From NCBI GenBank assembly GCA_963971425.1, contig OZ020524.1:14759845-14823844 (forward strand): a stretch of 64,000 bases of DNA, in the 5' to 3' direction. The notes under the pieces were generated by a model, which did not search any database, was not told the DNA's origin, and saw nothing but the letters and a program-made list of their open reading frames with translations. The position numbers and the translations under genes were made by a program. Positions 1-64,000 of the stretch are shown piece after piece. Numbering within the stretch: position 1 is the first letter of the stretch; every line of letters begins with the position of its first letter. This stretch comes from Bryoerythrophyllum caledonicum. Lineage: Eukaryota; Streptophyta; Bryopsida; Pottiales; Pottiaceae.

Positions 1-510
1 TTTGTTGAGAAAATATTTGTTGTTGTGTGATCTAACAATATTGTCAGGAAATATTTTGTCGACATAAAAGTAGACTCTATTACCTTCCCAACACACATTA
101 TGGTTTTTTTGAGATTGTAGTAGCATTTCAAATCTGTAGTTCCCTCATAATTCTGGCATTTTTTTATCTCTGTGCGTATATACCGTATATTGAAGGGGAC
201 TCTACAGTACAACACAAGTTTTCAAGTAAAGGTTGCCAGACGAAACTCACCGGACCATATGCAATCCCTGCGAGATGAAAACATGCTCTAAACACCAAGA
301 TGATGATGAGTGACAAGAGAGCCAACATTAGGGACTACATTACAACGGTGCGAACAACATCAATCTCGAAGGAGGAATCTAACCATAGGAGCCTGAGGTG
401 CAATGTGATCTCGTTACAAGAGTAAGAAACTCGGCATTGGAGAAAAGATGAGCATATTCACGTTTGAGAAAAAACCAACGCTATCATCATCTTAATAATA
501 AATAAATTAC
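1..510. other. 3' flank of the FAD synthetase gene, no gene seen
   Basis: This moderately AT-rich sequence lies downstream of the minus-strand FAD synthetase stop codon. I see no open frame, tandem repeat or terminal inverted repeat. It probably holds the 3' UTR of that gene followed by intergenic DNA. Confidence 0.4.
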
Positions 511-1553
511 CTAGGCTAAGAAGTCGAGTGCAATGCGACTCTGTTGAGTGATCTTATTTACAAGGTTCGAATCCTGCAACTCCAGAGAAATCTCATTTTC
601 TTGTATCCTTACTTGAGCTACTAGGTCATTGATACCCTCAAGGTGCAGACTACAATCATATGACCCTGCTGCTGGAGGTTGGTTTAGCACGTTGGCGATA
701 GGGAAGGTGATAACATTCTCATTTGGTGCGGAGTTTTTGACCTCAATATATAGACGATGACTTCTACCAAGCAGCTCCGCCACGCGCTTCAGATCGCCCT
801 CTGCCAAAGATTTCCGAATACGAGTCGTTGAAACCTGGCCTTTGTCCTTGCTGCACCCATCCACTGCAGGCGCGTCCTCTGAATCCATGACTGGCTCCAC
901 TATCGCTGTTTGCAATCCATACTTTTCACACAATTCCACCAGGTCTGATGCTTTACCAGCAGCTCTAAATCCAAACCGGTAATCAGCTCCTGCATCCACA
1001 TCACGCCAACTAATCAATCTCACCATCCTGAATGCAAAAAATCAAGCTGTTTTCCCACTCTTACCTGCCACTGCACCTTTCACCTTCAGCTCGTTGGCAA
1101 GTTTCTCAACGAACTCCTCTGGGCTCAGTTTGCGAATCTTGGCAAACTCAAGCACATGCTCCTTCGGAACCATATCATGACAGTGCTTTCCCCACGACTC
1201 TAGGACACGAGCACGGTCATCTGCAGCGACCACTGGTAGCCTGCAGCAACACATAATCCAATGAGCTCAGCCAGTCAAGGACCAATACAGACTCTGTTTA
1301 TGAAGCATGATGTGTCCACAATAATACCATACAGAAAATGAGGTAAAGCATGGAAGTAAAGTACATACTTGGGTTCCCAACCAAGCACCTCCGCCATCCC
1401 TGACAATGACAACATGATGGGCGTTCCAAGCTCCGATGCGCGCTCCGCTAATGCGCGGTGCCCCAGATGCAAACCCTCAAACTTGCCCAGTGCTACCACG
1501 CCACCCTCCACTGCACCAACCCCCACAACCACGTCAAACCTCTCTCCCAAGCT
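511..1553 (-). CDS. RIBF1: Plant-type FAD synthetase (RibF/RIBF1-like), 3 exons, N-terminus unresolved
   Basis: The product should adenylylate FMN with ATP to give FAD; plant RIBF proteins act in plastids. Visible exons are 1553-1369, 1240-1065 and 989-511, with GT-AG introns that rejoin the frame exactly ([11 protein letters not shown] and [13 protein letters not shown]). They give about 279 residues. The first exon holds the nucleotidyltransferase loop [10 protein letters not shown], the HxGH signature; the Asp usual at the fourth position is Glu. The last exon holds GADYRFGF and the second nucleotide-binding motif [13 protein letters not shown], then [10 protein letters not shown]. There is no riboflavin kinase domain, as in plant RIBF. 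An in-frame TAG lies just upstream at 1556-1554 beside a possible acceptor, so the transit peptide should be on another exon. One candidate is a Ser/Ala/Pro-rich open frame at 2338-2075 on the minus strand, but I could not connect it. I am confident of the family and unsure of the 5' end. Confidence 0.9.
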
Positions 1554-1556
1554 CTA

Positions 1557-2506
1557 GCAGAGATCTAAAATAACTTACCATGATCTCTGTAACCCTTGAC
1601 AATTTACAGAAATAAATGGAAGCCGACATGTTAAAAAATCAGACGTATTTCATATTATAACCCCTCAACGTCAGAACATGCGAATGTGGTACGTCTCTAT
1701 TGCATTTGGAACTGCTTCACATCTCTAATTGGTTTGAGATCAAAACAGAAGATGAAGTATTGATAAATGTGATCCTATCGAAAAAACCCACACCACTAAA
1801 ACAGAAAAATCCCTCAATTTCCAATTTAAAAGTCCTAGAACTCCGACAAACCCTTTTTCTTCTTCTTCTTCTTAAAATGCAAAAGCTAATGTTGCCTAGA
1901 GAGTGCGCAACCCAAATTCCACCCAGGGAGAAGCTGTTGGCAGTCCAGAACCCTAAGGCACAACCACAACCAACCAACAAAAGTGGAGAACGCATGTATA
2001 ATGCACGCAGGGAGGGAGGAGGAAACGCGCACCGTGGGAGGCGTCGGAGGGCTCCGTGAGGCCCATGGTGAGGTCTAGAAGCTCGAGGAAGTGGCAGCGA
2101 TGGTGGGTGGAACGGGTGGCGATGGCGATGAGGACAGTGCTGCAGCAGCAGCAGCAACGCTGAGAATGCAATTGGGCTGAGATGCACTGCTGCCCGAGCC
2201 CAAGAGCAATGGCCGCGGAGAAGGGCCGTCGAGGGAGGCCTCGATACCCGGGGACTGATACCCTCGATGCTGTGCCTGTAAAGACCCTCGGGCACTGAGG
2301 CGCAGCTTCGTCTTTGAGAGCGGTTGGCTCTCATTCACATATTCTCCGCCGCTGCTCTGCTCGCATTTTTCGCCCTCGCGATCACCCGGATCAGTACTCA
2401 GTCGCGATGAGATCTCATTTCTAGACGGGACGTTGTGGGTAGGGTTTTCTAGACGATATTCTGCTTAGGGTTTGAATTTATTCTTAGTTTTGTTGCAGCA
2501 GCAGCC
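1557..2506. promoter_or_regulatory. Shared upstream region of divergent FAD synthetase and QCR8 genes
   Basis: The FAD synthetase gene runs left and QCR8 runs right, so this stretch should hold both promoters and 5' UTRs. Just before the QCR8 start are telo-box-like TAGGGTTT copies (about 2440 and 2465), a motif common near plant housekeeping gene starts. A TTC/CTT run lies at 1857-1873. The minus strand at 2338-2075 encodes an alanine- and serine-rich peptide that could be the FAD synthetase transit peptide. This is an inference from position only. Confidence 0.4.
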
Positions 2507-3287
2507 ATGGGGAAGGTGCCAGTGAGGCTGAAAGAGGTGGCCTACACCATCTCGCCGTACCACCAGCATATCATGACGGGCCTGTGGAAGGACATCCCCT
2601 ACAAGCTCAGCAAGAAGTTCCACGAGAATTGGGTCTCCGCCTTCACTTTGGTGGTCCCGATCGTCGGCACTTACATGTGAGTAGTACTCTTTCCTTGGTA
2701 TTCTTCTTCCTTTGTTGATGTTTCTAGTGTAGGGTTTGGGTGGAGAGAGAACGAACGGTCTAGGCAGTGGGAAATGGTTTCTTAGGGTTTCTGTAGTGTT
2801 AGGGTTTCTGTGAAGTGGAGTTCCTGTTACAGTAATGTGTCGAGAACTTTTCTCATCTGAGAAGTTTGTTTCGTGATTTTGCTTCTCTGATGTTCTTGGT
2901 AGGGTTACGAGTTAAGTTGTTATGTGTGCTGACTAGTTTCTGCAGTCTTGTGCATGGATTGAGTTCTTTGGAAGAGCTAACTTGTACATATGTTTAGATG
3001 TTGGTTTATTTGATTAGCTCGGTTTTCGTGTGGCTCTGGGATATGGCGTGGTGCAGTTCTAATACGGAAAGTATAGTTTTAGGTCAGGGTCGATTTAGGC
3101 TTGTAATTAGGTTACGAATAATCTGGTTTCCATCAGCATGGAAACAAAGTTTTGTCTCCGTTCTAGTCGTATCGTTGTCCTAGTACTATATAGCATGTGA
3201 GGTTTGGTGAGGTTTTTGATGTAGTCTATATTCTGCAGGTATGCTGAGAATTTCAGAGAGCAGGAGAAGCTTCACCACAGGTACTGA
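2507..3287 (+). CDS. QCR8: Cytochrome b-c1 complex subunit 8 (QCR8), 2 exons
   Basis: This is a small subunit of mitochondrial respiratory complex III that sits in the inner membrane beside cytochrome b. Exons are 2507-2676 and 3239-3287, separated by a 562-bp GT-AG intron that splits an ATG codon. The product is 72 residues, the usual length of plant QCR8. It begins MGKVPVRLKEV, carries the family stretch IMTGLWKDIPYKLSKK, has one hydrophobic segment (about residues 43-57, AFTLVVPIVGTYMYA) and ends in FREQEKLHHRY, matching the plant FKEQEKLEHRF ending. The start is the first ATG after a CAG-rich leader. The gene diverges from the FAD synthetase gene. Confidence 0.95.
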
Positions 3288-4148
3288 AATTAGTGAAAAT
3301 GTACGTAGCCTAAAATCCAGCGCGTTGTGGGTGAGGGTGATGGGATGAGGGAGGTGTAGCGGTTGCGGGTATCCTGGCTCATCCTCATTGGAAGAATTAT
3401 CTTTGGTGATGCGGTTTAGTCGAAAATAAAAGTCATGCATTCTTTTCCACTGATTTCTGTTATGGCTTGTCAAACTGTGGAGGAACTGTCTCAGGCATAA
3501 CATTGTTTTCTGCACCTTGTCCAAATTTTGTAGTGGCACCTCATGATTGCACATTGCCTGAATGATGCAGTGTTTCGTATCTCCATTCATCGGATCTGAT
3601 GGAAGTACACGACACTGCATTGTTCAAATTACCTTTCAATCAAAGTTACAGTTTGCTGTTTTTCCTTGACCCTTAGATTCTTTCTTATCTTTTTTAATAC
3701 CAAGTAGCCAAGCTTTTGTGAGCCACTTCAACAATGAAGCTACAGTGACACTACACTGATTTTGGTCTAGTTGAAAATGTAGTGAATTTGGTTTAGTTGA
3801 GGAATGGTATGATGTACTGGTACATGAATCATTCGCCTACAAATATTCATAGCAAGTGATAGCTTAACAGATTTGGAGGATGTCTTAATATCGTAACATC
3901 TTTCTCTTGCCTTCATGGAACAAGAACACCCAGTTATCTTTCATATTCATTCAATTAAAAAAATTCAAACACCTCAAAGTTGGTTTACATCAAGATTGTT
4001 GCTGAATGGTGTTTCTTGCCACATCGTTCCAAATTGATCATGAAATCTATATGTTCTATAAATATGAGAGCAGTAACCAATGAAAATAATGTTATGACTC
4101 CAATACTGAGTTGTGTACATGAAAAAGTAAATAATTCTTATGAGTATT
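3288..4148. other. QCR8 3' flank, no gene seen
   Basis: This holds the 3' UTR of QCR8 and intergenic DNA that becomes AT-rich to the right. A minus-strand open frame at 3186-3620 overlaps the QCR8 second exon and has no recognisable motif. Confidence 0.4.
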
Positions 4149-5087
4149 TTAACCCCTAAAGGACAATTGTCCCAAAACGGGTTTTTTGAGAATTTGGGCA
4201 GGTTCCTATGATGTCAATTTTAGATATATTTTATTGAAACTTTTTTTGAAGGTGTGGTAATGTTAGAGCTTCATGGGGATCTAATTTATTCATCATTTGG
4301 ACATTGGAAAAAAAAAATATGATGCCCAAAGTAAAAATTCCTACTCGTCGGGCACCTCGGGCAACATAGCTAAAACACTCCGTTATTTATGAAAAAAAAT
4401 TTACAAGAAGCTAATATTATACTATTTGGTGATTTTGAAAAAAAAACTACTTTTGGAATTGATGTCTTTTTTTAAAAGAGAATAAAAGTTCTCACACCTT
4501 TTCGGGCAAGGTGCCAAAAAAAATCTTCTTTGCCATATAAAAGATAGAGATTTTGCTTTTTTGTAGTTTTAATTTTTTCTACTTTGAAAAGGAGTATGAA
4601 ACTTCGATTTCACCGTTTGGATTTTGAATTTTCAAGATTCACAATTTACAAAAAAATAAAATGCAAATAAGCAAGTTTTAAATCCCTTCTACTTGCAATA
4701 CTAATTTGAGAATGCTACACACTATTGTTTCATTTGAAATTTGGGGAAAGTATAGCTTATATGGTCTATTTTTATCTGGTAAAATCTCCTCAAAAGAAAA
4801 GATGCAAGAGATATTTTTTCATGAGGAATATTTTCTCAAAAGTGTGTTGATCCTGTTTTGAATGGTCCCAAAATGACTATGTTTTTCACTTCAAATACTA
4901 TAATCTTCTAATTCATGTGGTGAAAAAATTTGAGAAAATTACCACTTGTTTTTTACATACTCTAAATTAATATATTAAGGTTAAAAATAGTAAAGGAAGA
5001 TTTTTTTACTCTTACCTTCTCTTTTACTAGAATATGTAGTTTTGAAGTGTTTTTGACAAGAAAATCGCAAAGAATTTTAGGGGTTAA
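4149..5087 (-). mobile_element. TTAA-flanked non-autonomous element, copy A (family T)
   Basis: It is bounded by TTAA at 4149-4152 and 5084-5087 with termini CCCCTAAA and TTTAGGGG. The 931-bp core is AT-rich and has no coding frame. It is the reverse complement of the copies at 31507 and 44040: the left end carries GGTTCCTATGATGTC and the right end GAAGTGTTTTTG in inverted orientation. It is more diverged than those two, so it is an older insertion. Neither flank shows a further target duplication, which suggests TTAA itself is the duplicated target. Confidence 0.75.
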
Positions 5088-5282
5088 GGCCTTTCTACAT
5101 GAAGAGACCAACATGTTTTGTCACAAAGCTTGTTTGGAGCCCTTTATTATACAGTACCTTACTTCTTCTAGAGATGGCTATTCATGATAATTGAGTTATT
5201 TGAAAAGCCACCCCAAATTTCAATAAGATATCAGACTTTTAATTATAATATTGGTAAAATAAAGCAACTACAAAATAAACAA

Positions 5283-5490
5283 CTAATCTACCAAGTTGAC
5301 TGGCTCAAGTGCAACATCATTTGTGTAAAATTTGTCAGGAAGAAAGATGCCATGTGGATCAATGTACCTAAGAGCTTGGTGCTCCTTGTTATCTTTGTCA
5401 TCAAATGAGATATTTTCTTGAATATCCATGAGAATCGCGTCATTGATATCCTTGGCGTCGGTCTTAGTTTGATGCCAGAGATTTTCATGA
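5283..5490 (-). pseudogene. Orphan coding-like fragment next to the pogo element
   Basis: One minus-strand frame is open from the edge of the pogo element to a TAG at 5283-5285. It would end a protein in about 68 residues including TKTDAKDINDAILMDIQE and RYIDPHGIFLPDKFY. The residue mix looks like real protein, but I recognise no family and see no start. It may be the 3' end of a gene or transposon ORF cut by the pogo insertion. Confidence 0.3.
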
Positions 5491-5493
5491 CTA

Positions 5494-8400
5494 CACTAAA
5501 AGTTTCATTTAGTGTAATGGCACGAATAGTGTACTTACCTTAGTACACTATTTGTAAATAAGTGGACAATTAGTGTAAGCCTCACATGCCGTTAATAATA
5601 CTTGCAATCAACCACCTACCCTAGTGCACTATTTGCAAACAAGTTGCAAATAGTCCCCAATCAACCACCTACCGTAGTACACTATTTGTAAAAAATAAGA
5701 CAATTAGACCCCAATCAACCGCCTACCGGCCGTCATGCATTAATCACCTTTGTAGTCTTTTCAAACCTATGTCTTCCCAACTCTGCCCATTCCCATTCTT
5801 GCTCGTACTATTTAATACAAATCTATCAGCGGAGCTTGCACTCCTTTCCGTGTATTCAGTCACACTCTCAGTATATTTAGTCACAATCTCACTCCTTGCC
5901 ATGTCGAGGGAGGTATGGGACCCGCTCCATGTCGAGGGAGGACGTCTCATGTCGTATATCATCCACATATTTCATCCCTGTTGCAAAGTCGAGTAGGAAT
6001 CCTAAACGTAATAACCAAAAATCATCCATGCAGATGGAGCCCGTTCCCTCCGACCGTCGCCCGCGAGCTATCCAACAAGTTGCCACCATCCGTACACGAC
6101 GCATTGTAGTCGCTTGGATGGTCGAGGATGAGGCCGTCAACGGCATACGCGGCCTATACAAGCGCACGATCCAGGCCTTTCCTGAACACTTCCGAGCGCA
6201 GCAAGCCTCGAATATCGTAAGGGCAAGTCGTTGGTGGGCCCTCCGAGACACTCTTTCGCCATCTGAAGCCACTGTATCAGCCATCACAGTAACTCGCAGC
6301 ACCACCGGCATTATGAAGCGAGTCCACACCAAAGCAGCAAGCGGCCGGGGACCAAAGCGATCAGAGTGGGTTCATTATCTTTACCCAAGGCTACTTCAGG
6401 CGTTTGAAGTTTACAAGAGATCGGGGGTAAAATTTTCACCTTCCCTTCTCATTGAACTCACTCTCACCATACTATTAGCTATAGACTCCCCATATCACGC
6501 AGAATCTAGGGACCCTAAGGATAACAAACTCCTCACTGAAAAAATAACGTATTCATGGATCCGACATTTTATGGATGCTACTAATATTGTCTTATTATCG
6601 CAAAGAGGCCGATTAACTTGTAGTCCAGAAAAAGAAAATCAGATTGAAAGAAACACCGCATACCATTTAGGAGTGTTACAACGGGGTTTCCAATCCGGTG
6701 ATTTTGATGAAAATCTTATGGAGAATCTAGATGAGACTCATTTCACCATTAACATGGATAATGGGAGGACTTTGGGTTTTAGGGGGGATATTGCGGTAAG
6801 ATACACCGATGTAGTCGCGGGGGGGGAATCTATGACTATGGTGGTCAGAATTTCGGGAGGTCGTAGAAGTATGATAGAAGCTCCAATGATGATTTTTACT
6901 AATGGCGATAGTAATTATCCTATCCGGGGATTAGAAGATTCAATCCCCGGAGTATCTTACCGTACAAGCCCAAAGGGTTGGATGGACCAATCCCTTTTTC
7001 CTCAATATTTTGAGGAACCACGTGCATATCAAATTGATATTCACAACCGTACAAAGTTGGTATGGGTTGATAATTGTTCGGGGCATAATATCACCCCTAG
7101 ATTAGCGGCCGTATTAGCTCAAAAAAGAACCATATTAAAATATTTACCCCCATGTGCCACTCACCTTTGTCAACCGGCGGATACATTTGTCATTTCAAAA
7201 ATCAAGGACGCTTGGACTAAACGGTGGGAGACAAAGAAATCGGAGCTTATTTTAAATAATGCTTGGCAAAATAACCCGCGTGCCGATGGTCAATGGTCCG
7301 GAAAATTAACAAATCCCGGTAAACGGTTTTTTCTTCAATTAGCGGCGGATGCGATTGAAGATGTTAACCGAGAAATTGATTGTGATTACATATCTTATGC
7401 TCGCAAATCTATGATAAGATGTGGATTAGCATTAGGGTTAGATGGTATGTGGAATATTAGTCAATTATTTCCACAACTTCAAGAAATTATTACAAAACAC
7501 CGTCCATACTTTGAAGGACTAGAAGTGCCAAATTTGCCTACGGCAAATTAATGTATGCTTCTAATTCATTCTTATAATAAAGTTACAAATTTCTCTTCCT
7601 ACCATGTTTTAATTATTTATTTTTCCATTCTTGTGTTACAAATGTTTCTTTACTTACTAAGTTGCAAATTCATATCCCTAACAAAGCTCAATATTTTTTT
7701 TCCATTTTTCATATCCAATAATTTATTTCTCCAAAACTGTACATTTTCTAAACTTTTCTTTTCCAAAACCTTACTTTTGAACATTTTAAGTTTTTAAAAC
7801 TACAAGTTTGTTTTTTCCGAAATTAAGTTTTTTAAAAATTTACTTTTTTGAACTTCTTACTTTTTATTATTGCTTACTTTTTCAAATCGCTTACTTTTGT
7901 GTATCTTTACTTTTTCAAAAGTTTCATTTCTTTAATACGTCTTTTTTAATTGTTCCCCTATTTTAATGTTCGTTCTTCGCATCTTCCCTTTTTCAAATGT
8001 GTCATTTTTTTTTAGTTGCCAATTCACATTCTATTTTCAAATGTTTCCTTCTTTTAAAGTTCCCAATTCAAATTCCTTTCTAATCTGAATTCTCATTCTT
8101 CCAAATCTCTAAGTTCTCATTATTCTTGCACATGTTTCTTTTATTTGTTGCAATATGAGTTTCTTGCAAATGTTAATTTTCTTAATTCATCTTTCTTCCA
8201 TTTCCGTGTTCTTTTTTTTCTAAATAAAATCTCTGAAATTGTTGTTTTTCCTAAATCTACTCATCCACATTCCCACTTTCAAGACATCATAAATGTACAC
8301 ATTATTCTCTTCTACTTTCGATACGCTAAACGCGCACGAGTAAAAAAGCTAATATTCCAATCTTTACAAAAGTTCACAAATAGTGTAGTAATTCACATTT

Positions 8401-8494
8401 AGTGTACTATTTTGTCACTACACTAATTGCGTATTTGACAATTGGTGTAAGGGTTCGTATTTAGTGTCCACTACACTAAATGAAACTTTTAGTG
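5494..8494 (+). mobile_element. Complete pogo-like DNA transposon (family P)
   Basis: The element is 3001 bp and is flanked by TA (5492-5493 and 8495-8496). Its terminal inverted repeats begin CACTAAAAGTTTCATTTAGTG. With the TA, each end is a 25-bp palindrome: TACACTAAA, 7 bases, TTTAGTGTA. Inside the left end (5500-5740) are about three direct repeats containing CACCTACC and TAGTGCACTATTTGCAA, plausible transposase binding sites. The transposase frame (5896-7551) is uninterrupted. From 7555 to 8340 the DNA is very AT-rich and non-coding. The intact frame and matched ends suggest a young and possibly mobile copy. Confidence 0.85.
5896..7551 (+). CDS. Pogo/Tigger-type DDE transposase
   Basis: The intact frame codes for up to 551 residues; the ATG at 6028 (MQMEPVPSDRRPRAIQQ) is an equally good start. 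The product should cut and rejoin DNA at TA sites in the nucleus. The catalytic part resembles DDE_1 (pogo, Tigger, Jerky): first Asp in ENLDETHF (near residue 279), second in VDNCSGHN (near 392), third in LPPCATHLCQPAD (near 429), about 36 residues later. LPPxxTxxxQPxD is the pogo signature. Upstream basic segments (about residues 55-175, including GRGPKRSEW) would hold the DNA-binding domain, but I cannot place a clear helix-turn-helix. A TATTTAA box lies near 5808. The gene fills the middle of the TA-flanked element at 5494-8494. No frameshift or stop is seen. Confidence 0.85.
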   Translation: MPCRGRYGTRSMSREDVSCRISSTYFIPVAKSSRNPKRNNQKSSMQMEPVPSDRRPRAIQQVATIRTRRIVVAWMVEDEAVNGIRGLYKRTIQAFPEHFRAQQASNIVRASRWWALRDTLSPSEATVSAITVTRSTTGIMKRVHTKAASGRGPKRSEWVHYLYPRLLQAFEVYKRSGVKFSPSLLIELTLTILLAIDSPYHAESRDPKDNKLLTEKITYSWIRHFMDATNIVLLSQRGRLTCSPEKENQIERNTAYHLGVLQRGFQSGDFDENLMENLDETHFTINMDNGRTLGFRGDIAVRYTDVVAGGESMTMVVRISGGRRSMIEAPMMIFTNGDSNYPIRGLEDSIPGVSYRTSPKGWMDQSLFPQYFEEPRAYQIDIHNRTKLVWVDNCSGHNITPRLAAVLAQKRTILKYLPPCATHLCQPADTFVISKIKDAWTKRWETKKSELILNNAWQNNPRADGQWSGKLTNPGKRFFLQLAADAIEDVNREIDCDYISYARKSMIRCGLALGLDGMWNISQLFPQLQEIITKHRPYFEGLEVPNLPTAN

Positions 8495-8696
8495 TAGCCA
8501 TCTCTAGAGATGGCTATTCAAGGTCCAAGTCCGGGATGTCAACTTGGACCGAAGGAATCTTACCGAGAGGATTGGTCCCATTCAAGTTGAAGAAGTGCCC
8601 CGATCAAGGATTTGATTCACTTGGCATCGCCGAATGGAGGAATTCCAATTAGCAATTACCCTAGGTAGAAATTGTAAATTGTATAGGAAGAGGCCT

Positions 8697-8985
8697 GCCT
8701 GGGGGCGTGGACAGGAAACCCCCCACGCTCCGACTTACCCGAGGTGGGGCCCGTCTATATTGCATGGGCTCATTTTTCTGGCCCTCCAATTTCGGGGGGG
8801 GGTCAGAGGCTTTTTTTGGCTTTTTTATTAATAAATTGGGGCCTACGGCATGAATTTCACTGTTGGTCCTCCTTCGGCTAAATTTAGGGCCCCATCCAAA
8901 AACAAAATAGGGGCCAGGTTTTGGCCCCACCACCTCCTCCCCCACCTGGTAAGTCCAAGCGTGGGGGGTGTCCTGTCAAATTGCT
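8697..8985. repeat. GC-rich MITE with about 30-bp inverted ends (family G)
   Basis: The ends pair as inverted repeats: GACAGGAAACCCCCCACGCT with GACTTACC on the left, and GGTAAGTC with AGCGTGGGGGGTGTCCTGTC on the right. The interior contains TTTTCTGGCCCTCCAATTT and a run of G. No coding frame is supported. A diverged relative lies at 10085-10320, and a third trace appears near 18995-19090. The superfamily is unknown. Confidence 0.6.
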
Positions 8986-9864
8986 GCCCGGGAAGGCCTC
9001 ACAATCTAGAAGATACTCGATGCGAAGGGCAGGGGTGTTAGCCCGGAAGAGATCTCCCAGATCATGAAGCCCGATTGTGCGGGCCTCTTCTGGCCCAGGT
9101 ACCCACCACCAAAAAATTTGGAGTTGCCCTATTTCCCGGTGCGGAGATTTTATGGTGAGGTCATTTTCTCGTGAGAATGCAGGAGGCCTGCACGCATCAC
9201 GCTGAGAGGGTTTTTGAAATCAATGAAAGCAAAATTCATCAAGATTTATGTCATGAAATTCTCTTCCATCTCTGTATCTGGAGGAAGACTAACTATACTG
9301 ATACTTTAGAAGCTCATTCCATATCGCCATACCAATTTGCACAGTCGTTTGCCATGCACGAAATAGTACAACTCGTATATGGAAGCATCCCATCACCAAA
9401 GTCATGCTCCATCTTTTGACTCTGGATCAACCACAACAAGTTCCACCTAATTATCTCCCATCGAGTAGTATTTTTCTAGAAGGATGGGGGCAGGACCACT
9501 ATCCTATGTCTTGTGGACATGGATTTAGTGGTGAAACGAAGAGACACTTTAATCACATTGGCCTCCTTTATCCCCTAAAGGATCAAGTGCCCTCTAATAT
9601 TTGATGCCTTAGAGGACATATTTTTTTGCTTTTGACTGCAATTATTTTACAGTCCGTGTGGTCAAAGTTCACAATTTTTTTTAATAGATCGTCTGATATA
9701 AGTACAGAAGAAGATCCTACAGTTGTATTCTCCAAAAGTTCATCTTGGGAGTTTTTAATCAATGGAGTAGAGATTCATCTAGAATGCCTTGGTCTTTTAG
9801 AGTTCAAAGGAGAGTGGAGTTCTTCTTCTTTTTAGCAAAATAAATTGGTCTACGTGTTGTTATT
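8986..9864. repeat. Intergenic DNA with a short repeat shared with 22.5 kb
   Basis: No gene is recognised. The stretch 9505-9552 can be read as MSCGHGFSGETKRHF. It recurs in inverted orientation at 22503-22566 as MSGGHGLSGETNRHF. The similarity holds at both DNA and peptide level, so this is a dispersed repeat, perhaps a scrap of a transposon ORF of unknown type. Confidence 0.4.
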
Positions 9865-10980
9865 CTTAAACGTCGGAAGGTGCCATTGATGGCCACAATA
9901 TTCAACATATATGGTGTCGTATTTGAACATGATAAGGTTCAAATATTGAAATGACCTCCAAATGAAGATGTTAGTTGAAGAATTTTCAATCAAAAGATGT
10001 AAGTCTTGCTTAAATTTTAATACTTTTTTAATCCTCATAGTAGAATACGTGACCGTATATATGGCCCTCCACACACCTTTAAGAAGACCCCAATATCTTG
10101 GTCGCACTAGCTTCTTCACGAAGGTGGACCCTTGTCTTAATTGCTTGGGGTCATTTTTTTGGCCCTCTCATTTTAGGGGGTCCAAAGATTTTTTAAGAAC
10201 ATTTTTGACAAAATTGGAGCATGCGGCCCCAAATTTCCATCAAAAGCCCCTACTTGCCTAAAATAGTTCCTCCATCCATAAACAAATAAGGAACCAAGTT
10301 TTCTCCCACCTTCCTCCCTCCAAAAGCTTGTGTGGCTAAATTATAGAGATCCTCTTTAATCCTCAAACGTCAATCACGAACCATATATACGTGCAAGTAT
10401 TTTACTCTATAGAATATGGAAAATGTATCAAAGTTTAGCAAGACTTACACCTTTCGATTGAAGATTCTTCAACTAATAATTTTTATTTTAGAGGTCATTT
10501 CAATATGTGAACCTTATCATGCTCAAATATAACACTATAGTATTCTACAATGGTGGCCATAGTATTCTACATGTATGGTGTTGTATTTGAACATGATATG
10601 GTTCACATATTGAAATGACATCCAAATGAAAAATGTTAGTTGAAGAATCTTCAATCCAAAGGTATTAATCTTGCTAAAACTTAACACATTTTTTGCAATC
10701 TACAGAATAAAATATGTGCTGTGTATACAAATCCTGACTGACATTTGACCCTTAAACGTCAGTCGGGAACCGTATGTACAAGCACGCATTTTATTCTACA
10801 GACTACAAAAAAAAATGTATAAAAGTTTAGCAAGACGTACACCGTTGTATTTAAGATTCTTTAACCAACATCTTTTATTTGGAGGTCACTTCAATATGTG
10901 AACCTTATCATGTTCAAATACGACACCAAGAATATTGTGGCCACTTATGACGTTTAAGGGTTAAGGGTTAAGGGTCAAAG
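9865..10980. repeat. Cluster of alternating-orientation repeats (family H)
   Basis: A unit of about 220 bp runs from TTAAACGTC through TATTTGAACATGATAAGGTT, ATTGAAATGACCTCCAAATG and AAGTCTTGCT to CGACTGACGTTTAAGGG. It occurs at 9865-10075 (+), 10345-10560 (-), 10560-10770 (+) and 10745-10975 (-). The last two form a foldback of about 200-bp arms. A fifth copy is at 18237-18480. Between them, 10085-10320 is a relative of the GC-rich MITE at 8697. No coding frame is present. Confidence 0.65.
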
Positions 10981-11547
10981 GATGAAATGGCACCGATTTT
11001 AGAATTGTTGTCAGTAACAGCCACGTCACAACATTTAAAATGGACGAATGACGCGGCGCCAAAACGCCAACTCAGCTCCCCGAACCTCTCCCTCTAGACA
11101 CTCCCAAAACCAACACGTACGATAACACATACGCACGTTCTGGAAACGTCCAAACTATCCCATGAAATTCCAATCAACCCAAGTCCCACGATCAATCTAC
11201 CAAAATCCTTAGATTTCTTGTTCTATACAAACACCCGAGATAGAAAACAGCGGGTTTGAGCGCAGTGGCGGTTTTAGCTTAATCGGACTCTCAGACAGCC
11301 CACCCAAAACCGATACTATACGGTGACGCATCTGGGTTACCTTGCATCCTTCACTGAAAGGACAACTTGCACAGGCACAGGAGAAGAAGAAGAAGTGCAA
11401 ATCCCTCGGAGGAGCGTGCTCGCACTCGCCATCTCGCAGACGGATTTTCGTGACGGCGTCTCGTAAGCTTTCGAACGAGCCGCCCCGGAGCCTCTGGGAG
11501 CCCTTACTGCGATTTTTCGAAAGCTTCGAGTAGGAGCTCAATCAACC
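10981..11547 (+). promoter_or_regulatory. Upstream region of Derlin-1
   Basis: This moderately GC-rich stretch lies directly before the Derlin start codon and should hold its promoter and 5' UTR. A GAGAAGAAGAAGAAG run is at 11380-11396. The leader is rich in C and TC. No other feature is recognised. Confidence 0.4.
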
Positions 11548-13367
11548 ATGTCGTCGCCGGGAGAGTGAGTAATCTAATCCACAGTAGTCATCTTTTACGT
11601 CCGATTGCGTGAGGAAGCGAGCAAATCTCTGAATTAGGGTTGGACATATAGAAATAGGGTTTTGGTGTGATTTTCAGGGTTTTTAAAGGTGAAAGTGAGA
11701 GTTTGTGTTCCAAGGTCGCAGACACTGAATTGGGATAGGTTTTTATTTCTTTTCTCGTAAGATGAATGTGAGAAGTGGTATTTGATATGATGTCTCCAGC
11801 TCGAAGCATGCTTCAGGAGAGACTCGACTTAGTTTTTTTTTTGTCTAGGAGGCTCATTGCTGATTGTTTTCTTCCTATTTTATAGATAATTCTTTTTTTC
11901 TTACGGATGTTGTTGCAGTTTCTATCGGTCTCTACCTCCAGTTACCAAGTCGTATGCGACTCTGTGCTTTATGACAACGGTCGCCTACCAGTTGCACATC
12001 CTCAATCCTGCGTGGATCTATTTGGATTTTGCTTTGGTGACCAAGAAATTTCAGGTTCGTCTTGGATTGTGTGATTCGTATGCAGGGTTTTCTTTCAGTG
12101 GATAATGTTTACAGTTGCCGTAGTTTTTTTATTTTTGCAGATATGGCGACTTTTGACCAACTTTTTTTTCTTGGGAGGGTTCTCCATGACGTTTGGTGTG
12201 CGAATGCTGATGATGTGAGTATCGAATTTTGAACAACTTTGCAATGTACTTTGTGGTGCATCTGTAGATGTTTTTTTAAAGTGGATCATCATGTGTGTAT
12301 TGGTGTTGAAACAATGAAGAAATGGCTTGTTTGTGATGTGTTTACAGAGCAAGATACGGAGTTCAATTAGAGCAGCTGTTCGATAAGCGCACGGCTGATT
12401 TTCTATATATGATTATAGTGTCCATGATCTCATGTCTGGTATGTCACGTTCTATTCCCCGTCGATTGTTTGTTCCTCCTTTTAGAGAGTTACAAGGATGT
12501 TAATGGTTTTGCGGTCCTGAGGTGGGATGGCATGTCATGAGCGTTTGAGTTTTTGTTTCTGTTCGCTATAGTGGCATCTTGATGATGAGAAAATTAGAGT
12601 AATTGTGACGAGTTTTCTTACTAATAAGTGATATTCTATGTGTTGTGGTTCCAGGTCATTTCACTCACTGTCCCATTTTTTAATTCGGTTTTCATGGGAG
12701 GCTCACTTGTTTTCATGCTCCTTTACGTATGGAGCCGTGAGTTTCCAAGTTCCAAGGTTTCACTCATGGGATTAGTGAGCTTGCAGGTTAGTTGACATCT
12801 TGATGAATTTCCGACACATTGTTCAAACGGGTTCCTTGTGCTTCCTTATCCTCACCTTGCACCTTTCATAATTGCAGGGTTTCTGGCTGCCATGGGCTCT
12901 TTTACTGATCAACACCATGTTTGGAGCCGCACTTATGCCAGACTTGCTTGGCATAATCGTGGGGCATGCCTACTATTTCCTTGCCGTCTTGCATCCCCGA
13001 GCCACCGGACAAAACTACCTCAAAACTCCTGCTTGGGTGTATCCTTTCGACTCCTAAATGTTGCTTAGGAACATTGTGGGATCATGAGTCTCGTTAAACT
13101 TTGTCAATAGATGGAACTTAGGTGGTATGTAAGCATGGTATTGGTTTGAGCGAATTAGTGTAGATTTCTATTTGAGTCATGGATAAGTCATATGATTTCA
13201 TCATGTTTTTTCCTTGACAATCATGCTTCCGCAGACACAAGTTGGTTGCCAAGTGGACTGCAGTGGGACCCGAGGCATTCTCGCCTGCTCCGCCTTCACC
13301 AGCTGCTGCTGCTGTTCAAGGAGTAAGGTCAGCATTCACTGGCCGGAGCTATCGCTTGAATCAGTAA
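11548..13367 (+). CDS. DER1: Derlin-1-like ER-associated degradation protein, 7 exons
   Basis: Derlins are catalytically dead rhomboid relatives in the ER membrane that help move misfolded proteins to the cytosol. Exons are 11548-11564, 11919-12054, 12141-12214, 12348-12438, 12655-12786, 12878-13038 and 13235-13367. All introns are GT-AG and phases match, giving 247 residues. It begins MSSPGDFYRSLPPVTKSY, close to plant Derlin-1 MSSPGEFYKSLPPVSKAY. The loop-1 WR motif (QIWRLLTNFFFLGGFS), the GVQLE segment and the last-helix GxxxG type motif in MPDLLGIIVGHAYYF are present. Several strongly hydrophobic segments fit a rhomboid fold. The tail RGSYRLNQ-like ending (GRSYRLNQ) matches plant homologues. 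A GTAAGT overlaps the stop, so a longer spliced tail cannot be excluded. The first exon codes for only 5 complete codons. Confidence 0.95.
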
Positions 13368-13964
13368 GTATTTTATGGCTAGAGGCCCTTGTACAGTACC
13401 TTTGTTTAGAGAAGATGGGGGGAAGGGGGAAAATATAGCATTCTTTGGACAGAATTTTGGTAGCTGTATTGTTGATGTGCACGACTTGAACTGGTTTCAA
13501 TAAGATGGTATCTGCTGGCTTTTGCAAATATTTTTGTAAGTAGCAGTTTTTTCTGTGGGCGGTTTCACAAATGGTTTGGGGGATGAAATCAACAACAGCT
13601 GTTGGGTATGAGACATGTTCATCCTTGGAGGAGTTGATTTCTAACTTTTTGGAGCAAAGTGCCCATTCCCAACCATCCTCAATCTTCATAGATTTTATAT
13701 TGGGTGTTACACATTGAAGGATGGAAAATGGTTCTCATCGAACTTTTTTAATCCTCCTATTCTTTACATACCATAGTACCATACCAAGATTGTTTATCCT
13801 TGAATAATTTTTAAATAGATTAAAATTAGGTTTGTTTCCAAGTTTCCAAATAATTCATAGGCACCCCACATTTGGTTGCCAAGAGAATCCAATTGGGGGT
13901 CTTCCATGTTTGTGGTGGTTAGTTTTATGTGTAAGAATCACAAGCTTTTATCTTGATTCAAATT
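13368..13964. other. Derlin 3' flank, no gene seen
   Basis: This is the likely 3' UTR and intergenic DNA. A minus-strand frame at 13336-13689 overlaps the Derlin last exon and shows no family motif. I see nothing else. Confidence 0.4.
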
Positions 13965-14285
13965 AGAGTTTTCCTGAAAGTGCTTCCTGAAGGGGCAAGT
14001 GAGGAGGAATATGGTGCCACACAGTATGAGATGTATAAATAGAAAGAAAAAAAAAACATGAGGAAATTTCATATCGTCTTTTTTTGCACCAATGAAATGC
14101 TTTGCAATTAATGTTCTTGGCCCTACCCCACCATAATACTCTAAGTTCTCAAAGGGTTGACCAATAGTTCCTCCAAACCTTTTCCAAGCCAAGACACCAT
14201 GTGCATGTGGTCCCGGTTACTAACATAAGACCTTAAGATTTGGGGTACCTATCCAATGTATTTTGGTGACTTTCGGGAAAACTCT
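13965..14285 (-). repeat. MITE with GAGTTTTCCTGAAAGT ends, copy 1 (family F)
   Basis: The ends are inverted: AGAGTTTTCCTGAAAGT on the left and ACTTTCGGGAAAACTCT on the right, about 320 bp apart. The interior is the reverse complement of the copy at 17401, including the shared sequence around CATGTGCATGTGGTCCCGG. It is non-coding. Confidence 0.7.
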
Positions 14286-16249
14286 ATTGTCTTCTCCAAA
14301 CTAGCTATGATCAACTTTGAATTTATAAATTTTAATTAAACCATGATAGATTTTATTTTTATATAGTTCTAGCAAACATGCTACTGTACTATGGTAATCT
14401 TTGATTTGGAAATGGTAATACCTCCTAATGTCTACTCTCAATCTCATAGGATGGGGGTTTTCTTTCTAAAAAGAATGAGCAAATGGGCTACCACTCCCTT
14501 TGTGAAAAACTCCATAAAATTTGAAGTCTAAAGCAATAATATTGCATATTGCTATCACTCTCTTTGCCAAACTTGCATGAATTTTATAATTGGGCTTCTC
14601 GAGATTTAGTTGTGATTAAAGTGATTTTGGTAATTTTCAAACTTTTAGCTCAATACTCATGTGGAGCTGCTTGAAAAGTAATATCCCTTGAATGTACGAT
14701 AGTATATCACTCTTAGTAATGGTTTTCTACGTGAGACATAATTGCATTTTATAGATATGGCTTTATAATCCTAAGATATCTAAAAGTGATAGTAGTTTAC
14801 TTACATGCAAAATGTGTGTGCGTGTGTGTATACATGTATACAAGTGTTGGGAGTCATGAAAATGTGGTGGAACATGAAGACGCGGCAAGACATAAACATA
14901 CAACAAAACAAGAAAATGCGGCAAGACAAAAAGATGGGGCGGAACAAAGACTTGTGCCGTTGTCATGAAGGTTCTTGAGCATCCAATAAATATGGGGCTC
15001 CTTTCTATGGTAGTTATTGTGATTTTGTGGATCTATCTTCAACAAAATTCTCTACCTAAACACTCCTTCAAGCCCCAAATTACTTAGACTAGCGTAATTC
15101 CTAGCACATAGATGATATGAACTTGCGATTTTGTCACGACATCAATAACATTTTTAAGAAGTTATTCTCCAAATGTAGTTGTTGCAGCTCTAAAATTAAG
15201 TTATAACCAAGCCTTCAAAGTTACCACATTTAATTGTAAACTCCATGGACCCTCTTCACTCCATGAATTATTTTCTCCTTTCTTCGGTTTGATCTTTGTT
15301 TGAAACTACTTCTCTCACAAGTAGAGTAGTTTGCCTCTTTAAACACCACAAGATTTTTCTTTAAGAAACCACTTCAATCAAACAATACAATTATAAACAC
15401 AAGATGAAATTATTGTGTTTTTTATGGCTTAAGGAAAAAGATATTAGCTTGATGCTCTGTGCATCTCATCACCCCTGCAAGCAACCTCAACACCCTCAAA
15501 CCTCTAAACACTTGGAAATACTTAGAAGACGCTCTTGAGCATTCAAAATACTTGCACTCTACTCCAACTCCAACTCCAACTCCAACTCCAACTTCTAGCA
15601 TATTTATACCACACTAAATCTAAGAGTTAATCAATAAAAAGCCAACCCATAATTTGCCAACACTAGAAACCTTTAAAAGGTCGGTCAAATGAAAAGCTAC
15701 CACATGATTGAAAGAAAATTCAACTTTAGCCGGTCCAATAACAAGCCAACACTTGGTCAATCCAATGCTCTTCCTTGATTGGTCGGATGGTAAGCCTTCG
15801 TCTTTATGCCACTACCATCCATCTAATTATACACATAACTATTTTCATCTAAATCAATTTATTTATCAACCTAATGACTATTAGATTGATGTTCAACCAC
15901 AACATCAACATTAACCAAACATTAACCACAACATCAACAAATATTCTACACAAGTGATTACTTAAGTTTAAGCATTAGACGGCCGACATCACAACACTGC
16001 TATGTAGTTCGTGTATAATCATAGCAACGGGTATGTTCCAAATGATGCTATCATCTAGATATCACCAAAGTGTAGATCTTCATCGTACCCGACGACACAA
16101 GAATAGTCTCCACTTTCCTCAAGTTCCCTAACTCCCCCAAGTCCCCACTTTCTACAAAACCTATTTTGCCCCAAGTTTCTATTTCCCGCAAGTCCCCCAA
16201 GTCCCCATTTCTTACAAGTCGCTAAAGTCTCCACTTCCTGCATATCCTT
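14286..16249. other. AT-rich intergenic DNA with short tandem repeats
   Basis: No gene is recognised. A GT-rich run lies at 14812-14835. A hexamer array (ACTCCA-type, about 5 units) lies at 15558-15593. From about 16060 a degenerate CAAGTCCCCACTT-type repeat starts and leads into the 51-bp minisatellite. Confidence 0.5.
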
Positions 16250-16480
16250 CAAGTCCCCACTTCTTGTTAGTCTCCAAAGTCTTCACTTCTCGTAAGTCCT
16301 CAAGTCCCCACTTCCTGTTAGTCTCCAAAGTCTTCACTTCTCGTAAGTCCTCAAGTCCCCACTTCCTGTTAGTCTCCAAAGTCTTCACTTCTCGTAAGTC
16401 CTCAAGTCCCCACTTCCTGTTAGTCTCCAAAGTCTTCACTTCTCGTAAGTCCTCAAGTCCCCACTTCCTGTAAGTCCCTC
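16250..16480. repeat. 51-bp minisatellite, about 4.4 units
   Basis: Units repeat every 51 bp, for example GTCTCCAAAG starting at 16270, 16321, 16372 and 16423, and are almost identical. Each unit is itself built from about 17-bp CAAGTCCCCACTTCC variants. These continue in degenerate form across 16060-16610. Because 51 is a multiple of 3 and the unit lacks stops in some frames, repetitive open frames appear on both strands; I do not regard them as genes. Confidence 0.9.
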
Positions 16481-17123
16481 AAGTCTCCACTTCCTACAAG
16501 CCCATCAAGTCTCCACTTTCCTCAAATCCCCCAAGTCCCTACTTTCCTCAAATCCCCAAAATCTTGACTTCCCTCAAGTCTCCCAAGTCCCCAAATCCCC
16601 ACTTCCCTCAAAACCTATTTTGCATCATGTCACCTACATTGTTTTAAAATCTGTATTTTTTTTCTAAATAGTATTTCAAAAGTCAATAGTTTTTCTACTA
16701 TATTCAAAATTCTAGTTAAAAGGATTATTCAAAGGATTTCTCCAAAGGGCACCATTGATTCATTTTAGGGTTCTATAAGTTGTTTTTAGGGTGCATTATC
16801 CAAAGGGCACGTCCAAGTAATTCCTATTAAATGTTTTGTTTTGAGGTTTCACACCTAGGTTTTGTAATCACCAAATAAGAAATTGTGTTTTAATTACATA
16901 AACTTTATATTTGTTAGTGGAGAACTTCATCCATTCTTGTACTCACATCATCCACAAATTTTCTAACAATGTTTTGCTCTGAAAACAAGTACACGGTGAT
17001 GGCCGCTTTCGCCACCCAATGCCGAATGAATTTATTTTTTCTCACACATGTTCGGCACCTCTTTCGGAGTTCTTTAAAATTCGGCAATGTCATTTACTGA
17101 ATTTTGCAACTTCTTGGCAACTA
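16481..17123. other. AT-rich intergenic DNA
   Basis: The first 130 bp are degenerate minisatellite (CAAGTCCCC variants). Beyond that I see no open frame or repeat. Confidence 0.4.
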
Positions 17124-17340
17124 CACTAAAGATCACATTTAGTGTATGTCACACTAATGGATTTACAAATGCTATAACTTTTTACTCTTGATGAATATTT
17201 TTACCATCTATGTCTATAATGATCCACCTCTTTCAGTAGTGTAGATAGTTGTGCTCATAGTAAAAATATTCATCAAGAGTAAAAAGTTATTGCATTTGTA
17301 AATACCTTAGTGCGACATACACTAAATTTGAAGTAACTTA
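17124..17340. repeat. Foldback MITE related to the pogo-like element
   Basis: The left end TA-CACTAAAG begins a 25-bp palindrome (TACACTAAA, GATCACA, TTTAGTGTA) like the ends of the element at 5494. The two halves form a long hairpin: AACTTTTTACTCTTGATGAA on the left is repeated inverted at 17270-17290. The outer right palindrome is degraded. It is non-coding and is probably mobilised by a pogo-type transposase. Confidence 0.6.
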
Positions 17341-17400
17341 ATCTCAAAAGTACCAGTAGGTGGTGAAAAGACTTGTGCACATCTCTGAACTTGGAGATTT

Positions 17401-17736
17401 GAGTTTTCCTGAAAGTCACCAAAATACACTGGATTGGTACCCCGAATCTTAGGGTCTTATGTTAGTAACCGGGACCACATGCACATGGTGTCTTGCCTTG
17501 TGAAAGGTTTGGGGGAACTATTGGTCAACCTTGTGAGAACTTAGGGTACTATGGGGGAGCTTTAGCTTGCATGGGGTAGGGCCCAAGAACATTGATTGCA
17601 AAGAATTTCATTGGTGCAGAAAAAGGCGATATGAAATTTCCTCATGCTTTTTTTTTTTTCCGTTTATACATTTCATACTCTCTGGCACCATATTCCTCCT
17701 GACTTGTCCATTCTGGAAGCACTTTCAGGAAAACTC
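17401..17736 (+). repeat. MITE with GAGTTTTCCTGAAAGT ends, copy 2 (family F)
   Basis: The element is 336 bp between GAGTTTTCCTGAAAGT and ACTTTCAGGAAAACTC. It is the inverse of the copy at 13965 and is similar to the copy at 21155. Open frames here are not conserved among the copies. Confidence 0.7.
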
Positions 17737-18236
17737 TATTAATCTCTGGTTTTCTACTTCAAAGCAAGAATGCCGTCCACATTCTTTTGATGGGATAAAA
17801 GAGGAAAAAAGTGCAAGATGGCATGCTGAAGCTTACCTAGGAGTGATTTTTTGCATAATTTTTTCTGATTCAACAACTCCAGCTATAATTTTCACATATT
17901 CAGAGAATTGTAAATTGGATTTATTTTGGACGACTATCTTAAAATTTCCAAAATTTTGGACCAAGCCCCATTTTGAATTAATTATGTATGAAAGTGACCA
18001 CGGCTTATGGTATATTGATGGTGTGGATTCATTTAATTGATGTGGATCACCTACACTAATCCACATCAAGCACATGCATGTCAAATTTTAATTGGATATT
18101 TGTTCTCAAGCACACGTGTTTCAATCAACAATTGCATGTAAATTTCCAAACAGTGTAGAATTCTGAAATACTCTCGCCCATTCTATAATCGATGAACAGT
18201 GTACAAGTCCTACACGGAAACAATATCTTTCACCTC
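17737..18236. other. Intergenic DNA
   Basis: This is AT-rich sequence without a recognisable gene or repeat boundary. The frame at 17567-18040 begins inside the MITE and has no family motif. Confidence 0.4.
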
Positions 18237-18480
18237 AGATGTTTAATCCTTAATTGTCAGAAGGTGCGGCTCATGGCCACGGCATTTTACATGTATGGTA
18301 TTGTATTTGAACATGATACGGTTGACATATTGAAATGAGCTCCAAATGAAGGATGTTAGTAATTGAAATGAGCTCCAAATGAAGAATCTTGAATCCAAAG
18401 GTGTAAGTCTTGCTAAAATTTAATACATTTTATGTATTTTACAAAGTAAAATATGTGTGTATACAATGGTTCCCCATTGA
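18237..18480 (+). repeat. Dispersed copy of repeat family H
   Basis: It contains GTATTTGAACATGATACGGTT, ATTGAAATGAGCTCCAAATG and AAGTCTTGCTAAAATTTAAT, as in the cluster at 9865-10980. A short internal duplication of ATTGAAATGAGCTCCAAATG sits at 18332 and 18363. Confidence 0.6.
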
Positions 18481-19650
18481 TGTGACTTGTTAGCCATCAT
18501 AGACCATCTTTCCACAAAGGTAACCCCGGTGGTAACCAACCAAAATCCTTACCCAACACTTATAAAACCGGGGTATATCCAACTTACTTCCATCCCATTA
18601 CCACCCATCCAAACATAGATTCAATATCACTCAAAACCCTTTACGTATAGTGAGCGCTTATGGGGTAACCACCGACTAAACACAACTAATTCACATTTCA
18701 TGGGAAAAACATGATAAAATAATAATCGTATTGGCTTGTATCACCAAGAAAAGAAATGTAAAATACTAAACTCTCCTCTCCATATACAATACCAACTCCC
18801 CTCCTCACAAGTCCCACGCTTAGTGTATCCTTATCAACAATTCTAGGAGAGCTCTTATCTACCTCTAGTAGGCTCTCATAACATTCCGAAAGTGGAAAGT
18901 TGAGAGCACGCATTTGCTTCTGGAGGTGTGGAGAAAGGCATGCAGAGAGAGGGTGAGTGACTACGGGATCTCCCAATTTACCCTTGTCCAGCGTTGCACC
19001 AAGCCTCAGCCCTGGGTGGGTCCATTTTCTGGCCTTTTAACTTTCGGGGCTTGAGAGGCGTTTCTTTGGAATTGTTCTGAGGCTTGACTGGGGTACGGTA
19101 TTTGGGCAAATCCGTGACGGAGTGACAGGAGTGGCGGTGAATGTGTGGGGATGGGCAACGATTCTCTTGTGGTCCGTGGATCTTCATTCGGAGTGGCCGC
19201 GCAAGTCAACTGAATGCGTCGATCCCGCAAACAGTGAACTGCATGCATGCATCGATTCCTCGTCCGCGTTCACACTTTGCACGCCTGGGCCATGGTCCTG
19301 GATTCCCGAGTGGATGGCCTGGGCCGCACCCAATCGCGTCGTCACGACCTCCGAGTTCGTTATTTATTTGCGTTGCGCGCTGAAATCTTGCACGTGGAGG
19401 AGCCCTTTGTTTAGTCTCGTTCCTGAGGTGGCCCAATGAGTTGTCGGTGCAGTCACTCTTCACTTGGAGGTGTTTCTGACGGAGCTTCCTAGGCGTGCTG
19501 TGCAAGCGAATTTTTATTTCTATTTTCTATTTTTTTTCCTGGCACACACGAGTTGCTTTTCTGTATTGGTCCTGAGATGAAGATTTCGCATGTTAATGAT
19601 CGGCTTCGCAATCACTTCATTCTTTGGATACCTACCATTATCCAAGTAGT
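18481..19650. other. Intergenic DNA with dispersed repeats
   Basis: The segment 18560-18660 (CCATCCCATTACCACCCAT and nearby) recurs at 20750-20890, so it is a repeat of unknown type. A GC-rich patch at 18990-19440 holds several overlapping open frames on both strands without domains. Its left part resembles the GC-rich MITE at 8697. Confidence 0.4.
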
Positions 19651-20385
19651 TTAACCCCTAAAAGCCCTGACGATTTCATACCAAAAACACTTCAAAATTG
19701 TTGATTCTAGTGCAATGAGTAAGGAAGGAAACAAAACCTTATATTTATCCTTTTGACCGTAGGATCTTGATAAAGACTTACTAAGTAGCATGCTCACAAA
19801 ATTTCATATACTTTGACTGCACGGATTGAAAGATTGTAGTGTTTGAAGTCAAGAAAATGGTTCATTTTTTTCCCACAGTGGGTCAGCGCACTTTGACTTC
19901 ACTTGGTATTAAATTTTTGTACTACACAAGGTCTAAATCTATTATGATTATGTTGAGCATGATGTTAGTTCCGTATACACCAATTTTTAGATGGAGAGAA
20001 AGGGTGTAGCATGTTCAAAACAAGTGTGCAAGGAGTGGAGGTTCAAAAATTGTCAATTTACGATTTGTTCTTTTGAGAATTTAATATGTTTTAGAATGAT
20101 AATCTAAACGGTCAATATAAAGGTTTACACCACATATTGTTGTACAAAAAATAAAAAGTGAAAAATGTAAAGATCTCTAGGTTTTATGTAGAAAAGATGA
20201 AGTTTTTTTCCCCGCTTGCCCGAAATGTGTAATAATGTGTTAAAAAAAAAATTACACTAAAAACAAGATTTTTTTTTTGACATCTTCAAAGAAAGTAATA
20301 TTTTTTCTACTTGTATGGAAAATCTCAATGTCAATAGAGACTTCTAGCAAAATTTTGGAGCTGCCCGGAGTCCCCGTTTCTAGCT
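19651..20385 (+). mobile_element. TTAA-flanked element, copy B, right end missing (family T)
   Basis: TTAA at 19651-19654 is followed by CCCCTAAAA and the family interior (ACCAAAAACACTTCAAAATT, then AAGATCTCTAGGTTTTATGT). Similarity stops near 20385, before the expected TTTAGGGGTTAA end. It is a truncated copy in the same orientation as 31507. Confidence 0.65.
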
Positions 20386-21154
20386 TTGAGTGGTACTAAC
20401 TTTCAAACCATAAATCCAAAAACAATAATAACAATAATAATATGTCCATGGAGCGCTTATTAGGGACAATCTAGAATAAGAGTTTTTTTTTAAGATTTTT
20501 TTTTTCAAATTTAGTAACCTACCCAAAATCCAAACGTACGCCCCACGTACACTTGGGCTCTTCGGGATTAAGGTCATCTTGGACTGGTGCAAGCAACTTT
20601 CGGGGGTGGTTGAGGATCTAGACAAATTGGAGAGCTTTGGGGGTGCAACATGGGTATAATGGGCTTCCACAACATCCCTTGAAAGCAACTTACACTCATC
20701 CTTCACACATAAGGTAGCTAACAAACCAAAATTCATAACGGACGTTTATGATATTGGGATATATATCCAACCCACTTCCATCCCATTACCACCCATTCAG
20801 TTCAAATGGAGGTTTTCTATTAGTTAAGATCCCTTACTTTTTGTCGGCGCTTATGGGGGTACCTATTGGTGGCCACCGAGTAAATATGGCAGCACAATCT
20901 TTGAAAATTCATACATAATTCACATTTCATAGGAAAAATATGAAATCACTTGGGTTGAAATTGTAATTCTATTAGCTATTACTCAAAAATGAATTTAATT
21001 TTTTATTGACTTGGTTGGATGAATCTCTCTCATTTTGATGATTGCAGTGATGTATTTTGATGAGAGACTTGGCAAAACGTGTAGAAGATAGTCGACCTAA
21101 TGTCAAAGGTATCCTTCACCTTTGATATAATCAATGAAATTATTATCAAGTGAT
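20386..21154. other. Intergenic DNA
   Basis: An AATAACAATAATAATA run lies near 20421. The segment 20750-20890 repeats sequence from 18560-18660. No gene is recognised. Confidence 0.4.
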
Positions 21155-21482
21155 AGAGTTTTCTTGAAAGTGGAACTGGGTCATCATGCATGTCACCCAC
21201 TATTTTACGGTTTTATATTAGTAATTAGGACCACTTGAATACGATGACTTGGTTTGAAAAAGATTTGGAGGAACTATTGGTCAACTCTTTAAGAACTTAG
21301 GGTACTATGGAGGCGCTTCAGCTTGTATTGGGTACCCCTCAAGAGGTTTGATTGCCATGCATTTCATTGGTGCTAAAAAAGAAATTATGAAATGCCTCAA
21401 GCTCTTTTTTCTTTGTGTATTCAAATCTCACAGTGCCTTTTTCATTTCTTTCCTCTTTATAAAGGACTTTCAAGAAAACCCT
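21155..21482 (+). repeat. MITE with GAGTTTTC ends, copy 3 (family F)
   Basis: Ends AGAGTTTTCTTGAAAGT and ACTTTCAAGAAAACCCT enclose an interior similar to the copy at 17401, with GGAACTATTGGTCAAC and TTTCATTGGTGC. It is more diverged. Confidence 0.6.
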
Positions 21483-21829
21483 AATACAAATAAATAGATT
21501 CATATTGTTAATGTGCATTTTTTAGGTGAATAGATATTTAAACTATAATTATGGACAAGAAATGACATAGATAAAAACCAATATCTTTTTTTCCCTCACT
21601 ATCTAGGCACAATTGATAATTGATGATACAATCAAACCTACATGAGCAAGCAAATCACCTTTTAAACCTGTATGACAAAAGTCTTGAGGTGGGCTTTTGC
21701 AAAATCTTGGGCATGTTCCCATGGTTGCAAATTAGATTTTCAATTCTTGAGTTTTTGTACAAAGATGCAAAAAGACATTGAGAGGTATGTGGAAATGTAA
21801 TTCTTATTCTCTTTGAACGTATGGATTTT

Positions 21830-22440
21830 TTTTAATGTCATTTTGAGAAAAACTTCTCAAGAGCGGGCACGTCAGGCAACTCCAAAAACTCTTGCTAGGA
21901 CAGTCTATCACATGTGAGATTTTCAATACTTAGCAAGTAATGTTTTTTCTTTTCATATTGCTAGAAACAATAGGCGTCTATGGTAAAAAAAGTAGCATAT
22001 TAATCCAAGTCAAACCTTGTCACATTATCGGGCAAGGTACCCAAAAAACTTATTCTTTTTCACATGTAGTTTATAGCTTAGGATCTTCACATTCTTTTAC
22101 TTTTTATTTTTCCCACAACAACTATGTTGTAAACTTTCTTATTGACCTTTCAAGTTTTCATTCAAAAACATATAAGGTTCACGAAAAAATAAAACTTGAA
22201 ATGACAATTTCTGAACATGTACGCTTTGCACAATTGCTTTAAAAATGCTACACCCATTTTCTACCTCTAAAAGTTATTGTTCAAAAAGTTGATACTATGG
22301 TCAATGTGATGGTAATGATTTAGACCTTGTATAGTGCAAAAATGTGAAGTCAAAGTCCGCTAATCCACTCAACATAAGGAAGAAATAAACCGTTTTCTCT
22401 ACTTCAAACACTATGATCTTTCAATTCATGCGATCAATTA
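21830..22440 (-). mobile_element. Diverged, end-less fragment of family T
   Basis: The reverse complement of this stretch follows the interior of the TTAA-flanked family: GATTGAAAGATCATAGTG, then CAATTTTTAGAGGTAGA-like and CTTGCCCGATAATGTG-like segments in the right order. No TTAA ends are visible. Confidence 0.5.
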
Positions 22441-23034
22441 CTCAATTGAAATCAATAGCAAGTTAAAAGTGGAAGTAGAAGAAGAGAAGAACGCATGTCT
22501 CTATAGGGGCCGGTGTCAATAAAGTGTCTGTTTGTTTCACCACTAAGTCCATGTCCACCGGACATGGTTAGTAGCATGGAACTACTTTCCCTTTTCCAGG
22601 GGTAGACACTATGTACCACGTAACAAGTGACCAAGAAGAAAGTAACAATGACGTCAAGGAAGCTAATGTGATGAAGTGTTTAGTAGGTTTTCATGAGGGG
22701 TCTAGCATGTTTGGGATGGATTGGTTGTTTTTGAGTTTCCTTTTGTGTGGGAGTATGGACATAGTATGTTGGATTGCAATAGTGTCAATATTAGTAAAGG
22801 TGGTCTTGATTGAGGTCATGGGAATTTTGAATGTTTCTTCAAGGGTTGGCATTGAGGGGATAAAGGTGGTGGCTCTAGCAACCGCAGTGATGACAATGAG
22901 GGGTTTCTACTTTCCATCCAAGTGCTTGAATATCATTGAAGAGTTTATTTATTTTGTTTGCAATAGCTTCCTATGAAAATCTATCATTTTCAATACTTTA
23001 ATTCAATGAATATTGAAATTTGGATCTATGTGGG
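22441..23034. other. Intergenic DNA with a shared short repeat
   Basis: The segment 22503-22566 is the inverted partner of 9505-9552. The plus-strand frame 22611-22976 (121 codons, hydrophobic) has no recognisable family, and I do not call it a gene. Confidence 0.35.
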
Positions 23035-25065
23035 TTGGTGGGAGTCTTTGTATGGTAGCCCTGTGATAGGTCTTGTTTAATGAGGTATTGATCTAAGAAT
23101 CTTATGGGGCCTTTGTCGAGGGTTTCGTCCATAGAGGACCATTCATATCTTTGAAAGTAGTATGGGGTAGCATAAGCGTGTTCATAGGGGTGTGGCATCT
23201 CAGTAGGCTTTCTCTAGACCTTCCTTTGCTAATTTGTTGGCTTGTTTGTTGCCGTTGATGCTAGTGTGAGCATGAACTTTATGGAGTGTGGTAATTTGTG
23301 TGCGATTTTGGAACATTTTGACCATAGATGTTAGGATAGTTTGGTCCGGATGACTATTGTGTTGAGTGGGGTGTTTTATGTGTGTCTTTAGGAGGTATAA
23401 AACATTTATGCAATCCGTAAAAATGTGTGCCAGTTTGTTGCGGTATTGCATGATAATTATCTTGAGGGTTTTATAGATAGCCATCATTTTGGCTCTAAGG
23501 ATATTTTGGAGTCCATGTAATCTTTTGGCAAGTTTAATTCGTTTGGTGGGGTTGTGTATTCCCTAACTTGCTTGTTCTCGATGCCAATGTCCCAGACTTA
23601 CTTTGGTTGGTTCTTCGAAGGAACCATTGGTGTAATAACTAAAATTGGGGTCAAATTTTAGTGGGGTGTGAGTTTGCTATTTGGGAAGTAAGGGGATTTG
23701 AGGGATTAGTGGTCTGAAGTTGTTTATAAAGGGGGTCTTAGACCATCTTTTGTTGCGGTTTACACGGGTTAGTGTAAATGGGGATGGAACAATTGCGGTA
23801 TATTCATTATTGATGTTGAGATTTTTTGCAATCAGTGTAAGTTGAGCGAGGTGTTCTAATGTGCCAATTTCTTGGTTTTGATGATGAATACATAGGACAC
23901 GTAAGGTTGATGGTTCAAGCCCGGGTTTTAAAGTTTTGGTGGTATAGTGGGTTCCATATGCAACATTGAATCCGTTTCAAATAGTGTTATGATATGGGAG
24001 TCTGGATACGTGCCCAAGTGTGGATTGAAATTTTGGTACCAATTAGTGTCGGGTGTGATAATGATAGTGGTGGTATGGTTGGGGTTGTTGTTTGCCGCTA
24101 GGCATGCTAAATGTATTGCTTGTTGTGTTTCTTCGTCATTGTGAGGGTGTGCAAGGTCTATTCCGTTCCACCTGTAGGTTTATGCTTTCTCAAGTGAGCC
24201 AAATATTTTATCCTGTTTGAATGGAGAATGAAACTTTGAAATTTTTGTGGAACATGTGACGGGGGATAAAAAGTATGATTGTGTTATATTCAAAGATGTG
24301 ATAAGAGAGTATAGTATAGGAGCGGAATGTGTAATGTGCATGTTTAAGGGGGTCATTATTTGGTATGCAATTTTTGTATCTTTGGTATAGCCAAACGATT
24401 TCGATTTTAAATGTTTGAGGTGTGGATTCAATGTTCATGGAGGCTTGTATTGCGTCATGGTATTGGTTCCACAATCATTGTAGTCTAGCGATCGGTGTAG
24501 TGATTAAGTGTCTACCGTTTCCTTCATATATGGAGGCATTATTTTGTTGTATTGTTATTGTATTCGTTCGTTGATTTGGGGTTACAATGGGTTGTGAAGA
24601 TGTTAAGGAGGGGGCTAATGATGGGCAGTGTAACAAATCTTGTATCTCTAAGTTGTTCTTGGAGGTGATGTAGTTTTGTGATTTTTAGGGAGAAGTTGTT
24701 TTGGACTTTGTGGTAGTATTGTTTAATGATTTCGGTGTTATGGAGAGAGGGTTTCAATTGTGCCAAGGAAAAAAATTTCTTTGCCAGGGCCATTTACTAT
24801 AGATTGTGTTGTTGTGTTACCAATGGCATAGGTATGATGTGTCGTTTTACTTATTTTGTTAGAGTCTACATATTTTTCTATATTTGTGGTTGATATTGTT
24901 GTTGGTAGGGTATGTGGTAGGAATTTTTAATATGTGGCGGTGGGGGGGAGGGGATGGGTATGGTGGGTTTGGAGGGTTTAGTAGAGAGTTGATGTCGGGT
25001 AAGATGTCATTGTAACTGATGATGTATGGTTCTTTTAATGTGCAAGGTGGAGCATGAGTGGGGCA
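23035..25065 (-). mobile_element. 5'-truncated Dualen-like LINE, copy A (ORF2 middle domain and RNase H)
   Basis: The minus strand encodes decayed pieces colinear with the plus-strand copy C at 60200-62240. From 25065 leftwards: the linker after reverse transcriptase (PTHAPPCTLKEPYIISYND), the middle domain (FGSLEKA, then RWNGIDLAHPHNDEET near 24130-24240) and RNase H with the IFTDCINVLYLL and NGNKQANKLAKEG motifs (23200-23487). It ends at GPIRFLDQYL. There are many stops and frameshifts. Both the 5' two thirds and the 3' end (CCHC, restriction-like endonuclease) are missing. It is dead. Confidence 0.8.
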
Positions 25066-25072
25066 TGGGTAA

Positions 25073-25540
25073 GAGCATCTCCACCGGGGCACGGGGCCTC
25101 AACAGATTTACAGGGTTGCCGGATTATTTTAGGATGGTTGCCGCACCGCGGACGCCAACACGGGGAACCGGTCCGCCGGCTTGGCGTTGGATTAGCTCCC
25201 AAACGGGAAATCAATGATTTTTCCAGTGCATACTCTATTATTTGCCGTTCCACCTCACCAATCCACTTTTGCCACGTGGACTAATGGGATTGGCGGTGGC
25301 TTCCGAAGGCTGTGATGTTCAACAATTTCATTGCTCAACCATGTGTTGCGGCATCGACGGCTGGCTTTGGCAGCTGCGACCTCCCTTCCGGCGGCAACAA
25401 CGTCTCATTCTCCGCCTCCCTGGTAGCATGCAAAGCGTCTCATGGTGCAGAATTGTAACAAGACTTAGTTGTTGTCCCCGCTTTCCATGGAGGTTCTCCG
25501 CCTTAGCGTGGAAATTTCCCCGCCAGGGGTGGAGATGCTC
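25073..25540. repeat. MITE with GAGCATCTCCACC ends
   Basis: GAGCATCTCCACCGGGGC on the left pairs with GGTGGAGATGCTC on the right, 468 bp apart. GAGCATCTCCA-type ends are widespread in plant MITEs. The GC-rich interior has open frames on both strands but no domain. It abuts the truncated end of LINE copy A. Confidence 0.6.
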
Positions 25541-26483
25541 AACGTAGAAAGACGTGGGGGGGGGGTGGCAAAATAGTTATTTAGCAACATTGAGTGCACG
25601 TTTTAGAAGCTTCAAAACTGGAAACAATAGTTTTAGTGTCCTTCCTTACTCATTGCACTAGAATCAGTGTAAGTTACATGGTGTGAAGTTGTCAAGGAAT
25701 ATTGTTTTGAAGACTGCGACACATGCAATGACAGTCGGGAAGACCAAGACCCGTCCTGAAAAGCTACCCACATCTCAACCAGACATTCCATTCCGAGTCC
25801 GCTTTCCCTTTGTCGCCGTCACGGCACCGGCACCGGCATCGGCACCGCGCCACTTGCAGCCACTGTACCCCTTGATTGCGCCGCTGGGATCTCACTCCGT
25901 CGCGGTACACCACCTTACAGCACTCGAGAATTCCATCCCGGTACCACAAACATGGAAGAATCCAGCGATTCCAATCTCCCGCCACCCCTCGCATAATTCC
26001 ATCACATCACCGTAGGGTTTGGTCCACCATCGTCACTTTTGTTTGAGAATGTAGACACGGATCGAGAGAAGGCGAGTGCGGCGGTGGTGCGCATGCAGTG
26101 CAGTTGTTGAAGCACGGGAATTCTGCGCTCGTTTGCGACTTCGTACCCTAGAGCATGAGTTTTTGTTGATGTTTTGTACATTCGCCGCGACGGAGTGTAG
26201 GCTAGGTTATGAAAATGCTCGTTTCGCGGCGGCGGTGTGCGAGAGCTTTTGACGGCGTGAGAGAGTGATTGTGGCGGTCTGCGACAATGTAGAGGAGGAT
26301 TGGAGCTTTGGATTTGGTCACGGGCGCGGATTGGCTGTTCCGGCGTTTGGAATCGGTGATTAGCGGAGTTGGAGAGATTTTGGAGAGAGCGAGGTAGGTG
26401 AGGAGTGATTTTTGTGAGGGAGAGGGAGATTGTGGAAGGAAGGGAGGGGTTTTGGTGTGGGAGGAGAGGTGGCCGTTGCAGGT
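25541..26483 (+). promoter_or_regulatory. Upstream region of the GRAS gene
   Basis: A run of G lies at 25557-25566. A GC-rich segment with CACCGGCACCGGCATCGGCACC (at 25823-25844, given here as its start CACCGGCACC) precedes a purine-rich leader (GGAGAGAGCGAGG, GGGAGAGGGAG) before the GRAS start. It probably holds the promoter and long 5' UTR. Open frames on the minus strand here (26002-26571) look like shadows of the purine-rich leader. Confidence 0.35.
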
Positions 26484-29400
26484 ATGCTAGGGAGCAGGAG
26501 GTCCGAGGGATCTTCTTCGCAAGAGAATTGTGTCGAAGTGTCGCCGCTAGAGAGTTTGCTGCAGCAAGCATGGCTTCAGTCGCACAGGCCGAAAGTGCAG
26601 AGACGCATCACGTCTCAGAGTCCGCTTGCAGATGTGTCGCTAGAGAGGCGAAGTGGTGCAGCAGGATCCTCTTCTGGAGTAGGGTTCCCGAGAACGACTC
26701 CTCCAGTCCAAGCGGACGGGCCAGAAAAACTATTTCACAAATCGAGGCTGGACACATCGACCGTGTTTATATCGAGGTTTGCGCTCCCACAGCTGAATTG
26801 TTATTCCACCAAGACAGACATTCCGCGATCAGTGTCTATGTTGCAGTGGACACAGCCAGACGCTGGCTACGGCCGCTGGAAGTCGCTAGGTGGTTCCCCT
26901 ACTCTTTCGATTGAAAGCCGGACATCGACGGTCGGCCAGTTTTCTGGCATTACAGAGTCTGGCGATAGTAGCAGCGGTTCAGTGGACTTTGAGGGAGAGA
27001 CACAGCCCTTGGTCAGCTATCTGGACGCCATTCTCATGGATGAGAACCTGGAAGAGGACCACGAGACGAGTGCGTACCAGGCTATGGCGAAGGAGATTTC
27101 GGATCTCATTGGCTCGGAGTCAGCAGCGCGGACTTCTTGTGAGGAATCCGATGTGGTATGCTTCGAAAGTTGCTGGGAGGATCCTGGGTGCTGTCTCGTG
27201 GAAAAAACCATCGCTTATCAAACAATGACCAAAGAGATTTCCGACCTCATTTCCCCAAGCACGACAGTATGCGATTCCGGTACAACAACAAGCGGCGGAA
27301 GCGAAGTATCAAATGCCATGATCCGTGTCAAGATGGACTCCTTACCAACGGAAGAATCTGCGGTTAGGATGATGATGGAGGCGTACGCTTGTATACTTAG
27401 CAAACACATAGCGGATTTGTCAATCAGTTTCGATCACGAAGAGACAGATACGATACTAATTCACGTCGACGAGGATTGGAAATCATATCTGCAGAGTCTC
27501 AATCAGAACTTCAAGCCAGCCTCAAATTTCGACTTCAACAGGCTTCTCTGTGGAACAGGAAAGTCGAAGGCGTTAGATGACAATGCTCTCGCTTCTTCCG
27601 CTTGCGGTAGTCTGACGGAATTGCTCTACAGGTATTGCCATCTTCCAATTCTTCTATATGAAAAGACTAAGTTCGAGAATACGGCCTATTTCTCAGGTTT
27701 CTGACAAATTTCTTGAACATGCGCAAGATGTTTTTCTTAAAGTTGATTTCTTCCACCAGAATGCTGAACACAACAAGTGGATAATTCCTATGCCGCAGGT
27801 GCGCGTTGGCAGTGAGCCAGGGAAACGTGCATACTGCAACAGATTTGTTATCTGAACTGCGGCAGAGCTCGTCACCTCATGGAAATTCGACGCAACGTAT
27901 GGCTCATTATTTTATGGAGGCTTTGGTCAGTGAGCTCTTTGTGACCATCTTTGCTATAAAGATCAAAGCTTATGAATATTTCTTAACGAACAAAAATGTG
28001 AAAGAAACTAATTCCTGTTGTATATTGCTCAGGTCATCGAAAAACATGAAAAGCTTTATAATGTTACTTCAGATTCAGACACTTGATGATTGAGAATATT
28101 AAAATGGAATTGCAGCGTGTTGGTTATAACCTGGAATTTATTTGTGCATATTCAGGTGTGAACTATATCAATATTGCTCTATGTCGTTAGCCATTGTGTG
28201 CACTCTTTAAGGTTGTACACTTGTTTTATTTTGTCCTTTTTTCATCACACTTGTTTTGCATGTACAGTTCTTGGGCACCGTCTATGATGCCTCACTCTCT
28301 TTTGTAGTGTAGCATGAGAAAGTAACCTTTCTGTGATGTTCTGCTCTGTAGATGGCAAAAATGACAGGGACTGGTGAACAGCTTTATACTGTGATTGGAA
28401 ACAACTGCCCCTCCGCTGCGTCTGTATTTAAAGCTGTGCGCCTGTACTTTGAGAACAACCCGTACATCAAACTTACTCATTTTTTCTCCATGAGGACGAT
28501 ATTAGAGGCCTGTGAAGGTGCTACTCGTGTTCATGTGATTGTCTATGGATTTATGTATGGAACCGAATTTCCTGCTCTCATTCAACAACTGGCACGAAGG
28601 CCAGGAGGAGTACCCCACCTTCGGATAACAGGTACCTGAAATGTCCGTCTGGACTGTACACGTTCAGGGTATTACATTGGTATTTAGTCTGTTAAGTTCA
28701 TTACTTTATGCTTTATCGTCTAAAAGTAATGCAGAATGATGGAAGGCGTCGTTGAACTTCCTTTTTTAATTGCTTTTTTCTGCAATGACAGGTATCGATT
28801 ACCCATATCCAGGAAACGATCCCGCCGTGAAATTAAATGAAACGGGCCGTAGGCTGGCGGTGTATGCTGAGTTTTGCAATGTGCCTTTTGAATTTGTTGC
28901 ATTGGCTGGAAGTTGGGAGTCGTTCACGGCTAGGGATATGAACTTGAGAGACGACGAAGTACTTGCAGTGTGCAGCGATAGGCTGCACACACTTCTTGAC
29001 GAGTCGGTAATGGCCGCAAGCCCTCGTGAAGTCGTACTGAGAAGGATCCGAAGCATGAATCCCAAGGTACACATACGTCCCGGAATTATCATGACGAATT
29101 TTCTCTTTTCTGACATCTTAATTGTTGAAAGCGTGAGTGCAGAGCATCTTGCCTGAACATAAGCAATGAGGTGGCCATATATTTGACGATGTACCGGTCT
29201 CAAATTTTTCCTATTTCATTCGAGTTAGCAGGTATAGATCTGATTATTTGCCTTTATAGCATCAACTTAACTGTGATTGAAAACTTGTGCAGGTTTTTGT
29301 TATTATTGGGAAAAATGGAGGTTACAATGCTCCATTTTTCATGACCCGCTTTCGGGAGTGCATCAAGCATTACTCGGCATTATATGAAGGGATGGAACTA

Positions 29401-29736
29401 TCCATGCCCTCGGATGATGCAGATAGAGTCATCATTGAAAAAGAGTATTTCGGCCGAGAGATATTGAACATTGTTGCTTGTGAAGGACAAGCCAGAGTGG
29501 AACGTGCCGAGCCGTACCGACAATGGCAGAACCGACTGCAACGAGCAGGCTTTAAGATACAGCCTATCGATCCGCACGTTTTCTCCAAAATTACAGCCCT
29601 GATGGCTAGCTTCCACAAAGATTACGGAGTTTGTATGGATGATGGCTGGTTTCTTTTGGGCATAAACAACGAAATCGTGCATGCCTGTTCAGTGTGGAAA
29701 CCTAAAGCTTCTCCAAGTTTGCACCACGTCTTATAA
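26484..29736 (+). CDS. GRAS transcriptional regulator, LISCL (SCL9/SCL14-like) type, 5 exons
   Basis: GRAS proteins are nuclear co-regulators of transcription. Exons are 26484-27631, 27799-27925, 28352-28631, 28792-29066 and 29293-29736, all GT-AG and in phase, giving 757 residues. The N-terminal half is acidic and serine-rich and carries LVSYLDAILMDENLEED, like the LISCL acidic motif. A short duplication (YQAMAKEISDLI near residue 200, YQTMTKEISDLI near 247) follows. The GRAS domain then runs in order: LHRI (CALAVSQGNVHTATDLLSEL), the VHIID region, LHRII (RRLAVYAEFCNVPFEF), PFYRE-type (SPREVVLRRIRSMNP, YNAPFFMTRFRE), REILNIVACEGQARVER and SAW (DDGWFLLGIN). The VHIID core reads VHVIVYG, so the usual Asp is Val. 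Most plant GRAS genes lack introns in this domain; here there are four. The start is the first ATG in frame. Confidence 0.92.
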
Positions 29737-31506
29737 TCATTCCTTGTCAACTGTTACACGTAAAACTCAAGAGAGATCGAGTTGAAGGGGTTTGTCTAAG
29801 ACCGAGGCTAACACTTGATCAACCGGAGAATCTCCTGTCAGACTCATCAACCAGCTCGGTACGCGTTTCTTTTTAATAATATCTCAATTCTGATATTTTC
29901 GGATCGGTTGCTTTTGCTCTCTTTGTTAACATATTTCCCAGCTTTGAGTTGGTGGTTTTTTCCATGAATCCAGATAAACACTCAATAACCGAAATTTACC
30001 TCGAGTCGATTAGATCCTTGTTTTCTTCGGTTCTGCCTTCTGAGCGTGTTCATGGATGTTGTATCTGCTTGTGAAAAGCATTGAGAACTGCTTTGCCAAG
30101 TCGAACAATATTGTTCTAACGAGCGGTTGCAGCAACTATGTTCTGAAATGATGTGCCCTTGTGTCTTAGGCCCTGAGAGCTTCGTGACGATTACTCAACA
30201 TAAGACAATGCTGACTATGCATGTGGGATTGACGTCCTTGCAATGACATATCAGCGCACATTCTGTCACTAAAACCTCTTCACAATACTCGACGCTTAAA
30301 CTCGAGTTGAGAAGGGTCTGCTCGCCAGATGTTCTATTCTGAGGAAGAGGGGCTGGAAGTGTTACCCTAGTTGAACGCTTTTCACTGGACTAAATCAAAT
30401 TCAGGTACTGGTTTCACTACCTGACGTTGTAGTCACTCTTACAGTATTATTTTCATTAGCGGGGATTTTTCGCAGGTCTCTCGGTGCTGGACCAGTCTTC
30501 AAATCCGGAGTGTGTTCACGAGACTTCTGTTGTGACTCTATGACATCCAATGTCATTGTCAAGAACTCTACATCTCCATGTATTTTTTTTATCGGGCGTT
30601 TCCATTGTCATCTTCTCAATGATAAATATATACTTTCCAGTCTTAGGATTATTGGTTTTCTTCATTGTTATGTGAATGCTGATCTCTCTCATCACTTACA
30701 GAACTTCCAATTTGACTTGTTCAAGTTTTGGAACATCTTCATACATAATCTTGTATAGATAAAAATTCAGCAAAGTTAATGCATAAATGTGTTTTTCATA
30801 AATGTCAAGCTATAGACTTAGTGCATGTTTGAACCTATTTTCATGTGAAGTATGAATTTTCTTACAAGATTGTCTTTATTGGTTTAGTAATAAACCTCCA
30901 AAATCTACAATTTCCACTATTTATATATATCTTGACTTCATACAATATAATTTATTCCATCACTATTGGATGTTGTGCAAAAAAATTCCAAATTTTAGGT
31001 CATTGATTAAATTCAACTTTATGAAATGAAATGCATGTACTAAAATTAGACATTATATTTACATTAGAAGGAGCTATGGACCATAAATCGAAATATATCT
31101 AGCTCTAGGGGTTACATGCCTTTGGCACTAAAGGATAATAGTTGGCTTGTTTTAAGTATTACTAGCTTGGAGCAGACAATATTATAATACATATAGTGTA
31201 TTAACATGTAACACTTATAAAACTTGATCTCAATAGTAAGTAACATTTATATTTTCATCCATTCGGCCAATTTTAACTAGTATTTTCATCCGTCAAGCCA
31301 ATTAATTCAAAAACAATAATCTATTATTGAAACTCTATTTTACATAGCCAGTTTTACTACCCTTGCTCTTATTTTCTTCCGGTAATTTCTCTAGTTTTTT
31401 CAATGAAGTAAAATCAATGAAATAGGGAGCGAAACATGTCAACATTTAGTATATGACACTTAACAATGTAAATTGTTGAAAAATCTGAAATATTAATCAG
31501 CTTATA
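29737..31506. other. 3' region of the GRAS gene, then AT-rich DNA
   Basis: The region 29737 to about 30500 has gene-like composition and may be 3' UTR. From 30500 on it is AT-rich. The frame 30510-30758 has no family motif. No repeat boundary is seen before the TTAA at 31507. Confidence 0.4.
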
Positions 31507-32442
31507 TTAACCCCTAAGGTACCAAGACAGTTTTACACCAAAAACACTTCAAAATTAATGGATTCTAGTGCAATGAATAAAGAAGGTAACAAAAACTTTT
31601 ATTTTTAGTTCTGACCATAGGATCTCAATAAAGGCTTATTAAGTAATACATGTACAAAATTTCATAAACTTTGACCGCACGGATTGAAAGATTATAGTGT
31701 TTGAAGTCAAGCAAATGGTTCATTTTCTTCCTTGCGTTTAATGGATCAGTAGACTTTGACTTCAGTTGGTGTCAAAAAATTTCACTACACAAGGTCTAAA
31801 TCTATTACCATCTTGTTAAGCATGATGTTAGCTCCTTACACACCAATTTTTAGAGGTAGAGACGGGGTGTAGCATATTCAAAACAAGTGTGCAAGGAGTG
31901 GAGGCTCGAAATTTGTTAATTCACACTTTAATGTTTTTGATTGATAATCCAAATGGTTAATAAGAAGGTTTACATTACATATTGTTGTGGAAAAAATAAA
32001 AAGTGAAAAATATGAAGATCTCTAGGTTTTATGTGGAAAAGAAGAAGTTTTTTTGGTACCTTGCCCGACAATGAGTGACAATGTGTGAAAATGTTTGACT
32101 TGGGTTGGTATGCTATTTTTCACTAAAGACAAGAATTTTTTTTTGACAACATGAAGGGAAATAATATTACTTGCGAGTACTGAAAATCTCACTTTCAATA
32201 GAGTGTCCTATCAAAAGTTTTTGGAGGTGCCCGAGGTGGCCGCCCTCCCCATTTAAAATTCAAAACCCTATAACTTTTTCATCAATTGTCCAATTTAGGA
32301 AAAAAATTGTTTTCCCACTGAGCTCTTGGTAATGTCTTTCTATAGTAAAATTTTCAAAGTGGAATGTTGGAAATTGACACCATAGGAACCTGACCGATTT
32401 TTCAAAAAGCCCTTTTTGGACACTTGGTCCTTTAGGGGTTAA
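31507..32442 (+). mobile_element. TTAA-flanked element, copy C, complete (family T)
   Basis: TTAA (31507-31510) and TTAA (32439-32442) enclose a 928-bp core with ends CCCCTAAGG and CCTTTAGGGG. It is nearly identical to copy D at 44040, for example in ATGAAGATCTCTAGGTTTTA and TTGCCCGACAATGAGTGACA, which points to recent movement. It contains no coding frame, so it depends on a transposase elsewhere. Confidence 0.85.
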
Positions 32443-32699
32443 GAGAGACTACTGGGGTGTTGAGTCGTGTTTGTGACTTATAGATAATGTTAATTTTTCT
32501 ATGCTCATAAATTATGTTGTCCTGCCACATTGAGCTCCTCAGTCTCTAGGGACAGTGTGAGGCTTACGTTTGTTGCGTCATGTCTGATTAAGAAATGGTG
32601 CATGCACAGACGCCACAGGCTTTCACCAGCACTTGCATTGGAAAATGCCTAGAGAGGTGTGAGCTTCCGCTTTCTCTTGGAAGCAAAGGGGGTCCGTTT

Positions 32700-34250
32700 A
32701 TTTGATGAGAGGTGGAGGACAGGTTGTCGCACGTGTTAGGAAGTTTGTGAGAATCCTTCGGAGACCAGAGTTCTTCTTCTTCTTCAAGTTTGTGAGGATT
32801 GTAGAAGTGATGATGGTTGCATGCAATCCCCCAATTTCCCATGGAAGGATCGTATGGAAATTGACTTATTTTGGAGCAGCTCAACAACAATGCCACACAA
32901 TTGAGGAAGAGGTTGAACAACAACTTGAAACCTTGAACATTGAGGAGCGAAGCATTTACAAAAGAGTCATGGAATCTAGCATGCTTAGGATCTCCGACAA
33001 GATTTATTTTGTTGATGGACTAGGAGGTCAAGGAAGACGTACTTGGAGAATCTCATTTTGAAATCCGTGAGTGCGCAAATTCAGATTGTGTTGGCAAGTA
33101 CTTTGTGTGGAATTGTTGCATTGTTACACAGAAGGGGAGGGCCGCTTATATAAGGTATAAAATTCCAATTTAGTTAGACAAGACTTTTGTGCGCAACATT
33201 AGCAAACAAAGTTATATGGCGGCAATGTTATGCTATACAAAGCTCATTCTATAGGACGAGACTTTCTTTTGAATCCATCGTCCGTACGCTCAATAACATA
33301 ACCAAATGGGATGTGCCCTCAAGAGGAATCATTTTCTTGAACTACAACAATTTTAGATAGGTGTTGCCTGTTGTTTCAAGGGGCTCGTGGCTCGAAATTG
33401 AAGTGACATCAATCAAGGAGTCTTGCCTATCAAGCCACGTCGAAGTGTGTGTCTTGTGCTAAAATGTGCGTGCTACTGCAATCTTTACGACGCTTGTGGA
33501 TTTGGGGAACCAGACATATGCGGATCGACTTGTGGCGCTTGGAGAAGGCAAGCTGGACATTATTTTAGGGAAGTCATATCCGCCGTCCAACCAATATACT
33601 ATTGCTTGATCAAAGTTGTTTGCCCCAGAATTGCGACTAGCAAGAGGGGAAGCGAATTTTACAGGAGTGACATACAAAAAGACGTGACAAGAATCAATGT
33701 TGTTGTGTCCGACATGGTGCATGAGGAAAGTGATAGTTTCTTACTCGAGTTCTTGAATTCCAATGGATTGGATGGCCACCGCATGAGCTGAAACTTAAAG
33801 TTGGTACACCAGCGATGCTCTTGCTTAACTCGGATTCATCAAATGGACGATGCAATGGCACCAAAGTCATCGTTTGTTGCTACACAACCCGAGTGATTGA
33901 GGCGGAAGTCCTCATAAGTGATAGTGCATGCCACGTGGCACTCATATTACAAATTTCTTTGGGTAAAGAGAGCTTTGAACTTCTCTATCCAATACGCCGC
34001 AAATAGTTTCCAATTCGCGTCGCGTATGCCATAACAATCAATAAGTAAAAAGGACAAGCGCTTCTAAAGGTTGGCATCTATCTAAGCAATGATTTTTTTC
34101 TCATGGACAATTGTATGTTGCATTTTCGTGTGCAACAACTCCCAAAAAAACCTTTTTGGTGCTCTCGGAAGGAATAGCACATGGAGGGGACAAAATAATG
34201 TTGTTTACAACAGGCCAATCGCATCATGTACTTGCATTCTCATCCAATTT
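32700..34250 (+). pseudogene. Decayed Helitron-type PIF1 helicase
   Basis: Broken frames follow the C-terminal helicase of plant Helitrons. LNIEERSIYKRVMESS and YFVDGLGGQGRRT (about 32930-33040) match the Walker A region VDGxGGTGKT, with the Lys position replaced by Arg. Later pieces are WPPHELKLKVGTPAMLL (about 33770-33825), NGRCNGTKVIVCCYTTRVIEAE (about 33850-33910, in part), FPIRVAYAITINK (34010-34050) and KVGIYLSNDFFSHGQLYVAF (about 34067-34130), the terminal helicase motifs. Stops and frameshifts occur throughout. I see no Rep/HUH domain and could not find Helitron ends. It is a fossil fragment. Confidence 0.75.
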
Positions 34251-34446
34251 CATTCACCAATGACTCCATTTCGTAGTGCATGACAGCTCTGGATCCCTCT
34301 TTTGATTGAATTTGTTTTGTGGTGATTTTGGTTTTTGTGATTTCTATCATTTCTATGGTTTACGTCAATTTAAGTTGCCTCCTTGTTATTCACACATTTT
34401 CCATATTTTTCTAGGTTTCCCTGTTGGGGACAACATGTCAATACAC

Positions 34447-35447
34447 TACACTAAAGATGGCTTCTAGTGTAGTGGACACTAAATACAAACCCTTACACTA
34501 ATTGTAAAGTTTACAATTAGTGTAGTGACAAAACTATACACTAAATGTCAACTGTTACTTTAAATGTCAATTCCAGTAAATAATGGAATATAAGGTTTTT
34601 TTACATGTGGACATTTAGTGTATGAAACCTAGAAAATAATTATGTGTACATTTCAAGCATCAATGTAAAGAAGATTTTGAGTGCGTGTAGAAACCCAAGA
34701 ATTTGCAAGAGAATATTGGAAAAATAGAACATAGATATGGAACAAAAGGAAAATCTCAAAAATTGGACAAAGAAAAATGTTCAAGAACATATGGAAGGAA
34801 AATGAAACTGCAAGTACAAGATTGGAAAAATATGAACTTCGATTTAGAAGGAAAGTGAGAAAAGAAAGGAATATTGGAAAAGGAAAAAATCATAAATATA
34901 CAATAAATATACATCAAATACTCATTAGATATTCATTCAATATACATTGAATATGCATTAAACATTCATAAAAAATGCATTGAATATTCAAATATGCATT
35001 AAATATACATTAGAAATTAAATTTTCTATTCATTGAATATTTATCAAATATTCATTAAATATATAAATATTCATTAAATATTCATGAAATATTCATTAGA
35101 TATTCATTAAAAGTTTCAAGGAATGCAAGAGATGTGAATGGGAATAACTTAGTTGGAAATGGGAGGATAATGAAATGAGGTTGAGGATGAGACTGGGAGA
35201 ATAAATGCATGGCGGCTAGTAGGGGGTTGATTGGGGGCTAACACTATTTATGAACTTGTTAACAAATTTTTGTGCTAGGGTAGGTGGTTGATTGGGGGAA
35301 AATACTATGAGTACTAGGATTGGTGGACGATTGAGGTATAATATTCATGACAATGGCGGTTAACACTAATTGCCAACTTGTTAACAAATAGTGTACTAGG
35401 GTAACTATACTATTCATACCATTGCACTGAAGGCCATCTTTAGTGTA
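34447..35447 (-). mobile_element. Non-autonomous relative of the pogo-like element (family P)
   Basis: TA (34447-34448, 35446-35447) flanks a 997-bp element with ends CACTAAAGATGGC and GCCATCTTTAGTG. The left end is a 25-bp palindrome (TACACTA through TAGTGTA). The right part (35210-35410) carries the same direct repeats as the left end of the 5494 element, inverted: GTAGGTGGTTGATTGGGGG and AACAAATAGTGTACTAGGGT. The middle is a run of ATTCATTAAATAT variants (34890-35110). There is no transposase, so it is presumably moved in trans. Confidence 0.8.
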
Positions 35448-35732
35448 GTTTCACATAAAAATTTATTTAAAAAAATCTCAAACGACCGAAACCAATCCAC
35501 ATGGACTCTACTTTGACACTTGATTCAGAACCTAGATTCACTTCGGGTAATTCATAGATCTTCCCTTTGCCCCAACGTCATCAATCAAAATCCAATATCT
35601 AAGAAAATGCTAAATTCAGTTCCCAAAAATATAGATTGTTTTGTAGATAATCAACCAAAGCTTAAGGCGTGGCTTCTGAACTTTGAAGCGTGCATATGAT
35701 GGAAGGCAATTGAGTGGGAGTTGGCATAATTT

Positions 35733-36475
35733 AGGGCCGGTTTTCATTAGGCCTGGGGTCGGATGGAAGGCCGACCGGATTTGCCTTCAATCCGGTCCCA
35801 ATTCTTCCATCGGGCCCCAAATAATGTAAAGCATTGAGGCTAGATTCTAAGGCCGGATTTCAAATTCATCATCTTGGCCCTAGTCAATGTAAAGTGTTGC
35901 GGCGGGATTCTAGGGCCAAATTTCCAATTTTTAAGTATCTTAGATTTTCATAAGGCTCAACTAAAAATGATAGAACACATCAGGTTTCATATATTTACTT
36001 TATATGTTTTCTTTCCTTACTACATTTAAAATTAAAAAATAAATAAGAGTATTTACTTTATTTGACCAAATCCCTTTTTTTGGGTGCATATTAAAAGGAA
36101 GGAGTATTTTTACTTTTTCAAAATTAAAATAAAAAATAAAAAATAAATTTTCAAAATAAAAAATAAAAAATAAAAATAAAAAATAATTAATCGATGGGTA
36201 GCGATTTGAAGGATCCAACGGAGAAATCGAATTTGGCCCTAGATGGGAGTTTGGGCCACCCCAAACCTCGTCCCGATTGCTCCCTTGGGGCCGGAAGGTT
36301 TGGCGTCAAAACCATGCCATCTAAGGTAAGGTGACACGTAGGATGAAATGTAGTTCTGGCCGGCCCCAAGTATAAAGCTCTTGGGTTGGATTATTAGAGA
36401 TTGAGAGACCCTATTGGTTGAAACTTGGAGAGTTCCGCACCGGCCCTCAATCCGGCCCAAGTATAAACCGGCCCT
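35733..36475. repeat. MITE-like element with AGGGCCGGTTT ends
   Basis: AGGGCCGGTTT at 35733 and AAACCGGCCCT ending at 36475 are inverted copies. Both subterminal regions are rich in GGCCGG or CCGGCCC. The middle has an A-rich stretch of AAATAAAAAATAAA (36120-36190). The right end lies about 60 bp before the PRP4 kinase start, so the element may supply part of its promoter or 5' UTR. Confidence 0.5.
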
Positions 36476-36537
36476 TAGGGTTGTTGCTGGCGATGGCGTG
36501 ACCAAACCCTCGTCGCAAAATCTTCTGGAGGGTTTCG

Positions 36538-41475
<4,938 letters not shown>

Positions 41476-43975
41476 TGCAGTTATGCCAGCTACTGGCGTA
41501 TACATTGTTGCCTGTTTAGAAATCTAGTTGTCTCATGCATATGTAGAGAGTAGGAAGCTTTTCGTAATTCTAGAGTCTTCAGCTTCTATTGGACGAACAA
41601 ACAATTTTTTTGCTTTTTCGTTCTACATTTTCAGCTATTGATCTCAAACTCTCTGTCGTGGGTCTGCTCGTCGCGAGATATCGCCAATCCACCAATGGCG
41701 CCTGGCGAGGGTGGGCTTCTGCTGTTGTTTCAGGGCGATACCTACAGAGCATAAACTCTGTATTATTGTAAGACAACACGCTCAATGCGTTTTGCTGTCC
41801 ATCTGCTTCTGATGTCGAACATTGGCATTGTCATTTGAGTTATGTGGGTGTTTGATATCTGGTTTTTGGAAATATTCTCTTTCTTACTTGAATGAGTCTT
41901 TGTTTTGTGATTGAACACTTAGGACGTCCTAGTGATGGGTAACTTGGTATACCTTCAGCGTGGGGATTGTGTCTGGTTTCCTTTAATGTGGCATAGCAAG
42001 GTTGGATAGGATTTTAGTGTCTCTTTTATTCATATTTGCAGTGCTATGTTTATGTAACTATTGTTTATTGTGGTAGGAATCTTATTTTTGTTAAGCATTT
42101 GTTATTGTCGAGATTTCGAAGCTACAAGGATTTCTTTTTTTTGGTTTTAGGATGATGGTAGGCAGAAGCTTGTGGGGTCTGATCCACGTTCGTTCTTCAG
42201 GAATGTTTCCAGGTATTTGGCGATTAGCCCGTTTGGTGCTTTAAGCGCTAGGTAACAAAGCGGCGGGAAGGTACCCTAGTTCTTCTGAGGCTGTCCGTGT
42301 ACGTGTCTTTAGGTTTTTTTTCCTTAAAAGTCTTCCAGGCGTTGAGCGTGTTCAGTATCTTGAAGAGAGCTTGTTGCTCGCTGGTCACTGACCAACTTGA
42401 CTTCTGGGGTCATGTTGACCGGTGACATATGTAGGATCAACTTCTATTTGAGGAAATTGATACTTGCAATGGTTTATGGTTTTTTGCCAGTAAGGTAAGG
42501 CTTTTAGGGTTCTTATGCCAGTCGCTTTGCAGTTTTTACTTACAGCTTGTAGAATGTTTTAGTATGAGTCATAAGTGGTTGGATTGTATTTATGGCGACA
42601 CATGAGACTGACAATGGCTGTGGAGGTATGTGTGCTGGTTAGACTGTGGCACTTGGCTTACTTTTAATGCTATAGACAAGCTGTGGCAATATATGGACTC
42701 TTGATTTCTCTCATTTCTGCGGAATTTAGAACTATGTGGTGGGAGTTCACGGTAATGTTTTAACTCGTGCCAAAGACTGACGAGGAATGTACTTTAGGTG
42801 GCGGCGTCTTTTCTTGCGAGCACCTCGGAAGTCATGCTGCAGACTGCCTCAAATGCCAAAGAACCAGGTGAGAGTTATTCTTTGTAATTATGAGTAGTTC
42901 TTAGTTTTCATCTACTTTTTGTAATTTATGGGTTCAGTTTGTTTAAATTTGGTTGCACGTTGTGTGTTCGTTACCCTGATCATTGATGTTTTTCTACTGA
43001 TTTTAGGGATGTGATGGTTTTCTATGAGCAGACTCAGGTCGATGGCATCTACAGCAAAGGACTTTTCTTCCTCTTGAGGTATGGATCAGGTACATTATTG
43101 CTGTTTTTTTTGGTAGTAAAGAGGTTTATATATATATATATTTATGCACGAATAGCCTACCAATCACACTGGTTTTCATTGTAGAATCAATCAGATTGTC
43201 CACCTCTCAAGGGTACAATGATTTACCTATGTTGATGGAAGATTTTGTTGCACTGTCTTCGATTACATAGTTTTCACTGTATCCGGAGCTGTTGAAATGT
43301 CTTTTTCTCCGTGTTCTCGTCCGCATCCTTAGACTTGTCGATGCACATGAAGGCTGGTTTCTCTAGTGGCTTGCGAAGAGTATTATTGCAAATCATGAAG
43401 GAAACAACACCGTATTAGCGTATTACATTGGTTCCGGAATGTTCTTAGTTCAATCTTGTCCTGTCCAGGCATCGTGATGAATGTTTCTTTTCTTGTCTGA
43501 CGGATTGTTCTTATTTTCCACACGTTCTCATATAGAACACTAAATACATTTATTTTCCTTTATTTTCCTTTATTTTCCTTTCGAAGTGTCCTGAAGTGTG
43601 AATCGGTTGCTCTGCCCCAAGTAATTCGGGTGCAATTAAGACTTTTAGTTGGGAGACACTCTTCTATATATCCTAATGGGTTTTTTGGTTGTGATCATGA
43701 GTAATGTCGAAAATCAACCACTTGTGGAGTTGTGTTCACTTTCATTTTCGTATCTGCTATTTAGTTAACATATCTCTACTCTTATATTTGGGTTTTTAAT
43801 AGTTAACTAAATATGCATTTCCCTGCCAATTCCCTTGTTGTCCCCAATGGGCATTTAAGTTACTGTCCCCATAAGTCCCCCTTGTCCTCAAATATGCTGC
43901 CCAGTTTTTCTTTCAAGTCCTTAATTGTGGTTGCCGAGATTGTGGACATGGCTTCACTTGACGGTGGCTTCACAT
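41476..43975. other. 3' region of PRP4 kinase, no further gene established
   Basis: Composition stays gene-like to about 43100, and plausible splice sites exist (AACCAG before GTGAGAG near 42869; TTTTAG near 43006). Frames between them are broken by stops, so this may be 3' UTR introns or a non-coding transcript. A (TA)n run lies at 43128-43141. An 11-bp TTTATTTTCCT array (about 3 units) lies at 43549-43580. Confidence 0.35.
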
Positions 43976-45056
43976 GGTGACCCTGGGTGGCTTCACTTGG
44001 TGAGGTTACCACAATTATATAAAGACATGTAAATGGTTTTTAACCCCTTAGGTACCAAGGCAGTTTTACACCAAAAACACTTCAAAATTAATGGATTCTA
44101 GTGCAATGAATAAAGAAGGTAACAAAAACTTTTATTTTTAGTTCTGACCATAGGATCTCAATAAAGGCTTATTAAGTAATACATGTACAAAATTTCATAA
44201 ACTTTGACCGCACGGATTGAAAGATTATAGTGTTTGAAGTCAAGCAAATGGTTCATTTTCTTCCCTGCGTTTAGTGGATCAGCAGACTTTGACTTCAGTT
44301 GGTGTCAAAAAATTTCACTACACAAGGTCTAAATCTATTACCATCTTGTTAAGCATGATGTTAGCTCCTTACACACCAATTTTTAGAGGTAGAGAGAGGG
44401 TGTAGCATATTCAAAACAAGTGTGCAGGGAGTGGAGGCTCGAAATTTGTTAATTCACACTTTAATTTTTTTTTAACTTAATATGTTTTTGATTGAAAATC
44501 CGAATGGTTAATAAGAAGGTTTACATTACATGTTGTGGAATAAATAAAAAGTGAAAAATATGAAGATCTCTAGGTTTTATGTGGAAAAGAAGAAGTTTTT
44601 TTGGTACCTTGCCCGACAATGAGTGACAATGTGTGAAAATGTTTGACTTGGGTTGGTATGCTATTTTTCACTAAAGACAAGAATTTTTTTTGACAACATG
44701 AAGGGAAATAATATTACTTGCGAGTACTGAAAATCTCACTTTCAATAGAGTGTCCTATCAAAAGTTTTTGGAGGTGCCCGAGGTGGCCGCCCTCCCCATT
44801 TGAAATTCAAAATCCTATAACTTTTTCATCAAATGTCCTATTTAGGAAAAAATTGTTTTCCCACTAAGGTCTTGGTAATGCCCTTCTATGGTAAGAATTT
44901 CAAAGATGAATGTTTGAAATTGACAGCATAGGAACCTGACCGAATTTTCAAAAAGCCCGTTTTGGACACTTGGTCCTTTAGGGGTTAAGGTGACCCTAGG
45001 TGGCTTCACTTGGTGAGGCTACCACAATTATATAAAGACATGTACATGGTTCTTAT
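43976..45056. repeat. About 65-bp direct duplication flanking a family T element
   Basis: GGTGACCCTGGGTGGCTTCA through ATATAAAGACATGTAAATGG (43976-44039) recurs with a few changes at 44989-45056, directly on the other side of the TTAA element. It is much longer than any transposon target duplication, so the element most likely landed inside or between units of a pre-existing tandem repeat. Confidence 0.7.
44040..44988 (+). mobile_element. TTAA-flanked element, copy D, complete (family T)
   Basis: TTAA at 44040-44043 and 44985-44988 enclose a 941-bp core with CCCC and GGGG ends. It is nearly identical to copy C at 31507 apart from small indels. It is non-coding. Confidence 0.85.
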
Positions 45057-45921
45057 GTTCTAGTATATTTTGCAAGTGGATAGATTTAGCATGAAATTAG
45101 TTGAATCTTGTCTAACAATGAAATTTTGAAATAAAATGAATGTATCAAAATTTTCCATGACTATGTTTCATCAAAACCACTCATGGACTGCTTAGTCTAC
45201 TTCTAAGAGCAAAAAGGAAAACTAAATTCACCATTTTCATTACCAACAGGGAGATGTTTTAAAATCATAAGCTCAAAAATTTCATAAACTTTGATTCCAA
45301 AGATTGAAACATTACAACCTTGAAAGTAAAAAAAGTGATCAGAGAACTCTAACTTCAGCTGGTGTCAAAGTTTTGCACTAAACAAAAGTTCTCAGCTTTA
45401 CACCATTATAATGTATGGGATGTTTCTTCTTTGTACACTCATCCCTCTCATAAGTTATACCTATCACATGGTACTAGAAGAGCCTGTGTCCTCTGGATAC
45501 AAAGTTGGTTTGTCTTAAGTACACTTTCCCGTCTGTGTCCCTTCAAGATGCCGCCTCTCCGCCCCCTCTGTCACTGTCCCCTTCCCCCTCCCCTTCCCCC
45601 TCCCCTGTTCCGGTCGCCCGTTCCCTAAAACCATGAATCCAAATATTGATACATTTGCCATCTTTTTTTGGAGGTTTATATATGCTAAGAAAAAAGCTTT
45701 GTTGTTGAAACATGGCATTATTAAAGCTATAAAATAAAAGCCTCAAAGCAAAAGCCTGTAAAATAAAAGCCTCAAGGTAAAAACATGAAAATCTTCCCAT
45801 AACGTGAATAAGCTGATGGCATGGACTAACTCATGCACGGACGGAAACCAATACTATTATTAATATAGATAATGCCACTAACTTACAACATCAGCTAACT
45901 ATATTCTTGTGCATCTAGTAA
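45057..45921. other. Intergenic DNA with a diverged family T fragment
   Basis: The segment 45220-45400 (AAAATTTCATAAACTTTGATTC, GATTGAAACATTACAACC, CTTCAGCTGGTGTCAAA) follows part of the TTAA family at low similarity. A C-rich CCCCTTCCCCCT run lies at 45575-45606. No gene is seen. Confidence 0.4.

Positions 45922-46001
<80 letters not shown>
45922..46001. repeat. (TAG)n microsatellite, the 3' tail of LINE copy B
   Basis: About 26 TAG units. On the minus strand this is (ACT)n and it begins four bases after the stop codon of the restriction-like endonuclease frame. That position makes it the terminal tandem repeat of the LINE rather than a chance microsatellite. It also marks the element's true 3' end. 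Confidence 0.85.
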
Positions 46002-46004
46002 TGT

Positions 46005-46500
46005 TCATGTTGGGTCGTACACTATTGGAACGGGTTGTTTGTTTTCTAAGTGCCGTTTATGAATTAGTATGGACATGGCATGGTGTGTGGCTATGATATT
46101 TATATTTTTGAAGGTGTGACGGATGGAGGTGAGAGGGACATTAAATGGTTTGTTCAATTCTATCATTGGTGGTACGTGTGTTGAGGCTCTTGTCCCTCCA
46201 GTTACAATGATGATTGGATGAACTTTCCATCTGTGATTAATTAGTGGTTGGTATTTATTCATTTTATTTGTTATTGTTTGCGGTGAAAATTTGTCGTTAC
46301 AGTATGCAAATTCAATGAATTGAATGGTTATTTCCGAGTTGATTGCATTTGGTGGGATGGCATTGAGTGGTAGGCCTTTGACGCATAGTAGGTCCGGTTT
46401 GAATCGAACATTGCATAAACATCTTTGCAAGTTGCATGTGCTTGGCAATAACCAATTTTGGACTGTGTTTTATGGTGGTTCATTGTGGAATATTCCAGCG
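46005..46500 (-). pseudogene. Restriction-like endonuclease (RLE) domain of LINE copy B
   Basis: The frame at 46448-46005 is open for 147 codons and ends in TGA directly before the (ACT)n tail. It contains RFKPDLLCVKG, then ITIQFIEFAYCNDKFSPQ and MNKYQPLI. This is the PD-(D/E)xK arrangement of RLE domains in R2, CRE and NeSL elements: a PD pair, a second acidic residue in a hydrophobic strand, then K..KYxPL. Upstream (about 46450-46500) the same domain continues in another frame (NAGIFHNEPP). In target-primed reverse transcription it would nick the target strand. It follows the CCHC knuckle seen in both copies B and C, so it belongs to the LINE. Confidence 0.75.
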
Positions 46501-46610
46501 TTCATGATGGTGTAGCATCTAGCAGTTTTTAGAGGAAAATAGTAGTTTCCTAATTTACCATGCTGCTTCGTTATGTCGTTTAGTGATTAATGCATGTATG
46601 TGAGGCTGTT

Positions 46611-46669
46611 GGCATTTGAGGAGGATGTGGAGCCATGTGTCGGGGTCATTCAAGTCGCAAATTGGGCAT
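46611..46669 (-). other. CCHC knuckle of LINE copy B
   Basis: The sequence reads CPICDLNDPDTWLHILLKC, spaced C-x2-C-x9-H-x4-C. It lies between RNase H and the restriction-like endonuclease. The same motif with the same spacing is at 62449-62505 in copy C, which ties the two copies together. Confidence 0.8.
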
Positions 46670-46897
46670 GTGTTGTTGGGGAATCGTTCATGGCCAAAGA
46701 ATAGTTATTTTTTAGCATTACCCATGTATTGGCCCGTACGGAATTTAATGAGGCATGTTGTTTGAGCATCCATGATAGTAGGATTGTTCCAAGAATTGGT
46801 AGATAATGATGTGTCAATGTCTTTATTGTTTATCCATTTTTCTATGTTTGGGGATTTTCGGCAATGACTTCCAGGTTGTTTGTTCACACATGTTTTA

Positions 46898-47460
46898 TCA
46901 AATGTTTGTTTGAAAACCGTATGGGGCCTTTGTTTGGTGTTTCACCAATGTTGTGCCACGAATATTTTTGATAATAGTAAGGTGTGGGATGTGTTGTTTG
47001 GAGGCATTTTTTTGCGGTTTGTTACTTCCTTCTTTAGCTAATATATCTGCTTGTTCATTTCCTAAGATGCTAGAATGAGCTTTGACTTTTAATAGTGTGA
47101 TAGGTTGTGTTCTTTGTATGGATAATTCTATCATTGATGTTAAGATGGCTTGGTCTCGGCGGTTGTGGTGAGTTGTTGGGTGTCTATTGTGCATATTTAT
47201 GAGATATAGTATATTGAGACAATCAGTAAATATATATGCGGGCTCGTTTGGAAATTTTTGTTTATGGTTTTGAGGGTTTTGTAAATAGCCATCATTTCTG
47301 CTCTTGGTATGTTTTGTAGTCAAGGTAGTTTTTTGGAGATGTTAAGTTCTTTGGTAATGTTATGGACACCATAGCTTGCTATTTGACTTTGCCAATTATG
47401 AGGATTAATTTCAATTGGTTCTTTAAAAGAACGGTCTGGGTAGTAATAATGCTCAAGGTT
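46898..47460 (-). pseudogene. RNase H domain of LINE copy B
   Basis: The pieces are PDRSFKEP (first Asp, near 47430), RAEMMAIYKTL (Glu, near 47300), IFTDCLNILYLI (second Asp, near 47235) and KVKAHSSILGNEQADILAKEG (near 47050, last catalytic residues; motif given in part as GNEQADILAKEG). A frameshift and a stop separate the pieces. The fold would degrade RNA in the RNA-DNA hybrid made during retrotransposition. Confidence 0.8.
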
Positions 47461-50115
47461 GAATTGGAGGGGGGAGTCCAAGTTGTATGTTGGAAGGAAT
47501 GAAGTGGAGTTGGTTTGGTATTGTGTACTTGGAAATTTTAGTTTAGAGCAATGTTTGTTTTGGTTGACTCTTATTTGTATGGGGTTTGGTGGAGCGTAGT
47601 TGATATATACCTTTCCAATGCCTAGATTGTGTATTGTGTCTTGTAGATTGTTTAATTGGTCGTTATTACCTATGGTGTTGTTTTGATGGTATATACATAT
47701 TATTTGTAGCCTTGAGGGTTCTGTTTTTTGTTTATGTGTTTCATTTTGGAGAGTGGAATTAGTGTATTTTATAGTGTCTGCATCAAAAAGCGTAATGATG
47801 TGAGCATCTGGGAATGGTCGAGTTGTTGGGGTTGGATTTTGGTACCAATCTTTGTCCGATGTAACTATGAAGGTAATATTGTTAGTGTTTTGTTGTACAG
47901 CTAGTCTAGCCCAATGGATGGCTTGATGTGTATCTTTGTTAGTGTGTGCATGTGCGACTCCAATACCTTTCCATTTCTATTCAAATGCTTTTCCAAGGGA
48001 TCCAAAGACTTTGTCTTGGATAAAAGGGGAGAAGATTTTATTGTTGTGGGGCATCTTAGTGGGGAGGAGAAATATGAGTGTTCAATTTTAAATAAGGATG
48101 TTATTGATTGTAGGATTTCAGTTAGAAGTGTGTATTGTGCGGTTGTAAGTGAGCTTGTTTTTTATTTTGTTGGTATATGTTTTTGATGAAGCCACATTAC
48201 TTCAATTTCAAATGATTGAATAAGTGGTTCTAGAATTGTGGTATTGTTAATTGATTGATGATATTGGTTTCAAAGCCATTTTAGTCTTTCCGTATTTATG
48301 GTTGCGAGGAGGCGGCCTGTGTTTTCATGTATAAGTGCATTGTCATTATGTACTACTATAGTGGGTGTATTGACTTTAATATCTGTATCCGAATTACTTT
48401 CATTGGTAGAGATATGTAATAGTGGGATGATTGTGGGTGGGTGGACATATCGGGTGTCTTTTATTTGTGCTTGTGGATGATGTGCCTCAATTATTGTAGC
48501 ATATTGTTTGTGTTGTTGTTGTTGGTAGGAATTGATGAGGCATGAGACGTTGTGGTTGGTTACGGTTGAGTTATGCTACGGGAAGAGATTATTCTGGGGT
48601 TGCTATTTTGTGTATTGAGCGTTGTTGTTTGTTATCCATTTGCATAGAAAGGTAGTGTCATTTTTTGTAATGTTATTGGAGTCTATGTATTTGCAAGTTT
48701 TGTGGCTTTGTATGATGGTGGTTGGATACGATGTGGGATTTTTAATGATATGTGTTGGAGAAGGTGGTGATGTGGAGTTGTTGTGTGGCAACATTAGGTG
48801 TAGTAACATTATGGTTGGTGATAGGTTTGTGTTGTCTGTAATGATGTATTTATTTTTCAGTGTTTTAGGTGGGTGGTGCATTGAGCAAGGGTTATTGCAT
48901 TGTAGGAGGCATGTTGGATGGCAAAATAATTGTTTGGCAATGTTAAGTGCGGTTTTAATAAGTTCTGTAGGGGTGGTGTGGAATGTTTTAAATTCATTGT
49001 TATCCATTAGATTTGTGCCATTGGGAAGGGTGATATGTTGGAGTTTGGTGATATTGTATAGAAGAAGCTTTTGTAGTGATTTATTTGAGAGTGAGTAGTT
49101 AAGTCTAGGTAGATTATCGGCTTCCTTTGTCCAATTAATTTCTAGAGGCGAGGGTTTATGAAGAAAGTTTTTGAGGGAGCTACGGAGATGGACACCAACG
49201 TGAATTTTTAGCAAGTAGATTGTGCGGGTGATAGGGGATCAAATACAATCTTGTTTTTTAATGTGTGGTAGGAGTTATGAGCCTCCGTATGTGGCTAGTA
49301 TAAATTTTATGAGTCCATTGTAAATTATTCCTATTCTTCCTCTCTCATTGAGTGCTTCAAGTAGTTGTTCGCCTATGCATATAAACTATACATTTTTGAG
49401 TGAGAAGGCATCTAATCCGTATAATTTTTTTGGTAGTTGGGTAATTATATTGGACATGCATTTTGGGAGGCCGTAGATTGTTTTATGTAATGCTATTATT
49501 TTTTTGTCTGATTTCTTCATGGATTCTTCATGGCGGGCATGGCGTATGGTACTCAGTAGAAGCTATAAGCTATGCCAGCGCGAGTAATTGTTTCTGCCAA
49601 GTGTATTTTTTGCTTCATGGTGCATGGGCATGTTATTATGTCTTTACATTGATTTATTAGTTTAGTGGTTGTGGCATGTATTTGTATGTTCCATTTAGGG
49701 AGGCTACTAGGTGTGATCCAAGGTGTATGCCTCATTTTGATGAAGTGTGGGTATAGGTTGGTTGCGGAAGTTAGTGTTAGCTGCTTGTAGGTATGCTTTA
49801 AAGGTTAAAGGATTCATTTTTGAATTGTTAGGGCAACCGATTAGTGCACACTTGACAACACCAACATCCATATCCGTCCATTTGCAATATCTATCCAATT
49901 TGTTAAGTTGTATTTGTATGGATTTTGAGTTGGGCCGATAAGGCGGCGAGGTCATCGACATATGCCGTGGAGTTGAGGGTAGTTTTTGATGTTTTGGATG
50001 TATAGCCATTATTGCTTCGTTGCATCCATCTAAGTAATGGTTTTAAAAATATAACAAATAGGTAAGGACTTAGTGTGTCTCCTTGGATTGTGCCTTTATG
50101 TATTGGGATAGGGTC

Positions 50116-50480
50116 AGTTTTAACGGGTATTTAACAAAATTTGGACAAAATCACCATTTGTGGACCGATTAGACTCTGAATTCTTATTGGCTGCCAGCCG
50201 ATGCTTCTCTTTGGATGGAAATTTGAAACGGTCATAACTTACTCAAATTTTGTCCAAATCAAGCTTATGAGGTGTTTATTGACATCTACATTTTCCGTAG
50301 ATGACAAAAAAAAATCTCATGTGCTCCATTTGGATATAAAATGAGTGAGTTAGGCACTTTAGAAGATTATTGATAAGACGCTTTGGCAGCTCTTGGCTGG
50401 TAGCCGACCACTATTTCTGGACTTTCATTTGTCTATATTTTGTGAAATATCCATTTTTTGCCAAAATGTTCTCCAGTGAT
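50116..50480. other. About 365-bp insertion inside the RT of LINE copy B
   Basis: The RT frame runs GNIYSQSP (ending near 50485) and resumes at PIPIHKGTIQGD (near 50110). In copy C these segments are separated by only about 15 residues. The inserted DNA is AT-rich, with two similar halves around GGCTGCCAGCCGA (50188) and GGCTGGTAGCCGA (50397). I find no clear terminal repeats, so its nature is unknown. Confidence 0.5.
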
Positions 50481-51675
50481 CAAGGTGGGTGATTGTGAGT
50501 ATATGTTACCAATAAGTGTTATTGCATCAAGTGGATAGCCTAGGTCTTTCATAATTGCGAGAAGTCTAGTGTAATCAATAGACCCAAAAGCATTTTTGAA
50601 GTCTATATATAGAATATATATCTTGGTTTATAAATTTAGTGTCTTCAAGGGCTGCAATGAGGGTTTGTATTTGTCTGCCTGTGCCTTTTTTGCTCAAAAG
50701 CCCACTTGACTATTGTGTAGGATGCGATGTTTATTGCCATATGCGGAGATTATAGATGTCAATGTGCTGGTAAATAACTTGTATATAGTATTAGCAAGCG
50801 CAATTGGTTGGTAGTTGAGGAGGTATGAAGGATCTCCTTTTTTGTATAGTAGGATTGTAAGGCTCGTTTTCCACGATATAGGTATTTGTTTTTGTTTGAT
50901 AGCAGTGTTGGAAAAATAGGAATAAAAGTTTATGGAAAGAATGAGGCATGTTTTTGAAAATGCAGTTAGGGATTTTGTTGGATCCGAAAGTTTTATAGTT
51001 GCCTAAATTTTTTAGGGAAATGCCAAATGTTTCTTGATCGAAGTATTTGTATAGTGGTGTTTGTTGTTCGCTACGTTTTTCTAATGTAAAACCATCAAGG
51101 TCATGCCACGGGTATTGCCTCATGGCACATGTGCAGTTCGAGGGGTGTTGTAGTTGGTAGTAGCATGTGGGGGACGGTGGAGAGATGAGAGAGGAGTAGC
51201 TCCGTGAAACCTGGTGAGGAGGGGTTTAGGTGTTAGGCAAAAACGCGAAGCACAAGGCAATGAGAGAGGCTGGGTCTCATTGCAAATCCCGTTGTGCACC
51301 TCGTTTTGTTGCTAGAAAGGTGTTTCTAGGATGTGTAGAAGTGTTGGCAGGGATTGCAAGATCTTGATATGTTGTCACAAGTTTGAATGGGCGGCAAAGG
51401 ATCTAGCACTAGTATGGGAGAGTAGATCTGAAGTGGGGCTCTGTGTTGGCCGAGATCTAGCTCTAGGTCCTGCACTACCCACGTCAAACATGCACAAGTA
51501 GATCTAGATCTGGATACCATACCACAACTAGAAACATCACACCAATCACCTCCTCAACTAGGACACAAACATACACATGAAGACCAATTACTGCCCATAA
51601 TATGCACGAGACCAACGCCAAGATACAAGATCTGCCCTCAAGATTCAACACTCCCAAGGACCAGCTAAGTTTCAT

Positions 51676-52890
51676 ATGTGTATTACGTACTTAGAAAAGT
51701 TTCAATATTGCTTTTACAAACTTCGTAGAAATATGCTAGTGACTGCTGATGTTGTTATATTCATGCCTAATCTCTATTACAAGAAGCCACAAAGCTGCCA
51801 CAGAACGAGAAGATCAGCACCAGAACGCAAGGTACAATGCAGGGAGCAACAACACATGTGGAAGATCACCAAGTCACCTGCGACATTAACAACACATCAA
51901 CGTCAACACTCTGCAACCAAAGAAACCATCACCAAACGCAAGACATACAACAACAACGACGCAACACCCCCCGTGGCCAAGGTACGTTTCCCAACCTCTC
52001 ACCTAACCATTATCTGCTTGCTATTACATGCCATAAAAAAAAAACGCGAACTCTTTAGCTGGACAGCGAGCAGTAGAGGGATATGCCGACATGACAAGGA
52101 GGAGCTGAACAGAGACACAACACCAAAATATGAGAACCCACCGAAATCAGAAATGAAGGAAGTACAGTTCTCTAGACTCCACAACTTGAGAAGCCTTAGG
52201 CAACACACCCCAACAAGCTCTACACACCAACACCAACATACAAACAAGACCTCAAGACAACACACACAACCAAGATATGAGCACATCCAAGTAAGTGTCC
52301 TCACCAACTCATCATTTTTGCCCTCCTTCGTTTGCAAGTCTTTACTAGGTAACATGAACAATGCGAAACGCACACGTAACCACCACCAACTGTTGCTGCA
52401 ACAAAACCCTAGCCGGCACAACATTCCCAAAAAAGTCAAATCTATTATAGATCAAGATCTAAACTTCCACATACAAGATCACAGCCGTCAAGGTGTATTC
52501 GAACGACACTACGCAGGAGCCAGCCCTAAACGACCACAAGATCAAAAACATCGACGTTCATCGAACACAACGACATCCACCAAATGGCAACCCATCACAA
52601 GGTATATAATGCGCTCCTACCCATCTTTCAAATCCTCTCACTTTGCTCTACTGCGCAGATGCATTCCCTCTGCCCTTGGAAAACAAGGACCCACTTTCAC
52701 AACTAGAGGGGGGAACACATACCTGCGAGGAGACCTACGAGAGGGAGATCGGACACTCTCACAGAAGACGCGCTGCATTTGTGAAGGACCCCTCTCCTTT
52801 ATCTTTCAGAATATTTTGTTGTGTGCTTTCATCATTCCAAACCTAGCTATGACTAACTTGTTGTTGTTGCATTCCCACCAGATCGCCTAA
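51676..52890 (+). other. 404-codon open frame in the LINE leader, probably not a protein
   Basis: The frame is open but the predicted product is rich in His, Gln, Thr, Asn and Arg. It has no hydrophobic core pattern, known motif or homologous stretch elsewhere in the window. The DNA is A/C-rich, which lowers stop codon frequency. It lies where a 5' UTR of the LINE would be. I keep it only as an open frame of unknown meaning. Confidence 0.2.
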
Positions 52891-53367
52891 GTCCTGCGCA
52901 ACATAGCAGAGCTGGCCAGATTAGAAGACAACACTCTTATACAATACAGAAGAGCAACACCAACGTCAACGCTAGACAAAGACGAAGGACGTACCAGTCA
53001 ATCTCGGCGGACCAGCAACCTCCACAAACTTGAAGAACTAGGGAGCCCTCCCACGCGACTGCTCCCTGCAGCCCACACAGACGAAGGAATCGATTAGCAA
53101 GACCCCGACAAAACAAGAACCCACAGAGGCAGTGGTCGAGAGCAGCAATACTTCGGCAAGCCAACGGCCAACGACCATACAAAACCGGACGTGCTCGGCG
53201 CAGGTGGAGATCTACCGACCGAAGACACGAGATCACAGAAGCGGCAGCCCAGCGGCGCAGGTGTATTGACTAGAGACGTAGTAACAGGCGCGAGACTGAA
53301 GGTTCGCTGCGCGAGTACACAACAAGTCCGCTACACGCAAACTCGGAAGCAGTAGGCCAACAATCCT

Positions 53368-54483
53368 GTGAGGCCTTCGAACCTGCAGCCCCACGCACCA
53401 AACTCTCAGCTCAAAGCCCGCAAACTATCAATCCTGCGCATCGAGACCGAACCGACGCCAATTCTGGTACATACAACACAAACCCTAGAGAAGACGCAGT
53501 GGGGTAGCAAGCCTGCGTACGAAGATCAACAAGATTATAGGCGATTACTAGAACGTGCAAGACTGCAGGCGCCCTACAACCAGAGACTGAAATAGAGAGT
53601 TTGCAGGAGGAACGGTCTAGTCTAGCAAAAGCGTAGGCGGAAACCTAAGCCCGCCAAAAACAAAGTCTGGCACAGGCAAGATTGGAACGGGCAAATCAGG
53701 CTGTAGTCAGGGAGGAGACTCAGCAAAAGCCCAGCCCGAAGGCAGACCCCTGCCGCTGGCCAGCCTGACACCAGAATAACGTTGCAATCCCCAAGACCCG
53801 CTCCAAGAGAAGTTCAGAGACGTAGATTGAAGACCCCATGCCAAGATCCAGGTCGTAAACGGGACAACAAGAAGGAGCTAAGGGACATCCAAATCTATTG
53901 CACCCAAGTTAAGACTACACAACTAGGTCATAGTTCCTTATCACTCCCTTCGCAATCTATTATCTTATGTAACCACTGGGTTTATTTTGAAAACCCATGG
54001 TCATGCACACAAAGTTTAATATTATACGTATTTTTTTGGGGAGGTGACCACTCTTATGGCACCTCTCATGGGCGTGTACGTGTACATATCACTAATCCTC
54101 ACAGCCTCAACCCCTCTCACTTAGAGTCAAAAGATAGAGGTCAATTCAATTTTTTGCATGCCATATACATTGTCAAAATCCACTCCTTCTTGATCATTTT
54201 AACTTCATCAAGCCCTCAATGCATGTTGAGGCAAGAAGTTAGAATCAAGGTGATAAGGGGAAATGCTATAGCAAGTCTTCACAATTCTCTTAGTAACATC
54301 TCTATTCTTGTTATCTACAGTGTGTCTCAATTCCAAGCTGCGGTGACCCCCTCCAAGCGTTTGTTTCTTGAAGTACTAGAGGAAAACCCATGTACTATGC
54401 CTACAAATGAAAATGCTATGATTGTTGCAAGTGCCATCCAGAAAAAGGTTAAGGCAATAAGTTTGCCTTACACCATATACTAG
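53368..54483 (+). pseudogene. Decayed coiled-coil, ORF1-like coding region upstream of LINE ORF1
   Basis: The frame 53368-53595 ends with AYEDQQDYRRLLERARLQAP. From 53589, in a shifted frame, it continues as EIESLQEERSSLAKA, RQKQSLAQARLERANQAVV and EETQQKPSPKADP. The heptad-like pattern of Leu and charged residues suggests a coiled coil. The frame 53782-54483 follows and is in phase with ORF1 at 54499 across a single TAG (54481-54483). I infer an older, longer ORF1 or an additional gag-like ORF, now broken by frameshifts and stops. Confidence 0.4.
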
Positions 54484-54498
54484 TTAGGCTTCCACACA

Positions 54499-55814
54499 AT
54501 GAACAGACTAGCTAAGAAAAATGGGAGTCCAAAAGTGCCTTTAAATGTTTTAGGAGACTTGGTCAAAAATGGGCTAAGTAGCAAAGAAGCAGCTGAAAGT
54601 ATCGAGTCAATGCCCTCTTTCCCATTCGTCCCCCAAGAAGAATGGCCATCAAAAGGGTGGATGGAAAGAATGGCAACCACTTCAACCTCACCCAACTTCC
54701 AAGTGAAGTTGAGGTGGACAAAGATGGCTATGCCTTAGATTACCGAGTATCAATCCACTTTGAACTTGGTGATCAAATATGGGCAAAAGACGTGGTTTTA
54801 GACATGATAAAATCACGACTTAAAGATATGGGAATCCCTACTGGGACCCGTATTGGTGAACCAATAGCCGTCTTTTGCTATCACCAATCAGAAAATTGGA
54901 GTGGAGCTATTAAATTACACCTAAAAAATCCGGGTGTGGATGCCAAGGGATTATTGCAAGGGACAAGGCCCTTCATTCTCACTTTGAATGAAGGCATCCC
55001 ACACAAAGGAAAAATATGCAAGTCAAATGATGCCTTGGCTTTCTCACATCTCTTGTCAGTCAAAATATCCGGTCCAAACCTAGCCAACAAAGAAGCATAT
55101 GACTTGCATGTAGAAATTGTGAGAGATAGCTTTGCTAGGGGATATGATTTTGAAGTAACGGGGGTAGAAAAAAAAGGATTTTCTGAATTTGCATGGATCA
55201 AAACCCCCTCTTCGGAGCAAGCGGCCAAAGTAAAGGATTACAAAGTCTCATTCAATAATGAGATTTTTGTGCCAATCTTTGCAACCCTGAAGATGGATGA
55301 GGATGAGATTGCAAAAAAGAATTGTTTAATTCTAATTGCAAAAAACCTCAACAAAACAAAGAGTGAAAAAGAACTAGCGGATGGAATCAAGTCTATACTT
55401 GGGGAAGAGAATGTGGTAGATACATTCTTCAAACTCGAGCATGGGAGACATATCGGTACTTGCAACATTGAGTGTCTAAATGCTGCGGTATATAAGAAAT
55501 TTGTCAAACAAAGTAAAAAACTTCATGGCAAATACATCATGTTTTCCCTCCACCCTAAAAGTTTGGATGGTAGCAACAAACCAAGTACTGATGAATTGAC
55601 AAGACTAGGATTCACGGATGTAAACTCGGCTGTAGCTAACGCGGTAATTGCCATGGAAAATGGTCCAAATAAAGGCAATGGTGTCACTCTACAACAACTC
55701 CGGAGAGAAATGAAAACCATGAAAGGGGAAATTATGGAAGAAGCGAGACAATATGCGGATATGGTGCAAGCAAACACGATCAAATCCCTTCGAGAGGAAA
55801 TGTCGACTCTCTGA
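54499..55814 (+). pseudogene. LINE ORF1 (gag-like), one frameshift
   Basis: The first part, MNRLAKKNGSPKVPLNVLGD to about 54640, is in frame 1. The main part, 54642-55814, is a 390-codon open frame. The switch near 54640 looks like a frameshift within one protein. I recognise no RRM or CCHC. The last 50 residues (LRREMKTMKGEIMEEARQYA) look like a coiled coil, as in the ORF1 RNA-binding proteins of LINEs. After TGA at 55812 the same frame stays open for another 30 codons (AAETQASEREQRAIGSK) to TAA at 55905, continuing the coiled coil, so the TGA is probably a mutation. The pol frame opens at 55673 in the -1 frame and overlaps this end. Confidence 0.6.
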
Positions 55815-55950
55815 TCCCAACTGATTACAACCATCATGGCGGCGGAAACACAAGCATCGGAACGAGAGCAACGTGCCATTGGAAGCAAAATGGACACGTC
55901 AAACTAATAGCGTCAAACAACGCTTTAACAAACCACACTAAAATACATAT

Positions 55951-55954
<4 letters not shown>

Positions 55955-55999
<45 letters not shown>
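55955..55999 (+). repeat. (CAA)15 between LINE ORF1 and ORF2
   Basis: Fifteen CAA units read as polyglutamine in the ORF2 frame. CAA repeats are unstructured in mRNA and often act as ribosome-permissive leaders. Its place between ORF1 and the 2A-like motif may matter for how ORF2 is translated. Confidence 0.85.
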
Positions 56000-56001
<2 letters not shown>

Positions 56002-56062
56002 CTCCACACCCCTTCCACTAGTAGCCATAAATATTATTCATTGCAAACTAATAATTACACTT

Positions 56063-56092
56063 TGCGGAGACATAGAAACTAACCCCGGCCCA
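56063..56092 (+). other. 2A-like peptide motif (CGDIETNPGP) at the LINE ORF2 start
   Basis: The frame reads ITLCGDIETNPGP and then ATG at 56093. It fits the D(V/I)ExNPGP consensus of 2A peptides, which make the ribosome skip the Gly-Pro bond. 2A-like motifs at the start of pol are known in some animal and trypanosome non-LTR elements. The frame is open upstream through the (CAA)15 back to 55673, overlapping ORF1 in the -1 frame. The motif is intact in this otherwise decayed copy. Function is inferred from the motif only. Confidence 0.8.
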
Positions 56093-57500
56093 ATGCCAAA
56101 TGTCTTCCTCAACCATCCAAAAACACACAAAAGATTATCAAAAATATATTTCATTCCGAATACTATAAAACTCCACCCCGAATATCAACACCTAGCATCT
56201 TCCTTTGCGCCACTTCTAAAAATAATCACATACTACACCAAACCTACTCCACCCTATACCCCAACATTTCCTGTTACATACATCAAAAAAACAACCATCC
56301 ACCCACACATATCTTATTCGCCATAATTACCACCCTCCACCCTTCAATAGACAAATGCAACAATATCACCAACCAACACTCTACCAACACAAACCCAACA
56401 TACTGGACAAATATATTACTAAACAGCCTATCCTCTCTACATAATCCCCCTGAAAGACATATAGATACACTCCACCCATACACTAAATTCCTAGAGGAAA
56501 ACCAACACCTTTTCGAACAAAAAAACCTCTCTACACAATGACCTATATAACTTTATTCATAGCCAAATCCCACCCCCTTCCCTCGATGAACTACAACTAA
56601 AATTCCCCTACTTCCCGCATAATCTCATCCTTGAAGCTCTTAGATGCTTTGAACCAATTCATGCTTACACACACCACACCCCGACACCCGCCTACATCCC
56701 CCCTCCACTTTATAACCACGACAACTTAGACAATAGAAACACATACATAACTACATGGAACGCCTCAACGCTAAACACTGCTTTACCATGCATCCACAGT
56801 CTAACCGCCCACACCAACACACCACCCGCCATAATTGCCATACAAGAAACTAAACTAACCACTACTAAATCCACAAAATACATCCAAAAAACATTCCCCG
56901 ACTATAAACTTATATTTAACAACACTCATTCTCTCACACGATGCATCCAACAACGAAGGCCATGTACACCAGCTAGAGGAGGTCTACTAATGCTCATACA
57001 CCAATCATATGCCTTCCCCGGAAATATTACTAAAATCCCTACCCCGGCTAATATATCACCATATCTTCAAATTATTAAAATTACTAATCGACCCCTCCAA
57101 CCATGGTTCATTCTTCACCTATACATGCCCTCGCACATAGAAGACTCTAGGCTTATTCCGGAGATCCAAAATTCCATCACTTCACAAATAAATACACACA
57201 CTAACCATACAATAATACTTTGCGGAGACTTTAACCGAGACATTGCCCTTATTGGAAGACAAAAGGGAGGAGTTCTTACCCCCCCCACTTGCCATAGACT
57301 ACCAATGGCAAAATTATACGGATGACCTAGAATTATATTTAATCCCAACCGATACACAATACTCTCGTCAAGGTGGACTTAATTACACACATACTAGCCT
57401 AATTGATGGATTTTACATTAAAACACCCAACCATACCCGATATACATCTATCACCAATACCACAACCAACTTAAACTCAGACCACTTCCCAATCCAACTC
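56093..57500 (+). pseudogene. LINE ORF2 N-terminal part with APE-type endonuclease
   Basis: The start MPNVFLNHPKTHKRLSK leads through a region broken by frameshifts (56326-56530). The endonuclease follows: TTWNASTLN (Asn, 56750), IAIQETKL (catalytic Glu, about 56840), FILHLYMPS (about 57110), ILCGDFNRD (Asp/Asn pair, about 57220), a frameshift at the run of C at 57282-57289, then TSLIDGFYI and NSDHFPIQL (about 57470-57500), the SDH end motif. All key APE positions are recognisable. This enzyme class nicks target DNA at the start of target-primed reverse transcription. Confidence 0.85.
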
Positions 57501-59900
57501 AATATACCTCCCAACACCCTTATAAGTAGACCTACCACAACCATCAACTCAAATGACATTAAAATACTAAACCCCATCCCAAAAGAAAACCTTGATAACT
57601 TTAATACAATATTTTTTGAAAAACACTCACTACAAATAGATTCTCTTACAAATATTCTTTCTAACCACCAACACCTCACGCACATACAATGGCAAGAAGC
57701 TTGCACCACTCTTGACAAACTTATTAATGAAATTTCTACTATATTAGAAAAGACTTGTAAAGCGCCCCCGATTCCACAACTCACACCTAGAACCTCGAAA
57801 CAAGGGGGGTATCTCCCGAGAAAACTAGCCAAAAAATGGAAACAACATCTTGTCACATACCACACTATTCATAAAATAATTTACACTGCTAAAACTAACC
57901 AAAATTGGCGAACCCACCCCATACTCTCCGAACTACAAAACCTCCATCACCCTCAAATCCCACAAGTACCACTACCCAACACCCCTCACAAAGACTCGCT
58001 AAAAGACATTGCAATCATTGCAAAAGCGGCCAACAAAGAAGCTCGGAAAATTACTACAAAATATGCTAGAGAATGTATCAAAAAAGCCATCTCTAAGTAT
58101 CGTCAATTATATGAAACTAGCCCAAAAAAAATCAATAGAAAAGTCTTTAAAAATAACACAAACCTGCCACTAGACTGCATTTTAGATCAAAACAACAACA
58201 TTCTAACCAGCCCAGATGACATCGCAAACGAAATACATTTTCAACAATCCATAAACAATAGACCATCCACCCCCCCATGTCACTTCCAACCAGAACATAC
58301 AACAACATGCACGTGCGGAGTCAGGCGATACCCGTGGCATGATTTGGACGGATTCACCATTGATAAAAGAGGCAAACCAACAACACCCCTCCACACATAT
58401 TATAACAGAGACACATACAACATGTGCCTAAAAAATTTGGGAACCAACAAAGCCCCCGGCCCGGACCATATACCTAACTCAGTTCTAAAAAACATGCCCC
58501 CAAGATTCCATGACCTTCTATCATTATTCTTCCTTCATTGTTACAAACAAAAATCCATACCCACATCCTATTAAACAAGTTTAACAATCTTATTATACAA
58601 AAAAGGCAACCCATCCGTGCTACCTAACCACCGACCTATTGCCTTAGCTAACACCATTTACAAATTATATACTAGTACACTAACATCAATATTATCGGCC
58701 TACGGGGAAAAACACCAAATATTACACGAAAGCCAATAAGGGTTTAGAGCCGAGAGAAGTACCACACGGCAACTTCAAACCCTCATTGCCGCTCTTGAGG
58801 ATGCAAAATTCACTAATAAAGACATTTACATACTCTACGTCCACTTCAAAAACGCATTCGGCTCCATTGACCATCCTCGATTGCTAGCCATTATGAGTGA
58901 TCTTGGGTACCCGGAAGACGCAGTCACACTGGTTGGCAATATATACTCCCAATCTACCACTACATACACTGAAGAATTCTTTGGTAATACACGCCCTATC
59001 CCCATCCAACGTGGTACCATCCAAGGCGATACATTTAGCCCATACCTCTTCATTATTTTTCTAGAACCTCTATTGAGATGGCTTCAAAGAGGTAATTATG
59101 GCTACACATTTGGCACCTCAAAAGTCACCGTAAACTCGACCGCATATGCCGACGATCTAGTGGCCATCTCTGGACGTCTTAAATCACTCCAAACCCAATT
59201 AGACAAAATAGACGAATTTTGTCTATTGACCGGGATGGAACTTGGGGTCCAAAAATGTGCCGTAACTGGATGCCCAAACAAATCCAAAATAAATCCGACC
59301 GCCTTCAAAGCCCTTATCCAAGCTATCAATATCCACTATCGTAACCAACCAATTCCAGTTCTCAATCAAAACCAACCCTACATATACCTTGGAATAAACC
59401 TAGTCCCATCGCTAAAATGGAAAATTCAAATTCACGCTACTACGACAAAACTTAGTAAACAATGCAATAAACTTACACTGTGTCCGGGCACATTGCAACA
59501 AAAAATAAAAATGATTGATACTGTCATACATCCGGGTATCTCATATAGTTTCTATGCGGTCCCTTATTCCATGCCCGCCATAAACAAACTTGATAAAAAA
59601 ATCATAGCCACACAAAAGAAAGTATGCGGACTCCCTAATTGCACGCCCAATGTCATAACACAACTCCCCCGCGAACTATTCGGATTAGAAGCTTTTTCCC
59701 TCAAAAATGCCTATCTACGTTGCATTGGAGAACAACTCCAAAATGCACTTAACGACAAGGGACGACTAGGATTAATCTATAGTGGACTCCTTCGGCACAT
59801 CCTTGCCATTTATGGAGGAGCACAATACCTCCAAAGACTTAAAAAAACTGATTGTCTTCGGTCTCCCATTACCCGCACACTTTTCTACTCAAAACAGTAG
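57501..59900 (+). pseudogene. LINE ORF2 reverse transcriptase, copy C
   Basis: In one frame (57243 to 59900) with two stops (TAA 58572-58574, TAA 58737-58739), the parts are: a linker with ARKITTKYARECIKKAISKY, NLGTNKAPGPDHIPN (motif 1), LYKKGNPSVLPNHRPIAL (motif 2 region), GFRAERSTTRQL, YVHFKNAFGSIDHPRLLAIM (motif A), RGTIQGDTFSPYLF (motif B), TAYADDLVAISG (motif C) and YLGINLVPSLKWKIQIH (motif D/E region). In motif A the catalytic Asp is His (codon CAC at 58842); copy B keeps Asp at this place. The thumb and linker follow to about 59840. It cannot be active as it stands. Confidence 0.9.
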
Positions 59901-61640
59901 GCCAAACATTTCTAAAAAACACACTAGAAGATTTCCTATTAGGCCCTGTGCCGCTTGAACAAAACTGGGCAAATGAAATACATAACCTCCCTAGATTTGA
60001 CCGACAATTATCAGCCAAACTCCTACAAAAACTTTTTTCCGCAAACATTACCGATCTAAAACAAATTACACTACCAAATGGAACACAACTTATGGACAAC
60101 AAGAGCTACAAAACATTCTACGGTACCCCTCACAAATTAATAAAAAGTGCACTAAATATTGCTAAACAACTATTTTGTCAACCTCCATGCCTCCCTATAT
60201 GCCCAAACCCTTGCACCACTCACGCCCCACCTTACACACTTAATGACCCATAAATCATTGGTCACAATGACATCCACCCCAACATCAACCTCTCATTAAT
60301 CCCTCCAAACCCGCCACATCCACGACCATATGCCCCTCCACCACATATATTAAAAAATCCTTCCATGCACCCAATAAACAACATAACCGCGCACAAATAG
60401 AGAAAATACATTGACTCCAACAACATAAGCAAACAATATACGTCATACCTATGCCATTGGCCCCACAACAACACCACCTACACCAAATGGCTCCCGCAAA
60501 GAAATCTTTTCCCTTGGCACAACCCAAACGCTTCCTTACACAACACCGAAATCCTCTCACGATACTACCTTAGAACTCAAAACAATTATTACAAGAATAT
60601 CATACAATTACACCACCCCCAAGCACAACCCCGAGATAGTAGATTTGTCATGCCACCTCTTATTATCCCCCTCCTTAACATCTTTACAACCGAATGCAAC
60701 CCCGAAACCGACATCCTCGCACAAGAAAATACAATCAAAATACAACAAGATAATGCCCACATATACGAAAGTAATGGTAGACACATAATAACCATACCAC
60801 TCGCTAGACTACAATGGCTGTGGAACCAATATCACAACGCACTACAAACCTCCATTAACATTGAACCAATACCCCAAACATACGAAACTGAAATTGTTTG
60901 GCTATACCAAAGATATAAATACCGAATATCCAAAAATGACCCCCTTAAAAATGCACACTACACATTACCCGACCCTATCTTAGACTTCCTTATTACATCC
61001 CTAAATATCACACATTCATACTTCTCATCCCCCGTCACATGCTCCACAAAAATTTCAAAATTCTACTCTTCATTCGAACGTGATAAGAATTTTGGTTCTC
61101 TTGGAAAAGCTTTTGATCATAGATGGAGCGGAATAGGCCTTGCACACCCTCACAACGAAGAAGAAACACCTCAAGCAACACATTGGGCACGCCTAGCGGC
61201 AAACAATGATCCCAACCACAACATCACCATTATTATTATTCCCGACACACATTGGTACCACAACTTTAACCCACACTTAGGCCCATTCCCGGACTCTCAC
61301 ATCATAGTACTATTTGAAGCGGACTCTATGACTTACAAAGAACCCACTATACCACCGCAAATACAAACACCCCGCCTCGAACTAGCAACCCTACGTATCC
61401 TATGTATACATCACCAAACTCACAAAATAGAGACTCTAGAAAACCTCACCCTTCTTACTTTGATAGCAAAAAATCTAAACATCAATAAAATATACACCGC
61501 AATTGCCCCTCCCACACCTATTTCAATCCGTGTAAACCGTAACAAAAAATGGTCTAAAACCCCCCACACAAACATCTCCGCACTACCAATTACCGAATTG
61601 AGCCTCCCCCTCCCCTATTACCAAATTAATACCGACCTTA
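59852..61640 (+). pseudogene. LINE ORF2 linker and conserved middle domain
   Basis: A frameshift near 59850 moves to FLLKTVGQTFLKNTLEDFLLG and CLPICPNPCTTHAPPYT (59852-60253). The 60650-62314 frame then carries the middle domain. Its core, about 61085-61285, reads FGSLGKAF, RWSGIGLAHPHNEEETPQAT, HWARLAANND and ITIIIIPDTHWYHNFNP. All three LINE copies keep this core, so it is a genuine part of the element. It lies between RT and RNase H. The layout resembles the degenerate adenine-methyltransferase-like region of DIRS-type elements (W..(N/F)PP(Y/F)...P....WY), but the similarity is weak and the NPPY-type tetrad reads AHPH. The function is unknown. Confidence 0.55.
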
Positions 61641-62314
61641 AATTTGACCCCAAATTTAGCTACTATACTGACGGCTCCTTTAAAAAACCAACCGAAGTAA
61701 GCTCGGGACATTGGCACCGAGAAAAAGCCGATTATGGGGTATACAATTCAACTAAACAAATAAAATTAGGCAAAAGACTACATGGACTCCAAAATATTCT
61801 AAAAGCGGAAATGACGGCTATACACAAAACCCTTAAGATAATCACCACTCAATATCCAAACAAACCGGCTCACATTTTCACAGATTGCATAAATGTATTA
61901 CATCTCCTAAATACACACATCAAACACCCCACTTTACACAATAGTCACCCGGACAAAACTATCCTTACATCTATGGTTGCAATGCTCCAAAATCGAACAC
62001 AAATTACTACACTCCATAAAGTCAGGGCTCATGCTAATATCGCTGGCAATAAACAAGCCGACAAACTTGCAAAGGAAGGAAGAGAAAAAACCTACAAGAA
62101 TGTCGAACACCCATACGAGCACGCCCACGCCACCCCATATTACTTTCATAGATATGAATGGCCCTCTATGGGCGAAACTCCCGATAAAGGCCCCATACGA
62201 TTCTTGGACAAATACCTCAAAAAAAATGATCTTGTAAATAACCTAGAAAAACTTACAGAGAATTTCCCCAATATTGATAAATGGACCGGCAATCCAAACA
62301 TTCACAACGTATAG
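61640..62314 (+). pseudogene. LINE ORF2 RNase H domain, copy C
   Basis: Within the open frame 60650-62314 the RNase H catalytic set is complete: SYYTDGSFKK (Asp, 61670), ILKAEMTAIHKTL (Glu, about 61808), IFTDCINVLHLL (Asp, about 61883) and KVRAHANIAGNKQADKLAKE (last Asp, about 62060). After it comes TPYYFHRYEWPSMGETPDKG, shared with copy A, and GPIRFLDKYL. A TAG at 62312 then interrupts the path to the CCHC knuckle. The domain would remove the RNA template. Confidence 0.88.
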
Positions 62315-62448
62315 TCCAACAATTTTTGGAAAAACCCCATAATTACAGATCCACAAATCAAATGCCTAATCAAATTCCGCACCGGATAATACATGGGTAA
62401 TGCCCGAAACAACTCTTCTTTGGAATAGAAAGATTTCCTACAATAACA

Positions 62449-62505
62449 TGCCCAATTTGCAACACCATGGACCCGGACACATGGCTACATGTCTTACTCA
62501 AGTGC
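62449..62505 (+). other. CCHC knuckle of LINE copy C
   Basis: The sequence reads CPICNTMDPDTWLHVLLKC, spaced C-x2-C-x9-H-x4-C, as in copy B at 46611-46669. The following RHNKAVWTIRKLL matches copy B up to about 62570, after which copy C stops. Copy B goes on to the restriction-like endonuclease. Confidence 0.8.
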
Positions 62506-62599
62506 CAAAAACCCCATATACACTCACTAATTGTCTAAAGACATAACAAAGCCGTATGGACTATTCGTAAACTACTTATATCATCAACCAAATCCGGTG

Positions 62600-63335
62600 G
62601 GATGGTTACTAATTGATTGTTGTGTAAATATTTCATTCGCAATATCCGTGGGATTGGTGAGTAGATTGTTATGTCTATCCCTAATAGAGTCTAATGGGTA
62701 GGATGCATTGTTTTTGAACACTCGTTTGTTTATTTTCTTGGGCTTTCCTCACATAATCGTCTACATTTGGAGATTGCTTTTTTACACATTCTTTTGAGCA
62801 TTTTGTAGTTATTTTTCTAGGTGAGTGGTTTGCGGTTTTTGCTATTGATGCGATTTCTTGAAGCCAGTTTTTTTGTGGTGAGTCGTTCGTAGGTGGCCAA
62901 GGGATTTAAAGGTGAGGGTGATTTTGGAGTTTGTTTATTATAGCGTGGTTTCTCCAATTACTGTTATTGTTAACGATGTGAATTGTTTCACGTGTAAGGT
63001 GGTAGGTTTGAAGGTATTTTTTCCATTGTTTGGACAGTTTTCTGGGTAAAAAACCACCTTTTGTGTGCAATTTTGGCAGTGAGCTGGGGGATTGGAGGTG
63101 ATGTGCAGATTTCTTCGATAGTGTTGGATATTTTTTTGATTAGCAAGTCTAATGTATTACATGCGGTATGCCATTGCATAGGCGTTAGTTGTTTGTTTGT
63201 TTGTAGTGTGTTTGTTAAAGTTTCTATTGTATGTGAGTTTTCTATGATGAATTTTGTTTTGAACTGTGTGAGATTGAGTTCGGGGATAGGAATTGTTGGT
63301 CCCGTGAGAAAGTGGCAGAAGAGTGTGCTCTGTAA
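62600..63335 (-). mobile_element. Internal LINE fragment D (linker before RT)
   Basis: The minus strand from 63335 encodes IPIPELNLTQFKTKFIIENS, CNTLDLLIKKISNTIEE and IVNNNSNWRNHAI, then IASIAKTANHSPRKITTKCS and ANEIFTQQSI-like remnants near 62640. These are colinear with copy C at 57570-58270. It contains stops and ends abruptly on both sides. It directly abuts the 3' end of copy C in the opposite orientation. Confidence 0.75.
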
Positions 63336-64000
63336 AATCTGGTGAGGTGGGCGTAGGGACTTAGTCTCAAAACAAGTGCTACAGGCCACAGGGAGTGCTG
63401 GACCCTGTGGATGAGCCCCTGCTTGCACTAGTTTTTTGAGAGGAGTGAGCTCCGGGAGCAGAGAGTGTTGGAATGGCTCAAAATTTTCAGATCTGAGGAT
63501 AGTACTACCGATCTAGGTGTTTTGAAGAGAGATTCATGGTGTGTTGTTCTGAAAGCTTGGGAAACGCGTGCTGGACACTTAGATCTATCTTCTCCTGCAT
63601 CTAAGAGCGATAGTTAGGCCAAAGATCTGAGAATAGACCCGATCTGTGGAGACCTCCAGACAAGTCCCTTGCGTCCCCCAACCCAGACATCGCAACATCC
63701 AACATAGATCCACGAACCAGCCCCCAAGAGCTCAAGGACGACTTCAACACGCACATCGAGGTTACCTCTTACACAATTGGTTGTATTACATACTTTGTTT
63801 TATTTGCATCATGCTTCATATTTGCTTCAAGTATTTCCATACACGTTTTAGCTTCAGATCTCACAAACACTAATCACAGCACCTTAGCTCTCACACATAC
63901 TAGTCACACTAATGCACATCAGCGCCATGTCACTAATCCTCTAACCACTAAGCACATAAGTAGGTCGTATGTATTTGTACGCCACACGCGGAAGCGCTGG
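63336..64000 (+). other. Leader-like sequence, possibly the 5' end of another LINE copy
   Basis: It begins CTGGTGAGGTGGGCGTAGGG right after LINE fragment D. At 51210 a similar CTGGTGAGGAGGGGTTTAGG begins right after LINE copy B. Both stretches then contain AGATCT-rich, hairpin-forming sequence (CACAGGGAG with CCCTGTGG at 63395-63413) without a domain-bearing frame. I infer a plus-strand LINE leader that continues past the window edge. Confidence 0.35.

Follow-up and report, generated by a model that had tools for sequence, protein, structure and literature searches.

LINEs of the Dualen/RandI kind combine two endonucleases, APE and RLE, with a reverse transcriptase (RT) and an RNase H in one element. 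In the excerpted accounts they are described from Chlamydomonas and its kin, with a reported expansion in cryptophytes; their tails are short repeats such as (ATT)n and (CTATTT)n (PMC3747384) and not poly(A), they have been used to bridge the RLE-type and the APE-type LINEs (PMC4640811), and in 2015 they were listed for green algae only (PMC4438587). R2 elements are site-specific and have the RLE only, whereas plant L1 LINEs are non-LTR elements with an APE before the RT and an RNase H.

We analyzed a stretch of 64,000 nucleotides (the window) together with its own genome of 437 Mb. A sequence-only reading of the window had found an APE in one LINE copy and an RLE in another, and had proposed a full element of the Dualen/RandI type. 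Our results indicate that the genome very probably harbors a recently active LINE with two endonucleases, Dualen/RandI-like by its architecture, which has multiplied in its land-plant host, probably a moss.

LINE copies in the window

None of the copies in the window spans both APE and RLE. Copy C (+ strand, about 54,640-62,595) carries APE, 2A, RT, RNase H, and CCHC motifs and ends just before the RLE. Its ORF1 (54642..55811, in an open frame of 54597-55811) matches no Pfam family and, compared by eye, is the same type of protein as the ORF1 of L054, a locus near the family of copy B. A (CAA)n trinucleotide array (55953..56001, TRF) lies upstream of a match to the 2A motif GDIETNPGP (56066-56092). 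The following ORF2 is interrupted by stops and frameshifts, and the frame changes inside the APE domain (56741..57520). Taken by itself this domain is a weak Pfam match (E 0.0015, below the cut-off); nevertheless, its motifs TYITTWN, IQETKL, LCGDFNRD, and LNSDH start at 56741, 56840, 57218, and 57471, respectively, confirming the reported APE upstream of the RT. The RT (58422..59582) has its ADD motif at 59142-59159 and stops at 58572 and 58737, and the segment 58740-59897 matches RVT_1 with an E of 4.9e-19 (Pfam). Downstream are a PCIF1-like domain (60860..61417), an RNase H (61658..62074; RNase_H E 1.7e-11) with retained D-E-D-H-D residues, and a CCHC knuckle (62449..62505), before the copy ends at about 62595, ahead of the RLE.

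Copy B (- strand, about 45916..51180) contains RT, PCIF1-like domain (motifs at 47932-48077), RNase H, CCHC (motif match at 46612-46668), and RLE, and then a tail of about 29 ACT units (45916..46001, TRF); its ORF2 also carries stops and frameshifts. The RLE occupies 154 open codons (46008..46469) with KPDLL, FIEF, and NKxxKY motifs. As had been noted, it follows the RNase H and shows RFKPDLL (46406), FIEF (46325-46299), and MNKYQPLI, the last within NKMNKYQPLI (46268-46239). We also agree that B and C are joined by a shared RT, middle domain, RNase H, and CCHC knuckle, which is spaced C-x2-C-x9-H-x4-C in both. The view that B is simply 5'-truncated did not hold. Piece D (62596..63290, - strand) is a pre-RT part of copy B, set apart from it by the insert bearing C; in C-equivalent coordinates D ends at base 58,271 and B starts at 58,270. 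Because these ends adjoin, B and D appear to be the two parts of a single copy, interrupted by 11.4 kb of inserted DNA in which C lies.

A third copy, A (- strand, about 22450..25080), retains the PCIF1-like domain, the RNase H, an internally deleted CCHC-RLE region, and the RLE C-terminus, as well as a conserved 3' UTR and a TTC-rich tail. It is nearer to C than to B, and its RLE C-terminus therefore ties C's family to an RLE within the window.

Both endonucleases in one open frame

The search of the assembly that the sequence-only reading had suggested did yield copies spanning both domains. First-look candidates, mostly unscored, numbered 3,915 for APE, 5,236 for RT, and 7,146 for RLE, and frames of at least 2,400 codons were present at 33 of 140 scored APE places. 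We read 22 copies, all picked for long frames: 20 C-type copies, L054, and L029, a locus of a third family. Every one has a single open frame with the order 2A - APE - RT - PCIF1-like - RNase H - CCHC - RLE, and thus no long-frame relative read lacks either endonuclease. The C-type frames comprise 2,454-2,757 codons at all 20 loci fetched, the APE being assigned to this frame by the equal frame lengths at APE places and at fetched loci. In L054, APE and RLE lie within one frame of 2,480 codons, and in L029 they share one frame over 2,401 codons covered. The GDIETNPGP motif is present in 20/20 C-type copies fetched. The domain order that had been implied from B and C, from ORF1 and 2A to the RLE, was therefore correct, but (ACT)n is not the general tail: we saw it on copy B only, and (TTC)n ends all 20 C-type copies fetched.

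Fourteen copies are near-identical, the median pair having 6 differences per 7,270 bases. The in-frame (CAA)n array is hypervariable (45-684 nt over 20 related copies). Contigs C5 and C13 are absent from the matches listed; 13 other large contigs total 414 of the 437 Mb, which leaves at most 23 Mb for these two together. No relatives beyond this genome were confirmed in viral contigs (searched by PCIF1-like alignment and RT) or in genome contigs (searched by PCIF1-like alignment). Whole-protein Pfam scans returned RVT_1 as the only real match in L009, only RVT_1 and PCIF1_WW in L022, and five families in L024, including RNase_H (E 1.4e-11) and two APE families below the cut-off. Neither ORF1 nor ORF2 showed a protease family in the Pfam search, although a diverged one could escape it; the Dualen described in 2005 reportedly has a cysteine protease.

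Exo_endo_phos_2 (Pfam) matched the APE in 8/8 relatives (31.7 bits in L009, cut-off 27.4), and the best PDB profile match was ExoIII, with an E of 0.0011 across 41 residues. No Pfam family matched the RLE, and its sequence profile gave only two unrelated weak matches in PDB (E 0.23 and 0.86). With a low-confidence model of the L009 RLE (pLDDT 51), the four best of 350,542 PDB chains were R2 proteins (E 3.8e-4 to 2.3e-2). Against an R2-type identity, the D-to-E spacing of the RLE, at 26 residues, exceeds the 12-14 residues of R2-type RLEs. In seven C-type pairs, dN/dS was 0.06-0.12 for APE, 0.04-0.06 for RT, 0.09-0.15 for the PCIF1-like domain, 0.02-0.05 for RNase H, and 0.05-0.13 for CCHC-RLE. 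Purifying selection acts on all domains, both endonucleases included.

Most LINEs manage with one endonuclease, and one of the two might thus be vestigial, with no part in insertion. We consider this quite unlikely in view of the low dN/dS of both domains and of the conservation of their motif residues: N7, E36, D163, N165, D247, and H248 of the APE are invariant in 8/8 alignment rows, and D152, E179, K195, and K198 of the RLE in 13/13 rows, though the P of the PD motif varies.

A PCIF1-like domain between RT and RNase H

The middle domain had been recognized as common to B and C, and it is present in both, but its PCIF1-like nature had been missed. In copy C it matches PCIF1_WW above the Pfam cut-off (38.9 bits, cut-off 31.1). 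The same family was matched by 21/21 alignment members (best E 6.5e-15), with no other family under 0.05, and was above cut-off at 150/150 scored places in the genome (from 2,614 candidates); of these scored places, 18 were retrieved as short loci, and all 18 proved to be LINE copies. PCIF1_WW was absent from 14 control genomes, a weak control since those named are prokaryotes. A PDB profile search with the domain returned PCIF1 chains only (E 0.059 and 1.4). The alignment is collinear over SPxxC, FGSxG, and the place of NPPF, the alignment that covers the NPPF place having the E of 1.4. This place holds HPHN in copy C (61145-61156) and HAHT in copy B, and because the catalytic NPPF is replaced we do not class the domain as an active PCIF1. 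A structure model from the 21-row alignment failed (pLDDT 37), and hence the homology rests on profiles.

The failed model, PDB profile E values of only 0.059 and 1.4, and the lost catalytic motif could also mean that the match arose by chance or convergence and that the middle region is a fast-evolving LINE linker. This is very unlikely, as PCIF1_WW is found in every alignment member with no competing family, PDB returns PCIF1 chains alone with the motifs in order, and the dN/dS of the domain is 0.09-0.15.

The domain thus resembles the cap-adjacent N6-adenine methylase PCIF1/CAPAM in its profile and in the order of SPxxC and FGSxG, and differs from it in the NPPF replacement and in being fused into a LINE, where it sits between RT and RNase H. 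No LINE with a PCIF1-like domain was found in the literature searched. We propose that the domain has lost the N6-adenine methylase chemistry and may serve in RNA binding, perhaps to the cap or 5' end. We can picture a LINE that captured the PCIF1 cap-methylase fold, lost its chemistry, and uses it as a sensor of the cap or 5' end. By keeping the start of the element's own RNA close to the RT, the sensor would let insertions extend to the 5' end. Combined with two endonucleases under selection, perhaps one per target strand, it would form a self-sufficient apparatus for inserting at full length, now increasing in copy number in a moss genome. As a whole, this scheme is speculative and we regard it as unlikely.

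Reverse transcriptase, 3' ends, and assignment

We judged the affinity of the RT by scores against R2 and L1 chains of PDB rather than by a tree, using an L1 RT from the same genome as control. The element RT scored 112, 101, and 100.5 bits with the R2 chains 9nl2, 9nl3, and 9dou, these higher-scoring matches being vertebrate R2, and 75-78 bits with L1 chains. Bombyx R2 gave 66-70 bits, below L1, and R2 is therefore favored by only three of the five R2 sequences. The control scored 133-136 bits with L1 and at most 72 with R2. By score, then, the element RT does not appear to group firmly with L1.

The 3' UTR has a fold z of -3.87. No two of the 20 C-type insertions share a 3' flank, which distinguishes them from the site-specific R2, and one target duplication of 11 bases was found; none was clear at B/D and A. 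By raw count, 7/20 C-type 3' flanks are LINE coding sequence. The element is R2-like in how its RT scores against three of the five R2 sequences, in its C-terminal CCHC and RLE, and in the fold match of the low-confidence model, and it differs from R2 by its APE, RNase H, and PCIF1-like domain.

A plant L1-type LINE that acquired an RLE-like C-terminus would also be non-LTR and have an RNase H and an APE upstream of the RT; L1-type LINEs are present in the same genome, and Bombyx R2 scores below L1 with the element RT. We nevertheless find this origin highly improbable. The best R2 exceeds the best L1 by 34 bits, whereas the in-genome L1 RT favors L1 by 64 bits; the element RNase H retains an H at a position that, in the excerpted source, is R in the archaea-like RNase H of plant L1 elements (PMC4640811); and the tail is (TTC)n and not poly(A). 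The RLE is a further difference from plant L1 LINEs. Another reading, in which B and C belong to unrelated LINE families (APE-type and RLE-type, respectively, for C and B) and only seem joined in a mixed window where no single copy has both domains, is refuted by the full-length copies, with APE and RLE in one frame in 22/22 long-frame copies read; the RLE end of the C-like copy A also speaks against it.

Both endonucleases in one selected frame, an R2-leaning RT with an RLE, and near-identical copies together point to a Dualen/RandI-like element in a land plant, probably a moss. The proposed Dualen/RandI type is matched in architecture, by APE, RLE, RT, RNase H, and a short-repeat tail, and the assignment would be one of architecture, to which the relation of the RT to Dualen does not contribute. 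The element differs from Dualen/RandI in its host, in the absence of a Pfam-detectable protease family, and in its PCIF1-like domain and 2A site, which the excerpted Dualen/RandI accounts do not mention.

In a working model, the element would make a two-ORF RNA, and the 2A site near the ORF2 start would release a leader rich in glutamine or asparagine from a main protein of ~2,350 residues with APE, RT, PCIF1-like domain, RNase H, CCHC knuckle, and R2-like RLE. This protein would bind its own RNA via the 3' UTR, which is conserved and structured and has (TTC)n at its end, nick the target DNA, and reverse-transcribe from the nick (target-primed reverse transcription), with labor presumably divided between APE and RLE.

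The two-endonuclease arrangement has so far been described mainly from algae. With near-identical long-frame copies in a land-plant host that is probably a moss, it would become possible to determine by experiment which strand each endonuclease cuts and whether either is dispensable, and the hypervariable in-frame CAA array with the 2A site poses a testable question on ORF2 translation. The PCIF1-like domain would represent a LINE taking over the fold of an mRNA-cap enzyme, and a two-endonuclease LINE with a cap-methylase-like part should be useful for the study of element evolution. Regarding the host, the LEAFY gene of the assembly was classed as type II, supporting a land plant, probably a moss, and rbcL is present in two kinds.

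Full-length copies in the host genome

We tested the prediction of a LINE with two endonucleases in the 437-Mb assembly from which the window itself derives (G000:C12:14759845-14823844). As queries, the RLE of copy B gave 7,146 first-look candidates (150 scored), the APE of copy C 3,915 (140 scored) and the RT of copy C 5,236 (107 scored). Of the 140 scored APE places, 33 lay in frames no shorter than 2,400 codons, one of the 33 being flagged with a stop. We picked 20 copies of the C type (L009-L028) for their long frames, a choice that establishes the existence of such elements and not their fraction. In each, one open frame, 2,454-2,757 codons long, covers the 2A motif, an APE match, the PCIF1-like domain and CCHC-RLE, the APE being assigned by equal frame lengths in the APE search and in the fetched copies. 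L054, from a family nearer copy B, has the identical layout in 2,480 codons, as does L029, from a third family, within the 2,401 codons of sequence covered. The searches yielded copies spanning both domains and confirmed the dual-endonuclease LINE: the order from 2A to RLE that the sequence-only reading had pieced together from partial copies exists in one frame. Downstream of the L029 element, L029:8834-9701 is the apparent start of a second copy in the same orientation, with its 2A altered to GDMETNPRS.

Related material in the window comprises three copies (A, B and C) and one loose piece (D), and stops or frameshifts interrupt every copy. Copy C (plus strand) runs to its break-off at ~62,595 and carries ORF1, a CAA array, the 2A motif, APE, RT, the middle domain, RNase H and the CCHC knuckle. 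Copy A (minus strand) retains the C-terminal end of the RLE as well as the 3' UTR; its protein identity with C is 70% over two of the three main matched stretches and 51% over the third. Copy B (minus strand) extends from RT through RLE to a terminal (ACT)n and had been taken as simply 5'-truncated. Because piece D (minus strand) ends at 58,271 in C-equivalent numbering and B starts at 58,270, the two seem instead to be one older copy, the upstream part missing from B being piece D, beyond an 11.4-kb insert that holds copy C. Elsewhere in the window we noted a 556-codon open frame with a DDE_1 transposase match (5881-7551, plus strand; E 7.3e-12), a fragment of a GRAS domain, an ordinary plant gene family (28770-29156, plus strand; E 9.2e-17), and a 26/51-base repeat array rich in CCCCAAGTC (16169-16613).

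Endonucleases, reverse transcriptase and Dualen/RandI

The APE was matched by Pfam Exo_endo_phos_2 in all eight members (31.7 bits for L009, cut-off 27.4) and by Exo_endo_phos in seven of the eight; against PDB profiles the top matches were exonuclease III, at E 0.0011 across 41 residues. For the RLE, a Pfam scan returned no family and a sequence search of the PDB no notable match. Its predicted structure was weak (pLDDT 51, pTM 0.52); in a structural search of 350,542 chains, the top four matches of this model were all R2 proteins (9nl2, E 3.8e-4; 9dou, 5.1e-4; 9nl3, 2.2e-3; 8iby, 2.3e-2). Most of the next matches were polymerases of arenaviruses and bunyaviruses and cap-snatching nucleases, which are PD-(D/E)xK enzymes. 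All 13 rows share D152, E179, K195 and K198, and the P of PD varies.

Against the PDB, the RT of L009 scored 112 bits with R2 9nl2; two R2Tg chains gave 101 and 100.5 bits, and L1 chains 75-78. Among the latter we counted 8c8j, whose listed name is RNA-directed DNA polymerase. The remaining R2 chains 8gh6 and 8ibw, presumably Bombyx R2, scored 66-70 bits, below L1. L054 showed a similar pattern, and an L1-type RT of the same genome gave the reverse (133-136 with L1, at most 72 with R2). Given these scores and the reversed control, the element RT does not group with L1, and the firm grouping with L1 named beforehand as the contrary outcome did not occur; an intermediate position is possible, as judged by scores against PDB chains.

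The proposed Dualen/RandI type, whose original description is reportedly that of Kojima and Fujiwara in 2005, held for the parts of the definition tested: the element is Dualen/RandI-like by architecture, its RT having been compared by PDB score with R2 and L1 chains. Known elements carry APE and PD-(D/E)xK endonucleases (PMC3636483, PMC4640811), and the element here has APE and RLE in one frame. A 2015 listing gives Dualen from green algae only (PMC4438587); it is present in Chlamydomonas and kin (PMC8226300) and, with one exception, is called expanded in the cryptophytes examined (PMC12747079). In RandI the tail consists of (ATT)n or (CTATTT)n, and for flowering plants a table from 2013 gives the LINE clades L1 and RTE (PMC3747384). 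Literature listings on Dualen/RandI, including mosses, LINE endonucleases and retrotransposons, contained no land-plant report.

The PCIF1-like middle domain

The most unexpected part of the element is its PCIF1-like domain. Pfam PCIF1_WW matched copy C with 38.9 bits (cut-off 31.1) and exceeded the cut-off in whole-protein scans of L022 and L024, and not in that of L009; all 21 members of the domain alignment matched it at a threshold of E 0.1 (best E 6.5e-15). A genome search gave 2,614 candidates, and all 150 scored places were above the PCIF1_WW cut-off; 18 of these fetched as short loci, and one fetched with L029, were all LINE copies. With the domain of locus L043 as query, 117 of 5,726 candidates were scored and all matched. 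The 14 control genomes had no place above the PCIF1_WW cut-off; as controls they are weak, those identified by name being prokaryotes.

A PDB profile search up to E 10 matched PCIF1 alone: two sequences, at E 0.059 and 1.4, which we take to be zebrafish and human. Although the name PCIF1_WW includes the WW domain, the matched chain parts (287-371 and 326-421, chain numbering) lie far from the N-terminal WW part of PCIF1, residues 43-77 (PMC6318281). The second alignment spans the NPPF place and sets HPHN opposite it; every row of the PCIF1-like alignment A1 has A177, P179 and H180, and almost every row has H178. Because disruption of NPPF lowers PCIF1 activity (PMC6318281) and this place reads HPHN, the domain would not be expected to carry out N6-adenine methylation. 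By title and abstract, the literature on PCIF1 and retrotransposons or transposons, in a coverage outside which most subscription journals lie, reports no such fusion.

Selection, 3' ends and host markers

For seven pairs of C-type copies, dN/dS (NG86) was 0.06-0.12 in APE, 0.04-0.06 in RT, 0.09-0.15 in the PCIF1-like domain, 0.02-0.05 in RNase H and 0.05-0.13 in CCHC-RLE, and 0.22-0.33 in the spacer that precedes RNase H; saturation partly affected comparisons with L029 and L054. The 14 near-identical copies form 91 pairs, of which 66 were compared gap-free (25 were dropped for unequal length or at least 300 differences) and differed at 1 to 126 positions in 7,270 nt (median 6). The CAA array between ORF1 and 2A (oriented ~1,590-2,400 in L009-L028) is hypervariable, the remainder being nearly identical in the 14 copies; it measures 45-684 nt in the 20 copies and 186-684 nt in the 14, and reads as polyQ or polyN in length steps of three that never break the frame.

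In all 20 C-type copies the 3' UTR measures ~230 nt and leads into a (TTC)n tail (in L019 two TTC units, then a T run), followed by 20 different flanks; the (ACT)n tail ascribed to the full element is thus right for copy B and wrong for the C type. The final ~125 nt are strongly conserved in eight sequences, including L029 and copy A, and the fold of the L009 UTR beats 200 of 200 shuffles (z -3.87). This conserved, strongly folded 3' UTR (L009:157-389, minus strand, and relatives) occurs in C-type copies, in L029 and in copy A, and what follows ORF2 in the B-like loci L048-L051 and L054 is a different sequence. L013, 5'-truncated and without ORF1, has GGAGGACTAGC on each side as an 11-base target duplication (12 bases with the T of the tail) and has antisense LINE sequence as its 3' flank. 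LINE coding sequence, in both orientations, occurs in seven of the 20 3' flanks (~150 nt each; L012, L013, L014, L019, L022, L023 and L028), which may reflect a bias towards insertion into existing copies or mere copy abundance, the count having been made without a random control.

The LEAFY gene of the assembly (L059) reads MRDY and AWCQ at the places that we take to be positions 312 and 345, with what we take to be type II residues, and 13 large contigs of 20-65 Mb would, we assume, fit a moss karyotype. LEAFY types are defined by positions 312, 345 and 387, and type II is reported from mosses and one liverwort (PMC6588583). The rbcL of the assembly is of plant type by eye; contig C821 and contigs C590 and C894 encode two different rbcL proteins, possibly through contamination or a second plastid source.
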